A DNA stretch of 64,000 nucleotides, from the NCBI GenBank assembly GCA_003162395.1, contig PMON01000068.1, positions 1,455 to 65,454 of the forward strand, in the 5' to 3' direction. Below the pieces are notes generated by a model, which searched no databases, was not told the DNA's origin, and saw nothing but the letters and a program-made list of their open reading frames with translations. A program made the translations under genes and the position numbers. This stretch comes from Acidimicrobiaceae bacterium (GTDB taxonomy: Bacteria; Actinomycetota; Acidimicrobiia; Acidimicrobiales; RAAP-2). This document shows, in pieces, positions 1 to 64,000 of this stretch (the stretch's first letter is position 1; each line of letters starts with the position of its first letter).

Positions 1-1
1 G

Positions 2-33
2 AGCCACTCCTCTGGCGTTCCCGCCTAGTGGCT
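2..33. repeat. Inverted repeat near left edge
   Basis: AGCCACT (2-8) is complementary to AGTGGCT (27-33), giving a 7-bp stem with an 18-nt loop. It could be the 3' hairpin of a gene lying outside the window. There is no clear U-tract, so this is only a candidate. The remaining sequence up to 197 shows no gene. Confidence 0.25.
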
Positions 34-197
34 GGTCATCTCAGCACGCACCCCCCTCGCTGACCGGGCCCTTAGGTAGGTTGCCACGAGGATTGGCCTC
101 GACGCATCAATCGCCGAAGTCTAGAAACCTCTTGAGCGTCGAGATGATCCGATTCAAGATGAAGGGGCTGTGTGTTCGGCAGCGTTCGACCTTGTTC

Positions 198-2813
198 CTA
201 TTCCTGTTTGAGGGCGTCGGCTAGTTGGTTGCGGTGCGTGATGCCGAGCTTCGCGAACGCGGCGTAGAGATGGCTCTCGACTGTTCGCACCGACACGGAC
301 ATGTCCTCGGCGATCTGTGTGTTGGTGGAGCCGTCGGCCGCGAGTGCTGCGGTCTCACGTTCACGTCGGCTGAGGGGGCTCCGGGCGACGGCCAGCTTGA
401 GGGGCTCGGTCGTCGCGCCCTCGCACTGCTCGGTCAGGGCGCGGGAGCGGCGCGCGGCCTCGGCCGATCTCGCCGGGAGCGCATCGCGTTGGCGGACGGC
501 GGAAGCTGATGCCCAAAGCTCGGCAGCGACGAGCGAGGATCCGACGTCTTCGAAGGCTCCGGCCGCGGCCTCCAGCTGGGCCGCATCGCCGCACCTGATG
601 GCCTGGGCGTACGCGCCGATCGCTGTCGACCATGGCCCGTCGACGTGGCTGGTGACTTCGCAGGCGCGCTTTGCAGCGCGGTGCTCGCCGAGACGGAGTA
701 GGTCCTGGAGGGCGATCATTTCGAAGGCAAGTTGACCTCGCGATGCGGCAAGGTCGGCCGCGTTCCACAGGTCGCTGATGGCGCTGGAGGTGCGACCGCC
801 TTGTGCGTCGACCCATGCAAGCGCGCGTTGCTGGTCGGCTTCGAATGCGAGAATCTCTGTACTGGGGTGACGCCGGACCTCCGCCGCGAGGGCCCTCGCC
901 TCCTCGTGCTGGCCGAGCAAGGCGTGTGCTTCGGCTGCGAGGGCAATGCACCACGTCGCGGGCAAGACGGGGCTCTTTCGGAGCGTGACGGCGGCATCGT
1001 TTAGCAACCGGGCTGCCGTTGACGGGCGGCCCTGAGCGAGTGCGAAGCGGCCTAGGTAGGCGTTGGACTGCGAGCGGACGTCGGGTGTGACGTTGGGAAT
1101 CGTGGCGATCGCGAGCTCCATGAGCTCACGGGCCTCTGCGAGGCGCCCGGCGAGGACCAGTGCTGTCGTGCGCATCGTGACGACCCATGCGGGAGCGCGT
1201 GGGATGCGGTCCTGGAGTCGCAGGGCAGGCTCAAAGGATTGCTCGCTCAACGTCAGCGCTTCGTCGATGTGGCCGGCCATCACGAGGCTGATGCCGACAG
1301 AGGTGAGCGCCCTGATCCGAACGGCCTCGTCGTCGACGGATGCGAGCGCAGCCGTCCCTAGCTCCGCGGCCTCACCGAATCGGGCACCGAAGGCGAGGAG
1401 CGTTGCCTGATGGGCCTGGAGCAGGGCCCTGATCCTGGGCTCGGTCGCGGACGACTCGGCGGACCGGAGGATCGCGATGCCGTCATCGACGCGGCCGAGC
1501 GCGAATCCAACGGCGATGACGAGGGCATCGGCGAGCTGTGCTCGGTCCTCGTCGCTGGGCTCGCTCCCGACGAGCGCGGCCAGGACCTCTTCGGTCTCGG
1601 CGAAGCGGTGTTGGCCAAGGAGTGCCCGTCCCAGCTGGAGTCGAGCGCTGAATCCTCCTCCGCCTGCATCGGACGCTCGGGCAAGCCGCTCGGCCAGTGA
1701 GTGGTCGGTCAGCGCATTGGCGGCCTGGGCCGCCTCGGCGAGCAGCTTGCAGTCGGCCGGCTCGCCCGCAGCCTCCCGACCCAGGGCCACTTCGAGGTGG
1801 TCGCCGTGGCGACGGAGGCCGACATCGGTGTGATGTTCGGCAATGTCGTGATGGATGTTGCGACGAACCGACACTGGCAGTGCAGCTCGAAGGACCTCGC
1901 CGAACAGTGGGTGCGCGAGCCGAACCTCGAATCGCCGACCGTTCGTGTCGACCGCGACGAGGCCACGACGCTCCAGGTCCGCAATGGACACGCCGGGGGC
2001 GAGACGCTGCGCAGAGGTGATGCTCAGAGGCTCTCCGATGCAGAGCAGCTCGAGCATGGTTCGCTCCGTCACGCTCAACGAGCCGAGCCGAGCAGCGACG
2101 GTCTCCTTCAGTCGCGGGGCATCACCAAGCGCACCGGTCCAGCGCCACACGCGGTGGTCGATGAGGATTGTGCCGGCGTCGAGGGCGTCAGCGATGAGCT
2201 CTCGTGTGAACAGGGCGTTGCCTTCGCTCACGGCCCAGAGCCGTTCGAGTGTGGAGTCCATGGTCGGGCCGCCAAGGGCGGTCTCGACGAGCTCGTCGAA
2301 CTCCGCACGGGAGATTGGTTGCAGCTCGAGACGTCCGATGATCCCGTCGCGGTGGAGCGCCACGATGGCATCGGGGGCTGGCTCGCCACTACGAAGTGTG
2401 AGCAGGACGGTGGCCGTACCGGCCGTGGTGAGGTGGTGGACGAGCGCGGCCGAGTGCGCGTCAAGCAGGTGCACGTCGTCGACCGCCAGCAGGACAGGGC
2501 GCCCTTGCGCTCGTCTCATCAGGTGGCGCTCGATGACCGCGAGCAGGTCGACCTGCTCGACGCCGTTGAGGTTCTCAGGAAGGAGGCGGGCGGCTGCGCC
2601 GAACGGCAGTGAGCGAGCCGACTCGGTGGCCGTGAGGAACTCGGCATGGCACTGCGGACTCGCTGCGACGACCTCACGCATGAGCCGGGTCTTCCCGACG
2701 CCGGCGCGTCCAGCCACGAGGACGCCGTGCTGACTCGGGTCGTCGATCGCATCGGTGAGGTGGGCCTGCTCCTCACGTCGGCCCACCAGGGGCCACTGGT
2801 CCATGTCGTTCAT
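198..2813 (-). CDS. LAL-type LuxR family transcriptional regulator (STAND ATPase)
   Basis: This is an ATP-dependent transcription regulator of the large LuxR (LAL/MalT-like) class, 871 residues from the ATG at 2813. The N-terminal NTPase has Walker A GRAGVGKT at residues 35-42 and a Walker B-like LLAVDDVHLL near 110. A long helical, TPR-like middle follows. The last 58 residues are a LuxR helix-turn-helix (LSRRERETAALAADG, then VRTVESHLYAAFAKLG). The frame stays open to 3077, but that extension would cover a divergent small gene at 2889 and the intergenic dyad at 2836-2854, and the protein family begins at PLVGRREEQ, so 2813 is preferred. LAL proteins bind an effector and ATP and then activate nearby promoters. 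The neighbouring secreted RCC1 protein, whose upstream region carries the same dyad, is a plausible target. Confidence 0.9.
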   Translation of the reverse strand: MNDMDQWPLVGRREEQAHLTDAIDDPSQHGVLVAGRAGVGKTRLMREVVAASPQCHAEFLTATESARSLPFGAAARLLPENLNGVEQVDLLAVIERHLMRRAQGRPVLLAVDDVHLLDAHSAALVHHLTTAGTATVLLTLRSGEPAPDAIVALHRDGIIGRLELQPISRAEFDELVETALGGPTMDSTLERLWAVSEGNALFTRELIADALDAGTILIDHRVWRWTGALGDAPRLKETVAARLGSLSVTERTMLELLCIGEPLSITSAQRLAPGVSIADLERRGLVAVDTNGRRFEVRLAHPLFGEVLRAALPVSVRRNIHHDIAEHHTDVGLRRHGDHLEVALGREAAGEPADCKLLAEAAQAANALTDHSLAERLARASDAGGGGFSARLQLGRALLGQHRFAETEEVLAALVGSEPSDEDRAQLADALVIAVGFALGRVDDGIAILRSAESSATEPRIRALLQAHQATLLAFGARFGEAAELGTAALASVDDEAVRIRALTSVGISLVMAGHIDEALTLSEQSFEPALRLQDRIPRAPAWVVTMRTTALVLAGRLAEARELMELAIATIPNVTPDVRSQSNAYLGRFALAQGRPSTAARLLNDAAVTLRKSPVLPATWCIALAAEAHALLGQHEEARALAAEVRRHPSTEILAFEADQQRALAWVDAQGGRTSSAISDLWNAADLAASRGQLAFEMIALQDLLRLGEHRAAKRACEVTSHVDGPWSTAIGAYAQAIRCGDAAQLEAAAGAFEDVGSSLVAAELWASASAVRQRDALPARSAEAARRSRALTEQCEGATTEPLKLAVARSPLSRRERETAALAADGSTNTQIAEDMSVSVRTVESHLYAAFAKLGITHRNQLADALKQE

Positions 2814-2835
2814 TCTGTCGGAGATCCCGACACAG

Positions 2836-2854
2836 GTCAGTAGCGAGTACTGAC
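2836..2854. promoter_or_regulatory. Dyad GTCAGTA-N5-TACTGAC between divergent genes
   Basis: A perfect 7-bp inverted repeat, GTCAGTA (2836-2842) and TACTGAC (2848-2854), has a 5-bp spacer. It lies in the 75-bp gap between the LuxR start (2813) and the small divergent gene (2889). The same half-site and spacing recur at 3250-3266 before the RCC1 gene. It is probably a regulator operator; binding by the adjacent LuxR protein is inferred. Confidence 0.6.
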
Positions 2855-2888
2855 ACGTCGCCCGGCGACATCGGTCACGATCAGGGTT

Positions 2889-3116
2889 ATGGACGAACGA
2901 AACTTGGATGCGCTTCCACGCGCTTACCGCATCGGCCTCCGGATGCGCGCCCTGGGGGCGGACGACGAGCTGATTGCGGACTGCCTCGACATCGATCCCG
3001 ATGCCGTCGTGACCTTGCTCGAGATCGGCCAACGCAAGTTCGAGCGGATCGCTCGACCGGTCGCCGACAACAGCCAATGCACCGAGCCTGGCGCGGGGGC
3101 CGGCACGATCAGGTGA
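2889..3116 (+). CDS. Small HTH-like conserved hypothetical protein
   Basis: The 75-residue product starts MDERNLDALPRAYRIGLR. It contains a helical segment (ALGADDELIADCLDIDPDAV) shaped like a helix-turn-helix or sigma region 4 fold. Similar short proteins are, from memory, found beside regulators in actinobacteria. The gene is divergent from the LAL regulator and shares its intergenic dyad. The reading frame is more protein-like than the opposite-strand extension of the LuxR frame that it overlaps. No function is known. A role as an accessory to the LuxR regulator is a guess from location only. Confidence 0.6.
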   Translation: MDERNLDALPRAYRIGLRMRALGADDELIADCLDIDPDAVVTLLEIGQRKFERIARPVADNSQCTEPGAGAGTIR

Positions 3117-3434
3117 CCTCCATGCTGCCTCCGGGACCCTCGGGCACCCAGGTCGCGACCTCGTCTCGTGCAGGACAGCTGGAGTCGCCGCCGCGACGAG
3201 TCACCTGGTCCACCGCGTTGGTACCTGGAGCTTGCGCCCCCGATGAAATTCAGTAGTCAGTACTGAGAAGCGAGGGGGTCAGGACTCTTACCATCACCTC
3301 ACAGGCGCCCGACCCATTCGGGTTCGAGCAAGGCAGGGGTTTCACATGTCACGAGCACGACGGGTCATCTGCAAGCCGTGTCGATCGCGACACCTGGCCG
3401 CGGCCAAGCACTCATCCAGCGTGGAGGTCCAGTC
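3117..3434. other. Intergenic region before the RCC1 gene
   Basis: About 320 bases without a convincing gene. It holds the second TCAGTA-N5-TACTGA dyad (3250-3266), a short hairpin (CCCGA and TCGGG around 3309-3323) and the GGAGG ribosome-binding site at 3423-3427. It probably contains the RCC1 gene promoter and a leader. Confidence 0.5.
3250..3266. promoter_or_regulatory. Dyad TCAGTA-N5-TACTGA upstream of RCC1 gene
   Basis: TCAGTA (3250-3255) and TACTGA (3261-3266) are separated by 5 bp. Half-sites and spacing match those of the dyad at 2836-2854. The spacer itself creates a second, overlapping palindrome TCAGTACTGA (3257-3266). The site is about 170 bp upstream of the GTG at 3435. Confidence 0.55.
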
Positions 3435-5195
3435 GTGATTGAGCACGCAATGAAGGCTCGGCTCATGCGCACGGCACGACTGCTTGGCAGTGCGCTTGCA
3501 CTCGTCACATTCAGCCTTGCGACAACGACCGCGACCTCGGCCGGGGCAGCTGCAAGCAGCGGTCCGGTGTACGGATGGGGTGGAGGCGCCACTGGCGCAT
3601 CGGGCAACGTCCTTACGCCGATCAAGGTCTCGCTGCCCGCAGGCATCACCGCCACGGACATCGCGGCCGGGAGCGATCTGTCGGCGGCGGTCGGCTCCGA
3701 TGGGCTGGTGTACCTGTGGGGTGGTGCAAGTGGCGGCGTCCCCGGCGGAGGCCCGACGTATCCCGTTTCGGTCTCCCTGCCCGGTGGCGTGCCCGCGACG
3801 GCGGTTGCGGCCGGCCTGAGTTTCGTACTTGCGCTGGGCGAGGATGGCAATGTCTATTCCTGGGGAGTCGACGGTGTCGGCGAACTGGGCACGGGCAGCC
3901 CCAACACGGACGAGAGCACGCCGACCAAGGTGTTGCTGCCCACCGGAAACGTCACGTCGATTGCCGCTGGTGACGATCAGGGCTTCGCGCTGACGGCTAC
4001 GGGCGATGTGTACGGATGGGGCGGCGACTACTACGGGCAGGTTGGGGACAGTGCAACGCACCAGCCAGGCGGCATCAACACGCCAACGCTGCTCGAGTTT
4101 GGCGGCGCACAAGGTGGCATCAGCGCCATCTCGGCCGGCCCGAACATGAGCATGGCCCTGACGAGCGCGGGCGACGTGTACGCCTGGGGCTTCGACGGGA
4201 ACGATCAGATTGGACCCAATTGCTCACCGGCTGACGCGTTCGACTACTGCTCGGCGCCGACCGAGGTCACAGGCGGCGCATCGGCCATCGCCGCCGGTGG
4301 CAACGACGGGCTGGCACTCATTGGTGGCGAGGTCTACTCGTGGGGTGTCGATACCGAAGGCGAGCTGGGCCGAGGCATCGGGGCACCGGCCTCCGCCACG
4401 CCTGGCCCGGTCTCGCTGCCTGTGGCGGCAACGGGCATCGCTGAGGGCGACACGCACGGCGCTGCCATTGGATCTGACGGCAACGTGTACTCGTGGGGTG
4501 CGAATGGAGAAGGTGAGGTGGGCGACGGCACCCAAGCAGAGCGCGACCTGCCCGTCGAGACGAACCTGCCATCCCTGGCCGCCGGGACCGTGCCCGACAA
4601 AATAGTTGCGGGCAGGTACCAGAGCTTGCTGGTGACGGGGCCAGCGCGTATCGCGCCACAGATCACGTCCGGTGCCCGGATGACACTTGCCGCGAAGAAG
4701 ATGGGGGCCTTTACCGTTGTCACGACGGGAGCGCCCACCTCGGAGATAAGTGAGGTGGGCAAGCTGCCCAATGGTGTTGGATTCTTCGATCAACACACAG
4801 GCATCGCCATCATCTCTGGCGAGACCACGGCAACAGGATCCTTCCCGATCACGATTGTCGCCGCCAACGGCGTGGCTCCCGATGCGTCGCAGCACTTCAC
4901 GCTGACCGTGGTTGGCGTGCCAACCATCACCTCGCCTGCCTCGACAAAGTTGGTGCTCGGGTCGTACGGAAAGTTCAAGGTCACCACGTCGGGCTTCCCG
5001 TTTCCCAGGCTGAGCGAGACGAAGACCCTGCCTCCTGGCGTCAAGTTCGTTGACAACAAGAACGGCACGGCCTCGATTGCGGGCACACCGAGGGGAAGGG
5101 CCAAGAGGTACGTGATCGACATCACCGCGAAGAGCAGCCAAGGTACCGCCAAGCAGGTACTGACTCTCATCGTGCGAGCAAAGCCGCGGGGATAG
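3435..5195 (+). CDS. Secreted RCC1-repeat protein with C-terminal Ig-like domains
   Basis: This is a predicted exported 586-residue protein. It has a basic N-terminus and a hydrophobic segment (LLGSALALVTFSLA) ending near the small residues AGAAAS, typical of a Sec signal peptide. Repeats of the form VYxWG, GxxG and (S/T)xIAAG occupy residues about 43-395 and mark an RCC1/BLIP-II type seven-bladed propeller. Two putative-Ig (He_PIG-like) units follow, about 396-586, including PPGVKF followed by a GTASIAGTP turn. The GTG start at 3435 is chosen because GGAGG (3423-3427) is 7 bases upstream; an in-frame ATG at 3450 is the alternative. It probably binds a surface partner or polymer outside the cell. 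No catalytic motif is seen. Confidence 0.85.
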   Translation: MIEHAMKARLMRTARLLGSALALVTFSLATTTATSAGAAASSGPVYGWGGGATGASGNVLTPIKVSLPAGITATDIAAGSDLSAAVGSDGLVYLWGGASGGVPGGGPTYPVSVSLPGGVPATAVAAGLSFVLALGEDGNVYSWGVDGVGELGTGSPNTDESTPTKVLLPTGNVTSIAAGDDQGFALTATGDVYGWGGDYYGQVGDSATHQPGGINTPTLLEFGGAQGGISAISAGPNMSMALTSAGDVYAWGFDGNDQIGPNCSPADAFDYCSAPTEVTGGASAIAAGGNDGLALIGGEVYSWGVDTEGELGRGIGAPASATPGPVSLPVAATGIAEGDTHGAAIGSDGNVYSWGANGEGEVGDGTQAERDLPVETNLPSLAAGTVPDKIVAGRYQSLLVTGPARIAPQITSGARMTLAAKKMGAFTVVTTGAPTSEISEVGKLPNGVGFFDQHTGIAIISGETTATGSFPITIVAANGVAPDASQHFTLTVVGVPTITSPASTKLVLGSYGKFKVTTSGFPFPRLSETKTLPPGVKFVDNKNGTASIAGTPRGRAKRYVIDITAKSSQGTAKQVLTLIVRAKPRG

Positions 5196-5237
5196 TCAAG
5201 AAGATCAAGAAGATGAGCGTCTGAGACAAGATCCCCT

Positions 5238-5252
5238 GCCGCGTCACGCGGC
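5238..5252 (+). terminator. Hairpin terminator after the RCC1 gene
   Basis: GCCGCG-TCA-CGCGGC forms a 6-bp GC stem with a 3-nt loop, followed by CTTT. It lies 43 bp after the RCC1 stop codon and fits a short intrinsic terminator. Confidence 0.5.
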
Positions 5253-5395
5253 CTTTGCACTACTGGGTGCAGAGTGGTTCACCACGCGCCGACCTTGGCC
5301 CCGACACGGTCCACCGTGCTTCGTGGCCCGCACAACCCAGGTGCGGCGGACGCTGCCCGCACGGAGCTCTCCTCGCCGCTGAGAGTGCGTGAGGC

Positions 5396-8300
5396 ATGAT
5401 CGAGCGGGTGATCTCTCGCTCGGCGGTGTGCCCTGTTCCCATCGGCCGCGAGCTCGAGGTCGGCGAGCTCGCGACGAATGCCGCCAGCCGGCGGATGACG
5501 TTGATCGCGGGTCCCGCTGGCATCGGCAAATCGCGACTTTCGGGCGAGGCACTGCGAATCGCCGACCAGCTCGCCTACACATCGCTCGTCGGCTACTGCA
5601 CGGCGGAGCAGGCGACGCCGTACGCCCCGTTCGTGAGCGCCCTGCGGCGGCGCACGAGGACGATGAGCAACGAGGAGCTCACCTCGCTCTTCGACGGGAC
5701 GTCGCTGCTCGCTGCCGCGCTCGTGCCGGAGGCCGCGCGAGCGATGGGGCTCCCCGCAGAGGCGCCGCCCCAAGAGGACCTCTTCGCCGCGATCTGGCAC
5801 CTCCTTCGCCGGCTCGCCACGCCGCCCGGGGGGATCAGGCTGCTCGAGGACCTCCACTGGGCGGACACCGACAGCCTCCGACTCCTCACCTATCTCGCGC
5901 GCGAGACGGACGACCTGCCGCTCTGGATCGTCGGCACGTACCGTCGCGACGAGATCCACCGTCGACACCCGCTCGCGGCAGTGCTCGCCGATCTCGGCCG
6001 TGAGCGCAGGTACGACGAGATCGTCCTCGACGCCCTGTCTCGAGAGGACCTCTTGGCGATGATCGCCGCGATCCTCGACGGCACCGACGTCGGCGACGAG
6101 TTCGCTGACGCGATGTACGAGAGGACCGCGGGCAACCCGTTCTTCGTCGAGGAGCTGCTGAAGGTGCTCATCGAGCGAGGCGACCTGTACCTCGAGTCCG
6201 GCGACTGGGCGCGGCGGGAGCTCTCCGAGATGGAGATGCCCTTGACCGTTCGCGAGTCACTGGTTGCCCGCATTCGGACCCTTGCGCCAGTCGCGGTCGA
6301 CCTGCTCCACCTCGCGGCGCTTGCCGGCGACCGGCTCGACGTCGCGGTGCTCGCGGCGGCAAGCGGCCTCCTCGAGGCGAACGTCGACGAAGTGATCGCC
6401 GACGGTCTGCAGTTGCAGCTTCTTGCGGAGCGACACGAAGGGTCCCGGGTGGTCTACGCCTTCCGGCACGCGCTGAGCCGGGAGGCGCTGAACGACGAGC
6501 TCGTGGGACCAGACCGCCGGCGACGGCACTTGCAGCTCGCTGACGCGATCGCCACGGTGCACGCGGACCATCTCGACGCGCACGCCGCCGAGCTGGCGGA
6601 TCACTTTCTCGCCGGCGGCGCCACGGCACGAGCCATCGCCTTTGGTCGACGTGCAGCGGCGGTGGCAGCGGCGAGCTTCGCGATCGACGAAGCGGGCCGT
6701 CGCTACGAGCGGACGCTCTCGCTCATGGCACCGGACGACCCGGACCGCCTCGACGTCCTCCTCGAGGCGGTCACCGCGACGATCGACACGTCGGACCGTC
6801 GCCTCGGGGTCGCCTTCGCGACGGAGGCGCGCCGCCTCGCGCACGACACCGGCGACCGTGCAAGCGAGGGTAGGGCAATGAGCGCTCTGGCATTCGACGT
6901 GAGCCAGGCGGGGAACACACCGGAGGCGGTCGCGATCCTCCGGGAGGCAGTGAAGGTCGCCGAAGGATCCGACGACTACGAGGAGTCGATGCTCCGCGCC
7001 TCACTGTGCCGCCAGCTGTCGCGCTCGGACCACGTTGAAGAGGCGACCGCGCTCCTCCCCGCTGCGATCGACTTGGCGGAGCGATCGTCGAACTTCAGGG
7101 CGCTGACGTCACTGCGAGTGACGGCAATCATGAACACCGCGTTCGGACCGACGTTCGAGGCCTCGCTCGACGCAGCCATCGACGCGGCTCGTGCCGGCCG
7201 CGACGACCGGGCGGAGTACGGGGTGATGCAGACCGCCGGCTACATCTGTACCTGGTGCGGCGACTTCCAGCGGTCCCAGCGCTCCTTCCAACGCGCACTC
7301 GACCTCCGCGACGGGGTCTCGCCGCAGGATCGCTATACCGATGCCGGCTACGCCTGGTTGCTCTCCCTCATGGGCGAGTTCGCAGCTGCCGCGGAGCGCT
7401 CCGTTGAGTCGCGCAAGGACGTGTCGTTTCCGACTCGGATCGTGTCGCTCACCGCGCTCTGCGAGGTCGCCGAGCGCACGGGATCCGAGGACCTCGCATC
7501 CCTCGTCGACGAGCTCTGGTCGTCGAGCATCCGCACGCGCGAGTCCCAGCGCTCGGTCCCAGCGCTCGCCGCGCGCGCACGCGACACGCAGCGCTCCGAC
7601 GGCGTCGAGGCAGCGAGCGGACTCTTCTGGGAGGTGCTCGAACGAACCACGACCGCTCGGCGACGCGGGAGTCACTGGATGTTCTCACCCGATTTTGCGA
7701 GGGCCCTCCTGGCGGACGAGCGCCTCGACGAGCTCGAGCGGTGGACGGCGGCGATCGGCGAGGTGACGTCCAACGACGCACACCCGCACAACCGAGCCGC
7801 CGACCTCCTCGTCCGGGGCTACTTCGAGACGGCACGCGGCGAGCTCGCGTCAGCCAGGGAGCACTTCGGGGGTGCGACGGCCCTCTTCGGGGCCATGCCG
7901 TGCCCGGCGAGAGAAGCCGAATCGCTGCTTGGACTCGCCGAGCTCGAGCGGCGTGCAGGCGACGACGATGCCTCCGAGCTGTCCGCTCGAGCCGCCGGCG
8001 TCATTGGCGCGCGCATCGGCGCGCACCAGCTGACCGCACTCGCGAATGGCGCGCTCGAGCGAGCATCGCTCCCGACGGTGCTCGCGACGATTCTCTTCAC
8101 CGACATCGTCAGTTCCACGGAGCGGCTCTCGGAGGTCGGCGATCGCGCGTGGCGGACGATCCTCGCGCGCCATGACGCGGTCGTGCGTCGCGAGCTCGAG
8201 CACTTCGGGGGCCGGGAGATCAACACGACTGGTGACGGCTTCGTCGCCACCTTTGACACCCCAACCACTGCAATCCGCTGCTCGCTCGCGCTTCGCGACG

Positions 8301-8548
8301 CGCTTGCCCGCGTGGGCGTGACGATCAGGGCAGGGCTGCACACCGGAGAATGCCAGGTGAGCGGCTCGAACCTCACTGGGCTGGCGGTGCACGTCGCCGC
8401 GAGAGTGTGTGCGGCCGCTGCGGGCTCCGAGCTGCTGGTGACGTCCACAGTGCGTGATCTCGTGGCCGGGACGGGTCTCACATTCGACGACAGAGGCCTC
8501 CGCGAGCTGAAGGGCGTCCCGGGCGAGTGGCGACTCTTCGCGACCTGA
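5396..8548 (+). CDS. AAA/STAND ATPase with C-terminal class III nucleotidyl cyclase domain
   Basis: A 1050-residue signalling protein. The N-terminal NTPase has Walker A AGPAGIGKS at residues 38-46 and a Walker B-like LLEDLHWAD. A long TPR-like helical region follows. The last about 160 residues are a class III adenylate/guanylate cyclase domain with both metal aspartates (LFTDIVSST and TTGDGFVATF). The substrate-selecting lysine position reads Asn (INTTGDG) and the transition-state Asn position reads His (AVHVAAR). From memory the same replacements occur in the mycobacterial Rv1900c type. In most relatives the cyclase precedes the AAA module; here the order is reversed. The start is the ATG after GAGG (5391-5394), which is rather close, so it is not certain. 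It probably senses a signal and makes a cyclic nucleotide or regulates through ATP-dependent assembly. Confidence 0.85.
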   Translation: MIERVISRSAVCPVPIGRELEVGELATNAASRRMTLIAGPAGIGKSRLSGEALRIADQLAYTSLVGYCTAEQATPYAPFVSALRRRTRTMSNEELTSLFDGTSLLAAALVPEAARAMGLPAEAPPQEDLFAAIWHLLRRLATPPGGIRLLEDLHWADTDSLRLLTYLARETDDLPLWIVGTYRRDEIHRRHPLAAVLADLGRERRYDEIVLDALSREDLLAMIAAILDGTDVGDEFADAMYERTAGNPFFVEELLKVLIERGDLYLESGDWARRELSEMEMPLTVRESLVARIRTLAPVAVDLLHLAALAGDRLDVAVLAAASGLLEANVDEVIADGLQLQLLAERHEGSRVVYAFRHALSREALNDELVGPDRRRRHLQLADAIATVHADHLDAHAAELADHFLAGGATARAIAFGRRAAAVAAASFAIDEAGRRYERTLSLMAPDDPDRLDVLLEAVTATIDTSDRRLGVAFATEARRLAHDTGDRASEGRAMSALAFDVSQAGNTPEAVAILREAVKVAEGSDDYEESMLRASLCRQLSRSDHVEEATALLPAAIDLAERSSNFRALTSLRVTAIMNTAFGPTFEASLDAAIDAARAGRDDRAEYGVMQTAGYICTWCGDFQRSQRSFQRALDLRDGVSPQDRYTDAGYAWLLSLMGEFAAAAERSVESRKDVSFPTRIVSLTALCEVAERTGSEDLASLVDELWSSSIRTRESQRSVPALAARARDTQRSDGVEAASGLFWEVLERTTTARRRGSHWMFSPDFARALLADERLDELERWTAAIGEVTSNDAHPHNRAADLLVRGYFETARGELASAREHFGGATALFGAMPCPAREAESLLGLAELERRAGDDDASELSARAAGVIGARIGAHQLTALANGALERASLPTVLATILFTDIVSSTERLSEVGDRAWRTILARHDAVVRRELEHFGGREINTTGDGFVATFDTPTTAIRCSLALRDALARVGVTIRAGLHTGECQVSGSNLTGLAVHVAARVCAAAAGSELLVTSTVRDLVAGTGLTFDDRGLRELKGVPGEWRLFAT

Positions 8549-9004
8549 CTGCACCGGTGCGGGCGACGACGAGCGCTCCGACTCGGTCCCCCCGCGAAGC
8601 ACCCACGCAGTGACTTCGATGTGCAACCAGCTGAGTGAGTCCGCGCTCTCGCCGGGTTGCTCGGAGACATGGAACGGTCGGGCACCCGCCTCTCAGGCTC
8701 ATCGCTTGGATCACGTCGCCGGTTGGATGGTGGTGTGGCTGCCACCAAGGACGCTGGGTGGCCGTGGTGGCATCAAAGTCAACGCTGGACGACCAGGTTG
8801 TGGATCTCGCTTCTTGGCTGACCGAGGACCCCAGCGAGCGCATCGCGGCCGTCGAGATCCTGCGAGGGCAGGCGCTCGGGGGTGATGATGCACCCGGATC
8901 GAGACCTCAATGGGTTTGTCGGGACCTTTCTCGATGGTGACCTCTCGGCGATCGTGATCGCTCCGGCGCGGAGGGGCAGTGGCCGAGCGCCTCAGTCTGC
9001 ATGA
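8549..9004. other. Non-coding gap with a possible antitoxin remnant
   Basis: About 455 bases without an intact gene. GCACCGGTGC (8551-8560) is a short palindrome after the cyclase gene. Part of the gap (8764-8940) encodes a degraded-looking antitoxin-like peptide, listed separately. Confidence 0.5.
8764..8940 (+). pseudogene. Possible antitoxin-like remnant
   Basis: From a GTG at 8764 the frame reads VVASKSTLDDQVVDLASWL, then DPSERIAAVEILRGQAL, about 58 residues. The PSERIAAVE(I/F)LR segment resembles small antitoxin-like proteins of the PAERLAAVEFLRRQ type known from TA loci. The usual C-terminal portion is replaced by unrelated residues and no partner toxin follows in frame. It may be a decayed copy next to the intact PIN/Phd locus. 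The assignment rests on recalled similarity only. Confidence 0.25.
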
Positions 9005-9439
9005 TCAGCATTCAGCGCGGGACGGACTCGGAAGCTCCTCCGGATAGGTCACGACGATCTCGGAGATCGACTTCGAGAAGTCGGCTCGGTTGTTGGTGAT
9101 GAATCGATCAGCAGCACTTCCCACTGCGGTGGCGAGATGAACTGCATCGACCGCGCGAAGGCCATAGCTCGCCGCCAGCGCGGTTGCCAGCTCAGCTGTC
9201 GCCTCATCGACCGGCAACAGTTGAAGCCGACTGAGGAGCACGCCCAGCCGCATCACTGTGTCGTCCCTTCCTTCTCGCATCGGCTCGCTCAGGATCTCGG
9301 GGAGGAGCAGGACCGACCCGATGCCGGCGCGAGAGGGTTCGCCCGCTGCGCCGGTGTCGAAGAGGCCTCGGACTCGTTCCCCGAGAGCGTGCCCTGTGGC
9401 TGCGGCATAGATGATCACGTCGGCGTCGAAGGCGTCCAT
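9005..9439 (-). CDS. PIN-domain ribonuclease toxin (VapC-like)
   Basis: The 144-residue protein has the PIN-domain acidic set: an N-terminal Asp in DADVIIYA, a Glu in LLLPEILSE, and the VDAVHLATA motif with a late Asp in ITNNRADF. PIN toxins are Mg-dependent RNases that cut tRNA or rRNA when freed from the antitoxin. It lies 14 bp downstream of the Phd/YefM-type antitoxin gene on the same strand, the usual antitoxin-first order. Its length is typical of the family. The partner type (Phd/YefM rather than VapB) is a common exchange. Confidence 0.8.
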   Translation of the reverse strand: MDAFDADVIIYAAATGHALGERVRGLFDTGAAGEPSRAGIGSVLLLPEILSEPMREGRDDTVMRLGVLLSRLQLLPVDEATAELATALAASYGLRAVDAVHLATAVGSAADRFITNNRADFSKSISEIVVTYPEELPSPSRAEC

Positions 9440-9453
9440 TGGCGTGCCCGGCG

Positions 9454-9759
9454 TCAGTTGCGCTGACGACCTGATCGCACGTGTGCAACGAGCGCCTCGG
9501 CGTACTCGACGCTCAGCGCGCCTCCCGTGTCGACTGGCAGGTCTCGAGCGTCGCGAAGTAGGCGATCCACGTCCGCTGCCATCTCGAATGCCGCGCTCAC
9601 ACGACGGACTCTCAACAGGTCCGGACGGACGAGGACCGCCACGGGCCTCCCGTGGCGCGTAATGGTCACTTCTTCTCCATCGATCACTCGGTCGAGGATC
9701 TGAGGCAGCATCGCCCTTGCTTCACTCACTCGGATCTCCGACACGGACAGATTGTACAT
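9454..9759 (-). CDS. Type II antitoxin, Phd/YefM family
   Basis: The 101-residue protein starts MYNLSVSEIRVSEARAMLP. The N-terminal part has the Phd/YefM fold signature (EARAMLPQILDRVIDGEEVTITRHGRPVAVLV). The C-terminal tail probably wraps the PIN toxin. The frame is open to 9822, but the ATG at 9759 begins at the conserved domain. A TGTACA palindrome at 9753-9758 overlaps this start, with a second near-copy 10 bp upstream, fitting YefM-like autoregulation. If translation began at 9822 the operator would lie inside the coding sequence, so the later start also agrees with the operator. Confidence 0.75.
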   Translation of the reverse strand: MYNLSVSEIRVSEARAMLPQILDRVIDGEEVTITRHGRPVAVLVRPDLLRVRRVSAAFEMAADVDRLLRDARDLPVDTGGALSVEYAEALVAHVRSGRQRN

Positions 9760-9768
9760 CTCCGTACA
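9753..9768. promoter_or_regulatory. YefM-type operator with TGTACA repeats
   Basis: TGTACA (9753-9758) is followed 10 bp later by CGTACA (9763-9768); the outer bases also form TGTAC-N6-GTACA. TGTACA is the published core of the E. coli YefM-YoeB operator, which also has paired repeats. Its position over the antitoxin start supports autorepression. Confidence 0.5.
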
Positions 9769-9991
9769 CTCATGTGCTGTCACGTGCACAATGGTCGTGT
9801 CACCAAGCCGCTTCCCCCGCATTCCCCCTGGAGGGGCACGCGACGGCTCGGGGCAGGCACCTCACGTTGCGTCCTCCGAGGGGCGCACGAGAGCTGAGCC
9901 AGCCAGCGTGCCGCTGCACGTCGTGCAGCCAGTGGTTACGACGTCGAGACCAGCGCTGAGCCTGCAAGTGTGACGCCGGCGTGCCGGGTTC

Positions 9992-10006
9992 CCTCGACAC
10001 TGCGAG
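9992..10006. repeat. 15-bp repeated motif, copy 1
   Basis: CCTCGACACTGCGAG lies 26 bp before the ATG of the glycine-rich protein gene. An exact second copy is at 11821-11835, between that gene and the beta-helix protein gene. The motif contains a CTCG/CGAG dyad. A shared regulatory site for the two exoprotein genes is possible. Confidence 0.4.
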
Positions 10007-10032
10007 TGGCACTACCAACGACGGAGGATCCC

Positions 10033-11649
10033 ATGCGACGTGACACACCAGGTAATGACAGGACCCGACGAGGGCCCCCGACCACGAGAACGGTCGCCGC
10101 GATGGCCATGATTCTCGCTGTGGGGATCGGCCTTCCGGCCGCAGCCGCAGGAGCGCTGACGACCACGGCGAGCCGCTCGGCCGCACATGCCCACCGCGGT
10201 GTGGCGCCACGGACGCTCCCGGCGGCGCAGACATTTACCTACACGGGATCCGAGCAGGCCTACACGGTTCCCGCTGGGGTCGCACTGGTCGGCATTGACG
10301 CGATCGGCGCCTCCGGGGGCGCCGGCCCGATCGGGGCCGGTGGCGTGGGCGAGACCCTCACCGCCTACCTACCCGTCACCCCCGGCGAGGTGCTCTACAC
10401 CGAGGTCGGACAGGACGGGTCGACGGGTGGCAGCGCAACGTTCGGCGGTGGCGGCGCGCCAGGGGCACAGAGCGACGGTCTCCAGGGAGCAGGCTCGGGC
10501 GGCGGCGCCTCCGACGTTCGGCTCTGCTCGGCGTCGGCGGCCAGCTGCGAGGGCGGCGGCACGTCCCTTGCATCACGGATCGTCGTCGCTGGCGGCGGCG
10601 GTGGCGGCGGCGGGATCGGCACGGCCGAGGACACCGTGTGCGGCGGCGGAGAGTTCGCCGGCGGCGCGAACACCGGTGGCCCCATCCAGACATTTCCTGC
10701 AGGCAAGTTCATCGACGGTGGCAACGACTCGAGCACGTCGCCATCCACGCAGGCGACTGGCGGAACCGGCACGGCTCCAGGCAGCGCCGGGCTCGACGCG
10801 GACTGCACGGTCAACACCGAGTCGTTCCCTGGCGGCGTTGCCGGGACCGGCGGATCCGGACCGACTGGCGGCACCGGAGGGAGTGCGTCCGGCAATGAGG
10901 GTGCCGGCGGCGGCGGTGCCGGCGGCTACTTCGGCGCTGGCGGCGGCAGCTCGGGGCAGACCTGCACGACCTCGCCCGCGTCGTGCACCTGGGGGACCAA
11001 CGGGAGCGGCGGCGGTGGAGGCTCGAGCTTCGTGAGCAAGGTGGCCTGGATCGGGTCCCAGCTCATCATCGGCGGTTCGGAGAGCCCGCCGTCGATTACG
11101 TTCACACCGATCATCTCGATCACGACCCCCAGGAGCAACGCGACGTACGCGCTCGGGCGGGCAGTGGACGCGGCGTTCGAGTGCAACGGTCTCGAGACCG
11201 GGACGTGCACGGGAGCCGTCGCGAATGGATCACCGATTGCCACCTCAACGGTGGGTACGCACCGCTTCGTGGTCCACGGCGACATCTCGGGCCAGGTCGT
11301 GACTGGCACGGTGACCTACCACGTGAAGCGGACGACCAAGACGGCGGTCAGTTGCACGCCAGCCTCAGTGAAGGCTGGGCACGCCACCAGATGCACGGTC
11401 ACGGTCAACGACACGTCAACGGAAGGCAACGCAGTCGCGCCGAAGGGCAGCGTCGGCTTCACCGCCGTCGGCGCCGGCAAATTCGCCACGACCAGGTGTT
11501 CGCTCCGGAAGACCTCAGCGACTACAGCACGCTGCTCCACGAGCTACACGCCCAGGAAATCTGGCACTCGTGACGTCAAGGCCGTGTACTCCGGCGACAC
11601 CACGCATCTGGCGAGTGGTGCAAGCGTCAAGGTGAAGATCAGCAAGTAG
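10033..11649 (+). CDS. Secreted glycine-rich protein with C-terminal Ig-like domain
   Basis: A predicted exported 538-residue protein. The start is the ATG at 10033, preceded by GGAGG (10023-10027). A twin-basic N-terminus and a hydrophobic stretch (AMAMILAVGIGLPAAAAGA) form a signal peptide. The next section (FTYTGSEQAYTVPAGV, then GASGGAG) matches glycine-rich surface proteins of the Gly_rich type, with runs of up to nine Gly and scattered Cys pairs. The C-terminal about 110 residues look like a bacterial Ig-like domain (TAVSCTPASVKAGHATRCTV, ending YSGDTTHLASGASVKVKI). It probably forms part of a cell-surface or matrix layer. No enzyme motif is seen. Confidence 0.8.
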   Translation: MRRDTPGNDRTRRGPPTTRTVAAMAMILAVGIGLPAAAAGALTTTASRSAAHAHRGVAPRTLPAAQTFTYTGSEQAYTVPAGVALVGIDAIGASGGAGPIGAGGVGETLTAYLPVTPGEVLYTEVGQDGSTGGSATFGGGGAPGAQSDGLQGAGSGGGASDVRLCSASAASCEGGGTSLASRIVVAGGGGGGGGIGTAEDTVCGGGEFAGGANTGGPIQTFPAGKFIDGGNDSSTSPSTQATGGTGTAPGSAGLDADCTVNTESFPGGVAGTGGSGPTGGTGGSASGNEGAGGGGAGGYFGAGGGSSGQTCTTSPASCTWGTNGSGGGGGSSFVSKVAWIGSQLIIGGSESPPSITFTPIISITTPRSNATYALGRAVDAAFECNGLETGTCTGAVANGSPIATSTVGTHRFVVHGDISGQVVTGTVTYHVKRTTKTAVSCTPASVKAGHATRCTVTVNDTSTEGNAVAPKGSVGFTAVGAGKFATTRCSLRKTSATTARCSTSYTPRKSGTRDVKAVYSGDTTHLASGASVKVKISK

Positions 11650-11661
11650 GTCGGAGACTGC

Positions 11662-11704
11662 GGTGCACCGGCAGGCGGCGATGCTGCCGGCCTGCCGGTG
11701 CACC
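11662..11704 (+). terminator. Strong hairpin terminator after the glycine-rich gene
   Basis: GGTGCACCGGCAGGC (11662-11676) pairs perfectly with GCCTGCCGGTGCACC (11690-11704), a 15-bp stem. The loop itself can pair GGC with GCC. It begins 12 bp after the stop codon. There is no long T-run, which is common for GC-rich actinobacterial terminators. Confidence 0.65.
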
Positions 11705-11820
11705 ATCTCTCGGCGCGAAGTCTGCAACTCGACGGGCGCGTCCCTGCACCGCTCAACGTCCAGGACGCAATGGCTGGCTTTCACTTTCTTGTGAGCAGGT
11801 GCGAAGTCACTAGGAATGAG

Positions 11821-11835
11821 CCTCGACACTGCGAG
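11821..11835. repeat. 15-bp repeated motif, copy 2
   Basis: CCTCGACACTGCGAG is an exact copy of the motif at 9992-10006. It lies about 285 bp upstream of the beta-helix protein gene. Confidence 0.4.
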
Positions 11836-12120
11836 CCCCTGACTCGAAAGAGAGGTTGCACGTGTGCAGAGGGCCAGATCGGCCCCGAACGTCCGCAGTG
11901 CTCCAGCACCCAGCGCTGCTGCGCCATCGTCATGCTCAAGTCGCGCTAGCGCGGTCCTGCAGCGAGGTACCCGTCCGATGCGCCGTGATCAAGCAGCGAG
12001 AACCCCGGCGTTGGCGTGCCTAGAAAACGGTGAAAGCCTCGCTACGAGACGACGCGGATTGTTGAGCGTAGTGTCCACTCGCGGGCAAGCGGAGTGGCTT
12101 GACCAGTTGGGGGAGTTGCC

Positions 12121-15100
12121 GTGCTGTTCTCCTTGTCGTCTCGCACCGGCCGTGCGACCTCGCAGAGGTGGGGGAGCCGCATCGCCCTCATGGCCGCCGT
12201 CTCGCTCATCCCTGCGCTTCCCGCGGGCACCGTCGGGACGGGTCGGCTTCATCGGCCCGCTGCCGCAGTATCGGGCACTCCACGCGCCGCCAGTCGAGCG
12301 ACCGATGCAACCACGCTCCGGCAACGAGTCGCGGGTCTCTCGGGTTCGCAGATGACCGATGTGTCACTGGACCTCCATTGGTCGGTCCCCTCTCGAGCAT
12401 CGTTCTCAACGGTGGCCATTCGTATGACCCGTGGTGATGTCCCGCCGTCGATGTCCGACCGAGGAGTCGGGATCGCCGTGCTCGCCTCGACGTCGCGCGC
12501 CTTCTTGGTACGCGGCCTCTCGCCGACGAGCACCTACTCGTTTGCTGTCGTCCCTGTCGTGAGAGGTCATCTGCGATTCGTCGATGCAAGCAACCTCGTT
12601 GCCACGACGCCACCGCCTGCGGTGACCTCCCTCAAGGTGGTGGGCACCACGGCTTCGACGGTCGGCCTCTCGTGGATCATCGCGTCGAGCCTCAAGGTGG
12701 CAGGCGTGATGATCCGGCGACTCGCCGGCGCGGCTGCACCCGCGACTCCCTGGGCGGGCCAGCTCGTCGCCAAGCTGGGGTCCAAGGCCAGATCCTTCAC
12801 CGATGCGGACCTGACGCCAGGGAAGACCTTCAGTTACTCGGTCTACACGTTCAACGGCGGCTATGAGGAGTCTGCCGCGTCGACGGTCAGGGCAACGACC
12901 AGATCGGGAAAGACCACGACCATCCGCGCGTGCGGCACAAAGGACTCGATCACTTCGAGCCAGACGTGGTCGCCTTCAAAGGCGACGAGCTACGGGGTCG
13001 GATGCATCCTTACGATCGAGTCAGGCGCGACGCTCACGATCGACGCCGGCGCGGTCGTCAAGCTCTCAGGCTCCGGGATGATCCTCGCCGCAAGCGGGGG
13101 GAGGCTGATCGTCGGCGGCGCGTCGCGTCCGGTGATCTTCACGAGCTACCGGGATGGAGAGGTCGGAGGTGCATCGGGCGCCGGCGTCCCAGTGAATGGC
13201 GATTACATGGCTGCCGTCGAGCTCCAAGCCGGCGCGAGCGTGACCATCACGAACGCCGTCTTCCTCTATGGCAATGCTGGCGTCGCGGACAACTTCTACA
13301 CGAATGGCTGCGGCAGCCCGGGCGCAGAGGACCTGAGCGTCACCGACTCCATCTTCGACGCGCAGGTCGCGATCGGCAACTGCTCGAACCCGACGCACGC
13401 CCGATTCACGTTCGAAGGCGACGACTTCGAGATGCCGACCTTTTACTACACGGCGTTCACGTACACCACGAGCCCCATCGACTCGACGTCGATCCAGAGC
13501 AACTGGTTCGACACGCAGGGCACCACAGGAGTGGTTCGGGAGCTCTTCACCGAGCAGCCGACCGGCATCAGCCTCGGTGGGGCCACGACGAACACCTTCG
13601 CCCCAGGCAGCGGCACGACCCTCGTGTATGTGGTCGGGACGATCCCCAAGGGCACGACCTATCCGATCGACCTGCCCGCACGGGTGCAACTCATCGGGAG
13701 CTCGCTCCTCGTGCAGGGCACGGTCTCCATCGGGGCGGGCACCACGATCGGCAACCAGCAGTACGGCGCGATGGGTCTCGCGGTGGAGGCGACCGGCGCG
13801 CTGCTCCTCGAAGGCACCGCGACCGAGCCCGTGCACATGGCGTACCAGAGCACGCTCGAGGTCTTCGGATCCGGGACCCTCGACGTCGTGCACACCGTCT
13901 TTTCGGGGGACATCACGTCGTCCGCCGCGGTCGTGATTGTGGAGACATCGTGCGTCGCGGGGGCCGAGCACGTCCTCATCGAGCACTCGACGATCGATGC
14001 GGGCATCCAGCTTGGACAGTGCGCCGTGGCGCACTCCGAGACTCTGGACATCGTGGGCAACGTGATCGAGCGGCCGTCTGGCTCCGCGTACCTCCGCCTG
14101 ACATCCCAGGTGGCGGATCCAGGTGTGCTCACCATCAGTGCGAACAGGCTGGTCGCGACGTCGACGATCGCGCCGTCCCTGCAGCCCGCCATCTGGGTCG
14201 ACCAGTGGCCCGTGCAGGGCATCGACCTTGCGGGTTCGGCAACGAACCACTTCGCGTCGCCAGGCACCAACAGGGTCATTGAGCTCGCCTCGTGCACCGT
14301 GCCCGCGAAGCAGACCTGGACCGTCGCACCGGCCAGCGGCGTCGTCGTCGCACCGTGGTCGGGTGCGGGCTACGGGCCGGGCCTCCTGGTCACGGGTCGG
14401 CTCCTCCTCGAGCCGGGCACCGTCGTGAAGACGGTTGCAGGCACGGGCATCCAAGTCGAGCCCAACGGCACACTCGACGCAGCGGGCTCGGGGGCCGCTC
14501 GAGTCACGTTCACCAGCATCGAGGACAGCAGCATCGACGGGAGCTCTGACCCCACCGGGCCGTCCGTCGGGATCCCGGCGGGAAAGGGCGGCAACTACGG
14601 CATCGCGGTCCAAGCGAACGAGGACGCATTCCTCAACGTCACATTCGCGATGTTCCGTGACGGGCTCTGGGCGATTGACCCCGCGTACGACGTCACGCCG
14701 GCTGTTCGCGGTGACGCGACGATCTCGCACACGATCTTCGAAGAGGAGCTCCAGCTGGGCGACTACAACGGGAGCCAGGTCGGCTACCTGCCGGTGCTCA
14801 CGAACGACGTCTGGGCGTTCAACGGGGCTCCAAGCGGGCAGTTCGCGGCAGGCGGCGGCGAGTACGACCCAGCCGCGCTCCAGGCTGCGGTCTACCTGTC
14901 CAACATCGATCCGGTCGGCTTCTCCCTCGCAGGTGCGACGTCGAACACCTTCACCGGGAGCGGTGCAGGACGTGTCGTGGTGCTCGACGGCACGACGATC
15001 CCCAAGGGAGCGTCGTGGACCGTGAACCCAGCGAGCCACGTCGTGCTCGCGCCGTTCGGCGACTACGACTACCTCAAGTCGGCCTCGATCACCGTCAACG

Positions 15101-15810
15101 GCCAGTTGATTCTCGATCGAGGTACCGTCGTCAAGGACCAGACGCCGTATGCCGGCATCCTGGTGGGCGCATCTGGGACGCTGCGCATGAGCAGGGCGGT
15201 CTTCACGGCCATCGACGACGACACGATCGATGGGGACTCGAACGGCGACGGCGCGTTGAGCAAGCCTGTTGCCGGCGTCTACGGAACCGCGATCCAGTTC
15301 GACGACGTCCGCAGGCAGGGCACCGTCTCGACTGATCGGTTCACCTACGCCTCCACGGCCGTCGACTCGCCGTCGGGGGGTGACGTCACGATCTCTGCTG
15401 ACACATTTACGAAGAACCAGACGGCAGTCTCGGTGGTCGCTGGCATCTCGACTTCTGCGTCGGTCAGCAACGACATCTTTGCCGGCAACACAATCTCGAT
15501 CGCCTCCTATTCCACCTGGCTGCCAGTCTCGGCCGATCCCTTCGATTGCCAGTTCGTGCCGCAGATCACGGCCTCGAAGAACAGCTACGCGGGCGGAAGC
15601 AAGCCACTGGTCACCACGTCTGACTATGCCGCGATCGAGGCGGCCATGGCGGCACCGGACGTCAAGGACAGCCCAGACGGGTGGACCAAGGACATCGCTC
15701 CTGGCAACACCGATGACCTCACGGGATGGTTGCCCCTGCCGTGTGTCGACGTCGCGAAGCCATCTGACTCGTACCCTGCAGTCGCGATTCCCCTGGACTT
15801 TGGCGGTTGA
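12121..15810 (+). CDS. Large secreted protein with Fn3-like and parallel beta-helix regions
   Basis: A 1229-residue predicted exoprotein. The GTG start follows GGGGGAG by about 7 bases. The N-terminus has basic residues then a hydrophobic segment (IALMAAVSLIPALPAG), a signal peptide. Residues about 70-265 contain two fibronectin-III-like units (VTSLKVVGTTASTVGLSW). The remainder is rich in short beta-strand repeats such as GATLTIDAGAVVKLSGSG and LLLEPGTVVKTVAGTGIQV, with VTITNAVF-type turns, typical of right-handed beta-helix surface proteins. The phrase TIPKG recurs in several repeats. No polysaccharide lyase active site is evident. A role in adhesion or polymer binding is inferred. Confidence 0.8.
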   Translation: MLFSLSSRTGRATSQRWGSRIALMAAVSLIPALPAGTVGTGRLHRPAAAVSGTPRAASRATDATTLRQRVAGLSGSQMTDVSLDLHWSVPSRASFSTVAIRMTRGDVPPSMSDRGVGIAVLASTSRAFLVRGLSPTSTYSFAVVPVVRGHLRFVDASNLVATTPPPAVTSLKVVGTTASTVGLSWIIASSLKVAGVMIRRLAGAAAPATPWAGQLVAKLGSKARSFTDADLTPGKTFSYSVYTFNGGYEESAASTVRATTRSGKTTTIRACGTKDSITSSQTWSPSKATSYGVGCILTIESGATLTIDAGAVVKLSGSGMILAASGGRLIVGGASRPVIFTSYRDGEVGGASGAGVPVNGDYMAAVELQAGASVTITNAVFLYGNAGVADNFYTNGCGSPGAEDLSVTDSIFDAQVAIGNCSNPTHARFTFEGDDFEMPTFYYTAFTYTTSPIDSTSIQSNWFDTQGTTGVVRELFTEQPTGISLGGATTNTFAPGSGTTLVYVVGTIPKGTTYPIDLPARVQLIGSSLLVQGTVSIGAGTTIGNQQYGAMGLAVEATGALLLEGTATEPVHMAYQSTLEVFGSGTLDVVHTVFSGDITSSAAVVIVETSCVAGAEHVLIEHSTIDAGIQLGQCAVAHSETLDIVGNVIERPSGSAYLRLTSQVADPGVLTISANRLVATSTIAPSLQPAIWVDQWPVQGIDLAGSATNHFASPGTNRVIELASCTVPAKQTWTVAPASGVVVAPWSGAGYGPGLLVTGRLLLEPGTVVKTVAGTGIQVEPNGTLDAAGSGAARVTFTSIEDSSIDGSSDPTGPSVGIPAGKGGNYGIAVQANEDAFLNVTFAMFRDGLWAIDPAYDVTPAVRGDATISHTIFEEELQLGDYNGSQVGYLPVLTNDVWAFNGAPSGQFAAGGGEYDPAALQAAVYLSNIDPVGFSLAGATSNTFTGSGAGRVVVLDGTTIPKGASWTVNPASHVVLAPFGDYDYLKSASITVNGQLILDRGTVVKDQTPYAGILVGASGTLRMSRAVFTAIDDDTIDGDSNGDGALSKPVAGVYGTAIQFDDVRRQGTVSTDRFTYASTAVDSPSGGDVTISADTFTKNQTAVSVVAGISTSASVSNDIFAGNTISIASYSTWLPVSADPFDCQFVPQITASKNSYAGGSKPLVTTSDYAAIEAAMAAPDVKDSPDGWTKDIAPGNTDDLTGWLPLPCVDVAKPSDSYPAVAIPLDFGG

Positions 15811-16273
15811 CCCCGCCGCGAGACTCGCGCCTTCCTCTTGAACAACATTGATCGAGAGGTCCGGACATGTGTCGCTTGGACTGTGTGACGAAACCGTTGA
15901 CTGCCGTCGGTGATTGTTTCGGCGGGCACGCCGACCGTTGTCAATCCGGGGGACCGCGTGGCAAGCTCGCGTCAAAGCGGAGGATGCTGGGCGCGAGTTG
16001 CCTGCAGCCCCCGACTCACCGCGCAACCCAAGCCTGGGCGCTCCTCACGACCTCGGACGACACACGGTCGCCAAGGTGAGTATCGGGTTCACGACGAGTG
16101 AGATCGCCGCGAGTGCCGTGGCATGGACACGATTGGAAGGGGGTTGCAGGGTGGACCGACTGCACCGGTCAGCACGTCGCAACCTACGGTAGTTTTCGAA
16201 CGGCGATCACTCACGGGACTGGGTGACGACCTCGCACGGCGGACGTCCTGCGGCGGACACAAGGGAGCACGCA
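15811..16273. other. Intergenic region, nothing firm
   Basis: About 460 bases between the beta-helix gene and a small hypothetical gene. A short open frame at 15910-16101 has no domain signature or good start. A TCCGGGGGACC stretch near 15946 recalls part of the actinobacterial ydaO riboswitch, but the rest of that motif is not found. An AAGGGAG ribosome-binding site (16261-16267) serves the next gene. Confidence 0.4.
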
Positions 16274-16663
16274 ATGCTCGGAGACAGGATCGAACACTTC
16301 CAAGGTAAAGGGAAGAGCCCCGACGACGTGGTCGCGCATATCGAGGCGTATCTGAAGTCCGATGGGTTCACGGTCCAGCAGTCGGCCCCAAGCGGTCAGG
16401 GGACGGTGTTGCAGGCGAAGAAGAGGGGCTGGTATCGGGAGGTTGTCGATGCAGATCGGGCGATGACGATCTCGGTCACGGGCACCGCGGACGACCTCAC
16501 GGTCCGCATTGGCATCGGAAAGTGGCTCGAGCATCTCGGCATCGCCGCGATCGAGACATTGCTCATCTCGGACCTGTTCCTTCTCGTGGACGTGGCCGAG
16601 AGCGCGTGGACACTCGAGATCGAGGACAAGCTCGTGAAGGACCTCAAGACATTCGTGGGATAA
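16274..16663 (+). CDS. Conserved hypothetical protein
   Basis: A 129-residue protein starting MLGDRIEHFQGKGKSPDD. The ATG at 16274 has AAGGGAG 6 bases upstream; the frame is open from 16223, but that start lacks such a site. The sequence has an N-terminal alpha/beta part (VVAHIEAYLKSDGFTVQ) and a C-terminal part with a hydrophobic helix (IAAIETLLISDLFLLVDV) that may be amphipathic or membrane-associated. Proteins of similar size and pattern are, from memory, found in actinobacteria without known function. It stands alone, with a hairpin just downstream. Confidence 0.65.
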   Translation: MLGDRIEHFQGKGKSPDDVVAHIEAYLKSDGFTVQQSAPSGQGTVLQAKKRGWYREVVDADRAMTISVTGTADDLTVRIGIGKWLEHLGIAAIETLLISDLFLLVDVAESAWTLEIEDKLVKDLKTFVG

Positions 16664-16667
16664 CGGG

Positions 16668-16689
16668 CTCGAGGCGGTGAGACCTCGAG
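16668..16689 (+). terminator. Hairpin after small hypothetical gene
   Basis: CTCGAGG (16668-16674) pairs with CCTCGAG (16683-16689) across an 8-nt loop, 5 bp after the stop codon at 16663. It is a weak intrinsic terminator candidate. Confidence 0.35.
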
Positions 16690-16799
16690 GTCGCGGTGCT
16701 GAGTTTGCCCCCAGCGTTGCGACGATCGATCGACGTTCACGGGCGAGTGAATTCGATGGAAGACTGATGCGAGCTTCCGCGACCGAGCTACCGGTTGGG

Positions 16800-16955
16800 C
16801 TAGAGGAGCTTCAACTTCTGAGCGTCGGACTCTGCATCCGTGAGCAGGCTCTTGTCTCGCAGGTTCGCCAGCTTCTGGATCTCGCCGGCGACAAAAGTTG
16901 AAATGTCAAGGACGCCGCGTTGCCGTTCAACGTCGTGACGCGTGAGCTTCGACAT
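16800..16955 (-). CDS. SHOCT-domain small protein or gene fragment
   Basis: The frame ends in EIQKLANLRDKSLLTDAESDAQKLKLL, a clear SHOCT domain (short C-terminal domain normally reading LxxLxdxGiLTdeEFexkKxkLL). SHOCT usually sits at the end of longer proteins. From the ATG at 16955 only 51 residues are coded; the frame is open to 17096, which would overlap the divergent gene at 17024. The upstream residues (PIVLAAKVGSLGM) look protein-like, so this may be the 3' part of a truncated gene. No ribosome-binding site is obvious. Confidence 0.4.
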   Translation of the reverse strand: MSKLTRHDVERQRGVLDISTFVAGEIQKLANLRDKSLLTDAESDAQKLKLL

Positions 16956-17023
16956 GCCGAGCGACCCGACCTTTGCTGCGAGAACGATAGGTTCACTGGG
17001 TGACTGATCGTCCAGGAACGTAC

Positions 17024-17578
17024 ATGGAAGCATCCGGTGAGCCCGTCGAGATGCAGGATGCCAAGGTCGCCTGGGTCCCGATTGCTCGAGCGTCACTTCT
17101 TCGTACTGCCGGGACGTACAACGCCTACATCACGTATCGGGATCTTGCGGAGGAATTGCAGAAAGAGTCTGGCATTCGAACCAAGCAGCTGACTCACTAC
17201 TGGATCGGCAAAGTCCTCGTCACGGTGTCGACCGACTGCCATCGGTTGAACGAGCCCCTGCTCTCCTCGCTGTGCGTGCACCAGAACGGTTCTGTTGGCG
17301 CGGGGTTTGGGGTGGCGCTAGATGAGACATACGGGGGCCCAAGGCCCGATGACCTGGATCTGGCAGCAGCAGAGGAGCGACTCAAGTGCTACGGGCACTT
17401 TGGGGCACAGATGCCCGCGGACGGTGGTCAGCCCGTGCTGACGCCAATGCTGGTGGCAGTACGTAAGAAGAAAGCGGTCGTCAGCCGCGCGCCCAAGCCG
17501 GTCGAAGAGGTGCGGGAGATTTGCCCTTTGTGCCACGTCAGACTGCCTTCGAGTGGCGTCTGCGGCTCACACGACTGA
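17024..17578 (+). CDS. Hypothetical protein with C-terminal zinc-ribbon-like motif
   Basis: A 184-residue protein starting MEASGEPVEM. The ATG at 17024 has AGGA 6 bases upstream; a GTG at 17000 in the same frame lacks a clear site. The N-terminal half (YNAYITYRDLAEELQKESGI, then LNEPLLSSLCVHQNGSVG) resembles the middle of proteins associated with restriction or HNH-type modules that pair a YxxLA helix with a short HxN strand. The C-terminus has CPLCHVRLPSSGVCGSHD, a CxxC...CxxH arrangement that could bind zinc. Function is unknown. It has no operon partner. Confidence 0.5.
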   Translation: MEASGEPVEMQDAKVAWVPIARASLLRTAGTYNAYITYRDLAEELQKESGIRTKQLTHYWIGKVLVTVSTDCHRLNEPLLSSLCVHQNGSVGAGFGVALDETYGGPRPDDLDLAAAEERLKCYGHFGAQMPADGGQPVLTPMLVAVRKKKAVVSRAPKPVEEVREICPLCHVRLPSSGVCGSHD

Positions 17579-17965
17579 GGCGACCTGACCTGGCGCCGAT
17601 CGTCATGGTCGACGCGCATGAACGGTTCTTGACGTCGAACTCACGCCAGCTGACTTCGAGTGCACGGCGAGTCATGACCACAGCTTCGAACACTCACTCC
17701 GTCGAGCTCCGATCGTGCAGTAACCCGGACTCTGCATGAGCGACGTTGGTCCGATACTCGGCAAGTGGGGCAACGAAGAATCGACGACGCGGTATTGAGT
17801 GAGTTCTGAGCCGCTTCCCATCGACCGTTCGATCGAATTGCCATGCATCTTCAGCCAACAATCAGTCGAGCGCTCGACCTCGAATAAGGGACTGCGAGAA
17901 GTGCCACTGATACGCTCTCGGAATGGCCACGAGCGGTCTCGCTGACACCGGCGGCTCTTGGCATC
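17579..17965. other. Intergenic region upstream of the IclR gene
   Basis: About 390 bases without a gene. It contains a perfect 14-bp palindrome at 17865-17878. No clear sigma-70 promoter is visible. Confidence 0.45.
17865..17878. promoter_or_regulatory. Perfect palindrome upstream of the IclR gene
   Basis: GTCGAGCGCTCGAC is a perfect 14-bp palindrome, 87 bp before the earliest IclR start. IclR proteins often repress themselves through palindromes of this size, so it is a candidate autoregulatory site. Chance occurrence in GC-rich DNA cannot be excluded. Confidence 0.3.
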
Positions 17966-18844
17966 TTGCGCCCGCCAGGCCCCCTCGAACTAAAGGATCT
18001 GCCTCCATCGAACCCCCGACGAAGATCTCAGTTGACTAATCGAGACATCATTGCTCCGTCTGGACAGACGACCTTTAAGAAGCCCGATCCGAATCTGGAG
18101 CGCGGGTCGCAGGCCGTTCACCGAGTCCTTCGAATCTTGCTGTGCTGGAAGGAACAGGATTCGACGCTGAGCCTGACGGAGATTGCGCAGCGCACCGGGC
18201 TCACGCTCCCGACTGCGCACCGAATGATCAAGGCGCTCCAGGGCGAGGGGTTCGTGGTCCACGACAAGATCTCGGGGAAGTATGCACTCGGTCCCACGAT
18301 CCTCGACCTCGCACGGGTGTTGCTGCAGCGAAGCGACCAGGACGAGCTCGTGGTGACCGCGATTCCTCACCTCGAGCGAATGAGGGAGATCACCGGCGAG
18401 ACGGTCGGGCTGCATATCCCGATGGGCGACCTGCGAATGTGCGTGGCAGAACTCGTCAGCCGGCGGACGATCCGAACGGCGACGGGCGTGGGTCGGACCT
18501 TTCCGTTGCCAGGTGGCGCGTCCGGGCAGATCCTGACGGCGTGGTCGCAGGAACGCCTCGAGCTCGTGGAGAAGCTGATCGGAGCGTCCAAGGAGCGTCG
18601 ACTTGAGTTGCAGGAACGGCTCGCGAATGTCCGCAAGAACGGATACGCGATCAGTGAAGGTGAGACGATCCCGGGGGCGAGCGCACTCGCCTTCCCGCTT
18701 TTCGGCCCGAACAAGGACGTCCGAGCCGCGGTCAACATCACGGGCCCTGACCAGCGCTGGACCCGAGACGCGATGATGTCGCACCTGCCTGCGCTCGTTG
18801 AAGAGGTCAGCTACGTCTCTGAGCAGCTTGGGTACCGCCGATAG
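17966..18844 (+). CDS. IclR family transcriptional regulator
   Basis: A 292-residue regulator with the IclR layout. The N-terminal winged HTH is RGSQAVHRVLRILLCW, LSLTEIAQRTGLTLPTAHRMIKALQGEGFV. The C-terminal effector-binding domain has the TGETVGLHIPMGD and PLPGGASGQILTAW landmarks and GYAISEGETIPGASALAFPLF. Start is uncertain: TTG at 17966 (used) or TTG at 18032, which shortens the tail before the HTH; neither has a good ribosome-binding site. It is convergent with the PrpD gene, overlapping its 3' end by 38 bp. It is the only local regulator at the left end of the catabolic island, so control of the neighbouring genes is likely, but its site is unknown. Confidence 0.85.
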   Translation: MRPPGPLELKDLPPSNPRRRSQLTNRDIIAPSGQTTFKKPDPNLERGSQAVHRVLRILLCWKEQDSTLSLTEIAQRTGLTLPTAHRMIKALQGEGFVVHDKISGKYALGPTILDLARVLLQRSDQDELVVTAIPHLERMREITGETVGLHIPMGDLRMCVAELVSRRTIRTATGVGRTFPLPGGASGQILTAWSQERLELVEKLIGASKERRLELQERLANVRKNGYAISEGETIPGASALAFPLFGPNKDVRAAVNITGPDQRWTRDAMMSHLPALVEEVSYVSEQLGYRR

Positions 18845-20255
18845 CCGGCGCTCGAAGGAACGCGGGCGCGGCGGGGCCGGCGGTCGAGAGGGAGGCAGCG
18901 AGCTCGCGCACGCTGCCGAGGTCGTCCAGCGACTCGACCTGAGCTCGAATCACCCGTGCGGCCGCGGCGCCCACACGAGGTTCGGCCAGCCGCAGAAACT
19001 TGTCGAGGACTGTGTTGGTCTCGAGCGGCTGCGTCGGCCCCCCTGGCCGGTCGTCAGCCGAGCCGTGGAGGACGCCGCCGTCGTCGGTGAGGATCTCGAC
19101 ACGGACCTCGTAGCGGTGGTCGGGTCCCCGGGCATCGACCGACTCGTCGCCGAGGACCTTGACCCGGCTCGCGAGCTCGACGGTGGCCGGATCCTGGATC
19201 GCGTCGGCGGAGAAGCGGTCTGCAGAGACGTCCCCGTGCACGAGCATGCACGCGACGCCATACGGAATGCTCATCTGCGCGGCGGTCACGCCAGATGGCT
19301 GGTATGCCCAGCCACAGTGCACGGCGGCGTGCGTACTGCAACGGACCGTCACGGAACGAGGCTGGCTCCCGGTTGCGAGCAGCTGGGAGCGGAGCTGCCT
19401 CGCCACCTCGATGCTGGACTGCGCCGCCGCACAGGACGCGTAGGCCTTGAAGCCGACGGCTTCGGTCTCCCAGGTCCGGCCGAGGCCCTTTTCTAGCTCT
19501 GGCATCTGCACCTCGCCCCCGCCCATTGTCGACAAGAACCCACCGAAGTCGGCCTCAAAGACGTCGGGAATCCCGGTGAACCCGACAGCCGCAAGCTCTG
19601 CGCTGCGCACGCCGCTCTCACAGGCGAGGCCGGCATGGAGCCGCTTGGCCATCGAGCCCTCCTGAGCAGCCATGAGCCCGGACGACTGGGACCCAGCGAG
19701 ACCGAGCGCATTGCGCATGGCGTCGGGCTTGAGGTCGAGAACACGTCCCGCCGCGGCGGCCGCGGCGAACACCCCCACCGTTCCCTGAGGATGGAAGCCG
19801 GCGCGGAAGTGAGCGGTGCCGACCGCGCGTCCGACGCGGGTGCCCACCTCGCACCCGGCAACGAACGAAGCGAGCAGCTGGCGTCCGTCGACATCGTCAC
19901 GCTCTCCCAGGGAGAGCGCCGCACCGAGACACAGCGCCCCGACGTGGATCATCCCACCCATGTGCACGTCGTCGAACTCAAAGGAGTGGACGGCGGTGGC
20001 ATTGACGAGCGCCGCTTGGGTTGCAGCCGCCTTCTGCGCCGTCCCCCACAGCGATGCTTGGGGACTGCCGCCCTCCTTGACCACGACGTCATGCAGGATC
20101 TCGACCCAGGGCAGTGACGCCCCGAGGAGCGCACAGCCGAGGGCGTCGAGGATGACGAGCTTCGCGTGCTCGATCGTCGTGGGCGGGATCGCCGAGAACC
20201 GAAGCTCGCTGGCGAACTCGGCGAGCACCTCGGTCGGCGAGTGCGCTTGCGTCAT
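18807..20255 (-). CDS. MmgE/PrpD family protein
   Basis: A 482-residue protein of the family containing 2-methylcitrate dehydratase and cis-aconitate decarboxylase. Landmarks are the ILDALGCALLGAS N-terminal helix, SFEFDDVHMGGMIHVG (the conserved DD..H segment near the active site), GTRVGRAVG and FHPQGTVGVFAAAAAAGRV. The family acts on small tricarboxylic or related acids, but many paralogues in catabolic islands have unknown substrates. The ATG at 20255 is preferred; a TTG at 20276 would overlap the P450 stop. It is translationally close to the upstream P450 gene, so they are probably co-transcribed. A second MmgE/PrpD paralogue is at 52570-53958. Confidence 0.85.
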   Translation of the reverse strand: MTQAHSPTEVLAEFASELRFSAIPPTTIEHAKLVILDALGCALLGASLPWVEILHDVVVKEGGSPQASLWGTAQKAAATQAALVNATAVHSFEFDDVHMGGMIHVGALCLGAALSLGERDDVDGRQLLASFVAGCEVGTRVGRAVGTAHFRAGFHPQGTVGVFAAAAAAGRVLDLKPDAMRNALGLAGSQSSGLMAAQEGSMAKRLHAGLACESGVRSAELAAVGFTGIPDVFEADFGGFLSTMGGGEVQMPELEKGLGRTWETEAVGFKAYASCAAAQSSIEVARQLRSQLLATGSQPRSVTVRCSTHAAVHCGWAYQPSGVTAAQMSIPYGVACMLVHGDVSADRFSADAIQDPATVELASRVKVLGDESVDARGPDHRYEVRVEILTDDGGVLHGSADDRPGGPTQPLETNTVLDKFLRLAEPRVGAAAARVIRAQVESLDDLGSVRELAASLSTAGPAAPAFLRAPAIGGTQAAQRRS

Positions 20256-20268
20256 TGCTGCACGCGCT

Positions 20269-21567
20269 TCAGCCAAGGGTGACCATCAGCGACGAGTATG
20301 CCCGGACTGCCCGACGGTCCATGTACGTCGGCGCCGCGTTGTCGTCGAGGGCGATGTGCGGGAACCGTCTCGCGACCTCTTGAAACACGACCTGTCCTTC
20401 GATGCGAGCGAGCGTCGAGCCTACGCACCGATGCACGCCACCACCGAAGCCGAGATGGGGGTTGGACTCGCGGGTGATGTCGATCCTCTCGGCGTCACCG
20501 AAGACCGACTCGTCGCGGTTTGCCGAGCCAATCATGGGCTCGATGACCTCCCCGCGACGGATCGTCTGGCCGCTGATCTCGATGTCCTCGTAGACCCAGC
20601 GAGGCGGCGGACGTTGGGCGGGGCTCGTCCATCGCAGCAGCTCCTCGGTCGCCGAGACCGTGAGACCCTCGGGGTCGCTGCAGAGAAGCCCATATTGTTC
20701 GGGTTGTTCCAGCAGTCCCCGCAGTCCCCGTCCGAGCAGGCCCATCGTCGTCGAGTGCCCGCCCTGAATGAGGACCGAGACGGTCGCGAACAGGTCGAGC
20801 TCGTCAAGCTTTCCGCTCGCTGCAGCGGCCTCGATCATGCCGCTGATGACGTTGTCGGCGGGGGCGGCGCGCTGCGTCTGGAACAGGACGCGCAGGTACT
20901 CCTTGAAGCCGCGTGCAGCGTCCCCCGCGGCGAGGAGGCGGTCGAACGTCCCGTCGAGGTCGAAGCCGCCACCGAGGCCCACCGACATCTGATGGACGTA
21001 CTCGCGATCGTCGAACGGCACGCCCATGACCTCTGAGATCACGAGGAGGGGGAGCGGCGAGGCGAGCAGCTGGACGATGTCCACGCTCTCGGTTCCGTGC
21101 GCCTCGACGGCGTCGAGCATCGAGCCCACGATCTGCTCGATTCGCGGCCGAAGCGCCTCGATGCTCTGCGGCGTGAAGTGCTTCGCCACGACCGATCGCA
21201 CCCTCGTGTGGTCGGGGGGGTCCTGTGCGGTGAGGAAGCGCTTGCGGAACTCGAAGTAGTCGACGGCGGCCTCGGGGACGTCGGCGCCGAAGTCCCATCC
21301 GAGCTTCGCCGGCATGCCCCCGATCGGGCACTCGACGCCGAGGCCAAGCCGAAACAGGGCCTGGCAGTCAGCGTGCGAGAAGAGGTACCAGACCCCAGGG
21401 AGCCTCGGGTCATGTGGCTTGCCCCAGTGCACTGGGTCCTCGTGTCGGTACCTCGCGTAGTCGGGATACGGGTCGTGATCGATCGGCAGCCCCGGATCGA
21501 ACTGGGGCAGTGCATTGCTCGCGAGGTTCTGGGCGACTCGGTCGGTGTCGAGGCTGAACGTCGTCAT
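20269..21567 (-). CDS. Cytochrome P450
   Basis: A 432-residue soluble bacterial P450. The heme loop FGGGVHRCVG is at residues 374-383 with the axial Cys at 381. The K-helix ExxR is EELLR, and the I-helix oxygen motif reads QGGHSTT in place of the usual AGxxTT. The DPPDHTRVRSVVAKHFTP segment is typical of actinobacterial CYPs. It should hydroxylate or epoxidise a hydrophobic substrate with electrons from a ferredoxin; no ferredoxin gene is adjacent. AGAGGA upstream of the ATG gives a good start. It is first in a minus-strand pair with PrpD and divergent from an SDR gene. Confidence 0.93.
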   Translation of the reverse strand: MTTFSLDTDRVAQNLASNALPQFDPGLPIDHDPYPDYARYRHEDPVHWGKPHDPRLPGVWYLFSHADCQALFRLGLGVECPIGGMPAKLGWDFGADVPEAAVDYFEFRKRFLTAQDPPDHTRVRSVVAKHFTPQSIEALRPRIEQIVGSMLDAVEAHGTESVDIVQLLASPLPLLVISEVMGVPFDDREYVHQMSVGLGGGFDLDGTFDRLLAAGDAARGFKEYLRVLFQTQRAAPADNVISGMIEAAAASGKLDELDLFATVSVLIQGGHSTTMGLLGRGLRGLLEQPEQYGLLCSDPEGLTVSATEELLRWTSPAQRPPPRWVYEDIEISGQTIRRGEVIEPMIGSANRDESVFGDAERIDITRESNPHLGFGGGVHRCVGSTLARIEGQVVFQEVARRFPHIALDDNAAPTYMDRRAVRAYSSLMVTLG

Positions 21568-21767
21568 CGAAGCGGTCCTCTCGTGTCACACGGCGCACGC
21601 ACGTTCCTCGCTCTGTCCACGTCGCCCATCCGTCGCGCGGGCGCTGCTCGTGTCGTCGACCGCGCGCGCGACCCAGCGTAGGGCTGGGCTCCGTCTCTTC
21701 GATGGTCCGGATCGGCACCGTTAAGGTACCCACGTCGCACGTGACGCCAGCCGGATCGGAGACCGCG

Positions 21768-22526
21768 ATGGGACTGCTGGAGAACAAGGTCTCGATCGTC
21801 ACCGGCGGCGCCCAAGGCATCGGCCGAGGGATCGCGCTGGCGCTCGCAAAGGAGGGCAGCGACGTCGTGCTGGTGGACCTTGACGCCACGCTGGCCGACA
21901 GCACCGCCCAGGAGCTGGCGTCTGTCGGCGTCACGTGCACGCCCGTCATCGGCAGTGTGGGGGACCAGTCGACCTCGGACGCGGCGTGCGCCGCGGTCGC
22001 GGCGCAGCACGGCGGCTTGGACGTCCTTGTGAACTGCGCCCAGGCGATGGTGTCGGGCGTGCCCTTCGCGGAGCACTCCGACGAGGACTTCGACCTCGCG
22101 ATCTCGAGCGGGCTCTGGGGCGCCTTTCGGTTCATGCGAAGTGCGTTCCCGCTCCTCTCGGTCAACGGGGGCTCGATCGTGAACATCGTCTCGTCGGCAG
22201 GCACCCACGGTCTTGCGGGATTCGCCGGCTACGCCGCGGCGAAGGAGGGCATCCGCGGGCTCACGAAGGTCGCGGCCAACGAGTGGGGACCGACCGGCAT
22301 CCGCGTCAATGCCGTGAGTCCCCAGGCGAGCACGCCGAAGGCGCAGGCGTACTTCAAAGAGCATCCCGAGAGGCTCGCAGAGAAGCTCGCTCAGCGCCCG
22401 ATCCGCCGAGACGGCGACGCAGAACTCGACATCGGGCGAACGGTGGTGTTCCTCGCGGGACCTGACTCGAGCTTCATCACCGGGGCCACGATCATGGTCA
22501 ATGGCGGGCTCACGATCATGCCGTAA
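21768..22526 (+). CDS. Short-chain dehydrogenase/reductase
   Basis: A 252-residue classical SDR. The NAD(P)-binding loop is TGGAQGIGRG near residue 13. The N-strand motif reads NCAQ rather than NNAG. The catalytic Ser, Tyr and Lys occur as IVSSAGTHGLAGFAGYAAAK. The acidic residue after beta-2 (VDLDAT) suggests NAD preference. The ATG at 21768 with GGAG 6 bases upstream is chosen over a start at 21702. It is divergent from the P450 gene, so oxidation of a P450-made alcohol is plausible. Confidence 0.88.
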   Translation: MGLLENKVSIVTGGAQGIGRGIALALAKEGSDVVLVDLDATLADSTAQELASVGVTCTPVIGSVGDQSTSDAACAAVAAQHGGLDVLVNCAQAMVSGVPFAEHSDEDFDLAISSGLWGAFRFMRSAFPLLSVNGGSIVNIVSSAGTHGLAGFAGYAAAKEGIRGLTKVAANEWGPTGIRVNAVSPQASTPKAQAYFKEHPERLAEKLAQRPIRRDGDAELDIGRTVVFLAGPDSSFITGATIMVNGGLTIMP

Positions 22527-22601
22527 GGGACGGGACCCCGAGCGCTGCTGGGCGTCGCGACCGAGCCGCGCGCGTCCACGCCGGCGACGTCGAAGAGCCA
22601 T

Positions 22602-22635
22602 TGTGATAATCTGAAAGTCTACTCCACATTGTAGT
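22602..22635 (+). promoter_or_regulatory. Extended -10 promoter plus operator A (TCCACATTGTAGT)
   Basis: TGTGATAAT (22602-22610) is an extended -10 element. Operator A, TCCACATTGTAGT (22623-22635), starts 12 bp downstream, at about +6 of the predicted transcript. It matches the window-wide consensus TCCACA-N-TGTGGA at 9 of 12 positions. The gene cluster starts at 22659. Repression by a bound protein at the start site is inferred. Confidence 0.55.
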
Positions 22636-22658
22636 CAGCAGGCAGGGGGACGCCACGG

Positions 22659-23795
22659 ATGAGCGGCGAAGGTCAGACCGATCTGCGTGTCTTTCGTGAG
22701 GAGATCCGTACCTGGCTTGAGGAGAACAACCCGGGTACGCCGCCGCCGCTCGACACCGTCGAGATGCGCGAGTGGAGCTCGGAATGGCAGCGCCGCCAGT
22801 TTGACTCCGGTTGGGCAGGCATCGACTGGCCTGTGGAGTACGAAGGACGGGGGCTCAGCTTCCTCGAACAGATCGTCTGGTTCGAAGAGTACGTGCAGTC
22901 CGGGCTGCCCGTGGGCCACAGCTGCTTCGTCGTCGCGCTCGCCCACGCCGGACCGACCCTCATTGCCCGCGGCAGCGACGAGCAGAAGGCGACGTACCTG
23001 CCGCCGATCCTGCGCGGCGAGACACCCTGGTGCCAGGGGTTCTCCGAGCCAGGGAGCGGCTCGGACCTCGCCTCGCTCACGACGCGCGCCGAGATCGATG
23101 GCGACATGCTGGTGGTGAACGGCCAGAAGGTCTGGACCAGCTACGCGCACCTCGCGGACTTCCAAGAGCTGCTCGTGCGGACCGATCCGGCGGCGCCCAA
23201 GCACAAGGGGATCACCTGGGTGATCTGCGACATGCGGACACCAGGCATCGACGTGCGGCCGATCCGAACCATCGACGGCGGCGCGCACTTCTCGGAGATC
23301 TTCTACGAGGACGTCCGGATCCCGATCGCAAATGTCGTCGACGAGATCAACCAGGGATGGAGCGTGGCGATGTCCACGCTCGCGATCGAGCGGGGACCGG
23401 CTGCTCTTGACTATCAGCTCGGCACGCTCCGGGACATTGACGCGCTCGTCGAGCTCGCCAAGCAACGCCAGCTCCTGAAGAACGACGAGTTGGCGGCTCG
23501 TCTGTCAGCGGTGCGCGCAGAAGGTGCGGCGCTGCGCTCCATGACGTATCTGAGCGTCGCTGAGGCAAAGAGCGGCGCCGCTCCGTCGGCGATGACCACG
23601 GCGGTGCGGACGTTCTGGGGCGAGCTACAGCACAAGGTGGGACGGCTCGCGATCGACGTGCTCGGCTCGGACTCGCTCGAGCTCGGCACCTGGAGCGCGT
23701 ACTGGTTGACCCAGTTCTCCGCAGGCATCGCAGGTGGCACCAAGGACATTCAGAAGAACATCATTGGTGAGCGTGCGCTCGGGCTGCCACGATGA
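22659..23795 (+). CDS. Acyl-CoA dehydrogenase, subunit 1
   Basis: A 378-residue flavoprotein of the FadE type. It has the N-terminal helical domain, the middle beta-domain signature WCQGFSEPGSGSDLAS, then VNGQKVWTSYAHLAD, and the C-terminal FAD/subunit motif GGTKDIQKNIIGERALGLPR. It overlaps the next acyl-CoA dehydrogenase by 4 bp (ATGA). Adjacent unequal dehydrogenases of this kind form alpha2-beta2 enzymes in steroid side-chain degradation, where one subunit supplies the base and the other completes the FAD site. It is the first gene of a plus-strand operon under operator A. Confidence 0.9.
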   Translation: MSGEGQTDLRVFREEIRTWLEENNPGTPPPLDTVEMREWSSEWQRRQFDSGWAGIDWPVEYEGRGLSFLEQIVWFEEYVQSGLPVGHSCFVVALAHAGPTLIARGSDEQKATYLPPILRGETPWCQGFSEPGSGSDLASLTTRAEIDGDMLVVNGQKVWTSYAHLADFQELLVRTDPAAPKHKGITWVICDMRTPGIDVRPIRTIDGGAHFSEIFYEDVRIPIANVVDEINQGWSVAMSTLAIERGPAALDYQLGTLRDIDALVELAKQRQLLKNDELAARLSAVRAEGAALRSMTYLSVAEAKSGAAPSAMTTAVRTFWGELQHKVGRLAIDVLGSDSLELGTWSAYWLTQFSAGIAGGTKDIQKNIIGERALGLPR

Positions 23796-24829
23796 ATTTC
23801 GTCCTGTCGAGCGAGCAGCTCGAGGTCAGTACCGTTGCCGCCAAAGTGCTCGGCCAGCTGGTGCCGTTCGCCCGGCTGCGTGAGCTCGCCGACGCCGCAG
23901 AGGCGGGCGAATCGGCGCTAGCCATCGACGAGGAGACCTGGCGCCACTGCGCCGAGCTCGGCTGGTTCGGACTTGGGATCCCCGCGTCGCGTGGCGGCGT
24001 CGGGTGCGGGCCGATCGAAGAAGTGCTCTTGTTCGTCGAGCTCGGGCGGCACCTCGCACCCGGTCCATTCGCGTCCACGGTGATTGCGACCTGGGTGGCG
24101 TCAGCGTCGGGGCACCACGACCTCGCCGCGCAGTTCATGGACGGCTCGCGCCGTGCGGGCCTCGTGGTCGACGAGTTCCTCGTGGACGCCGAGCCAGGCG
24201 GTCTCGTCGTGCAGTTCGAGGGGATGTCGTGCGCGCTGTGCGAGGTGGGCGCGCTCGAGCAGGTGCCGAGCGTCGATGCCTCGGTGCGGCTCGCTCGCCG
24301 CGACGTGCGAGCCGTGGTCGCGCGCGTCGACGACCCGCTGCTCGCTGGTCGCGCACAGCTGCTCATTTCGGCGATGGAGCTCGGGATCGCCCACGCGGTT
24401 CTCGACATGTCCGTCGAGTACGCAAAGTTCCGCACGCAGTTCGACAAGCCGATCGGCACCTTCCAGGCGGTCAAGCACCGGTGTGCGGACATGGCGATGC
24501 GGGTCCATGCTGCGAGGGCACAGACTCTGTTCGCGGGCTACCACGTCGAGAGCAGGACGCCTGACGCCCCCTTCCAGGCCGCGGCCGCGAAGGTGACGGC
24601 GACGAGGGCCGCCAAGCTCAACACGGCCGACAACGTCCAGAACCACGGTGCGATCGGCTTCACTGTCGAGCACGACGCGGGGCTGTTCGCCCGTCGCGCA
24701 CACATACTCGAGTTCGCACTGGGCGGCGAACGCGTCGCCGGGCCGACGCTGCTCGAGCCGGATCGGCATCGCTTCGAGACGCTCCCACCACCGGTTGCCG
24801 AGTGGTTCGACGTCGCCGCAACACGGTGA
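23792..24829 (+). CDS. Acyl-CoA dehydrogenase, subunit 2
   Basis: A 345-residue acyl-CoA dehydrogenase paralogue with a degenerate middle domain: the usual GxSEPxAGSD motif is missing. The C-terminal helical domain is well kept (EYAKFRTQFDKPIGTFQAVKHRCADM and NHGAIGFTVEHDAGLFARRA). It starts inside the stop of subunit 1, which ensures equal synthesis. The loss of the canonical middle motif is expected if it is the partner of a heterotetramer, as in mycobacterial FadE pairs. It introduces an alpha-beta double bond in a CoA thioester, probably a branched or ring-bearing one. Confidence 0.87.
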   Translation: MNFVLSSEQLEVSTVAAKVLGQLVPFARLRELADAAEAGESALAIDEETWRHCAELGWFGLGIPASRGGVGCGPIEEVLLFVELGRHLAPGPFASTVIATWVASASGHHDLAAQFMDGSRRAGLVVDEFLVDAEPGGLVVQFEGMSCALCEVGALEQVPSVDASVRLARRDVRAVVARVDDPLLAGRAQLLISAMELGIAHAVLDMSVEYAKFRTQFDKPIGTFQAVKHRCADMAMRVHAARAQTLFAGYHVESRTPDAPFQAAAAKVTATRAAKLNTADNVQNHGAIGFTVEHDAGLFARRAHILEFALGGERVAGPTLLEPDRHRFETLPPPVAEWFDVAATR

Positions 24830-24917
24830 GAGCGCGCAGCCGAGGGCTAGCGTCACGCCGCGGTCATCGACGCGCCGTTCGTCGCGCGTGGCCACGTCGA
24901 GATGAGGAGGGCGCGAC

Positions 24918-25892
24918 ATGACCGATGAGTCGTGGGCTGACGATCCCGTCTACGAGCACGTCATCTACTCGACACTGCACGAGGGGAAGATCGCGAGGAT
25001 CGAGCTCAACCGGCCACAGACGCGCAACGCGCAGCATCGCCCCCTCTTGGTAGAGCTGGACGACGCCTTCCACCGTGCGGAGACTGACGACGCGGTCCGC
25101 GTCGTCATCCTGAGCGGCGTCGGCCCCATGTTCTCGTCGGGCCATGACATGGGGTCCAAGGAGCACTACGAGGAGCGAGACCCCGGACCGCTGCAGCACG
25201 TGACTCGGCGGACGAACGGCGGCTCGCGAGCTGGCGTCGAGGCACGCATGCTCCAGGAGTGGCACTACTTCTTCGAGAACACGCGACGCTGGCGGTCCCT
25301 CCGCAAGATCACGATCGCCCAGGTGCACGGGCCGGTGTTCGCGGCGGGCCTCATGCTCATGTGGGCGTGCGACCTCATCGTCGCGGCGGACGGCACGACT
25401 TTCGCTGACGTCGTCGGCACGCGCCTCGGCATGTGCGGGGTCGAGTACTTCGGGCATCCCTGGGAGTTCGGTCCTCGCAAGGCGAAGGAACTGCTGCTCA
25501 CCGGCGACTCGATGACCGTCGAGGACGCCTACCAGCTCGGCATGGTGAGCAAGGTCTTCCCGGCCGACCAGCTCGCCGAGCTCACCGAGCAGTGGGCCCT
25601 GCGGATCGCCAAGGTCCCAACGATGACGGCGCTCCTCGTCAAAGAGGCCGTGAATCAGGCCGTTGACATCATGGGCTTTACGAACGCGCTCAACGCAGCC
25701 TTCACGTTGCACCAGGTCAATCACGCCCATTGGATGTACCTCAACGAGGACGGCACTCCAGTCGGAACGCCCCAGCTCGGTGTGCCGAGCTGGCGTGACG
25801 CGCCACCCGTCGAGCCCGCCGCACGCGACACGCCTGGTGGCGTTGCTCGTGCCAAGGGCGCACCCGGCAACGGGTCGGACGCGGCCCGCTGA
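24918..25892 (+). CDS. Crotonase-fold protein (enoyl-CoA hydratase-like)
   Basis: A 324-residue crotonase superfamily member. It has the oxyanion-hole loop near FSSGHDMGSKEH and the HGPVFAAGLMLMWACDLIVAADGT segment. The two catalytic glutamates of rat crotonase are not seen: GGGCEL aligns with AAGLML, and the QPEILLG region reads DVVGTRLG. The protein may therefore be an isomerase, hydrolase or decarboxylase rather than a hydratase. The C-terminus has a Pro/Ala-rich tail beyond the family's usual 260 residues. AGGAGGG precedes the ATG. It is in an operon with the acyl-CoA dehydrogenase pair. Confidence 0.8.
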   Translation: MTDESWADDPVYEHVIYSTLHEGKIARIELNRPQTRNAQHRPLLVELDDAFHRAETDDAVRVVILSGVGPMFSSGHDMGSKEHYEERDPGPLQHVTRRTNGGSRAGVEARMLQEWHYFFENTRRWRSLRKITIAQVHGPVFAAGLMLMWACDLIVAADGTTFADVVGTRLGMCGVEYFGHPWEFGPRKAKELLLTGDSMTVEDAYQLGMVSKVFPADQLAELTEQWALRIAKVPTMTALLVKEAVNQAVDIMGFTNALNAAFTLHQVNHAHWMYLNEDGTPVGTPQLGVPSWRDAPPVEPAARDTPGGVARAKGAPGNGSDAAR

Positions 25893-25915
25893 GTACGCGT
25901 GCGCCCCTCGACGAA

Positions 25916-28078
25916 ATGACGAGCCGACCCGACGCCATTGCGCAGCCCGCTGACCCGGACGGGCGCCGCGCGCCGCTCGGACGGCTGCTGCGCCCTGATT
26001 CTGTCGCCGTCGTCGGCGCGTCGGACACGTCGACGCTCGCACAGACGGTCGCGTCGATCTTCGAGCGCGACATCGAGGCATTCGTCGTGAACCCGAAGTA
26101 CGAGACTGTCTTTGGCCAGCGGACCTACCCGAGCCTGACGGCGATCGGGCACCCCGTCGACGCCGTCTTCAGTCTCCTCTCCGCAGCGGGGACCGTGGCG
26201 CTCGCCGACGAGGTCGCCGACACAGGCTCGGGTGGGCTCGTCACCGTGGCGAGCGGCTTCGCCGAGGTGGGCGGTGAGGGGGCCGAGTTGCAGCGGCGCT
26301 TGGAGGCGGCGGCACGTCGCGGGAACTATCCCGTCGTCGGACCGAACGGCGTCGGCTATCTCGACATCCATCGCGGCCACGAGCTCACCTTCCTGCCCCG
26401 CTTCGAGCGACGAGCCGGCGGCGTGTCGATCGTCGCGCACAGCGGCGCGCTCCTCGAGGCGGTCGCGGCCAGCGCGCACCGCGTCGGCGGCGTTGGGTTC
26501 AACCTCATGATCGCTGCCGGCAACGAGGCCGTGACGGACATGGCCGACTACCTCGAGTACCTGGTGGAGGACGAGGCGACGAGGATCATCGCGCTCGCGC
26601 TCGAGAAGATCCGCCGGCCGGACGCGTTCTTCTCGGCGGCGGCAAGAGCATTACAGGCAGGCAAGCCCATCATCGCCCTCAAGCTCGGGCGCTCCGCCCG
26701 CGGACGCGTCATGACCCAGTCGCACACCGGCACGGTGATTGGTGACGCCTGGGTGTACGACGTCGCGTTTCGACAGGCGCGAATCGACACCGCGCTCGAA
26801 GTCGACGAGCTCGTCGACCGGGTCCAGTTCCTCGAGCAGCTTCCGTCATCGAAGTGGACCGAGCTGCGCGGCCTTGGTGTTCTCACGGGCACCGGGGGCT
26901 TCGCGACCATGACCGCTGACATCGCCGAGGAAGAGTCGATCGACGTCCCGGAGATCCCCGCGCTCACCGAGTGGGTCCAAGGATTGATCCCGAGCCTTCG
27001 GTGCTCGAACCCACTCGACGCGACGGGCGTCATCCTGAGCAATCTCGACATCTGGGACCAGATCGTCACCACCTACGCGGGACGTCCCGAGCTCGACGCA
27101 GTGATCTTCCTCAGCCAGTTCGCGCCGTGGGACACCCGGAACCGGCGCTTCAGCGACCGGCTCGCCGCAGTGTCGGCCACGTCAGACAAGCCGTTCTTGC
27201 TCTCCCCGCTCGCGGGGCAGGCAGGCGAGTGGATGGAGGAGTACCGCTCGGACTTCGGCATCGCGATCGGCAACGGCCTGCGAGGAACGCTTCGCGGGCT
27301 CCAGTCGATGTCGAGATTTATGCGGGCCCGACCCGACGCTGCCGTGCGAGCTGCGAGCACGGCGGCGAGCGTCGCTCGCCCCTGTTCGCCCACGATCGAG
27401 AGCAACGGCGAGGCGATGCTGTCCTTCGCCGACTCGATGGCACTGCTCGCCGCGGCGGGCGTCCCTGTGGCGCCCTACGAGCTGGTGGCGCCCGAGGACC
27501 CCGCGCCCACGACGGCGTTCGATGGCCCGCTCGTGGTCAAGCTCGGGGACCTCGCGCATCGAACCGAGCACGGTGCGGTGCTACTCGGCGTCGACGCAAG
27601 CGGGCTTCCCTCCGCGGTCGAGCACCTGCGTGGCATTGCGGCGAGCGCGTCGCTCCCCGCGACCGTCGTCGTCCAGCCCCAGCTCGCCGGACACCATGAG
27701 GTCTTCGTCGGCGTCACCGGCGCAAGCGAGCTCGGACCCGTGGTGGCGTTCGGTCTCGGCGGCATCTTCATCGAGGTGCTAGGCCGCGTCAGTGGTCGGA
27801 TTGCGCCCTTCAGCGCGACGGACGCTGCCGAGATGATCGCGGAGTTCGACGACCTCGGGGTCGCCGACGGGCACCGGGGCAGCCCTCCGTGGGATCGCGA
27901 CGAGCTGGCCGGCATCCTCGTGCGTGCGGGCGATCTTGCGGCCGGCGGGCGGGACTGGCTGCGCTCGATGGACGTGAACCCGCTCATCCAGACCGACACC
28001 GGCTTCGTCGCAGTCGACTGCGTGTGCTTCATCGAGCCCGAGTCCGGCGAGGTCGGTGACGGACCGATTCGAAAGTGA
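25916..28078 (+). CDS. Acyl-CoA synthetase (NDP-forming) / CoA-binding ATP-grasp protein
   Basis: A 720-residue fused-subunit protein of the acetyl-CoA synthetase (ADP-forming)/PatA-like family. The N-terminal CoA-binding Rossmann domain reads LLRPDSVAVVGASD. The succinyl-CoA ligase-like domain has VAHSGALLEAVAA and the SHTGTVIGDAW loop that normally carries the phospho-histidine. The C-terminal ATP-grasp part has PLVVKLGDLAHRTEHGAV and VGVTGASELGPVVAFGLGGIFIE. It couples a CoA thioester with phosphorylation of NDP, or the reverse, in acid activation. It is in the same operon and its stop codon overlaps a possible GTG of the next gene. Confidence 0.85.
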   Translation: MTSRPDAIAQPADPDGRRAPLGRLLRPDSVAVVGASDTSTLAQTVASIFERDIEAFVVNPKYETVFGQRTYPSLTAIGHPVDAVFSLLSAAGTVALADEVADTGSGGLVTVASGFAEVGGEGAELQRRLEAAARRGNYPVVGPNGVGYLDIHRGHELTFLPRFERRAGGVSIVAHSGALLEAVAASAHRVGGVGFNLMIAAGNEAVTDMADYLEYLVEDEATRIIALALEKIRRPDAFFSAAARALQAGKPIIALKLGRSARGRVMTQSHTGTVIGDAWVYDVAFRQARIDTALEVDELVDRVQFLEQLPSSKWTELRGLGVLTGTGGFATMTADIAEEESIDVPEIPALTEWVQGLIPSLRCSNPLDATGVILSNLDIWDQIVTTYAGRPELDAVIFLSQFAPWDTRNRRFSDRLAAVSATSDKPFLLSPLAGQAGEWMEEYRSDFGIAIGNGLRGTLRGLQSMSRFMRARPDAAVRAASTAASVARPCSPTIESNGEAMLSFADSMALLAAAGVPVAPYELVAPEDPAPTTAFDGPLVVKLGDLAHRTEHGAVLLGVDASGLPSAVEHLRGIAASASLPATVVVQPQLAGHHEVFVGVTGASELGPVVAFGLGGIFIEVLGRVSGRIAPFSATDAAEMIAEFDDLGVADGHRGSPPWDRDELAGILVRAGDLAAGGRDWLRSMDVNPLIQTDTGFVAVDCVCFIEPESGEVGDGPIRK

Positions 28079-28089
28079 GAGGCGACGAC

Positions 28090-28806
28090 GTGGAGACGTT
28101 GGAACTCAAGCTCGAGACGACTGATGGACCGGCGAACGCCTACCTGGCGATGCCGGCGACCGATCCGATCGGCGGCGTCATCGTCATCCCCGAGGCGTTC
28201 GGACTGAACGAGCACATCGAGGGCGTCGCGCGCCGCTATGCCGAGGCGGGGTACGCCGGCCTCGGCGTCGATGTGTTCCACCGCTCCGGTCAGGGCGTCG
28301 CCCCGTACGACGACTTCAACAAGGCGATGGCCCTCTCTGACGGCCTCGACGACGACGGGTTCTTGGTCGATCTCGACGCGGCGGTGGCGCAGCTCGTGTC
28401 GATGGGCATCGCTGAGGGCAACATCGCGGTCGTCGGCTTCTGCGTCGGTGGGCGCTTGTCCTTCCTCGCCGCGCTGCGGCGTCGGCTCGGCGCGGCGATC
28501 TCGTACTACGGCGGGGGCATCGTGGACCAGGGCGCGTTTCCCGCCATGCCAGCGCTGCTGAAGGAAGTCGGCGCGCTCCAGACGCCGTGGCTGGGCTTCT
28601 TCGGCGACCTCGACACGTCCATCCCGACCGACCACGTCGAGACGCTCCGCCGCGCGCTCGCCTCGGTGGACGTGGCTCACGAGATCGTCCGATACCCCGA
28701 GGCCACGCACGGCTTCAACTGCAACGCTCGCCCGTCCTACAACGAGGACGCCTCAGCCGACGCGTTCGGGCACGCGACCATTTGGCTGCAGCGCCACCTG
28801 CAGTGA
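28090..28806 (+). CDS. Dienelactone hydrolase family protein
   Basis: A 238-residue alpha/beta hydrolase of the DLH type. The nucleophile elbow is GFCVGG with Cys, the acid is in GDLDTSIP, and the base is His in EATHGFNC, the complete Cys-Asp-His triad of dienelactone hydrolase. The N-terminal strand and IPEAFGLNEHIEGVARRYAEAGY match the family. GAGAGG lies 7 bases before the GTG at 28090; an alternative GTG at 28075 overlaps the upstream stop. It probably opens a lactone or enol-lactone made by the pathway. Confidence 0.85.
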   Translation: METLELKLETTDGPANAYLAMPATDPIGGVIVIPEAFGLNEHIEGVARRYAEAGYAGLGVDVFHRSGQGVAPYDDFNKAMALSDGLDDDGFLVDLDAAVAQLVSMGIAEGNIAVVGFCVGGRLSFLAALRRRLGAAISYYGGGIVDQGAFPAMPALLKEVGALQTPWLGFFGDLDTSIPTDHVETLRRALASVDVAHEIVRYPEATHGFNCNARPSYNEDASADAFGHATIWLQRHLQ

Positions 28807-28828
28807 GGCTCGCGCCCGGCGGCATCGC

Positions 28829-29491
28829 GTGACGCGGGTCGTCCTGGTCCACGGTGCGATCGAGCGACAGCGCGGCTTCGACGAGGTCGTGTCGAACCTC
28901 CCTGGCGTCGACGTCGTCACGTACGACCGCCAGGGCCATGGCGGTCGCTGGAAGGAGGGACCCGCGTCGCTCGAAGCCGACGTCGACGACCTGCTCGCCC
29001 GCCTGGACGGCCAGTCCGCGACCGTCGTGGGCCACAGCCTCGGCGGGCTCGTCGCCCTGGGGGCCGCCCTGCGGCAACCCCAGCTCTGCACCTCGGTCGG
29101 CCTCTACGAGACCGCGATCCCGTGGGCCGACTGGTGGACGGACGACGAGCGTGCGGCAATGCTCGCCGAGGTCGACCGCAACGCGGCCGCATCCGCAGCC
29201 CGAAGCACCGAGGCAGTGGACGGCGCTCGGATCGAGGTCGCCTGGGCCTCGTGCAGGCGTCAGGTGCTCGACGCCTGCAACGCGCCGTATCGTTGGCAGG
29301 ACGCCACCGTCCCGGTCACCACCGCACGAGGGGGTACGAGCGACGGCTACTCGGCGCGCGACGCGAGCCTCGTCGCTCAGCACTACGGGTCCGAGCCGTC
29401 CGTGCTGGAGGGGGCCGGGCATCGCGCGCACCGGAGCCATCCCGAGGCATTCGCCGGGTTCATCGCTTCGTGCATCTCATCGACCGCCTGA
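28829..29491 (+). CDS. Alpha/beta hydrolase
   Basis: A 220-residue hydrolase with VVLVHGA near the N-terminus, the nucleophile elbow GHSLGG and a late EGAGHRAHRSHPEAF with the catalytic His. It is short, with a reduced cap region. The GTG start follows the DLH stop by 22 bp. It is the last gene of the acyl-CoA dehydrogenase operon. Its substrate is probably an ester or lactone, or a C-C bond in a ring-cleavage product; the sequence does not decide. Confidence 0.78.
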   Translation: MTRVVLVHGAIERQRGFDEVVSNLPGVDVVTYDRQGHGGRWKEGPASLEADVDDLLARLDGQSATVVGHSLGGLVALGAALRQPQLCTSVGLYETAIPWADWWTDDERAAMLAEVDRNAAASAARSTEAVDGARIEVAWASCRRQVLDACNAPYRWQDATVPVTTARGGTSDGYSARDASLVAQHYGSEPSVLEGAGHRAHRSHPEAFAGFIASCISSTA

Positions 29492-29510
29492 CCGCGCAGG
29501 TCACGAGATG

Positions 29511-29540
29511 TGGACATCACAACCACAATGTGGGAATGTT
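29511..29540 (+). promoter_or_regulatory. Promoter with operator B (ACCACAATGTGGG)
   Basis: ACCACAATGTGGG (29522-29534) contains the perfect palindrome CCACA-A-TGTGG. It lies between TGGACA (29511-29516, possible -35) and AATGTT (29535-29540, possible -10, 18-bp spacing). It is about 50 bp before the ATG of the dioxygenase gene. This is the best palindrome of the TCCACA-N-TGTGGA set. Confidence 0.6.
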
Positions 29541-29585
29541 GGGGACACGTGCGTCGCGTTGGCGGTGCAGGGGGAGGGCCGAACC

Positions 29586-30419
29586 ATGAAGGTCATGCCG
29601 CTGGACGGACGAATCGGCGCCGAGGTGGACCTCGACCTCAAGGGTCCCTGGACCGAGACGCCCGGCGATGTCGAAGAGCTGCGAGCGGCATTCCGTAACT
29701 TCCACCTTCTATTGTTCCGCGATCCCGACCTTGAGGCAGCCGACCAGATCCGCCTGGTCGAAGCGCTCGAGCTGGTGCCCGACGAGTGGACCAACGGGGA
29801 GAAGTTCGGTTTCCTGTCGAATCAGCTCGAGGTGGCACCGAACGACGGGCAGCACAATGCGTACCTGTTCCACTCCGACCTCATGTGGAAGGACCAGCCG
29901 ATCAACTCCATCTCGCTGTACGCCATGGTGTTGCCCGACGAGCCGGCCCCCACGATCTTTGCGTCCGGGGTCGGTGCCGCGGCGAGCCTGCCTGCCGAGT
30001 TGCGCGCTCGCCTCGACGGCGAGCGCGGCCTCTTTCTGATCGACTTCACCGGCGGCGACAAGCGCTACTCGGAAGAGACGGCGTCGCAAGAGGCGCCACG
30101 CGCCACCCAGTCCGTGCTGTACGACGACCCCATCAGCGGTCAGACCTCGCTCGTCATCGACTCGCTCTTCTTCGACAAGCTCGTCGGCTGGGACCGAGGC
30201 GACAGCGAGGCGCTTCGGGGCCAGCTCCACGCGTACCTGTACGCCCCGGCCAACCTCTTCCAGCACGACTGGCAGGTGGGGGACCTCGTGATCTGGAATA
30301 ACGTCGCGCTGCAGCATGCGCGCCCGGAGCTGCCGCCTACCGGCGAGCGGACCCACCGCCGCGTGTCGGGAACCTACAAGGTGGGCACGACCGCGTGGGA
30401 CGCGTCGTTCCGGGACTGA
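29586..30419 (+). CDS. TauD/TfdA family Fe(II)/2-oxoglutarate dioxygenase
   Basis: A 277-residue dioxygenase. The iron-binding HxD is H96 and D98 in LFHSDLMW, the distal His is near 244 (ALQHARPEL), and the 2-oxoglutarate-binding Arg is at about 258 (THRRVSG). The FHLLLFRDPDL segment is typical of the family. The family hydroxylates substrates such as taurine, alkyl sulfates, phenoxyacetates or carnitine-like acids, with later release of an aldehyde or phenol. The ATG has a GGGGGAGGG site upstream. It is the first gene of the unit under operator B. Confidence 0.88.
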   Translation: MKVMPLDGRIGAEVDLDLKGPWTETPGDVEELRAAFRNFHLLLFRDPDLEAADQIRLVEALELVPDEWTNGEKFGFLSNQLEVAPNDGQHNAYLFHSDLMWKDQPINSISLYAMVLPDEPAPTIFASGVGAAASLPAELRARLDGERGLFLIDFTGGDKRYSEETASQEAPRATQSVLYDDPISGQTSLVIDSLFFDKLVGWDRGDSEALRGQLHAYLYAPANLFQHDWQVGDLVIWNNVALQHARPELPPTGERTHRRVSGTYKVGTTAWDASFRD

Positions 30420-30483
30420 GCTGGCGCTGCCAGGCCGCGACTCTGGGCCGTCAAGAATCCGAGCAGTCCGAGCAGGAGGTGAG

Positions 30484-30825
30484 ATGGAGCGCGGGATACT
30501 GGCAGTCCAGACCGAGGCGATCTCGGGCGCCGACGACGCGTTCAACGCCTGGTACGACGAGGTGCACGTCCCCGAGATCCTGACCACGCCCGGCTTCGCG
30601 TTGTGCCGGCGCTACCGAGCGCGCCAGTCGCCGCTCGCGAGTCCGCGTGACCCAGGGGAGTGGACGACGTACGTTGCGATCTATGAGATCAGCGGGGGTG
30701 TGGTCGACGCGCACACCGAGCTCCTGCGGCGCGTCGCCGCAGGCGAGCTGACGCCGAGCGACCTCGTGGCCCCTCGTCCCTTCCGCTCGCAGCTGTTCGA
30801 GCAGATCGCCGAACGCCGCCGATGA
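30484..30825 (+). CDS. Small dimeric alpha+beta barrel-like protein
   Basis: A 113-residue protein starting MERGILAVQTEAIS. The pattern DAFNAWYDEVHVPEILTTPGF, then CRRYRA, then TTYVAIYEI is that of DUF4286/EthD-like ferredoxin-fold proteins. Members of this fold act as small isomerases or heme-degrading helpers in catabolic clusters. GGAGG lies a few bases before the ATG. It overlaps the next gene by 4 bp, so the two are translationally coupled. Its exact reaction is unknown. Confidence 0.7.
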   Translation: MERGILAVQTEAISGADDAFNAWYDEVHVPEILTTPGFALCRRYRARQSPLASPRDPGEWTTYVAIYEISGGVVDAHTELLRRVAAGELTPSDLVAPRPFRSQLFEQIAERRR

Positions 30826-31844
30826 CGACCTCGGTGGTCGTGACCGGGGCCGCTGGCTTCATTGGGTCACACCTCGTCCGCACCCTCACCGAGCGGGGTT
30901 GCAACGTCGTCGCGACAGACGTCGCAGCCCGCCTGCCCGACCCGGTGCTCGATGGCCTCGACGCCTCGACGTGCGCGTACGTCCCGGGCGATCTTCGACG
31001 CGACGACACCTTGATCGCGCTCGCGGATGCCGCCGGTGAGCGCGCGACCGTCGTCCACGTCGCGGCCCTCCTGCGATTCGCAGAGATGGCGGTCGCACTC
31101 GGTCAGGGCGCACCCTCGTTCCCCGACGCGCTCGAGGTCTTCGACGTGAACGTGATGGCGACATGGCGGCTGTGCTCGCGTTTCGCCACGACGGGCCAGT
31201 TGGCGAGGTTCGTCTACGTGAGCACTCGCTCGGTCTTCGGCAGCGTGGTCGTCGAGGGAGCCGAGATCCCCGAGACCTGCCCGCCGTCACCGATCGGCAT
31301 CTACGGCTCCTCCAAGACCGCTGCCGAGTTTGGCGTGCTCGCATTCCGCGACGTCTTCCACCTCGACCTCGCGGTGGCCCGCGTCACCGGGGTCTTTGGG
31401 CCGTGGCAGGGCCCCGTGTCCTGGATCGGCAAGGCGGTCGACGGCGTGCTCGCCGGGACGGGCTATCGAGAGCCGAGTGGCGCAGAGGACCGCTACGAGC
31501 TCACCTACGTGAAGGACACCGCGAGAGGCCTCGCGGACCTGGCGCTCGCGGACCGTCTCGAGCACGCGATCTATCACGTGTCGTCGGGCACGATGCACTC
31601 CCTCGGCGAGGTCGCCGGGGCCGTTCGGCTCGCCGCTCCCGACGCTGCCGTCGAGTTCGGCGCGGGCTCGCAGCCAGGCATGCGCACGCGACTACCACTG
31701 AGCGGCGGGCGGATGGCGAGCGAGCTCGGCTTTCGTGCACAGTGGACGCTCAACGACGCGATCGCGGACTACCTCGACGTCGAGCGATCGGGACACTACG
31801 GCCCCGAGGCTGCCGCGACGCTGCACGCCGGAGCGGTCGACTGA
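30822..31844 (+). CDS. NAD(P)-dependent epimerase/dehydratase family protein
   Basis: A 340-residue extended SDR. The N-terminal cofactor loop is TGAAGFIGSH and the catalytic YxxxK is in IYGSSKTAAE. The upstream Ser/Thr is in YVSTRSVFGS. The residues VTGVFGPWQG follow the usual dehydrogenase pattern of 3-beta-hydroxysteroid dehydrogenase- or UDP-sugar-type members. It starts within the stop of the preceding gene and ends 2 bp before the ABC gene. It probably oxidises or reduces a cyclic alcohol/ketone; the substrate is not determined. Confidence 0.85.
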   Translation: MTTSVVVTGAAGFIGSHLVRTLTERGCNVVATDVAARLPDPVLDGLDASTCAYVPGDLRRDDTLIALADAAGERATVVHVAALLRFAEMAVALGQGAPSFPDALEVFDVNVMATWRLCSRFATTGQLARFVYVSTRSVFGSVVVEGAEIPETCPPSPIGIYGSSKTAAEFGVLAFRDVFHLDLAVARVTGVFGPWQGPVSWIGKAVDGVLAGTGYREPSGAEDRYELTYVKDTARGLADLALADRLEHAIYHVSSGTMHSLGEVAGAVRLAAPDAAVEFGAGSQPGMRTRLPLSGGRMASELGFRAQWTLNDAIADYLDVERSGHYGPEAAATLHAGAVD

Positions 31845-31846
31845 GC

Positions 31847-34660
31847 ATGGCGTCTGACACGACCCCAGGCGTCGCCACGAGTGCAACGCCGCCCGATCCA
31901 GAGGGCGTAAGGCCCGTCCAGAGCCGGTCGGCCTCGTGGCTGAGCCACCTGTCGGTCGGCAACGTCGGCGCGGTCTACGTGTGGGCGCTCATCATCGCCA
32001 TCTTCGCGTTGTGGTCGCCGAGCCTGTTCCTGCAGGGCTACACGCTGCGCGCGATCGCCTCGAACTACGCGGTCACTGGCCTCGCCGCGCTGGCGGTGCT
32101 GGTCCCGATGGCGTGTGGTTCGTTCGATGCCTCGATCGGCGGCAACATGAGCCTCTCGGGCGTCGTCTGCGCGTACCTGCTCACGCACACCGGGCTCCCG
32201 CTCCTTGCGGTCATTGCACTCACCATCGGGACCGGGCTCGCCATCGGGATCGTCAACGCCGTCATCGTCGTCGTGCTCGGCATCCCGTCGTTGATCGGGA
32301 CGCTCGCGATGTGGCTCATCGCGGACGCGTTGAGCGTCGGGCTGTCGGCCAACACGGCGGTCTACTCGACGCGGACCCTTTCGGGGAGCAGCTTCAAGCA
32401 CGAGTTCTGGGACGCGAACTGGTCCGGGTTCACGATCGCGGTGGTCTTCGTTGTCGCGATCGCGGTGGTGCTCGGCGTCGTGCTCACGCGAACCGTGAGC
32501 GGCCGCTACGTCTACGCGGTCGGGTTCAACGAGACGGCCGCGAAGTTGGCCGGGATCCGGGTGAAGGCCGTGCAGGCCGGTTCGTTCATGTGCTCCGGGC
32601 TCATTGGCGCGTTCGCGGGACTCGTGCTCACCGCGTCGATCGGGTCCGCCTCGCCCGCGGGCGGGGACAGCTACCTGCTGCCTGCCTTCGCCGCCGTCTT
32701 CGTGGGCGCGACGCAGTTCAAGGCCCATCGATTCAACGCCATGGGCACGCTGATCGCCGTGTTCATGCTCGGCACCGGTCAGTACGGGCTCCTCGACGTC
32801 GGCGCGCCGCAGTGGATGCCCAACGTCTTCCAGGGCGTGGCGCTGATGGCGGCGATCGGCCTGACCCACCTGTATGACCCGAGCCGATCCACTCGACGTC
32901 GGGCGGCGAGGGCGGCGGGCCCCGCAGCGTCGCCACCCGCTCCGCACGCAGGCTCCGCGGCGAACGTGGCGTCGATCGAGGATGTGTCGGTCCCTGCATC
33001 CGACGTCGCCGCCCGCAACGAGGGAGTCTCGCTGTCGCGTGCCCCCTCGAACGGCGCGACGCCGTCCACGGCGACGCCGTCGATCGAGCTCGTCAAGCTG
33101 TCAAAGACGTTCCCGGGCCAGCGGGCGCTCATCGACGTCGACATGGACGTCCGCCCTGGGGAGATCCACGCCCTTCTTGGCCAGAACGGCTCGGGCAAGT
33201 CGACCCTGATCAAGATCCTGGCCGGGATCTACACGCCGGACCCGGGTGGCATCGTGCGCGTGTGCGGCAAGGGGCTCCCTTTTGGCTCGCCGCGAGACTC
33301 GCGGCGAATGGGTCTGCAGTTCGTCCATCAGTCGCTCGGCATTATCGAAGAGCTCACCGCCGTCGAGAACATCGCGCTGGGCTTTGGCTACGTCCGAGAA
33401 GCCCGCACCTTCATCAACTGGCCCGCGCAGCGCCGAAAGACACGGCGCCTGCTCGGCAAGCTCTCGATCGACTTCGACATCAACTGTCCGGTCTCCCAGC
33501 TGAAGCCCGTCGAGCGCAGCGCCATCGCGATCGCCAGGGCGCTCGACGACGACGATGGTGCCGCTCGAGTGCTGGTGCTCGACGAGCCAACCGCGGCCCT
33601 GCCGCCCCACGAGGTGGAGGCGCTGTTTGCCCTCGTGCGCCAGGCGCGCCGGGACGGCACGAGCGTCATCTACGTCTCGCACCGGCTGAACGAGATCTTC
33701 CAGCTCGCCGAGCGCACGACGGTGCTCCGCGACGGGGTCTCCCAGGGGACGGTCAACGTGGGCGACATCGACCACGAGACCCTCGTGCGGATGATCGTAG
33801 GTGAGGACAACCCCGTGGCACACGAAACGGGCGCACCCCTCGTCGCCACGCCAAGCCGGGCTGCGAGCGCCGTCGCCGGGCACGAGCACCGGCCAGCGCT
33901 TCGCGTGCGAGCACTCTCGGCCCAGCTCCTCCAAGGGGTCGACTTCGACGTGGAGGTCGGCGAGGTGCTCGGGTTCGCAGGGCTCTCGGGGTCCGGCCGG
34001 GAAGAGCTCGCCGGCGCGCTCGTCGGGGAGAAGGCGAGCCGCGTGGAGCTTGAGAACGCGCGGGGGACGAGGCGAAAGAACCCGACGCCTCGCCAGGCGA
34101 AGGATCTCGGGGTCGTCCTCGTGCTGCCGAACCGAGCCGCTGGCGCGGCGATCATGGAGTTCACGATGCGAGAGAACATCTCGCTCCCGTCGCTCGCACG
34201 GGACTCGAGGCATGGTGTGCTCAACAGGTCAACCGAAGAGGAGCACGCGACTCGCTGGATCGGGGGCCTCGACATCCGTCCCAGGGACCCGGATCGCCTC
34301 TATGCCCTCCTGAGCGGCGGCAACCAACAAAAGGTCGTGTTCGCCAAGTGGCTCAGCTTTGCGCCGGAGGTGATGGTCCTCGAGGACCCGACCAGCGGCG
34401 TGGACGTCGGTGCGCGACAGGCGATCTACGACCTGATCAAGCATCAGGCGCGCGCGGGGGTCTCGTTCATCGTGTGCTCATCGGACACCGACGACCTGCT
34501 CGCGATCTGCGACCGGGTCATCGTGCTGCAAGAAGGCCACGTGGTCGACGAGCTCGTCGGTGCGAACATCGAAGAAGGGCGGGTCCTCACCGCGATGGTG
34601 GGCGGCACGCTGCAGACGTCGTCCTCGACCGCGAGGACGCTCGAGCCAGTAGGGGAGTAG
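31847..34660 (+). CDS. Fused ABC importer: ribose-type permease joined to tandem ATPase
   Basis: One 937-residue frame combines two normally separate proteins. Residues about 1-346 are an RbsC-like permease with eight or more hydrophobic segments and the family motif DASIGGNMSLSG. A Pro/Ala/Ser-rich linker covers about 347-410. Residues about 412-650 form ATPase 1 (Walker A GQNGSGKS near 445; LDEPTAAL) and about 665-925 ATPase 2, with a degenerate P-loop GLSGSGRE near 712 and the signature LSGGNQQK near 821, as in RbsA. A small-molecule uptake system is implied. A separate second permease and the binding protein are encoded at 38654-40990, in another unit. The ATG is 2 bp after the epimerase stop. 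Confidence 0.88.
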   Translation: MASDTTPGVATSATPPDPEGVRPVQSRSASWLSHLSVGNVGAVYVWALIIAIFALWSPSLFLQGYTLRAIASNYAVTGLAALAVLVPMACGSFDASIGGNMSLSGVVCAYLLTHTGLPLLAVIALTIGTGLAIGIVNAVIVVVLGIPSLIGTLAMWLIADALSVGLSANTAVYSTRTLSGSSFKHEFWDANWSGFTIAVVFVVAIAVVLGVVLTRTVSGRYVYAVGFNETAAKLAGIRVKAVQAGSFMCSGLIGAFAGLVLTASIGSASPAGGDSYLLPAFAAVFVGATQFKAHRFNAMGTLIAVFMLGTGQYGLLDVGAPQWMPNVFQGVALMAAIGLTHLYDPSRSTRRRAARAAGPAASPPAPHAGSAANVASIEDVSVPASDVAARNEGVSLSRAPSNGATPSTATPSIELVKLSKTFPGQRALIDVDMDVRPGEIHALLGQNGSGKSTLIKILAGIYTPDPGGIVRVCGKGLPFGSPRDSRRMGLQFVHQSLGIIEELTAVENIALGFGYVREARTFINWPAQRRKTRRLLGKLSIDFDINCPVSQLKPVERSAIAIARALDDDDGAARVLVLDEPTAALPPHEVEALFALVRQARRDGTSVIYVSHRLNEIFQLAERTTVLRDGVSQGTVNVGDIDHETLVRMIVGEDNPVAHETGAPLVATPSRAASAVAGHEHRPALRVRALSAQLLQGVDFDVEVGEVLGFAGLSGSGREELAGALVGEKASRVELENARGTRRKNPTPRQAKDLGVVLVLPNRAAGAAIMEFTMRENISLPSLARDSRHGVLNRSTEEEHATRWIGGLDIRPRDPDRLYALLSGGNQQKVVFAKWLSFAPEVMVLEDPTSGVDVGARQAIYDLIKHQARAGVSFIVCSSDTDDLLAICDRVIVLQEGHVVDELVGANIEEGRVLTAMVGGTLQTSSSTARTLEPVGE

Positions 34661-34662
34661 TC

Positions 34663-35937
34663 ATGCCACGAACCGTCTTTACGCACGCCACCGTCCTCGA
34701 CGGCGAGCACCCCGCACAACGGGACCTGACCGTGGTGGTCGACGGCCGTCGCATTGTCGAGGTCGGCCAGCGTGTCGAGCCGCGAGCCGACGACGACGTC
34801 GTCGACCTGACCGGCCGCACCCTCCTGCCCGGGCTCGGAACCGGGCACCTGCACGCCGAGTTCCACCACATCGACATGTCGCTGCTCGAGCACGTCTACG
34901 GCGGCGCGGAGCGGCCCGCAGGGGTGCTCATGGCAGTCGCCATCAACACGTGCCGGAACCTCTTGGAGTCGGGCTACACGATGGCCGTGAGCGCGGCGAG
35001 CAGCAACGACATCGACGCGTGCCTCAAGATGTCGATCGCAGAGGGGCTCATCGACGGCCCTCGGCTGCTCGCGTGCAGCCCGCATATCGAGGCGACGGGC
35101 AACGAGCGCCCACACTGGTGGTACGACAGCCGCAACACCGGCATGCAGGTGTTCATCGACGGTCCCGAAGAGATGCGCAAGGCCGTGCGCACCCAGGTTC
35201 GCAGGGGCGCGGACTGGATCAAGATCCTGCCGACCGGCGGTCACGGCATCACCGAGCCGCACTTCCGCCGACTCAGCCACGACGAGCTCGTCGCGGCGGT
35301 CGAGACGGCCCACGACCTCGGCAAGCGTGTCCGCGCGCACGCGTCATGGCGCGAGCTGATCGCCGAGTGCGTGGACGCCGGCGTCGACCTCATCGACCAC
35401 GGCGATGAGGTCGATGAGCGGATCATCGAGGCGATGGCCGCGCGCGGGACGTTCTGGGTCCCCAGCATGCGCGTGCTCGACGTCGCGCTCGGGATCTCCG
35501 AGGGCGTCGTGCCCGACGGCGGGCTCGACGCCGAGATGACCAAGGGCGTCCGCGACGAGTGGGACAACCTGGCCAAGATGGTGCCGGTCGCGAACGAGGC
35601 TGGCGTCAAGATCCTCCCCGGCGACGACTACGGCGTGCCGATCGTCGCGCACGTCCCGGGCATCTACTCGACGGAGTTCTCGACCTACGTGAACCACACG
35701 GGGGTCGGTGCGCTCGACACGCTGCGCTGGGCGACGCGGCACATGGCCGAGCTCATGCAGCTCAAGGGCGAGGTGGGCACGATCGCGCCGGACGCGCTGG
35801 CTGACGTGCTCGTCGTGGACGGCGACCCGAGCGCCGACATCTCGATCCTCGCGGACCCCGCCCGGAGCGTCGTCGCGGTCATGAAGGACGGCATCTTCGT
35901 GGTCAACCGGCTCGACGCGTCGGGCCCGCGCCGCTAG
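34663..35937 (+). CDS. Amidohydrolase family protein
   Basis: A 424-residue metal-dependent hydrolase of the imidazolonepropionase/prolidase-like class. Metal ligands are HLH near residue 63 (GTGHLHAEFHH), a lysine in WIKILPTGGHG that may be carbamylated, His in VRAHASW, His in LIDHGDEVDE and the catalytic Asp in LPGDDYG. The terminal small beta-domain (GTIAPDALADVLVVDGDP) is complete. AGGGGAG lies 5 bases before the ATG, directly after the ABC gene stop. It probably hydrolyses a cyclic amide, ester or lactone brought in by the transporter. Confidence 0.87.
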   Translation: MPRTVFTHATVLDGEHPAQRDLTVVVDGRRIVEVGQRVEPRADDDVVDLTGRTLLPGLGTGHLHAEFHHIDMSLLEHVYGGAERPAGVLMAVAINTCRNLLESGYTMAVSAASSNDIDACLKMSIAEGLIDGPRLLACSPHIEATGNERPHWWYDSRNTGMQVFIDGPEEMRKAVRTQVRRGADWIKILPTGGHGITEPHFRRLSHDELVAAVETAHDLGKRVRAHASWRELIAECVDAGVDLIDHGDEVDERIIEAMAARGTFWVPSMRVLDVALGISEGVVPDGGLDAEMTKGVRDEWDNLAKMVPVANEAGVKILPGDDYGVPIVAHVPGIYSTEFSTYVNHTGVGALDTLRWATRHMAELMQLKGEVGTIAPDALADVLVVDGDPSADISILADPARSVVAVMKDGIFVVNRLDASGPRR

Positions 35938-35947
35938 CGGCTGGGCG

Positions 35948-36760
35948 CTACTCCCAGCTGCCGACGACGGGGTTCTCGAGGGCGCCGAGCCCGTCGAACT
36001 CGACGGTGACGACGTCGCCGGCCACGATCTCCTTGGCCTCGCAGGTCCCCGTCGAGACGAGGTCCCCGGGCCACAGGGTCATGTCCTGGCTCAGGAACTC
36101 GAGGATCCTCGGGATGCTCCAGGCGAGCCCCTTCGTGGAGGCGACCGTCCGCTGCTCGCCGTTGACCGTGACAGTGAACCCGAGGTCGACGGGGTCCACC
36201 TCGTCAGCGGTGACGATGTCGGGCCCGAGCGGGCAGAAGGTGTCGGCGTTCTTGGAGAGGCAGATCTGGGGGCCCACCTTGCCCCCGCCGTGCACCCACT
36301 CTGTCCAGGTCACGTCGTTTGCCTGCGTGTAGCCAAAGACGTGTCGCATCGCATCGGCGGCGGCGACGCGGTACATGGGTTCGCCGATGACGACGACGAG
36401 CTCGCCCTCATAGAGGACGTGGTCATCGGGGCCTGGGAGCCGGATCGAGTCGCCCGGCCCGACGATCGAGCTCTGGACCCTCGCGTAGACGTAGGGCACC
36501 TCGTCGGGGCCCACGTCCTGACGGAAGACGTCGTAGGTCATGCCGAGGAAGAGCATCTTGCCGGGGTTGTCGATGGGAGCGAGGAGTCGTGTCACATCAG
36601 CCGGGACCTCGCCGAGCCGGCGTCTCGCGATGTCGAGCGCGACAGCGCCATCGCGAATGAACGACAGCATGTCGTCGTAGCCGGTCGCGACGATGACGTC
36701 GCGAACCCGGGCGCCGACCGCGGCGTCGCCGCTGCTGGTGAGGTAGCGAACCAGGTGCAT
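35948..36760 (-). CDS. Fumarylacetoacetate hydrolase family protein
   Basis: A 270-residue FAH-family enzyme. The metal-binding acidic groups are YEGELVVVIG (ExE) and the later DVTWTEW segment; FGYTQANDVT matches the usual GYTxxNDVSxR motif with the Arg replaced. The C-terminus has STGTCEAKEIVAGDVVTVE, close to the family PxG...LxPGDxV block. Members cleave C-C bonds in acyl pyruvates, hydrate 2-oxoalkenoates or decarboxylate oxaloacetate-like acids. It is downstream of the CoA ligase gene in a two-gene operon under operator C. Confidence 0.85.
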   Translation of the reverse strand: MHLVRYLTSSGDAAVGARVRDVIVATGYDDMLSFIRDGAVALDIARRRLGEVPADVTRLLAPIDNPGKMLFLGMTYDVFRQDVGPDEVPYVYARVQSSIVGPGDSIRLPGPDDHVLYEGELVVVIGEPMYRVAAADAMRHVFGYTQANDVTWTEWVHGGGKVGPQICLSKNADTFCPLGPDIVTADEVDPVDLGFTVTVNGEQRTVASTKGLAWSIPRILEFLSQDMTLWPGDLVSTGTCEAKEIVAGDVVTVEFDGLGALENPVVGSWE

Positions 36761-36803
36761 CGGGATCCTTTCGGTGTGCTGACGAACGTGGAGGGGCGAC
36801 TCG

Positions 36804-38387
36804 TCAGACGAGCTGGGTGGTGTGAGTCTCCCAGTAGGGATCGCGGAGCCGTCGTTTGAAGAGCTTGCCCGCCGGGTCGCGCGGCAGCGCCGAGGAGAAG
36901 TCGATCGACCTAGGGACCTTGAACCCCGCGAGGTGCTCGCGGCAGTAGGCGAGCAGCTCGGCTCGCAACTGATCGTCCGCTTCGACGCCCGGGGCGGGCT
37001 CCACGACCGCCTTCACCTCCTCGCCGAACTCGCTGTTGGGGACTCCGAAGACGGCCACGTCGCTGACGGAGGGGTGCATGACCATCACGTTCTCGATCTC
37101 CTGGGGGTAGATGTTCACGCCCCCGGAGATGATCATGAAGGTGGCGCGATCCGTGAGATAGAGGTAGCCGTCCTCGTCGAGGTGGCCGACGTCGCCGAGC
37201 GTCCGCCAGCCGTGGGAATCCTGGATCGAGGCGGTCTTCGTCGGGTCGTTCATGTACTCGAACTTGCGGGAGCTCTCGAAGTACACGGTCCCGGTCTCGC
37301 CAGAGGCGAGCTCGGCGCCGTCGTCGCCGACGACGTGGATCGCGCACCCGCTCGGTCGGCCCACTGAGCCGGGGTGCGCGAGCCACTCGGTCGAGTCGAT
37401 GGTGGTGGTCCCCATCCCCTCGGTCCCGCCGTAGTACTCGTGCAGGATCGGACCCCACCACTCGATCATCTGGTGCTTGACCGCGAGGGGGCACGGTGCG
37501 GACGCGTGGATCACGAGTTCAAGGCTCGACAGGTCATAGCGGGCCCGGACCTTCTCGTCCAGCTTCAGCATCCGTACGAAGTGTGTAGGGACGAACTGTG
37601 CGTGCGTGACCCGTTGTTGTTCGATCAGGGCCAGGCACGCCTCCGCGTCGAATCGCTCCATCACGACGACGGTTGCGCCGATGCGGTGGATGGTCATGCA
37701 GCTCATGAGCGGTGCGGAGTGGTACAGGGGAGCGGGGGAGAGGTAGCACGACGACACGCTTGTCTTGTACGTCGTCTCGTAGCTCGCGAGCGCGCCCTTG
37801 TGGTTGGGGACGAGCTCACCGGGCGGCGGGAGTGGGCGCTTGACGGCCTTGGGCCGCCCTGTCGTGCCCGACGAGTACAGGAGCTCGCACCCCTCGGTGG
37901 GAGTGTCGATCCCGCCGGTGCCGAACTGCTCAACGTCCTCCCAGCGATGGGTCGACTGGTCGAGGACGCCATCGCGGCAGATGACGACCTCGACGTTCGA
38001 CAGCCGCCCTTCGAGAGCTCCGAGGAGCTCTGCTTGCAGGAGCGAGGTGACGAGCACCCTCGCGCCGCAGTCGCCGATGATGTACTCCACCTCGTCTGGG
38101 CTGAGGTGCCAGTTGATCGCCGCGTAGTACAGCCCCGAGCGCTGCGCGGCCCAGGCGGTCTCGAGGAAGCCGGGTTGGTTCTCCATGAGTACCGCGACGA
38201 CGTCGCCACGCTCGAGTCCCAAGGAGCGGAAGAACCTCGCCAGCTGATTGGAGCGCTCGGCCATCTCGCCGTAGGTGATGATGGTGCCTGACGCGCCCAT
38301 GACGACCGCGGGTCGGGTGGGGTCGACGGCTGCGACGAAGCCGAGCGGGTCCGTGCCGAGCCCCACCTGCGTCCCCCACTGCCTCAT
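36804..38387 (-). CDS. Acyl-CoA synthetase (AMP-forming), ligase 1
   Basis: A 527-residue member of the ANL adenylating family. The phosphate-binding loop is YSSGTTGRPKAVK, the aromatic/adenine motif is YYGGTEG, the hinge acidic residue lies in DRATFMIISGGVNIYPQEIEN, and the C-terminal catalytic Lys is in DPAGKLFKRRL. It activates a free carboxylic acid as a CoA thioester. The start codon lies 5 bp from operator C. The gene heads the minus-strand operon with the FAH-family gene. Confidence 0.9.
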   Translation of the reverse strand: MRQWGTQVGLGTDPLGFVAAVDPTRPAVVMGASGTIITYGEMAERSNQLARFFRSLGLERGDVVAVLMENQPGFLETAWAAQRSGLYYAAINWHLSPDEVEYIIGDCGARVLVTSLLQAELLGALEGRLSNVEVVICRDGVLDQSTHRWEDVEQFGTGGIDTPTEGCELLYSSGTTGRPKAVKRPLPPPGELVPNHKGALASYETTYKTSVSSCYLSPAPLYHSAPLMSCMTIHRIGATVVVMERFDAEACLALIEQQRVTHAQFVPTHFVRMLKLDEKVRARYDLSSLELVIHASAPCPLAVKHQMIEWWGPILHEYYGGTEGMGTTTIDSTEWLAHPGSVGRPSGCAIHVVGDDGAELASGETGTVYFESSRKFEYMNDPTKTASIQDSHGWRTLGDVGHLDEDGYLYLTDRATFMIISGGVNIYPQEIENVMVMHPSVSDVAVFGVPNSEFGEEVKAVVEPAPGVEADDQLRAELLAYCREHLAGFKVPRSIDFSSALPRDPAGKLFKRRLRDPYWETHTTQLV

Positions 38388-38391
38388 GGTC

Positions 38392-38424
38392 TACACAATG
38401 TGGACAATGCTCTCATCATGTCAA
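38392..38424 (-). promoter_or_regulatory. Promoter and operator C (TACACAATGTGGA)
   Basis: On the minus strand a perfect -35 TTGACA (plus positions 38419-38424) is followed after 18 bp by CATTGT (plus 38395-38400) as a possible -10. Operator C, TACACAATGTGGA (38392-38404), covers this -10. It agrees with TCCACA-N-TGTGGA at 11 of 12 positions. The ligase 1 start codon (38387) follows at once, so the leader would be very short. Confidence 0.6.
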
Positions 38425-38482
38425 GTCGAACGCCGAAAGTGGAGCACTTCTCCGGCCAAAATCCAGAACTTTTCTCATCGAC

Positions 38483-38545
38483 AGTCAATCCACTTCCACT
38501 GAAAGTTAATCCACTTCCATTAATAGTTAATCCACTTCCACTATT
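38483..38545 (+). repeat. Three tandem 21-bp direct repeats
   Basis: AGTCAATCCACTTCCACT (38483), AGTTAATCCACTTCCATT (38504) and AGTTAATCCACTTCCACT (38525) are spaced exactly 21 bp, two helical turns. The units differ at only one or two of 18 positions. The last copy ends 2 bp before the TTGACA at 38545. The region is AT-richer than its surroundings. An activator array for the binding-protein gene is the likeliest reading. Confidence 0.7.
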
Positions 38546-38572
38546 TGACAGCGGCATCCACAGTAGTTAGGT
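38545..38572 (+). promoter_or_regulatory. Promoter of the ABC binding-protein operon
   Basis: A perfect -35 TTGACA (38545-38550) is followed after 16 bp by TTAGGT (38567-38572), a weak -10. A half operator TCCACA (38557-38562) lies between them, as in the other units, but its second half (TAGTTA) is poor. The weak -10 agrees with a need for an activator on the 21-bp repeats. Confidence 0.45.
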
Positions 38573-38653
38573 TCCCCGCCAGCGCCGCACGCGAGAGCTT
38601 GATCGGTGCCAGCAAGACTCCATCCAAACCACCACTCAGAGTAGGGGGAATCT

Positions 38654-39784
38654 GTGTCACCAGCATTCCGCGGGAAGCGGGTCGTCGGCACTGCCGTCGT
38701 GTCGGCTGCCCTGTTGTCGACAATGGTGCTCAGCACGGCCGGCGTATCGGGCGCGACCAGCACCACGCAATCGAGAGTCCAGAGCCACACGTCGATTCCA
38801 GCGGCAGTTGCCGCGCTCAAGAAGCTCTTCGTCCGCCCAATCCATATCCCGGTGAATAAGAAGATCACCAAGCCGATCCCGAAGGGAAAGACCATCGACT
38901 TCGTGGTCTGCGGCGTGCCGCAGTGCGCGATCCTGGCCAGCCCCCTCGAGGCGGCGGCGAAGTACCTGCATTGGAAGGTGGTCACGATCGCAGGTGGCCT
39001 CACCCCTGCGACCATCGACAACGCCTGGAACCAGGTCGTGCACAACAAGCCCAGCGCGGCGATGGGCACCGGCTTCCCCGAGATCGTCTTCTCGAGCCAG
39101 CTTGCGCAGCTCAAGGCGGATCACATACCGGTGATCAACGGATTCGTGACCGACAAGTCCGGCGCCGGCGTCGTCGCGGTCGTCAACGGGCAGCCGAGCT
39201 ACACGTACGCGGGCACCGCGCTCTCGGTGTTCGTGCTTGGCATCGACGGCACGAAGTCAGACTCCCTCTTCGTCGGGAGCACGACGTTCCCCGCGAGCAC
39301 GTTCGAGCAGAACGCCTACATCGCAGAGAACCACAAGCTGTGCTCGAAGTGTCAGGAGACGAACCTCGACGAGGCCGCGACCGCCACGCAGGCCCAGGTG
39401 ATCAGCGACGTCATCGCGAAGGTCAACGCGAATACGAAGATCAACTTCGTGGTCTGCTCGCAGCCGACGTATGCAGCGGGTCTGCCGCAGGCGCTGAAGA
39501 CGGCAGGGCATGCGAGCGTCAAGATCCTCGTCAACACGCCGGATCCGACGACGCTCGGGTACCTCAAGAGCGGCAAGATCGCCGGCATCATGGACGTCCC
39601 GAACACCGACGCAATGGCCGAGTTCATCGACGCGCTGGCGCGCCACGAGGTCGGCATGTCCACCACGCCATCCGAGGGCGCAGGCGGGGACTGGGCCGTG
39701 GTCAAGAAGACGGCGTCGCAGGTGACGTACCCCTACTTCCTGGTCAAGGGCGCCCTGGGTCAGTACGAGAAGCTCTGGAAGTAA
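38654..39784 (+). CDS. ABC transporter substrate-binding protein (ribose-type)
   Basis: A 376-residue exported binding protein. The N-terminal signal peptide (VVGTAVVSAALLSTMVLSTAGVSGA) has no lipobox Cys. The mature part has a periplasmic-binding-protein type I fold with FVVCGVPQCAIL, PVINGFVTDKSG and VCSQPTYAAGLPQALK. Two Cys clusters (CGVPQC and CSKCQ) may form disulfides. The GTG at 38654 follows GGGGGA. It precedes a permease gene and, with the fused permease-ATPase at 31847-34660, forms an importer. The ligand is unknown; the family binds sugars, but island context favours another small molecule. Confidence 0.85.
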   Translation: MSPAFRGKRVVGTAVVSAALLSTMVLSTAGVSGATSTTQSRVQSHTSIPAAVAALKKLFVRPIHIPVNKKITKPIPKGKTIDFVVCGVPQCAILASPLEAAAKYLHWKVVTIAGGLTPATIDNAWNQVVHNKPSAAMGTGFPEIVFSSQLAQLKADHIPVINGFVTDKSGAGVVAVVNGQPSYTYAGTALSVFVLGIDGTKSDSLFVGSTTFPASTFEQNAYIAENHKLCSKCQETNLDEAATATQAQVISDVIAKVNANTKINFVVCSQPTYAAGLPQALKTAGHASVKILVNTPDPTTLGYLKSGKIAGIMDVPNTDAMAEFIDALARHEVGMSTTPSEGAGGDWAVVKKTASQVTYPYFLVKGALGQYEKLWK

Positions 39785-39813
39785 CTTCCCCCAGCAGCAA
39801 CAAGCTAGGCACC

Positions 39814-39853
39814 TCACGGAGCGGGCACGGGATACCCCGGGCCCGCTCCGTGA
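39814..39853 (+). terminator. Strong hairpin between binding-protein and permease genes
   Basis: TCACGGAGCGGGC (39814-39826) pairs perfectly with GCCCGCTCCGTGA (39841-39853); the loop can also pair CGGG with CCCG. It starts 30 bp after the binding-protein stop. There is no T-run. It may stop part of transcription or protect the upstream mRNA, giving more binding protein than permease. Confidence 0.6.
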
Positions 39854-39916
39854 CGTGTGCGGGGTGCGAGTGACCGGTGACGACCGAGGGTGTGAACCGA
39901 GAGCAGTGCTAGGACG

Positions 39917-40990
39917 GTGCACACGATGACGCGTCTCGCGACACTGCGACGGAGCCTGAGTCCGGGCAGCATCGGGATCATCTACGTCTGGGCACTGCTC
40001 ATCGTCTTCTTTTCGGTGTGGAAGCCGGACCTGTTCCCGACGATGAGCACGGTGCGGTCGGTGCTCAACCTCAATGCGCTCGCCGGCCTCGCGGCGCTCG
40101 CGATTCTCGTGCCCATGGTGTCGGGCGCGATCGACGCCTCGATCGGCGGCAACATCTCGCTCTCCGGCGTCTGCTGCGCGTGGCTCTTCCAGAACACGCA
40201 CCTCTCCGTCCTTGCAGTCGTGTTGATCACGCTTGGCATCGGCGCGACGATCGGACTCGTCAACGTGCTCGTCGTGGTGGTCCTCAAGATCCCCTCGATC
40301 ATCGGGACGCTCGCGACCTGGCTCATCTGCGACTCCTTGAGCAGCGCCGTTGCGGGCCAGCAGTCGTCGCTCAGCCCGCCCCAGCTGAGCGGGTCCTTCG
40401 GGAACGACTTTGCGATCGCCAGCTGGCAGAACTTCACGATCCCCGTGCTGTTCGTCCTCGTCCTCGCCGCCGTGATGGGCCTCTGGCTCACCCAGACGCC
40501 GAGCGGGCGGTACACGCATGCGGTCGGGCTCAATCCAGCCGTCGCGCGCAATACGGGCATTCGCGTCTCGCTGATCCAGAGCTGTGCGCTTGTGGTCGGG
40601 GGGATCCTGGGCGCCTTCGCGGGGATGGTGCTCGCTGCCCAGTACGCCTCGGCGTCGCCAGGCAGCGGTGACGCGTACCTGCTGCCCGCGTTCGCCGCGG
40701 TGTTTCTCGGTGCAACCCAGTTCCGACTCAAGCGCTTCACCGCGTGGGGCACCGTCCTTGCGGTGTTCATGCTGGCGACCGGTGAGTACGGGCTGGCGCT
40801 TGCCGGCGCGGCTTCCTGGATTCCCAACGTCTTCCAGGGCCTCGCACTGATCATCGCGATCGGACTGAGCCGGCAGGTGTTCTCGAGGACCGCGAGGGTC
40901 ACCAAGCGCCCTCAGCAGGCCGGGTCGGCCGTCAGCGCCGGCGATGGACCCCACGGGACCGACGTCCCTGCGGGCGCCACGCTGCAGTAA
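39917..40990 (+). CDS. ABC transporter permease (ribose-type), stand-alone
   Basis: A 357-residue integral membrane protein with about eight to ten hydrophobic segments. It has the DASIGGNISLSG motif and LLPAFAAVFLGATQF, as in RbsC. It is closely similar to the permease half of the fused protein at 31847 (IYVWALLI, VPMVSGAIDASIGGN, LPAFAAVFLGATQFRLKRF). The two probably form a heteromeric channel served by the single ATPase. A GTG or ATG at 39917 with a downstream ATG at 39926 gives some start uncertainty. It lies between the binding-protein gene and an SDR gene. Confidence 0.88.
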   Translation: MHTMTRLATLRRSLSPGSIGIIYVWALLIVFFSVWKPDLFPTMSTVRSVLNLNALAGLAALAILVPMVSGAIDASIGGNISLSGVCCAWLFQNTHLSVLAVVLITLGIGATIGLVNVLVVVVLKIPSIIGTLATWLICDSLSSAVAGQQSSLSPPQLSGSFGNDFAIASWQNFTIPVLFVLVLAAVMGLWLTQTPSGRYTHAVGLNPAVARNTGIRVSLIQSCALVVGGILGAFAGMVLAAQYASASPGSGDAYLLPAFAAVFLGATQFRLKRFTAWGTVLAVFMLATGEYGLALAGAASWIPNVFQGLALIIAIGLSRQVFSRTARVTKRPQQAGSAVSAGDGPHGTDVPAGATLQ

Positions 40991-41074
40991 GGGGCGCGCG
41001 GACCAGCACCGCGTCGCGAGAGGCGCGGACGTCCAGGCCAGCGGACCGACCGCTGCAAGATAGAAGGAGGCGCC

Positions 41075-41881
41075 GTGAACAGGGTTCAGGGCAAGGTTGC
41101 CTACATCACGGGTGCGGCCCGCGGCCAGGGCCGCGCGCACGCGGTCGCCCTTGCCAGCGAGGGCGCTGACATCGTCGCCGTGGACGTGTGCGCCCCGATC
41201 GGCTTCACGTCGTATCCCGGCAGCTCGTTGTCGGACCTCGACGAGACCGCACGGCTCGTCGAGGCGCTCGGGCGTCGTGTCGTGGCCATCGAGGCTGACG
41301 TGCGGGATCGTGCCGCGCTCGAGGCCGCCGCGGTCCGCGGCGTCGATCAGCTCGGGCGGCTGGACGTCGTCGTCGCCAACGCAGGCATCGGCAGCATCCA
41401 CCGCTGGGACAAGGTCACGAGCGAGATCTGGCAGAACACGATCGACGTCAACCTGACGGGTGTGTGGAACACGGTCATGGCGACCGCCCAGCACGTCATC
41501 GACGCAGGTGGCGGCTCCATCATCCTGGTGAGCTCGGCAGGCGGGCTCAAGGCGATGCCCTTCATGATCCCCTACACCGCCAGCAAGTTCGCCGTGACGG
41601 GCCTCGCGAAGGCCTTCGCGAAGGAGCTGGCGGACGACGGCGTGCGGGTCAACAGCCTCCACCCCGGTGGGATCGACACCGTCATGGCAGGCGGTGAGTC
41701 CGACGCCGACGAGCTCTTTGCCGCGCACCCGCGACTCGCCGGCTCGTTCGTGAACGTCCTTCCGGTGGGTCTGCTGCCTCCTGAGGCGGTCAGCCACGCG
41801 GTCGTCTACCTGGCCTCCGACGAGTCCAAGTACGTGACGGCTTCGGCGATGGTCGTCGACGCCGGCACGTCGATGATGTGA
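41075..41881 (+). CDS. Mycofactocin-type short-chain dehydrogenase
   Basis: A 268-residue SDR starting with GTG after AAGGAGG. The sequence YITGAARGQGRAHAVALASEGADIVAVDVCAPI matches the group of SDRs that keep NAD permanently bound and pass electrons to mycofactocin, which includes carveol dehydrogenase. The catalytic residues are Ser in ILVSSAGG and YTASK. A long insertion of about 15 residues after the second strand (GFTSYPGSSLSDLDE) fits this group. It probably oxidises a secondary alcohol. Two relatives are at 44735 and 58400. Confidence 0.85.
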   Translation: MNRVQGKVAYITGAARGQGRAHAVALASEGADIVAVDVCAPIGFTSYPGSSLSDLDETARLVEALGRRVVAIEADVRDRAALEAAAVRGVDQLGRLDVVVANAGIGSIHRWDKVTSEIWQNTIDVNLTGVWNTVMATAQHVIDAGGGSIILVSSAGGLKAMPFMIPYTASKFAVTGLAKAFAKELADDGVRVNSLHPGGIDTVMAGGESDADELFAAHPRLAGSFVNVLPVGLLPPEAVSHAVVYLASDESKYVTASAMVVDAGTSMM

Positions 41882-41894
41882 GCCAGGCGATCGG

Positions 41895-42908
41895 CTACTG
41901 GTTGGCGATCAGCTCGAACTCCCAGCCCTGCTTGTTCGCCGGACCTCGCTCGTCGAGGTAGGGGGAGAGCGTCGCTGCGGACGCAGGCTGGGCGTCGGTC
42001 CCTGCGCCCGTGCGCACCCAGAACTTGCCGTCGGCGTCGATCGGCGCGATGTCCGCGGTGCAGAACTGGACCTCTTTGCCGGACTGCGGTCCGCCGCGGT
42101 GCCGGAGCGTCCAGTGCAGCTCGGCGAAGACGAACCACGACTCGACGACTCGGTTCACGAGGCGCAGGTCGAGGACCTCGAATCGATCGAAGAGCGCTCG
42201 GTAGTACGCCCCGAGCTCCTCGGCCCCGGTGCCGTTGAACGTCATGTAGTCGTCGACGAGGTAGCTGCGGATCGCCGTCGCGACGTTCGGTCGCATGGTG
42301 GCAAGGATCCGCGCGATGTCCTCGTCGCGGATCGCCGCCATGAACTCGTTGTGCAGGAGCGTCGCCTCCAGCCGCTTGACCGGGAACGGCACGTGGCCGT
42401 CGCCGGTCGGGACCTCGGGCCACCGGTTGATCCGCTCGTTGGCGATCGCGCCAATCTGGACCTCGCCCAGGATGCCGTCGGTGCCGATCGGGAACATCGT
42501 CACGGACTCGACCTGGAACACGTTGCCACGAGGCTTCTCGATCAGGCTGCCCATGCCGTGGGTGAGCATGTACCAGCTGGAGCGCAGGTCGGTCATCGAT
42601 ATCCAGTCCCACAGCTCGACGGCGGTGCGCATGTTCACGTACTGCTCACGGATCTCGTCCATGGTCGTCGCGCTCACGTACTGCAGGACCTCGGTGGCAG
42701 CGCCGTCGGACTCCGACGAGGCCATCGCGCCCACGGGCAGCGTCCACGTCCACGGGCCGCCTGTCTCAAGCGTGGCGAGCACGGTGTCGATGTCCTGGCT
42801 GTACTCGGAGCGCAGGTGGCGCCATCCGAGGTAGGCCGCCCGTGCGGCGAGTCTCGCGTGCTCGACCGCGCTCGCGTGGATGTCCGGCGTCGCGTCAGAG
42901 GTCGTCAC
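41895..42908 (-). CDS. NTF2-like/SnoaL-like two-domain protein
   Basis: A 337-residue protein that looks like two cone-shaped NTF2-type domains in one chain. The N-terminal part carries TMDEIREQYVNMRTAVELWDWISM, and the C-terminal part AAIRDEDIARILATM then VATAIRSYLVDDY and VVESWFVFAELHWTLRH. Members of the fold act as isomerases, dehydratases or hydroxylase small subunits for cyclic substrates. No decisive catalytic residue is identified. It is downstream of a cupin gene on the minus strand, and convergent with the SDR at 41075. It lies in the middle of the catabolic island. Confidence 0.7.
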   Translation of the reverse strand: MTTSDATPDIHASAVEHARLAARAAYLGWRHLRSEYSQDIDTVLATLETGGPWTWTLPVGAMASSESDGAATEVLQYVSATTMDEIREQYVNMRTAVELWDWISMTDLRSSWYMLTHGMGSLIEKPRGNVFQVESVTMFPIGTDGILGEVQIGAIANERINRWPEVPTGDGHVPFPVKRLEATLLHNEFMAAIRDEDIARILATMRPNVATAIRSYLVDDYMTFNGTGAEELGAYYRALFDRFEVLDLRLVNRVVESWFVFAELHWTLRHRGGPQSGKEVQFCTADIAPIDADGKFWVRTGAGTDAQPASAATLSPYLDERGPANKQGWEFELIANQ

Positions 42909-42974
42909 GGGTGCTCCTTTGGTTGGTGAACTGGTTGGGGTGGCGACGGCGTCGGGCGACCAAGCGGCGCGGCG

Positions 42975-43388
42975 TCACGGACCGACGATGGCCAGGAACG
43001 AGCTCTGGGCCAGCGCGGCGTTCTGGTAGCTCCAGACGGCGCCGACGGGGACGAAGAGCTGGTCGAGCTGTTCGATGCGGTACTCGACGTCGTCGACCAT
43101 GAAGGAAAAGGCGCCCTCGAGGACCACGATGACGTGCTCGATGTCAGAGGTCCGCGGGGGACTTCGCTGCCCAGTCGGCATCACGATGAGTGTCGACCGA
43201 AACGTCCCGGCTTCGAGCCCCGGGTACGCGGTGCGGGCACACCCAGGGCCGTCGGCGCCGGGCAGGTCGTTGAACGCCCGCTGGAGCAACTGTGCCTTGG
43301 TGAGTAGGAGCGCGCCGGACCGATGACCGGCGCCACTCGAGACAGCCGCATGGTCGCGTGTCACGGGTAACTCCGTGACGCGCGCCAC
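42975..43388 (-). CDS. Cupin-domain protein
   Basis: A 137-residue protein with a single cupin core: RTSDIEHVIVVLEGAFSFMVDDVEYRIEQLDQLFVPVGAVWSYQNA, with the conserved G(X)5HXH-like and PxG motifs partly kept (one His in IEHV, Pro-Val-Gly in VPVGAVW). Such proteins are metal-binding isomerases, dioxygenases or hydrolases, or sensory. The GTG start is uncertain because several in-frame GTG codons exist. It is divergent from the LLM monooxygenase gene, whose promoter region has operator D, and precedes the NTF2-like gene. Confidence 0.7.
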   Translation of the reverse strand: MARVTELPVTRDHAAVSSGAGHRSGALLLTKAQLLQRAFNDLPGADGPGCARTAYPGLEAGTFRSTLIVMPTGQRSPPRTSDIEHVIVVLEGAFSFMVDDVEYRIEQLDQLFVPVGAVWSYQNAALAQSSFLAIVGP

Positions 43389-43410
43389 GCCGGAGCCTCA
43401 GTCGTTCGAG

Positions 43411-43474
43411 TTGACATGGTTGGGCAATCCGGTGAGACTCCACACTGTATTGGATGAGACTTCCACATGTTGGA
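43411..43474 (+). promoter_or_regulatory. Promoter with operators D1 and D2
   Basis: A perfect -35 TTGACA (43411-43416) is followed after 17 bp by GAGACT (43434-43439) as a weak -10. Operator D1 TCCACACTGTATT (43439-43451) overlaps the -10 end. D2 TCCACATGTTGGA (43462-43474) is a related palindrome 23 bp on. The LLM gene starts at 43537. Confidence 0.55.
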
Positions 43475-43536
43475 TGCTATGCCACCGGGCCGTGGCGCGT
43501 GTCCGCCGGGAGAATGGACAAAGGAGCGTGGAGCAC

Positions 43537-44724
43537 ATGGGTCAGCCCTTGCGATTCGGGACGTTCATGGGACCCCTGCACGACCCGTCCCACAACCCGA
43601 CCCTTGCCATCCATCGCAACCTCGAGCTCATCGACTGGCTCGACCAGCTCGGCTACGACGAGGCGTGGATCGGCGAGCATCACTCGAACGGTTACGAGAC
43701 GATTCCCTCCCCTGACATCTTCATCGCGGCGGCCGCGGAGCGGACGAAGCGCATCAAGCTGGGCACGGGAGTCGTCTCGCTGCCCTACTACCACCCGTTC
43801 ATCGTCGCAGACCGAATGGTGTTCCTTGACCACCTGACGAGGGGCCGGATGATCTTCGGCGTCGGTCCGGGGGCCTTCCCCTCCGATGCACACATGATGG
43901 GGCTCGACTTCTCCGAGAGCCGCGTGAAGATGGCGGAGTCCCTGGACGCCATCATCCGCCTCTTGGTCGCCGAGGAGCCGGTGTCGATGCAGACCAGCTG
44001 GTTCACGATGAACGACGGCCGGCTGAACCTGCGCCCCTACACGTATCCGCACTTCGAGATCGCCGTCGCGTCCGCGGTGTCGCCGAGCGGCCCGAGCCTC
44101 GCAGGTCAAAAGGGCGTGTCGTTGCTCTCGATGGCAGGTGCGACCGAGGCGGGCTTCGAGAGCCTCCGGTCGATGTGGAGCATCGTGCAGGCACAGGCGG
44201 ACCGCGCCGGCAAGGTCGTCGACCGCGCGAACTGGCGGGTCGTCGGCTTCTACCACCTGGCCGAGACCGAGAAGCAGGCGCGCAAGGACGTGCGCTTCGG
44301 GCTCCAGGCGCTGATGCGGTTCTTCGCCTCGGGGATTCCGTTCTTCCCCGTGCCGAAGGACGCCGACTGGTCGAGACCTGATGACATCATCGACACGCTC
44401 AACGACACGGGCATTGCCGTCATTGGCACCCCCGACCGGATGGCCGATGCGCTGCGCCGGTACCGCGACCAGACCGGCGGCTTCGGGTGCTTCCTCAACC
44501 AGAACCACGAGCTCGCCAACCGCGAGGCGACCAGGTACTCCTACGAGTTGTTCATGCGCCACGTCGCGCCGGAGTTCCAGAACTCGAACACGCGAGCGAT
44601 CGGCAACATCGAGTGGATCGAGAAGCAGGATGGTCGCTTCATCCAGTCCGCCGCCAGCGCCTGGGAGCAGGCTCGCCTGCGCTACGAGAAGGAGGAGGGC
44701 GCCGACGTGCCCGCCCCCGCGTAG
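43537..44724 (+). CDS. LLM class flavin-dependent monooxygenase
   Basis: A 395-residue luciferase-like monooxygenase. It starts MGQPLRFGTFMGPLHDPSHNP and has the family markers LGYDEAWIGEHHSNGYE, KLGTGVVSLPYYHPFIVADRMVFLDHLTRGRMIFGVGPG and a C-terminal MADALRRYRDQTGG. It resembles, from memory, limonene 1,2-monooxygenase (LimB) and related FMN-dependent enzymes. It would use reduced flavin from a separate reductase to hydroxylate, epoxidise or ring-expand a cyclic substrate. The ATG at 43537 with AAGGAG 10 bases upstream is chosen; the frame is open from 43375 but crosses operator D. Confidence 0.87.
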   Translation: MGQPLRFGTFMGPLHDPSHNPTLAIHRNLELIDWLDQLGYDEAWIGEHHSNGYETIPSPDIFIAAAAERTKRIKLGTGVVSLPYYHPFIVADRMVFLDHLTRGRMIFGVGPGAFPSDAHMMGLDFSESRVKMAESLDAIIRLLVAEEPVSMQTSWFTMNDGRLNLRPYTYPHFEIAVASAVSPSGPSLAGQKGVSLLSMAGATEAGFESLRSMWSIVQAQADRAGKVVDRANWRVVGFYHLAETEKQARKDVRFGLQALMRFFASGIPFFPVPKDADWSRPDDIIDTLNDTGIAVIGTPDRMADALRRYRDQTGGFGCFLNQNHELANREATRYSYELFMRHVAPEFQNSNTRAIGNIEWIEKQDGRFIQSAASAWEQARLRYEKEEGADVPAPA

Positions 44725-44734
44725 CGCTCAACGA

Positions 44735-45544
44735 TCAGCGCGCGAGGTTCCCGAGGTCGATCACGAACTCGGATCCGGTCATGTAGCGCCCGTCCTCCGA
44801 GGCGATGAACGCCACGGCGGCGGCGACGACCTCGGGTTCGGTCAGCGTGGCGGGCAGCGCGTTCATGAAGATCGAGCCGAGCGCGGGATCCCCCTGCACG
44901 CTCGCGACCAGCGTCTGGTCGGTCCCCATCGGGGTGTCGACCGCGTTCGGGACGAGGATCATGACGCGGATGTTGTGCTGGCCGAGCTCGTTCGCGAGCG
45001 TCTTGGCCATGCCGGAGATCGCGTGCTTCGACGCGACGTAGTGGCCGAGCCAGGGCATGCCACGGATGCCGCCAACCGAGCTCGTGGCGATGATCGAGCC
45101 GCCGTCACCTTGGCGAATGAGCGTCGGGATCGTCGCTTTGAACGTGTGCCAGGTGCCGATGACGTTGACGTCGATCATGGTCCGGAACTGCTCGTCAGTC
45201 AGCTCCCACAAGAGTCCGTAGGAGCAGATGCCGGCATTGGCGACCACCACGTCGAGGCGGCCCAGCTCAGCCACGCCCTGGTCGACGGCCGCCGAGAGTG
45301 CGGCGAAGTCCCTTGTGTCGACCTCGAAGGGGACGATCCGGCGACCAAGGTCCTTCACCGCGCGAACCGTCTCGGCCAGGTCGTCGGGGTCGGTGCCCTC
45401 GTAGGTGACGGTGGGGATCGACGCGCACACGTCGATCGCGAGGATGTCGGCGCCCTCTGCTGCGAGCCGGATCGCCTCGGCGCGCCCCTGACCGCGGGCC
45501 GCGCCGGTGATGAGCGCGACCTTCCCCTCGAACCTCTGCGCCAT
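44735..45544 (-). CDS. Mycofactocin-type short-chain dehydrogenase
   Basis: A 269-residue SDR starting MAQRFEGKVALITGAARGQGRAEAIRLAAEGADILAIDVC, of the mycofactocin-dependent group. The cofactor loop and the insertion after strand 2 (SIPTVTYEGTDPDDLAE) are present. The catalytic Ser is in SSVGGIRG and the YxxxK is YVASK. AGGAG lies 8 bases before the ATG at 45544; the open frame to 45634 crosses operator E. It is divergent from the thiolase gene and convergent with the LLM monooxygenase, whose alcohol product it may oxidise. Confidence 0.86.
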   Translation of the reverse strand: MAQRFEGKVALITGAARGQGRAEAIRLAAEGADILAIDVCASIPTVTYEGTDPDDLAETVRAVKDLGRRIVPFEVDTRDFAALSAAVDQGVAELGRLDVVVANAGICSYGLLWELTDEQFRTMIDVNVIGTWHTFKATIPTLIRQGDGGSIIATSSVGGIRGMPWLGHYVASKHAISGMAKTLANELGQHNIRVMILVPNAVDTPMGTDQTLVASVQGDPALGSIFMNALPATLTEPEVVAAAVAFIASEDGRYMTGSEFVIDLGNLAR

Positions 45545-45853
45545 GGTCGATGCTCCTGACGTGCCCGTTTCGCTCAGCGCCCCGCTGGCCCGTGCCGTGC
45601 CCGCTTGACGCTGGATTGGACCCCCAATTACCATACTGTGGAAAGCAGATCGACATCATGGACTCGGAGAACGCGCGACACGACTGGCTCTGAGCGTGGC
45701 GATGGCACATCCGCTCCGCCACGACGCTTCCCTGGGCGGCCCGATCGGGCGGGCAAGGACGGTAGGACGATGAGAACGCTGGCAGTGGTGGCGTTCCCTC
45801 CACGATGCCAAGAGGACCGGTTGAAGAGCGCCTCTCCCGAAGGGATCCGCTAA
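45545..45853. other. Divergent promoter region of SDR and thiolase genes
   Basis: About 310 bases without a gene. It contains the plus-strand promoter and operator E (45605-45642) and a GAAGGGA site just before the thiolase GTG. A short open frame at 45605-45853 has no signature. Confidence 0.5.
45605..45642 (+). promoter_or_regulatory. Promoter with operator E (ACCATACTGTGGA)
   Basis: TTGACG (45605-45610) and TACCAT (45629-45634) with an 18-bp spacer form a plus-strand promoter for the thiolase operon. Operator E, ACCATACTGTGGA (45630-45642), overlaps the -10. It agrees with TCCACA-N-TGTGGA at 10 of 12 positions. It is also 86 bp upstream of the divergent SDR start. Confidence 0.58.
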
Positions 45854-47065
45854 GTGGCGTCGCCACTGGTCCACGTGGTCGGCGTCGCGAGGTCGCCCTT
45901 CGGGAAATTCGGAGGGTCGCTGCGCACGTTGTCGTTGCCCGAGCTCGGCGCCTACGTGGTCGAGCGCGCACTGGAGCGCATCGGCGTGGCGCCCGCCGAT
46001 GTCGACGAGGTGGCGCTCGGGGTCAACTTTCCCGGCAGCGATCGCTCCGTTGCACGCCAGGTGCAGCTGCGCGCCGGGATCCCCGACGACCGACTGGCCT
46101 ACACGGTCGATCGAGCGTGCTGCTCGTCGCTCACGGCGATCAACCTCGCTGCCAAGAGCATCAGGCTCGGCGAGGCCCGCACCGCGGTCGCCGGCGGCGT
46201 GGAGAACCTCAGTCGAGTGCCCTACTTCCTCGAGACCGCACGCTTCGGGCAGCGACTCGGCGACGTCGTCCTCTCCGACCAGCTCGTGGTCGCGTGCCCG
46301 CACTCAGGCGTGGCACGCGCCGTCCAGGCCTCCTTGGAGGCAGCGGCGTACGGCATCGGTCGCGCCGAGCAGGACGAGTGGGCGTGCAGGAGCCAGGAGC
46401 GCTACGCCGAGGCGTACGCGAGCGGGTTTTTCGACGACGAGATCACGACCGTGTCCCTCCACGACGCAGCCGGCCAGCTCGTCGAGCTCGATCGCGATGA
46501 GGTACCGCGACCTGGAACCACGATCACGGCGCTGGCAGAGCTTCCGACAGTGAACGGCAGCAACACGGTCACCGCTGGGAACGCGCCCGACCTGAGCTCG
46601 GGGGCAGCGGTCCTCGTCCTTCGAGGCGGCGAGCTCGACAACGCGCGGTCGCTCGCCTCGATCGTTGGGTGGTCTGCGGCCGCGGGGGACCCCCAGCACA
46701 TCGCCTCGATGCCAGCGGTGGCGGGGCTCCTCGCGCTCAAGCACGCGGGGATCACGCTGGATGAGGTCGACGTCATCGAGATCAACGAGGCATTCGCAGC
46801 CGTCCCCTTGGTCTCGAATCTCGTGCTCGCCGGCGGCGACGCGACCCTCGCCGCAGAGCTGGCGACGCGGACGAACGTGAACGGGGGCGCGATCGCGATC
46901 GGCCACCCGACGGGTGCGACGGCAGCGCGACTCGTGATGACGGCCGTCAACGAGCTTCGCCGCCGCGGGGGCGGCATCGGACTCGTCTGCATCTGCGGGG
47001 GCATTGGCGAGGCTGAGTCCCTGGTCGTCGATGTCCCTGCGCCACGAACTGGGTCGGACACGTGA
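45854..47065 (+). CDS. Thiolase (acetyl-CoA acyltransferase type)
   Basis: A 403-residue degradative thiolase. The acyl-accepting Cys is in TVDRACCSSLTAI near residue 90, the NEAFA motif precedes the C-terminal half, and the activating His and second Cys are in IGHPTGATAARL and VCICGGIGEA. It removes acetyl- or propionyl-CoA from a 3-ketoacyl-CoA. The GTG at 45854 has a GAAGGGA site; the stop overlaps the GTG of the mutase gene. It is the first gene of a four-gene operon. Confidence 0.9.
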   Translation: MASPLVHVVGVARSPFGKFGGSLRTLSLPELGAYVVERALERIGVAPADVDEVALGVNFPGSDRSVARQVQLRAGIPDDRLAYTVDRACCSSLTAINLAAKSIRLGEARTAVAGGVENLSRVPYFLETARFGQRLGDVVLSDQLVVACPHSGVARAVQASLEAAAYGIGRAEQDEWACRSQERYAEAYASGFFDDEITTVSLHDAAGQLVELDRDEVPRPGTTITALAELPTVNGSNTVTAGNAPDLSSGAAVLVLRGGELDNARSLASIVGWSAAAGDPQHIASMPAVAGLLALKHAGITLDEVDVIEINEAFAAVPLVSNLVLAGGDATLAAELATRTNVNGGAIAIGHPTGATAARLVMTAVNELRRRGGGIGLVCICGGIGEAESLVVDVPAPRTGSDT

Positions 47066-48750
47066 TCCGCGACGAGCTCCAGCGCACTGCGGCCCCGACT
47101 CTGGACGAGGCGGTTGACTCGTGGGCGTCGCGGCACGAGGACCGGCTGGGGCCGGGCGACGCGGGCGCGACCACGCTCTCGGGGATCGACGTGAAGGCGC
47201 TGTACACGCCCCTCGACGCGCCCATGACCGATGGCGACTACCTCGACCGCATCGGGTTCCCGGGCGAGGCGCCGTTCACGCGAGGGGTGGCACCGGGGAT
47301 GTACCGAGAGCGCCTATGGGTGATGGGGCAGTACTCCGGGGTCGCGAGCGCGTCGGAGACGAACCGTCGGATCCGGTCGCTGCTCGAGCAGGGCCAACGG
47401 GGCTTCTCGGTCGCACTCGACCTGCCCACGCAGAACGGCCTCGACTCGGACCACCCCCTCGCGGCGGGCGAGGTCGGACGCGTCGGCGTGCCGATCGACA
47501 CCCTGGCGGACATGGAGACGATGCTCGAAGGGATCTCGCTCGACGAGGTCGCCCAGATCCGCACGACGGCAAACGCCATCGGGCCGATCGCGGTCGCGCT
47601 GTTCATCGCTGCCGCCGAGAAGCTCGGCTACCCCCCGGACAGCTTCCGGCTCCTGCTCCAGAACGACGTGCTAAAGGAGTACCTCGCACGTGGGACCTAC
47701 GTCTTCCCGCCCCGCCCCGCACTGCAGTTCGCGGTCGACGTCGTCGAGTACTGCGCGAAGAACCTCCCGACCTGGGAGCCCATCGAGTTCTGTGGCTATC
47801 ACATTCGTGACTCGGGCTCGACGGCGGTACAAGAGGTGGCGATCGCGCTCGCGAACGGCATCGAGTACCTAAACGCCTCGCTGGATCGGGGGCTCGACAT
47901 CGACTCGTTCGCACCGTCGATCTACCTGTTCTTCTCCGCGCACCTCGACGTGTTCGAGGAGGTCGCGAAGTTCCGCGCGGCCAGGCGCATGTGGTACAAG
48001 CTGCTCAAGCTGCGCTTTGGCGCAAAGCGCCCGGAGAGCATGAGCGCGAACATCTTCTGCTACACGCTCGGAAGTCCCCAGACCGCCCAGGAGCCGCTCA
48101 ACAACATCGTGCGGATCGCGTACCAGACGATGGCAGCCGTGCTGGGGGGCGTCCAGACGCTCGCCACGTCGTCCTACGACGAAGCCCTGGGGCTCCCCTC
48201 GGCCGAGGCCGTGCGCATCGCACTTCGTACCCAGCAGATCCTCGCCTTCGAGACGGGCGTGGCGCGGACCGCGGACCCGCTTGGCGGCTCCTACTTCGTC
48301 GAGTCCCTGACCGACGAGTTCGAGTCTGCCGCATGGGCGTACCTCGCACGGATCAAGGAGGAGGGTGGCGCGCTGTGCGCGCTCGAGTCCGGGTGGCTGC
48401 ACCGAGAGCTGGAGACCCAGGCGTACCGGCACCAGCGCGCGGTCGACGCGGGGGAGCACGTCGTCATCGGCGTCAACAAGTTCCAGGCCCAGTCCCCGAG
48501 CTCCACGACGCAACCCCCGACGGCCACTGCGGCGACGGAGCACGAGCAGATCGCTCGTCTCGACGCCGTCAAGCGGTCCCGCAACCCAGAGCAGGTGCGC
48601 CAGGCGCTCGCGACGCTCGACGACGCAGCGGTGGATCGCGACAACACGATTCCTGCGCTGCTCGATGCCGTCCGGGCCTACGCGACCGTGGGCGAGATCT
48701 GCGACGTGCTGGCAGGACGATGGGGGAGAGCCCGTGACCACAATCGGTGA
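47062..48750 (+). CDS. Methylmalonyl-CoA mutase family large subunit
   Basis: A 562-residue TIM-barrel subunit of an adenosylcobalamin acyl-CoA mutase. It lacks the C-terminal B12-binding domain, so a separate small subunit is required; none is in the window. Family blocks include YRERLWVMGQYSGV, GFSVALDLPTQNGLDSDHP, LLQNDVLKEYLARGTYVFPP and GYHIRDSGST. The residue matching Tyr89 of propionibacterial mutase is Tyr91, and that matching Arg207 is Arg210. These hold a free carboxylate in methylmalonyl-CoA; isobutyryl- and 2-hydroxyisobutyryl-CoA mutases differ at both. A dicarboxylyl-CoA substrate is therefore favoured. It starts in the thiolase stop. Confidence 0.88.
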   Translation: MIRDELQRTAAPTLDEAVDSWASRHEDRLGPGDAGATTLSGIDVKALYTPLDAPMTDGDYLDRIGFPGEAPFTRGVAPGMYRERLWVMGQYSGVASASETNRRIRSLLEQGQRGFSVALDLPTQNGLDSDHPLAAGEVGRVGVPIDTLADMETMLEGISLDEVAQIRTTANAIGPIAVALFIAAAEKLGYPPDSFRLLLQNDVLKEYLARGTYVFPPRPALQFAVDVVEYCAKNLPTWEPIEFCGYHIRDSGSTAVQEVAIALANGIEYLNASLDRGLDIDSFAPSIYLFFSAHLDVFEEVAKFRAARRMWYKLLKLRFGAKRPESMSANIFCYTLGSPQTAQEPLNNIVRIAYQTMAAVLGGVQTLATSSYDEALGLPSAEAVRIALRTQQILAFETGVARTADPLGGSYFVESLTDEFESAAWAYLARIKEEGGALCALESGWLHRELETQAYRHQRAVDAGEHVVIGVNKFQAQSPSSTTQPPTATAATEHEQIARLDAVKRSRNPEQVRQALATLDDAAVDRDNTIPALLDAVRAYATVGEICDVLAGRWGRARDHNR

Positions 48751-50260
48751 CCTCGTCGAACGTGCGAGCCGTCGCTTTGCGACGCGCACCGCCGTCGTCG
48801 ATGGCGCTCGACACCTGACGTTTGCCGAGGTCGGCGAGCGCTCTTCGCGGCTCGCCAACGCGCTCATCGGCCTGTCGCCACGGACCGGATCGTCCGTCGC
48901 GGTCCTCATGGCGAACCGCCTCGAGTTCGTCGAGGTCGACTTCGCGATCGCTCGCGCCGGCAAGGTGAAGGCACCTATCAACCCGAGGCTTACCGACGCC
49001 GAGCGCACCTTCATCCTGGCGAACTGCGACGCCGAGGTCGTGGTAACTGATGGAACCGAGTTCGAGAGGGTCCAGGCGCTGCGCGCGGAGCTGCCCCAGC
49101 TGCGCCACGTCGTGAACGTGAGCGACCACGCGAGCTATGGCGACCTGCTGGCGAGCGCGAGGGCGCAACGCCCGGCCGTCGTGGTCGACGCCGATCAGCC
49201 GAGCATGATCTTGCACACCTCCGGGACGACCGGGCGCCCGAAGGGGGCCACCACCTCGCAGCGTGCCCGCATCGCCTCGATGACAGCGATGCTGCTCGAC
49301 GAGTTCGCGGCCAAGCCAAGCGACGGCATGATCCACGTCGCCCCGATGACCCACGGCTCTGGCTCCAAGATCCTCGCGTACTTCGTCCGAGGGGCCCGGA
49401 ACGTCACGCTCGCGAAGTTCGACCCCGGCACCTTCTTCGATGCAGTGACGTCATCAGGCGGCACCAGCACGTTCGTCGTGCCCACCATGATCCGCATGCT
49501 GCTCGACGCGCAGGAGTGCACGCCCGAGCGACTCGCGGGCATCCGCAACATCACCTACGGCGGGGCGCCCATGCCACTCGCGCTCGCAGAGGAGGCGATC
49601 AGCATCTTCGGCCCGGTGCTCACGCAGGTCTACGGCTCCTGCGAGGCGCCGCACCCCGTCACGGTGCTCTCCCAGGAGGACCACGCCAGGGGCGGCCACG
49701 AGCACCTCAGCTCCTCGGGCTACGCCACGACCGGCGTCGAGATCCGGCTCGTGGACGCAGCTGGCGCGGACGCGACGACCGGCGAGGTTGGCGAGCTGTG
49801 GATTCGCGGTGCAAACGTCATGTCCGGTTACTGGGGCGACGACGAGGCCACGTCCAAGGTGTTGTGCGACGGCTGGTACCGGAGCGGTGACGTCGCGAGG
49901 CTCACGGAAGAGGGACTGATGTCGATCGTCGGTCGCGAGCGCGAGATGCTCATCTCGGGCGGGCTCAACGTCTACCCCGCGGAGGTCGAGGCCGTGCTGC
50001 ACCGCCACCACGGGGTGAGCGAGGCGGCGGTGTTCGGGATCCCCGACGACCTGTGGGGCGAGGTGGTCGCTGCGGCGATCGTGACACGCAAGGGCCGCAC
50101 CGCGAGCGAGGAGGATATCCTCCGTCACTGCATGGACTCGCTTGCCGGCTACAAGCTCCCGCGTCGGATCATCTTTGTCGACTCCCTCCCCAAGGGGACG
50201 ACTGGCAAGGTCTCCAAGAAGGAGCTCGCCGCGATGCAGACCCGAGAGCACGCAACGTGA
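48734..50260 (+). CDS. Acyl-CoA synthetase (AMP-forming), ligase 2
   Basis: A 508-residue ANL-family ligase. The P-loop is LHTSGTTGRPKGA, the A5-like motif is VYGSCEA, the hinge region is GREREMLISGGLNVYPAEVEA, and the catalytic Lys is in PKGTTGKVSKKEL. The GTG at 48734 has GGGGGAG 5 bases upstream and overlaps the mutase gene by 17 bp. It should activate a carboxylic acid that feeds the thiolase and mutase. Confidence 0.9.
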   Translation: MTTIGDLVERASRRFATRTAVVDGARHLTFAEVGERSSRLANALIGLSPRTGSSVAVLMANRLEFVEVDFAIARAGKVKAPINPRLTDAERTFILANCDAEVVVTDGTEFERVQALRAELPQLRHVVNVSDHASYGDLLASARAQRPAVVVDADQPSMILHTSGTTGRPKGATTSQRARIASMTAMLLDEFAAKPSDGMIHVAPMTHGSGSKILAYFVRGARNVTLAKFDPGTFFDAVTSSGGTSTFVVPTMIRMLLDAQECTPERLAGIRNITYGGAPMPLALAEEAISIFGPVLTQVYGSCEAPHPVTVLSQEDHARGGHEHLSSSGYATTGVEIRLVDAAGADATTGEVGELWIRGANVMSGYWGDDEATSKVLCDGWYRSGDVARLTEEGLMSIVGREREMLISGGLNVYPAEVEAVLHRHHGVSEAAVFGIPDDLWGEVVAAAIVTRKGRTASEEDILRHCMDSLAGYKLPRRIIFVDSLPKGTTGKVSKKELAAMQTREHAT

Positions 50261-50303
50261 GCCGCGGCGCGCGGACGTCGCCGGTGTGCCACGGCCGCCG
50301 ATC

Positions 50304-50939
50304 ATGACGCAGGAGGCCTACGTCAGCGATCGACTCCTCTTCTACCCTGGTGCTGGCCTCTCGTCAGCGGAACGCGACCGCCTCGAGCGCTACGACATCT
50401 CGATCGGCGAGCTCACGATCGACCATCTGGTCTACAGCATGAGCCGCCAGATCGAGGCCAACTTCCAGACCTTCTACACCGTCGCCCAGGAAGTCGCGGG
50501 CCAGGAGTCCGCGCTCGCGATCGCCCGCGAGATCGGGCGCCGCTACGGGGGCCAGGGCTACGCGAAGCTGCTGCGAGCCCAGGGCCGCGAGCGACGCGGC
50601 GAGCCGAGGATGATGGCGTTGTACCAGGACCTCGTGCACTCGATCAGGGGGCCAAAGCACGCCGCGGCGCTGTTCGCCGAGTACGACGACACGAGGTGCA
50701 TCGTGCGACGGACCCAGTGCATCTACTTCTCAGATGAGAACCCCGGCAACGGGGTCTACACCGAGGCCTTTGAGGCCGGGTGCTTCGAGGGCTACGTCGC
50801 TGCCGACGACAACCTGCTCGCCGTCGAGGTGCTTCACTGCCGATTCCAGGGGGCAGCGGGCTGCGAACAGCACTGGGTCTTCAAGCCGGCCGACGAGCGC
50901 CTCGGTCCGATGTCCAAGGACGACGCTGGCGTCACCTAG
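50304..50939 (+). CDS. Small protein, possibly ATC-hydrolase/V4R-like
   Basis: A 211-residue protein starting MTQEAYVSDRLLFYP. The helical part (EANFQTFYTVAQEVAGQESALAIAREIGRRYG) and the later region with paired Cys (CFEGYVAADDNLLAVEVLHC, then GAAGCEQHWVF) recall the 2-amino-thiazoline-4-carboxylate hydrolase-like family or V4R-type domains. Neither is certain. Its neighbours are CoA ligases. Its stop shares the palindrome CTAG (50936-50939) with the stop of the convergent ligase gene. Confidence 0.5.
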   Translation: MTQEAYVSDRLLFYPGAGLSSAERDRLERYDISIGELTIDHLVYSMSRQIEANFQTFYTVAQEVAGQESALAIAREIGRRYGGQGYAKLLRAQGRERRGEPRMMALYQDLVHSIRGPKHAAALFAEYDDTRCIVRRTQCIYFSDENPGNGVYTEAFEAGCFEGYVAADDNLLAVEVLHCRFQGAAGCEQHWVFKPADERLGPMSKDDAGVT

Positions 50940-52573
50940 CGACGCGGCGCGGCACCTCGATCGAGCGTGCGGCTCGAGGTGCTCCCGACGAGCTTGTACT
51001 TCTCGACGCGACCACTCGGGGTCTTTGGTAGCTCGTCGAGCTGCTCGAGATACCGCGGGACCATGAACGAGGGCATCCGACGCTCGCAGTACGCGGCGAT
51101 CGCGTCGAGGTCGAGGGCCGCGCCTTCATCGACGGCAACGAGCACGACGCAGAGGTCATCCTCGCCGACCTCGGACGGGCGCGCGAGTGCCGCGACCTCT
51201 GCGATGGACTCGTGCGCCCGGAGGATCTCTTCGACTTCCCACGCCGAGATGTTCTGCCCTCGCCTGCGGATCACGTCCTTGCTCCGGCCTTGGTAGTAGT
51301 AGTAGCCCCGGTCGTCGCGGCGCGCGAGGTCACCGGTGTGCAGCCACAGGTCTTGGAATGCCGCTGTCGTTGCGTCGGGCTTGTTGAGGTAGCCGATCAT
51401 GACGCTGCCGGGTTCGCGGGGGCGAAGCAGGATCTCGCCGACCTCGCCCATCGCGACCTCCCGGCGATTGGTGCCGGCGAGGCGAACCTCCCAGTCGTCG
51501 GACACGCGCCCGCAGGATTCCGGCACGACGGGCTCGCCGAGCCGGTTGTAGATGGCGTTCCCCGCCTCGGTGAGCCCGTAGCTCTCGATCAGCGTGACGC
51601 CGAAGCGCTGCTCGAAGTCGGCGTCGTGCTGCGCGTTGAACATGCATCGCAGGGGATTGTCGCGATCGTCCGCTCGCCGTGGTTCCGTCGCGAGCATCTT
51701 CGGGATGCTGAAGACGCAGTGCGCGACCGTTGCGCGATGTTCCCGCACGTCGTCCCAGAACGCTCGCACGCTGAAGCGATCACGCAGCGCGATGCTTGAG
51801 CCGACGAGCGCCACCGACAGGACGCCGCGCAGCAGGCCCATCGAGTAGAAGAGCGGCAGTGGCGAGTAGAGGACGTCGGACGCGCCGAAGTCGCAGATGA
51901 CGAGCACTTCGACGGCCTTGGTCAGCGCGTGGGCGTTGCTGATCATGATCCCCTTGGAGGGTCCAGTCGTGCCAGACGAGTACACGACGCAGTGCAGGTC
52001 GTGAGGGCTCGCTTCTGTTGGCGACAGATGGGCTGCGACGTCGTCGACCGCGACCGACTGGAGCGACGCAAGGGCGACGACCTCGATCCTCGAGAACCGC
52101 TTCGCCCGGCGCGCAACGTCGACCGCCGCGTCCGGTACGACGATGACTCGGAGGTGCTGGAGTGCGTCCTCTGACGCAGCGAGTGCGTCGAGGAAGGGCT
52201 CATTGGCGACCAGCACCCGGCATGCGGCGTCGTTCAGGACGTACTCCAGCAGGTAGCCGGTGAAGCCTGTGTTGATGAGCACGACGGCCGCACCGCGGAA
52301 GGCGATCCCGAAGTACAGCTCGACGTACTCAATCGAGTTGTCAAGCATGAGCCCGACGAGCTCGGCATGCGCGACGTCGAGTCGCCCCAGGGCCGCTGCG
52401 ATTGCGCGGGCGTGCTCGTCGACCTCCCCGTACGTCGCGACCCGCTGGCCGAACCGCAGGAAGGGGCGATCGGGAGCGGTGGCGGCACGACGCTGCAGCA
52501 CGTCGCGAACGAAGAGTCCCTCGGTGGGGCTCGCGGCTGCGCCTGCGTCCTTGGGTCCGGTGCCAGGTCTCAT
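50936..52573 (-). CDS. Acyl-CoA synthetase (AMP-forming), ligase 3
   Basis: A 545-residue ANL-family ligase. The P-loop is YSSGTTGPSKGIM, the A5-like motif is SYGLTEAGNAIYN, and the hinge is GRSKDVIRRRGQNISAWEVEE. The usual C-terminal catalytic GK reads GR (PKTPSGRVEKYKL), a form found in carnitine-CoA-ligase-like relatives. It starts within the stop of the PrpD gene (ATGA). It is the last gene of a five-gene minus-strand operon. Confidence 0.88.
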   Translation of the reverse strand: MRPGTGPKDAGAAASPTEGLFVRDVLQRRAATAPDRPFLRFGQRVATYGEVDEHARAIAAALGRLDVAHAELVGLMLDNSIEYVELYFGIAFRGAAVVLINTGFTGYLLEYVLNDAACRVLVANEPFLDALAASEDALQHLRVIVVPDAAVDVARRAKRFSRIEVVALASLQSVAVDDVAAHLSPTEASPHDLHCVVYSSGTTGPSKGIMISNAHALTKAVEVLVICDFGASDVLYSPLPLFYSMGLLRGVLSVALVGSSIALRDRFSVRAFWDDVREHRATVAHCVFSIPKMLATEPRRADDRDNPLRCMFNAQHDADFEQRFGVTLIESYGLTEAGNAIYNRLGEPVVPESCGRVSDDWEVRLAGTNRREVAMGEVGEILLRPREPGSVMIGYLNKPDATTAAFQDLWLHTGDLARRDDRGYYYYQGRSKDVIRRRGQNISAWEVEEILRAHESIAEVAALARPSEVGEDDLCVVLVAVDEGAALDLDAIAAYCERRMPSFMVPRYLEQLDELPKTPSGRVEKYKLVGSTSSRTLDRGAAPRR

Positions 52574-53958
52574 CGGACGTGATCCGAGTTGCCCGGGGCG
52601 AGCAAGGACGCGAGCCGGCGGACGTCGTCCAGCTCGTCGAGGTGCAGCACCGCGTCTACCAGCTCGGTGAACTGCTCATCGGCGAGCGTCGGCACGCAGC
52701 ACGTCCTCGCCTTGTCCACTACCTCGGCCACGGTGAGCGGTCGCTCGGGGTATCCCTTCGGTATGTCCACCCTCGTCGAGAGGGTTCGGCCGTCGCCGAG
52801 CTCGACCATGACGGCTGTCGGGAAGTAGGCAAGATTGACGGGCATCGCCTCGTCCACGACGACCTCGATCCGACGCATCAGGCTCAAGAGTGCGGGGTCC
52901 CTTGCTCGCACGTCGAGGTACTGCGCAGGGCCAGCGCGTCCGTCGGCGAGGCAGACCGCGACGCTGTACTCCATGCTGAACTTTCCCTCGACGCCATCCT
53001 GTGTCACGTGGTGCACGAGGATGTTGGGCACCATCTTGTTCACGCGGCACTCGATGTGGCGTACGTCGCGCGCGGCGAAGCCGTGTGACGCCTGCAACTC
53101 GAGGATGGCGTCCTGGGCGGAGTGGATCGCGCCGCAGCACGCGAAGCGCTTGACCGCGATCCCTGACTCAACCAGCTCATAGGGAGCGTCTGGTTGGAAC
53201 GCAGCAAGAACGCCGGGCAACCGGTCGAGGTCCGAGAAGACGCCCAGGAATCCGCTCACACCCTCGAGGACGGAGCGATCCGCCGTAAAGCCCCGCGCCG
53301 CGAGCTCGGCGGACTGGAGCCCGTGAAATGCGGCGTGACCGGCATGGAGAGGCTTCACCATGCTGCCGAAGTTCCTTCGGATGCCCGCGGCGCTGGAGGC
53401 AGCGATCCCGAGCGCGTGACGGGTCATCTCGGCGTCGAGGCCCAGCACCACGCTGGACGCGACGGAAGCGCCGAGCGTCCCGATCGTGCCCGTCGTGTGC
53501 CAGCCCCGCGCGTAGTGCTCCGGATTGAGCTCGCGGCACAGGCGCGCCTGGACCTCGAAGCCCGCGAGATAGCCGTTGAGGAGCGAGGCTCCCGAGACAC
53601 GGTCCGACGCGCCGGCTGCGAGGAGCGCAGGGACGAGGGTCGAGCTCGGGTGAATCATCCGGACCGAGACGTCGTCGAAGTCGAGCACGTGGCCGGATGT
53701 CCCGTTGGCGAGGGCAGCGAGTGCCGGCGACGCACGCTTCGAGGTGCCGAAGATGATCGCGTCACCGCGGCTGGTCTCGCTCGCCCAGTCGGCGACGAGT
53801 CGCGCACCGTCGTCGGTGCTCCCCGCGACGCAGCAGGCGGCGAGGTCCAAGACGGCAAGCTTCATGACCTCGACTGCCTCGGGTGGGAGGGCGTCCTTCG
53901 AGAAGCTGAGTGCCGAGGCCACCAACTGCTCGGTCGCGTCAGCGCTGCGCGTCCTCAT
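52570..53958 (-). CDS. MmgE/PrpD family protein
   Basis: A 462-residue second MmgE/PrpD paralogue. Landmarks are LAVLDLAACCVAGST, HVLDFDDVSVRMIHPSSTLVPALLAAG and GWHTTGTIGTLGASVASSVVLGL. The family dehydrates or decarboxylates tricarboxylic-type acids, but the true substrate here is unknown. The ATG at 53958 overlaps the DUF35 stop; the longer open frame to 54282 reads through the DUF35 gene and is rejected. Keeping two divergent PrpD paralogues in one island suggests two distinct steps. Confidence 0.85.
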   Translation of the reverse strand: MRTRSADATEQLVASALSFSKDALPPEAVEVMKLAVLDLAACCVAGSTDDGARLVADWASETSRGDAIIFGTSKRASPALAALANGTSGHVLDFDDVSVRMIHPSSTLVPALLAAGASDRVSGASLLNGYLAGFEVQARLCRELNPEHYARGWHTTGTIGTLGASVASSVVLGLDAEMTRHALGIAASSAAGIRRNFGSMVKPLHAGHAAFHGLQSAELAARGFTADRSVLEGVSGFLGVFSDLDRLPGVLAAFQPDAPYELVESGIAVKRFACCGAIHSAQDAILELQASHGFAARDVRHIECRVNKMVPNILVHHVTQDGVEGKFSMEYSVAVCLADGRAGPAQYLDVRARDPALLSLMRRIEVVVDEAMPVNLAYFPTAVMVELGDGRTLSTRVDIPKGYPERPLTVAEVVDKARTCCVPTLADEQFTELVDAVLHLDELDDVRRLASLLAPGNSDHVR

Positions 53959-54377
53959 GGTGACGACGCCCCGGGTACGAAGTACACAAGGAAGCGGCCC
54001 GGTGCGATCTCTCGGGGCCATGCCACGACGCGAAGGCCGATCCGTAGGCCGCTCGGATCGATGCCGAGCACGTTGGAGATCATCCGGGGCCCCGAGTCGA
54101 GCTCGACGAGCACGACGTTGTAGGGGACGGCGCCCGAGAATGCCGGGTCGAACGCGCGGTGGTACACGCAGTAGCTCCAGATCGTGCCGACGCCGTCGTC
54201 GGGCATCCACTCGGACTCCGACGCCAGGCACTCTGGGCAGGCGGGTGCTGGCGGATAGCGGCGAAACCCACACGCCGTGCATTGCTGGAAGCGAATCTGG
54301 GGCGTGGCCAGCTCTTCGATGCTCGGCGACGGACCGAGCAGTCGCGCCGCCGCGAGAAGAAGTGCCTCGTCGCTCAT
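53955..54377 (-). CDS. DUF35 OB-fold/zinc-ribbon acyl-CoA binding protein
   Basis: A 140-residue protein. The N-terminal rubredoxin-like zinc ribbon is FQQCTACGFRRYPPAPACPEC and the C-terminal OB-fold is VPYNVVLVELDSGPRMISNVLG. DUF35 proteins bind acyl-CoA and dock on thiolase-like lipid-transfer proteins; in the cholesterol side-chain pathway the DUF35 domain of ChsH2 and the thiolase-like Ltp2 form a retro-aldolase. It lies 37 bp after the adjacent thiolase gene and overlaps the PrpD start, so such a complex is expected here. Confidence 0.87.
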   Translation of the reverse strand: MSDEALLLAAARLLGPSPSIEELATPQIRFQQCTACGFRRYPPAPACPECLASESEWMPDDGVGTIWSYCVYHRAFDPAFSGAVPYNVVLVELDSGPRMISNVLGIDPSGLRIGLRVVAWPREIAPGRFLVYFVPGASSP

Positions 54378-54414
54378 GGACGAATCTCGGTTGCCTCGGA
54401 AAATCGCTCGGCCG

Positions 54415-55551
54415 TCACGAGGGCACCGAGCTCCCGAGTATCGAGGTCGCAGCCTTCTCGAATCCCTTTGTCGAGCAGTACTGCGCGAATGTGGCGTCCG
54501 CCACCTGGCGATCGCCACATTCGCCGCGGAGCTGGCGGACGGCCTCGCAGAGGTGCAGCCACCCCCACATGTAGCTCTCGGACAGCTGGCCCCCGTTTGT
54601 GTTGACGGGGATCTCCCCGCCCAAGCGGATTCGGCCTTCCTGCACGAACGGACCCGACTCCCCGGGGCCACAGAAGCCGAAGAGCTCGAGCATCTGGCAG
54701 ACCCAGACGCTGACCGGATCCTGTATGAACAAGACGTCCACGTCGGCGCGGCTCAGGCCCGCACTGGCGTAGATGGTCGTCATCGCGCTGACCCATGGCC
54801 GCAGGAGGTTGTCGGGATTCTGATACTGGCGCAGACCAGTTGCCTGTTCCATCGCGAGGAGGTAGACGGGCTGTGTCGACGCGGACGCGACGCGGTCTGC
54901 TGAAGTCACGATCAGGCACGCGCCGCCGTCGGAGATCATGCACACGTCCGACCGGCGCAGCGGCGCAACCAGATACGGCTCGGCAAGGTAGTCCTCGATC
55001 GTGAGCGGCGTGCGGAAGATCGCAGCTGGATTGAGCTGTGCGTGGGCGCGCTCGGTGACCGAGACCCAGCCGAGCTGCTCTTGGGTCGTCCCGTACAGAT
55101 GTGCGTGGCGGGCGAACGCGAGCGCTCCTTGTCCGGCAATGTTGTGGAAGCCGTGCAGTCCGAGCGACTCCGCCCCGCTGCCTGCAACTGCGCGGAAGCG
55201 ATTGCCCGCCGACCTCTGATTCGTGCCATAGAGCAGCGCGATCGTCGTCGCCATGCCGCTCGCGATCGCCATTGCCGCCAGGTGCAAGGAGAAGTTGCAC
55301 GTCCCATAGTCGAGGGTGGCGCTGTACCGGGGATTGATCCCCGCCATGCGTCCGATATCAGTGTCGATACCTGAACCGCCAAAGGACTTGCACGTGATGA
55401 GTCCGTCGAGGTCACCCTTTTCGAGCCCGCAGTCCCGAAGCGCGAGGCGCAATGCATCCACGGCGATCTCGTCGGCGGACCTGCCGGGAAGCTCACCCTG
55501 CTCGGTGGAGCCCACGCCGATGACGGCGACCTCACCACGCCGCAGGGTCAT
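54415..55551 (-). CDS. Thiolase-like lipid-transfer protein (possible retro-aldolase)
   Basis: A 378-residue SCP-x/Ltp-type thiolase-fold protein. It has VIGVGSTEQGELPGRSADEIA, a YGTCNFSLHLAAMAIASG region at the usual Cys position, SDGGACLIVTSADRV, and the late IPVNTNGGQLSESYMWGW. The His of the usual NTHGG motif is Asn. Proteins of this group paired with DUF35 cleave beta-hydroxyacyl-CoA by retro-aldol chemistry or act as non-canonical thiolases. The ATG at 55551 is preferred; a TTG at 55581 overlaps the upstream stop. Confidence 0.82.
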   Translation of the reverse strand: MTLRRGEVAVIGVGSTEQGELPGRSADEIAVDALRLALRDCGLEKGDLDGLITCKSFGGSGIDTDIGRMAGINPRYSATLDYGTCNFSLHLAAMAIASGMATTIALLYGTNQRSAGNRFRAVAGSGAESLGLHGFHNIAGQGALAFARHAHLYGTTQEQLGWVSVTERAHAQLNPAAIFRTPLTIEDYLAEPYLVAPLRRSDVCMISDGGACLIVTSADRVASASTQPVYLLAMEQATGLRQYQNPDNLLRPWVSAMTTIYASAGLSRADVDVLFIQDPVSVWVCQMLELFGFCGPGESGPFVQEGRIRLGGEIPVNTNGGQLSESYMWGWLHLCEAVRQLRGECGDRQVADATFAQYCSTKGFEKAATSILGSSVPS

Positions 55552-55570
55552 CTGGGTTCCACGCCGCGGA

Positions 55571-56443
55571 TCAGATGACAAGGAGCGGGTTCACGGGACT
55601 GCCCACCCCCCTCGAGATACGAAGCGGCGCGACGACGAGAAGGCCGCTCTGTACGTGGTCCTCGCCCGGGCGACGCAGGTCCAGCAGCTCGATCATGGTG
55701 ACGCCAAGGTCCCTGACAAGGACCTTGTGGAGAGGCGGCAGCACGCCCCGGCGTCCGGTCGCCTCCACGGCGATGTTGTCGGCGCCGACGATCGCGATGT
55801 CGTGGTCGCCCAGCCACTCGCCCATCGAGGCCGCCACGACAGGGAACCCCCCCTCCGTCGGTGTAGATCGAAGCGCCTCGTCCATCCAGCCGGTCCGGAA
55901 CAGCAGCGCGTCGCCCGGGTTGGGCGACGTGCCACGGTCCGCGAACATCGCATCGACGAGGTCCGCGGTGATCTCCGTCGCATCCTCGCCACGCAGGTGG
56001 GTGAAGTCCAAGAGGTGGGCGCTCGCGACCAGTCCGCCGAGCTTCTCGAGCCCAAGACGACCCGCTCCGCTGCTGCGGACCTCCGTGAAGGGGAAGCCAT
56101 TGTACAGCAAGCCGCCCGACCAGACATGGGCCAACCCGTCGACGTGCGTCGTGCCCTGCGTCGCCAGGACCAGGTAGTCGTCGGCTGTCCCCCAGTCGTG
56201 GCGACCAAGCGCGGCGAAGTCGCCGCCGTCCTGGGTCATGAAATGCAGTGGCGGGATCCGATTGCCCCCCACCGGCGCGTCCCGTCGCAGCTCGATGCCG
56301 AGCTCGTAGACGCGGCCGGAAGTGGGTCGGGCGCACGCAGCGAGCACCGCCTCTGGCGTCAGGAGGTTCGCGGTGCCGCGCTCGTCGTCGTCCCCCCATC
56401 GCCCCCAGTTGGTACCGCGATCACTCGTCACGGTGCAGGGCAC
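55571..56443 (-). CDS. Cyclase-family (kynurenine-formamidase-like) hydrolase
   Basis: A 290-residue protein of the PF04199 cyclase/formamidase fold. The metal site motif is TQGTTHVDGLAHVW (HxGTHxDxxxH variant), and the later ADNIAVE and PLHKVLVRDLGVTMIELLDL match the family. The N-terminal NWGRWGDDDERGTANLL is common to catabolic members. It hydrolyses a cyclic amide, lactone or formamide. The GTG start is uncertain, with another GTG 12 bases later. It is the first gene of the minus-strand operon with thiolase, DUF35, PrpD and ligase 3. Confidence 0.84.
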   Translation of the reverse strand: MPCTVTSDRGTNWGRWGDDDERGTANLLTPEAVLAACARPTSGRVYELGIELRRDAPVGGNRIPPLHFMTQDGGDFAALGRHDWGTADDYLVLATQGTTHVDGLAHVWSGGLLYNGFPFTEVRSSGAGRLGLEKLGGLVASAHLLDFTHLRGEDATEITADLVDAMFADRGTSPNPGDALLFRTGWMDEALRSTPTEGGFPVVAASMGEWLGDHDIAIVGADNIAVEATGRRGVLPPLHKVLVRDLGVTMIELLDLRRPGEDHVQSGLLVVAPLRISRGVGSPVNPLLVI

Positions 56444-56461
56444 GAGGCGTGTGAGCTCATG

Positions 56462-56494
56462 GGAACATTATGGTATCGCCTTCTATATTGTGAG
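56462..56494. promoter_or_regulatory. Divergent promoter region with operators F1 and F2
   Basis: F2 TCTATATTGTGAG (56482-56494) and F1 GGAACATTATGGT (56462-56474) resemble TCCACA-N-TGTGGA and are 20 bp apart centre to centre. F2 covers TATATT (56484-56489), a good -10 for the plus-strand SDR operon. F1 on the opposite strand reads ACCATAATGT, like operator E. The divergent cyclase-family gene starts at 56443. Confidence 0.45.
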
Positions 56495-56530
56495 ATGGAA
56501 GGCAGGCAGCAAGCGGAGGGGCGCAGTTCG

Positions 56531-57331
56531 ATGGACTTGAATCTGGCGGGCAAGCGCGCGCTCGTGACGGGATCGACGTCGGGACTTGGGCGCGCGATCG
56601 TGCAGTTGTTGGCTGCGGAGGGCGCCCTCGTCATCGTGCACGGACGCGACGCCCCGCGGGCCGAGGACGTCGCCTCGTCAATTCGAGCCGCGAGCGGCAA
56701 GGCCGAAGTCGTCCTGGGCGACCTGTGCACGGAGCGAGGCGTCGCCGAGGTGGCGCACGCAGCGCTGGCAAGTGGATCCGTTGACATCCTTGTGAACAAC
56801 GCCGGGGAGTACGCGCATCGCTCCTGGAAGGATGCCACACCCGATGATTGGCTGCGGAGCTACCAGATCAACGTCCTGGCAGGGATCCAACTGATCCAGC
56901 ACTTGGTGCCGCCGATGCGCGACAGAGGCTGGGGCAGGGTCATCCAGATCGGCGGAGGCCTCGCGACGCAGCCCTCGGAGTCATACCCTCACTACGGAGC
57001 CGCGCTCGCGGCGCGGCACAATCTTGCCGTCTCGCTCGCCCGCGAACTGCGTGACACCGGCGTGACCTCCAACGTCGTCGCGCCGGGCGCGATTCGCGTC
57101 CCGGCGCTTGAGGAGATCCTCGCGGTGGTCGCGCAGAGCTTTGACTGGGGACCGAGCTGGGCGGAGATCGAGCGGGGCGCCGTACGTGACCTCGCACCGA
57201 ACGACGTCGGTCGCTTCGGCACCCCCGAGGAGGTCGCCTCCGCCGTCGCGTTCCTCGCGAGCCCGCTTGCGAGCTACATCAGCGGAGCTGTCCTGCGTGT
57301 CGACGGCGGACTCGTGAGAACGGTCGCCTGA
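56531..57331 (+). CDS. Short-chain dehydrogenase with altered active site
   Basis: A 266-residue SDR with a normal cofactor loop (TGSTSGLGRA) and LVNNAGE. The catalytic region reads GGGLATQPSESYPHYGAALAARHN: Tyr is kept, but the Lys of YxxxK is Leu and the Ser of the usual strand end is Gly. It may be a non-catalytic or re-purposed SDR, or use a different mechanism. The ATG at 56531 follows GGAGGGG. It is the first gene of a plus-strand operon with an aldo/keto reductase and another SDR. Confidence 0.82.
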   Translation: MDLNLAGKRALVTGSTSGLGRAIVQLLAAEGALVIVHGRDAPRAEDVASSIRAASGKAEVVLGDLCTERGVAEVAHAALASGSVDILVNNAGEYAHRSWKDATPDDWLRSYQINVLAGIQLIQHLVPPMRDRGWGRVIQIGGGLATQPSESYPHYGAALAARHNLAVSLARELRDTGVTSNVVAPGAIRVPALEEILAVVAQSFDWGPSWAEIERGAVRDLAPNDVGRFGTPEEVASAVAFLASPLASYISGAVLRVDGGLVRTVA

Positions 57332-57380
57332 GCGTGCGGGCACCGCGGGGACCAGGAGCGACCGCGCCACGACGGCGGCG

Positions 57381-58403
57381 ATGAAGTTCGTCCCGCTCGG
57401 AAGGACCGGTGTGCTCGTCTCGAGGATCTGCCTCGGAGGGGCGAACTTCGGGGGCGCGAAGTCGCCCCCCTATGACGTGTTGGGGGGGCTGAGCCCTGAC
57501 GTCGTCAGCGACCTCGTGAACATCGCACTCGAAGCAGGCGTGAACTTCATCGACACGTCGAACACCTACGCCTACGGCGAGTCCGAGGAGCTGCTGGGCA
57601 AGCTGCTGAAGGGCCGCCGCCGCGACGTCGTGCTCGCGAGCAAGGTGCAGAACCGAGTCGGGACAGGTCCAAATGAAGTCGGCCAGTCGCGGATCCATAT
57701 CGTCAACGCGATCGAGGACAGTCTTCGACGGCTCGACACGGACTACCTCGACCTGTACCAGGTGCACAGCTTCGATCCGATCACGCCGTTCGAGGAGTCG
57801 CTGAGCGCCCTCGACGACGTCGTGCGCCAGGGAAAGGTCCGCTACATCGGCTGCTCGAATCTCGCGGCCTGGCAGGTGATGAAGGCGCTCGGCGTCTCTG
57901 CACAGCGGCAGCTCGCGTCGTTTGTCTCGGTGCAGGCGTACTACTCGCTTGCCGGCCGCGACGTCGAGCACGAGCTCCTGCCACTGATCGCGGACCAGGG
58001 GTTGGCGCTCACCGTGTGGAGCCCGCTCGCAGGCGGGCTGCTCTCGGGAAAGTTCACACGGGACGGAGCGTCCGAGCCCGACGCGCGCCGCACCCAGCTC
58101 GACTTCCCACCAGTCGACATGGAGCGCGCCTACGACATCATCGACGTCCTGATCGAGATCGCACGCGTCCATGAGGTCAGCGCGGCACAGGTCGCCTTGG
58201 CCTGGCTTCTCGCTCGCCCGGAGGTCACGAGTGTCGTGGTTGGGGCGCGTCGGCCAGCCCAGCTCGTCGACAACCTCGCCGCGGTGGACCTCGCTCTGCA
58301 CGACGACGAGCTCGACGCCCTTGACTCGATCAGCAGGCCCCCGCGGGCCTATCCCGGCTGGCTCCAGGACCACACCAACTCCGAGCGCTGGCCGACGCCA
58401 TGA
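57381..58403 (+). CDS. Aldo/keto reductase
   Basis: A 340-residue (alpha/beta)8-barrel NADPH-dependent oxidoreductase. The catalytic tetrad is present: Asp and Tyr in FIDTSNTYAYGESEE, Lys in VLASKVQNR and His in YQVHSFDP. The C-terminal NADPH-binding segment is VVVGARRPAQLVDNLAA. Its stop overlaps the start of the following SDR by 4 bp. It would reduce an aldehyde or ketone intermediate, or act in reverse on a sugar-like alcohol. Confidence 0.9.
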   Translation: MKFVPLGRTGVLVSRICLGGANFGGAKSPPYDVLGGLSPDVVSDLVNIALEAGVNFIDTSNTYAYGESEELLGKLLKGRRRDVVLASKVQNRVGTGPNEVGQSRIHIVNAIEDSLRRLDTDYLDLYQVHSFDPITPFEESLSALDDVVRQGKVRYIGCSNLAAWQVMKALGVSAQRQLASFVSVQAYYSLAGRDVEHELLPLIADQGLALTVWSPLAGGLLSGKFTRDGASEPDARRTQLDFPPVDMERAYDIIDVLIEIARVHEVSAAQVALAWLLARPEVTSVVVGARRPAQLVDNLAAVDLALHDDELDALDSISRPPRAYPGWLQDHTNSERWPTP

Positions 58404-59263
58404 GGGTTGGCCGCCAGGCTGCGTCCGACATCGTGGGCGGCCGCGCCGAGGGCAAGGTCGCGTTCATCACGGGAGCGGCTCGTGGGCAGGGCCGGAGCCA
58501 CGCCGTGCTGCTCGCCAGCGAGGGCGCGGCGATCATCGCCACGGACGTCTCGACACAGGTCCCGACCGTGCCGTACGCGACCGCGACGTCCGGCGACATG
58601 GCCGAGACGGTGCGGCTCGTGGAAGCGCAGGGCGGACGGATTATCGCCGCCGACGCGGACGTGCGCGATATGTCCGCCATGCAGGACGTGGTCAGCCGGG
58701 GCGTCGCCGAGTTCGGACGGTTGGACATCGTCCTTGCGAACGCGGGGATCTCCGCGCCCGCATCGACCCTCGAGATGAGCGAGGAGATGTGGTCAACGAC
58801 GATCGAGATCAACCTCACGGGTGTGTGGAAGACCATCAAGGCGTCGGTGCCGCACGTGATCTCGTCGGGGCGAGGTGGCTCGGTCGTCATCACGAGCTCC
58901 CTCGCGGCGATGAAGGCAAGTGAGCACACAGCCCACTACTCGGCGTCCAAGGCGGGCCTCGTCGGGCTCATGAGGACCCTCGCGAAGGAACTCGCGCCGA
59001 TGAGCATCCGGGTCAACACGATCCATCCGACGACTGTCTACACGGACATGATCCTGAACGACTCCATCTACCGTCTGTTCCGCCCTGAGTTGGAGAGCCC
59101 CAGTCGCTCGGACTTCGAGGAGGCAGCGCGGGGAATCAACGCCTTGCCCGTGGGTGGCACCGATGCCATCGACATCTCGCACGCTGTCATGTTCCTCGTC
59201 TCTGACGAGGGCCGATTCATCACAGGCTCGACTTTCGTGCTCGATGCAGGCGGGAGCCTCTAG
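58400..59263 (+). CDS. Mycofactocin-type short-chain dehydrogenase
   Basis: A 287-residue SDR of the mycofactocin-linked group. It carries FITGAARGQGRSHAVLLASEGAAIIATD, the post-strand-2 insertion (QVPTVPYATATSGDMAE), Ser in ITSSLAAMK and YSASK. The N-terminus has an extra about 15 residues (VGRQAASDIVGGRA). The ATG overlaps the AKR stop. It is the third such enzyme in the window, and all probably oxidise hydroxyl groups of pathway intermediates. Confidence 0.86.
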   Translation: MRVGRQAASDIVGGRAEGKVAFITGAARGQGRSHAVLLASEGAAIIATDVSTQVPTVPYATATSGDMAETVRLVEAQGGRIIAADADVRDMSAMQDVVSRGVAEFGRLDIVLANAGISAPASTLEMSEEMWSTTIEINLTGVWKTIKASVPHVISSGRGGSVVITSSLAAMKASEHTAHYSASKAGLVGLMRTLAKELAPMSIRVNTIHPTTVYTDMILNDSIYRLFRPELESPSRSDFEEAARGINALPVGGTDAIDISHAVMFLVSDEGRFITGSTFVLDAGGSL

Positions 59264-59306
59264 TGGCTCGGGACAAGTGGGAAGAGCAGAACATGGAGGA
59301 GGCAGA

Positions 59307-59729
59307 GTGGGATCAAGCGAGGAACAATCGGGACGACTGACCGCCGACGAGATGTTCGCCGTGGTCATGCGGCACGGCGACTTCGAGTGCACCAAGGTCG
59401 AAGGCGGGCAGTATCGGGTCGACGTTGACGGGGCCCTGTCGACGATGACCGCGGAACCCCGATGGGCGCAGTATCCGACGATGCAGATGATCCACGGAGC
59501 CGACGCGGTTCGCAACATGTACGCGCAGCTGGATGGCAACGCGTTCTTTGAGGTGGTGCGCTGGTGGGCCGACGAGGACCGTCAGGATCTCATCGCGGAG
59601 ATGAGAGTGGGAAAGCTGCTACCTGACGGGAGCCGTGACGAGTGGGAGCACGTGGTCCTCTTCGAGTTCGACGGTGGACTCATCAAGTCTGAGATCGGCT
59701 ATCACTCGATTGACCTCCAGGGGATGTGA
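59307..59729 (+). CDS. SnoaL-like/NTF2-fold small protein
   Basis: A 140-residue protein starting with GTG after GGAGGAGG. The pattern RWAQYPTMQMIHGADAVRNMYAQL, then FFEVVRWWADEDRQDLIAEMRVG, and DEWEHVVLFEFDGGLIKSEIGYHSIDL is typical of NTF2-like domains that bind small hydrophobic ligands. Family members act as isomerases or dehydratases for cyclic substrates, or as binding proteins. It is the last gene of the SDR-AKR-SDR operon. Confidence 0.72.
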   Translation: MGSSEEQSGRLTADEMFAVVMRHGDFECTKVEGGQYRVDVDGALSTMTAEPRWAQYPTMQMIHGADAVRNMYAQLDGNAFFEVVRWWADEDRQDLIAEMRVGKLLPDGSRDEWEHVVLFEFDGGLIKSEIGYHSIDLQGM

Positions 59730-59889
59730 CGGCGGCGCTTTCGCCGGTCGACGTAGTCGAGATCGCTTGCAAGACGGACCTACGGCCGGTGAGTTTGGTT
59801 TGTGGTTCGTGTGTCGACGCGATGGCGTATCGGGGGGCAGTGAGGCTGACCTCGTCAACAAGGTTGTATCCGATTCCGCGATCATGGAA

Positions 59890-61143
59890 TCATCGGACCC
59901 GGACGTACTGCTGGGAGGGCAGCGTGACGCGCACAGCCATTAGGTGATCCCCGAGATAGCGGCCCTTCCAGCGCACAGCGAAGTTGAAGTACGTGACAAG
60001 CAGCTGGTTGCCGGCGTCGTACTCTGCATGGGCTCGAATGGAGTAACACTCCGGCGGGAAGAAACCGACCGCGTTGCTCGCGGGGTGCAATGGACAGCCT
60101 GGCAGGTGCGTCGTCGCCACTTGACGCCACGGACCGGTCGGCACTCGGGCGACCAGGAACGCGACGTTGCCACTCTCGTCGAGTTGTTCGACGTCGAGGT
60201 ACTCGACCGGACCGCGCGGCGTGGGCTGGAAGGTGCTGACCACTGAGTCGAGGGTGGTAAAGGGGCTCCCGTCAGGCATGGTCATGACGGTCGGCGACGT
60301 CGTGAACAGCGAGGCCAGACCTTTCGACGTGAACGGCACCGAGACCGTCTTAAAGGTGCTGCGCGTGCAGACACTGTTGACCATGCGGTAACAGATCGAG
60401 TTGAAAAACGACAACCGCGTCGGTGATGTGAATAGGGGAGAGTCCCACAGAGTCGCCGTCATCGCGGCGCCGCTTTTTCGAGGCCGCACGATGTCAGTCG
60501 GCCGGGTCGTAAAGGTGAAAGTCAACGGGTTGAATATGGCGTAGCCCCAGCCCTCCACATCGAACTGTGTCTCGGCGTAAACGCAGACGTCCACGTAGGC
60601 GAGCAGCAACTTCTGCGAGCCGGGGATGAGCTGTTCTCCGAGCAGCCAACGGGCCGGGTACGCCGCTGGCGGCTTGACACAGGCCCGCCCGCTGCCATCC
60701 CTCAGGTACGTGTCGGCGGGCTGGGGGAGAAACTCACCGAGGCCGCTCGCACTCGAGCCTGGCGGGTGCCCGACGTGGACCTCGACGTCCCGCTGCGGCG
60801 GTACAAGCTTGGTGATCGGTCCGAGGATTGCGGTCGCCGAAGGGATAAACACCGGGTCGCCGCGGTGGAACCGGCCTGGGGCGTAGATCGGCTGGGTGTC
60901 GCCGAAGATCCACAACGACTGTCCAGACCTGGTCGGGGCGCTGTAGCCGATGTCGCGTTGAGCGGTATAGATGCCATCGGTCTCGCGTTGCGACATCACT
61001 GGGCCCAGCGGCACGGCCACCACGCTTGGCACTCCAGACGAGGTGGCGACGCCGATAACGGGCAGGAATGCGAGGCAGGCGACCACCGCCACCAAAGCGG
61101 CCCAACACAGGCGGCGGGCCGAGACTGTGTGCTTCGTGACCAT
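59890..61143 (-). CDS. Secreted/anchored DUF4185-like beta-propeller protein
   Basis: A 417-residue protein with an N-terminal membrane/signal segment (LCWAALVAVVACLAFLPVIGVAT). Following it, SLWIFGDTQPIYAPGRF and repeated GDxxF-type and FFPPECY segments suggest a five-bladed propeller related to DUF4185/DUF5005-type sugar-active proteins, which often have a WxFGDT motif near the N-terminus. There is no clear catalytic triad. It probably acts at the cell surface. It stands alone, unlinked to the catabolic island. Confidence 0.68.
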   Translation of the reverse strand: MVTKHTVSARRLCWAALVAVVACLAFLPVIGVATSSGVPSVVAVPLGPVMSQRETDGIYTAQRDIGYSAPTRSGQSLWIFGDTQPIYAPGRFHRGDPVFIPSATAILGPITKLVPPQRDVEVHVGHPPGSSASGLGEFLPQPADTYLRDGSGRACVKPPAAYPARWLLGEQLIPGSQKLLLAYVDVCVYAETQFDVEGWGYAIFNPLTFTFTTRPTDIVRPRKSGAAMTATLWDSPLFTSPTRLSFFNSICYRMVNSVCTRSTFKTVSVPFTSKGLASLFTTSPTVMTMPDGSPFTTLDSVVSTFQPTPRGPVEYLDVEQLDESGNVAFLVARVPTGPWRQVATTHLPGCPLHPASNAVGFFPPECYSIRAHAEYDAGNQLLVTYFNFAVRWKGRYLGDHLMAVRVTLPSQQYVRVR

Positions 61144-61568
61144 GACAAACTGAGCGTACTTGAGGGAGCCACGACGAGCTCAGGACAGGTGACCCTGACC
61201 GCGGCTCCCGTCCGGGCTTCTGACTGTTCAGTCGACGCGATGGAGGTCAGCTGACTCAGAGCGTCGTGCGGGCGGAGATTCGGCGCGACGCATTTCCCAT
61301 GACATGTCGCGCACGCTTTGTTTGATAGGCACGCGCGACGTTGTTCTCTATCTGTCAGGATGCGTTGAGAGCAAGCAAGCCCCAGACACGGTGACCACAA
61401 TTGTCGTGCCAGTCGGATCTGCCAGTGAGCAACGGGCTCGCTGCGAGGCCGGATACAATTGTTCAACGATCTCATGCAACGCGTTCAGCAAATGCATCCT
61501 CGACATCCCCGAAGGAGCTGTCGCCCGACGCGGGCCTCCCGTGCTGCCCGGGACGCTAGGAGCCGCAG
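61144..61568. other. Intergenic region with paired ACAATTGT palindromes
   Basis: About 425 bases without a gene. ACAATTGT occurs at 61397-61404 and 61455-61462. The second overlaps TACAAT (61454-61459), a good -10. AGGAG precedes the hydrolase ATG at 61569. A TetR-like operator pair is possible. Confidence 0.4.
61397..61462. promoter_or_regulatory. Paired palindromes and -10 element before hydrolase gene
   Basis: Two perfect 8-bp palindromes ACAATTGT, 58 bp apart, lie upstream of the alpha/beta hydrolase gene. The second overlaps a TACAAT -10. No good -35 is seen at 17 bp. Confidence 0.35.
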
Positions 61569-62339
61569 ATGAGCGAAGCACACCTAGAGCGTGATGGCGT
61601 TGTCCTCCACTACGAGGTGCACGGCCAGCCCTCGGCATCAGTCCCGCTCCTGCTCACCCACGGATTCGGCTCGAGCGCGGCAATGTGGGACTCGAACGTC
61701 GACGCGCTTGCCGTCGACCGGCAGGTCATCACGTGGGACGTCCGAGGCCATGGCCGGACTGTGGCGGCGACCGATCCGCACTACTTCACCCACCACGCGT
61801 GCGTCGAGGACATGGTGGCGATCCTCGACGCGTGCGCTATCCCGCGAGCTGCGATAGGTGGGCTCTCGCTCGGTGGGTATCTGTCGCTCTGCTTCCACCT
61901 CGCGCACCAAGAGCGCGTAGCGGCACTGCTCCTGTGCGACTGCGGGCCCGGGTACCGCAATAGCGCGGGCCGCGATCGCTGGAACGAGTTCGCCGAGTCG
62001 TCCGCGGCCGCACTCGAGCGTGACGGTGCCTCCGCGCTCCCCACGAGCGCGGAGGCACGACTCGGCGCAGGCGATCCCGGCGCGCTCGCGCTCGCGGCGC
62101 GAGGGATCCTCGTGCAGCACGATGCGAGTGTGATCGACTCCCTTGCGTTCATCAATGTTCCGACTCTCGTCTTGGTCGGCGAGCACGACACGGCGTTCCG
62201 GAAGGCGGCCGACTACATGGTCGAGCGCATTCCCAACGCCGAGCTCTCGGTGATCCCTGGTGCGGGGCACGCGGCCAACATGGACGAGGCCGACGCGTTC
62301 AACGAATCGCTGAGAGGCTTCCTTGCTGGCGTCGTCTGA
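61569..62339 (+). CDS. Alpha/beta hydrolase
   Basis: A 256-residue hydrolase of the 3-oxoadipate enol-lactonase/epoxide-hydrolase-like group. The oxyanion segment is LLTHGFGSSAAMW, the nucleophile elbow GLSLGG, the acid Asp in VGEHDTAFR and the His in GAGHAANMDEAD. AGGAG lies a few bases before the ATG. It is separate from the catabolic island, downstream of its own promoter region. Confidence 0.85.
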   Translation: MSEAHLERDGVVLHYEVHGQPSASVPLLLTHGFGSSAAMWDSNVDALAVDRQVITWDVRGHGRTVAATDPHYFTHHACVEDMVAILDACAIPRAAIGGLSLGGYLSLCFHLAHQERVAALLLCDCGPGYRNSAGRDRWNEFAESSAAALERDGASALPTSAEARLGAGDPGALALAARGILVQHDASVIDSLAFINVPTLVLVGEHDTAFRKAADYMVERIPNAELSVIPGAGHAANMDEADAFNESLRGFLAGVV

Positions 62340-62588
62340 CAGACGGAAGTCGTAGCGATCGCCCGATGATGGAAAGTGGTGCGGAGCCATCGGTGAAGCC
62401 AGCTCGCCATTTCGAACTCACCGCGCTCACCGCTCCGTAAGAGAGTGCGAAGAGTGAGTGACTCCCACCGTGAATCTGCCGCCCGATTCTTGGATTGACT
62501 CGATTCTCCCCATCGATCGTGGCGGCGTAGCCGATTCTGCGATCGACTGACGGCAGAGCGGCACGGCGGGGCCTGCAACAATGAGACT

Positions 62589-63827
62589 GTGCCGGAAGCG
62601 CTCGTCGACGCACAGTCCCTCGCCGTCATGTCGCTGGACTGGTTGATGTCGTCAGCGCAGGAAGGTGAGTCAGGGCTGGTCTGGAAGGCGACTCCGTCGG
62701 ACGCCGGGCCCGATGACACGCTGTACAGCGGATCCGCTGGGATCGTGCTCGCGATGCTCGAGGGGTATCACCACGTCGGAGACGAGCGATATGCCATTGC
62801 CGCCGCGCGCGGTGCCTCGACCGTCGCCAGCGCTGTGGGCCATTGGGTCGACTCCTCGCTGTACTTCGGGCTTGCCGGGATGGCGGTCGCGCTGCACGCC
62901 GTTCACGACCAACTTGGAGAGCACTTCGCAGGTGAGGCCGTCAAGCTGGCCGCTGAACAGATCCGCGGTCGGTTTGACGGGGAGCGCTGGGGCGACGACT
63001 TCGAGCTTCTCGCCGGCAATGCGGGCATCGCACTCGGGGCGTTGAGCGTCGAAGACCTTGAACTGGCACTACTCGCGGTGACGCCATATCTGCGCACCGC
63101 GGAGCGCACGGCACACGGCGTCCAATGGGAAGATCGGGCTGGAGAGGCGTCTCGCCTGCATCACATCTCGCACGGGACGCTCGGGATCGTCTCGTCGCTC
63201 GCCGCCGTCGGAGGTGCGTGTGGACAGCCCGAGCTCACCGCGCTTGCACTGGCTGGAGCGGCTGATGTGGTGGCGCGCAACGAGGCGGATGCGACGGGCT
63301 TTCTCGTGCCGCACTCGGACCCGCAGTACCGGCCGGATCTCGTGGAGCGCTTCAGCTATGGATGGTGCCATGGACCGGCGGGGGACGCCCAGGTGTTCCG
63401 TCAGCTCGCGAAGGTGACAGGCGACAGTGGCTGGTCATCGCTTGGTGACCGTTGCTGGAGCACCATCATCGGTTCCGGACTGCCGCAGCAGCTTCGGCCG
63501 GGGTTCTGGGACAACAGTGGGCGGTGTTGCGGGACCGCTGGCGTGCTGGCCCTTGCGTGCGATCGATTCGTCGAGCACGACCAGGACATGGACTTCGCCC
63601 ACGTCCTGGTCGATGATCTCAGATCGCGGGCGACAATCGATGCCGACGGCGCCCGCTGGTCGAACGTCGAGCACCGAGCAACGCCGAGCGCGCTTGAGCC
63701 CGAGGTTGGATGGGCAAGCGGCAATGCCGGAATCGCGCGAGAGCTGCTCCGCTTCGCTCGCATCAAGTCTGGTCAGGAGCCGGCCTATGCCACCACTTGG
63801 CCGGACCAGCCGTCAGCAGTGGGTTGA
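62589..63827 (+). CDS. Stand-alone LanC-like protein
   Basis: A 412-residue alpha/alpha-toroid protein of the lanthionine synthetase C-like family. The repeats are seen as YSGSAGIV, YFGLAGMAV, LLAGNAGIAL, ISHGTLGIVSSL and SGNAGIAREL. Zinc ligands would be Cys260 in GWCHG and Cys313/Cys314 in GRCCGTAG: the usual Cys-His of the last motif is Cys-Cys, like the CCG group of class II enzymes (ProcM type). No precursor peptide, dehydratase or kinase is nearby, so the role may be other than lanthipeptide cyclisation, for example glutathione-adduct formation as in LanCL proteins. GTG start at 62589. Confidence 0.8.
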   Translation: MPEALVDAQSLAVMSLDWLMSSAQEGESGLVWKATPSDAGPDDTLYSGSAGIVLAMLEGYHHVGDERYAIAAARGASTVASAVGHWVDSSLYFGLAGMAVALHAVHDQLGEHFAGEAVKLAAEQIRGRFDGERWGDDFELLAGNAGIALGALSVEDLELALLAVTPYLRTAERTAHGVQWEDRAGEASRLHHISHGTLGIVSSLAAVGGACGQPELTALALAGAADVVARNEADATGFLVPHSDPQYRPDLVERFSYGWCHGPAGDAQVFRQLAKVTGDSGWSSLGDRCWSTIIGSGLPQQLRPGFWDNSGRCCGTAGVLALACDRFVEHDQDMDFAHVLVDDLRSRATIDADGARWSNVEHRATPSALEPEVGWASGNAGIARELLRFARIKSGQEPAYATTWPDQPSAVG

Positions 63828-64000
63828 TTGCGCTCGCTCAACGCGGGTCGTCCGATTCGCGAGCGTCCGCAACGCCGTAGTCGGGCCGGGTGTCTCGGCA
63901 GTTCGCCGAACGTGCAGATCCACGATCTGCGCTGCGAATCTGGGTAGGACTTTCTGCCGGCTGAAGGTCGAGCATGCGCTCGATGGCAAGCACAGCCCGG
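63828..64000. other. Right-edge sequence, no gene seen
   Basis: The last 173 bases have no convincing coding frame or structure. An unfinished gene entering from the right cannot be excluded. Confidence 0.4.

Follow-up and report, generated by a model that had tools for sequence, protein, structure and literature searches.

A thiolase-like/DUF35 gene pair with glutamine aligned to the aldolase base tyrosine: a candidate carbon-carbon lyase

Gene composition of the locus

The locus lies within a stretch of 64,000 nucleotides (here referred to as the window) from contig PMON01000068.1 of an Acidimicrobiaceae bacterium (GCA_003162395.1). The interval 53955..55551 holds exactly two genes, both on the minus strand. 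These are a thiolase-like subunit of the lipid-transfer protein type (54415..55551, 378 aa) and a DUF35 subunit of 140 aa with a zinc ribbon and an OB fold (53955..54377). The thiolase-like protein scored 113.7 bits against Thiolase_C_1 (PF22691; cut-off 28), and its top two matches among solved structures were Ltp2 (6ok1_A, E 2.5e-50) and a putative thiolase (4u4e, 3.3e-50). The best NCBIfam match, PRK06158 (acetyl-CoA acetyltransferase), reached 274.8 bits, which is below the curated cut-off of 421. The DUF35 protein exceeded the cut-offs of both the zf-ChsH2 and the OB_ChsH2_C profile (PF12172 and PF01796), its first solved-structure match was the Ltp2 partner 6ok1_B (E 4.2e-19), and it carries a C4 zinc ribbon, C33-x2-C36-x10-C47-x2-C50 (54228..54281, minus strand).

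Upstream of the pair on the same strand is a PF04199 cyclase/hydrolase (55571..56443, 62.9 bits). Downstream follow an MmgE/PrpD protein (52570..53958), whose nearest solved structures are B. subtilis IRG1 (7bra) and IDS-epimerase (2hp0), and an AMP-forming acid-CoA ligase (50936..52573), both assigned by profile matches and both on the minus strand. Since the spacing is tight, with gaps of 19 and 37 bp followed by two 4-bp overlaps from cyclase to ligase, the arrangement suggests one minus-strand operon of all five genes that begins with the cyclase. Gene coordinates and profiles thus agree with the initial annotation, which had placed the adjoining thiolase-like and DUF35 genes in an operon with PrpD and a ligase. 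The cyclase gene was absent from that annotation; a 69% identical gene precedes the thiolase-like orthologue in locus L030 as well. The same five types of genes are consecutive on one strand in the pDK3 operon of Rhodococcus sp. DK17 (L026:1-5072). However, the thiolase-like protein encoded there is only 38% identical and has an LYDAF motif and a His at position 327.

A predicted single-chain model of the thiolase-like protein (pLDDT 92.2, pTM 0.93) was compared with solved folds, giving VIA Z values of 50.1 (4u4e), 49.8 (6ok1_C, 32% identity), 48.9 (6esq_A) and 46.9 (7yvy_A). Judged from this model, the fold does not tell an aldolase from a thiolase, as the values for 6esq_A and 7yvy_A are close to that for 6ok1_C.

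The Gln branch and its active-site residues

In a bootstrap tree the thiolase-like protein and its relatives formed one group (support 100/99), here named the Gln branch. The branch nests in a group of 61 rows that holds TcLtp2 and IpfD (99/89), with two thiolases outside. This placement of the sequences favours kinship with the aldolases. However, the AU test did not reject the two thiolases as sisters of the branch (p 0.0885). Several rows of the tree are on long branches.

The 46 branch loci (44 from genome contigs and 2 from plasmids) include members of Actinomycetota, Chloroflexota and Pseudomonadota. Outside the window, tblastn located a DUF35 gene near the thiolase-like one in each of the 46. 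Five of the 46 loci had no gene call for the partner; the zinc-ribbon spacing is the same in 37 of the 41 called partners (window included), and the other four look like too-late starts. Within the host family, a protein search at E 1e-80 recovered the window's own gene alone (1/172 genomes). A DNA-pattern search gave 0/396 genomes with a pattern that misses even the window's own gene, which has Val280 where Thr is required.

Residues were counted in 46 aligned branch members, one of them frameshifted, and in 35 aligned rows outside the branch; Ltp2 numbers were taken from PMC12329534. According to the alignment, the position of the aldolase base (Tyr294 in Ltp2, Tyr302 in Sal) is occupied by Gln277 (54721..54723, minus strand). 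Gln is present in 45/46 branch members, the remaining one being the frameshifted copy, while the rows outside the branch carry Tyr (31), His (2) or Gln (2). This base is essential in Sal, where Y302F left trace activity only (PMC12329534), so the known aldolase mechanism could not be copied here.

On the alignment, the exchange of Tyr for Gln is the informative change, and it had been overlooked. The initial annotation had instead pointed to the NTHGG motif, proposing that the loss of its His might alter the mechanism relative to Ltp2. The substitution is real, since the motif reads NTNGG (residues 317-321; 54589..54603, minus strand). However, residue 319 varies within the branch (N 37, S 5, H 2, G 1, gap 1) and Asn occurs outside as well, so that we rejected it as the key change; nor does PMC12329534 list the His as catalytic. 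A differing mechanism is still expected, yet on account of Gln277.

Tyr82 (55306..55308, minus strand) was aligned with the position of the thiolase nucleophile or no more than about two residues away from it. In the HMMER alignment it falls on the motif Cys of 7yvy and 7pxp, which we take to be that nucleophile, while MAFFT sets this Cys just after Gly83. Tyr82 is found in 46/46 branch members, each time followed by Gly83 on the nucleophile loop, compared with 4/35 rows outside. Two cysteines are close to the thiolase positions, namely Cys85 near the nucleophile (Cys in 36/46) and Cys359 at the position of the second thiolase Cys, CxG (54475..54477, minus strand; Cys in 33/46, gap in one). 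With this frequency, Cys359 is ruled out as a conserved catalytic acid branch-wide. As far as the alignments tell, the branch has no conserved nucleophile Cys of the thiolase type, which makes thiolysis unlikely.

With regard to the catalytic acid, the Tyr of the Ltp2 type (Tyr344) is kept as Tyr327 (54571..54573, minus strand), which is present in 45/46 members (gap in the frameshifted copy) and in 14/35 rows outside. The position of Cys304 of Sal is Pro279. In total, five residues mark the branch: Tyr82, Arg251, Gln286, Trp329 and Lys366.

Comparison with known systems and genomic neighbourhood

The pair resembles Ltp2-ChsH2 of Thermomonospora curvata (6ok1) in its fold and in a DUF35 partner with a C4 zinc ribbon. 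Ltp2 likewise is without the thiolase nucleophile Cys and has a Tyr at positions 82 and 327. In contrast, its base motif YDHF is QDPV and its NTHGG is NTNGG in the window protein, and the window pair has no MaoC partner gene. Sal-Shy of Comamonas testosteroni (9myr) shares the fold, the DUF35 partner and the missing nucleophile Cys. Here, the differences are the Sal motif YDCY with Tyr302 and Cys304 in place of Gln277 and Pro279, the Cys3His1 ribbon of Shy, and a hydratase fusion which the window pair does not have. IpfD/IpfE of plasmid pIBU218, from the non-steroid pathway of ibuprofen degradation, are encoded by a thiolase-like gene beside DUF35 and CoA ligase genes; they are proposed to carry out its retro-aldolase step (PMC9195938). 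The protein taken as IpfD has a Tyr at position 327 too, but differs by a YDAF motif, by dioxygenase partners and by an identity of 34%.

Benzoylsuccinyl-CoA thiolase BbsAB (7pxp) and archaeal acetoacetyl-CoA thiolase (6esq) also share the fold and the DUF35 partner, although their PDB titles name thiolases and the motif Cys and His of 7pxp are absent from the window protein. Because BbsAB, the archaeal enzyme and PhlABC all pair with DUF35 (PMC12329534), the pairing by itself does not define a retro-aldolase.

Genes within four positions of the pair (332) were compared with genes at seven or more (188). CoA-transferase III was enriched nearby (59/332 versus 7/188, p 9e-7), and a CoA-transferase lies within five genes in 35/45 branch loci, which links CoA activation to the pair. 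Amidohydrolase-2 was more frequent near the pair as well (14/332 versus 1/188, p 0.014).

The branch shows no link to a hydratase able to form the beta-hydroxy group: MaoC-like genes lie within five genes in just 3/45 loci, and ECH in 9/45 (8/332 near versus 2/188 far, p 0.34). When the whole genome was searched with PF01575 and PF13452, the window's contig (C29) remained without a match, in line with the earlier remark that a ChsH1-like MaoC partner is missing. Both profiles did find matches elsewhere in the genome, including two genes beside a second pair on contig C76, which form a DUF35/thiolase-like/MaoC/MaoC cluster whose thiolase-like protein has a Tyr motif. Two further candidates were rejected. 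Aldehyde dehydrogenase, considered as a hint that an aldehyde is formed, occurs within five genes in 12/45 loci but is not concentrated near the pair (7/332 versus 10/188), and the frequency of a Baeyer-Villiger-type FMO was not significant (17/332 versus 5/188, p 0.26).

Proposed function and alternative readings

That the gene pair works as a retro-aldolase, as proposed initially, is only partly upheld. A C-C lyase similar to Ltp2 is the best reading given the missing nucleophile Cys, the DUF35 partner in 46/46 loci and the tree. However, the pairing alone is insufficient, and the Gln argues against a copy of the mechanism of Ltp2 or Sal. The pair thus probably still cuts CoA-linked molecules, in a way other than the known one. 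We give about an even chance to a DUF35-dependent C-C lyase with rearranged acid-base residues, most likely a retro-aldolase acting on beta-hydroxyacyl-CoA. The two proteins would form a complex whose substrate would be an acid activated with CoA, a beta-hydroxyacyl-CoA being the likeliest; its retro-aldol cleavage would yield a carbonyl compound together with a shortened acyl-CoA. This would proceed as in Ltp2/ChsH2, Sal/Shy and IpfD/IpfE, but with Gln277 for the base Tyr and with Tyr327 retained. The foremost candidate to stand in for the lost base, or to shuttle protons, is Tyr82 on the former nucleophile loop. Speculatively, the hydroxyl may derive from ring opening by the cyclase or from hydration by PrpD rather than from a MaoC hydratase.

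Another CoA-dependent C-C lyase, e.g. one that decarboxylates its substrate or cleaves an acyl-CoA of the cyclic or beta-diketo type by a retro-Claisen or hydrolytic route, is possible but rather unlikely. It would fit the lost base Tyr, the branch without a linked hydratase and possible ring-opening enzymes nearby, i.e. amidohydrolase-2 and the cyclase that adjoins the two genes both in the window and in L030. Yet the bootstrap tree places the branch beside proposed or proven retro-aldolases, and among the matches listed none is titled with such chemistry. A true thiolase or acyltransferase using Cys85 or Cys359 as nucleophile seems improbable, because neither residue is needed branch-wide and the His of the HDxF motif of 7yvy and 7pxp is replaced by Gln277, even though the window protein has both cysteines at the fitting positions, real thiolases such as 6esq and BbsAB (PMC12329534) pair with DUF35 and the AU test leaves such kinship possible. 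Least of all do we expect a steroid side-chain aldolase of the Ltp2 type, acting on steroid CoA esters by the usual mechanism. The identity and Z value to 6ok1_C and the kept equivalent of Tyr344 would agree with it, but the base Tyr is replaced throughout the branch, the window's contig has no MaoC match, and the genome holds the separate cluster with the Tyr motif on C76.

Returning to the retro-aldolase-like lyase, we put forward more tentatively that the Gln branch follows a catalytic design of its own, the third among DUF35-dependent C-C lyases after Tyr/Tyr in Ltp2 and Tyr/Cys in Sal. Here, Tyr82 and Tyr327 together with the branch-specific Lys366, Arg251 and Gln286 would cleave CoA esters, with the hydroxyl supplied by ring opening or the PrpD enzyme as outlined above.

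The thiolase-like/DUF35 family is studied for steroid synthesis, and a well-supported branch that lacks both the thiolase Cys and the aldolase base Tyr points to a different mode of C-C cutting. Rules based on the Tyr may therefore not suffice for annotating DUF35 pairs. Since the branch extends over three phyla, its chemistry, if demonstrated, would be widely useful. In the open-licence literature we recognised no paper describing the Gln branch or its PrpD operon. The relative in locus L023 is publicly annotated as a plain 'thiolase family protein'.

Organization of the gene pair and its relatives

As described in the initial annotation, the pair lies in an operon with PrpD and a ligase. It consists of two complete genes on the minus strand, coding for a thiolase-like protein of 378 aa (55551-54415) and a DUF35 protein of 140 aa (54377-53955). 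A PF04199 cyclase is located upstream, PrpD and the ligase, an AMP ligase, downstream, and the five-gene run was compact, with gaps of 19 and 37 bp followed by two 4-bp overlaps. Both ChsH2 domains of the DUF35 protein exceeded their cut-offs. Its C4 zinc ribbon (C-x2-C-x10-C-x2-C) had the canonical-type spacing according to PMC12329534. Elsewhere in the window a LanC-like protein (62589-63827, plus strand; PF05147, 113.4 bits) was encoded.

The genome_contigs scan placed a relative of the query at each of 44 loci, and plasmids added 2, giving 46. With tblastn, every one of these loci showed a DUF35 sequence near the thiolase-like gene, and gene calls gave a DUF35 partner in 41/46, the window counted. 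Of these partners 33 adjoined at -8 to +17 bp, 19 with a 4-bp overlap. The DUF35 gene was upstream in L049 and L058; in L030 the partners were 2.9 kb apart and separated by two genes. Below, the window protein and these relatives, typified by Gln277 at the position of the aldolase base Tyr, are referred to as the Gln branch. Branch counts comprise 45 relatives and the window (n=46), including the frameshifted L068, while the partial gene of locus L073 was left unaligned.

In L068 (Phytohabitans suffuscus, 9971-11103) the gene was represented by two tblastn pieces and the called frame broke ahead of the motif, which we read as a frameshift or sequencing error. The Gln-branch proteins of Microbacterium sp. 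BR1 and M. lacus SDZm4 (L050, L051) were identical, and their genes lay in similar contexts. The Chloroflexi MAGs SB0661 and SB0662 (L036, L038) carried three distinct pairs of thiolase-like and DUF35 genes in a stretch of about 12 kb: one of the Gln branch, a sister with a VQES motif and one with TYDSF.

Active-site residues

PMC12329534 gives Tyr294 (base, YDHF) and Tyr344 (acid) as catalytic residues of the steroid side-chain aldolase Ltp2, and Tyr302 and Cys304 (YDCY) for the Comamonas testosteroni aldolase Sal. The base motif of the Gln branch was QD[P/A]. Gln277, Tyr327 and Lys366 were each present in 45/46 members, the exception being the frameshifted copy, which had a gap at Tyr327 and Lys366, and Tyr82-Gly83 was invariant (46/46). 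Residue 278 was D in 42, N in 3 and a gap in 1.

Residues were compared among 80 proteins, 45 of the branch and 35 others, the latter being the sample at hand rather than a census. Of these 35, 31 carried Tyr at position 277, the two thiolases had His and the two members of the Chloroflexi pair had Gln (VQES). Branch-specific residues (≥95% in the branch, <12% outside) included Cys54, Asp63, Tyr82, Ser88, His90, Arg251, Trp283, Gln286, Trp329 and Lys366. HMMER placed Tyr82 opposite the motif Cys of the thiolase-side structures 7yvy and 7pxp and MAFFT placed this Cys in the columns right after Gly83, so that the equivalence is uncertain by about 2 residues. Under either alignment the branch had no conserved Cys at the motif position; Cys85 was C in 36/46 members. 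Asn, reported initially as replacing the NTHGG His, was indeed the commonest residue, at a variable site (N 37, S 5, H 2, G 1, gap 1; n=46).

Ibuprofen breakdown offers a non-steroid precedent, with IpfDE as its proposed retro-aldolase (PMC9195938). For comparison, genes of the ibuprofen plasmid pIBU218 (L083) were taken as ipfD (18640-19827) and ipfE (18229-18627) from their order beside dioxygenase and ligase genes. The putative IpfD shared 34% identity with the window protein and differed in its YDAF motif; Tyr was present at position 327. A second pair on this plasmid, a lipid-transfer protein and an OB-fold protein (5939-7503), adjoined ECH and CoA-transferase; its lipid-transfer protein carried IYDHF and NTHGG and grouped with TcLtp2.

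Fold, phylogeny and predicted function

The best sequence matches among solved structures were 6ok1_A (Ltp2; E 2.5e-50) and 4u4e (E 3.3e-50) for the thiolase-like protein and 6ok1_B (E 4.2e-19) for its DUF35 neighbour. The structure of the thiolase-like protein was predicted with confidence (pLDDT 92.2, pTM 0.93; 35-row alignment). Since VIA-align Z values were 50.1 for 4u4e, 49.8 for 6ok1_C, 48.9 for the archaeal thiolase 6esq_A and 47.8 for Sal versus about 34 to 35 for classical thiolases, the modelled fold assigns the protein to the DUF35/SCP2-type group but does not separate aldolase from thiolase.

In the IQ-TREE analysis the Gln branch formed one group (100/99), present in 200/200 bootstrap trees, and its sister was the Chloroflexi Gln pair (97/92). 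The branch fell within a 61-row group holding IpfD and TcLtp2 (99/89); CtSal grouped elsewhere and both thiolases were outside. Kinship with the aldolases is therefore favoured by the sequences but not proven, as several rows had long branches and constraining the Gln branch with the thiolases was not rejected (AU test, delta lnL 17.4, p 0.0885).

The initial annotation was correct in its observation and partly correct in its retro-aldolase reading, a non-thiolase, DUF35-dependent lyase lacking the conserved motif Cys being the best-supported assignment. Judged from sequence, the predicted complex would be a new form of thiolase-fold lyase dependent on DUF35, probably a retro-aldolase on a beta-hydroxyacyl-CoA with a rearranged active site (Gln277).

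Gene neighbourhood and distribution

Within five genes of the pair, the 45 relatives' loci contained CoA-transferase III (35), FMO (14), amidohydrolase-2 (14), aldehyde dehydrogenase (12), P450 (10), ECH (9), PrpD (3), MaoC-like (3) and cyclase (2) genes; these are lower bounds, as labels came from BLAST to few annotated representatives and some contigs were short. Six families were tested for enrichment in near genes (within four positions, n=332) against genes at least 7 positions off in the same loci (n=188). CoA-transferase III (59 vs 7, p 9e-7), DUF35 (43 vs 0) and amidohydrolase-2 (14 vs 1, p 0.014) were enriched, whereas FMO, ECH and aldehyde dehydrogenase were not.

The closest relative was L030 (thiolase-like gene 70%, cyclase 69%, DUF35 47%), with the order P450, PrpD, cyclase, thiolase-like, PrpD, TcuA-like flavoprotein (523.6 bits, cut-off 369), DUF35, PrpD (52%) and ligase (60%), followed by a mutase (54%) on the opposite strand. 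On plasmid pDK3 of Rhodococcus DK17, PrpD, ligase, cyclase, thiolase-like and DUF35 genes were consecutive, and the thiolase-like protein was Tyr-type. The recurrence of the five-gene set with differing thiolase-like proteins supports a functional unit.

The window's genome, 86.7% complete with 2.65 Mb on 81 contigs, contained one further zf-ChsH2 match, on contig C76. This DUF35 gene adjoined two MaoC-type genes and a thiolase-like gene (VYDAF), and by our reading of the sequence a putative AMP ligase comes next; the MaoC-linked system of the genome is thus distinct from the window pair. Among 172 genomes of its family, the window's own genome was the only match at E 1e-80.

Two further plus-strand genes were observed in the window. 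The B12-type acyl-CoA mutase large subunit at 47062-48750, whose 54% identical counterpart is the mutase beside the orthologous operon of L030, was nearest to the 2-hydroxyisobutyryl-CoA mutase HcmA (4r3u, 436.6 bits), with QYSG aligned to QIAG of HcmA. At E 0.01, a 211-aa protein (50304-50939) matched no Pfam or NCBIfam family, and its matches to solved structures were not convincing; it shared 69% identity over 162 residues with the product of the L034 gene that immediately precedes the thiolase-like gene.
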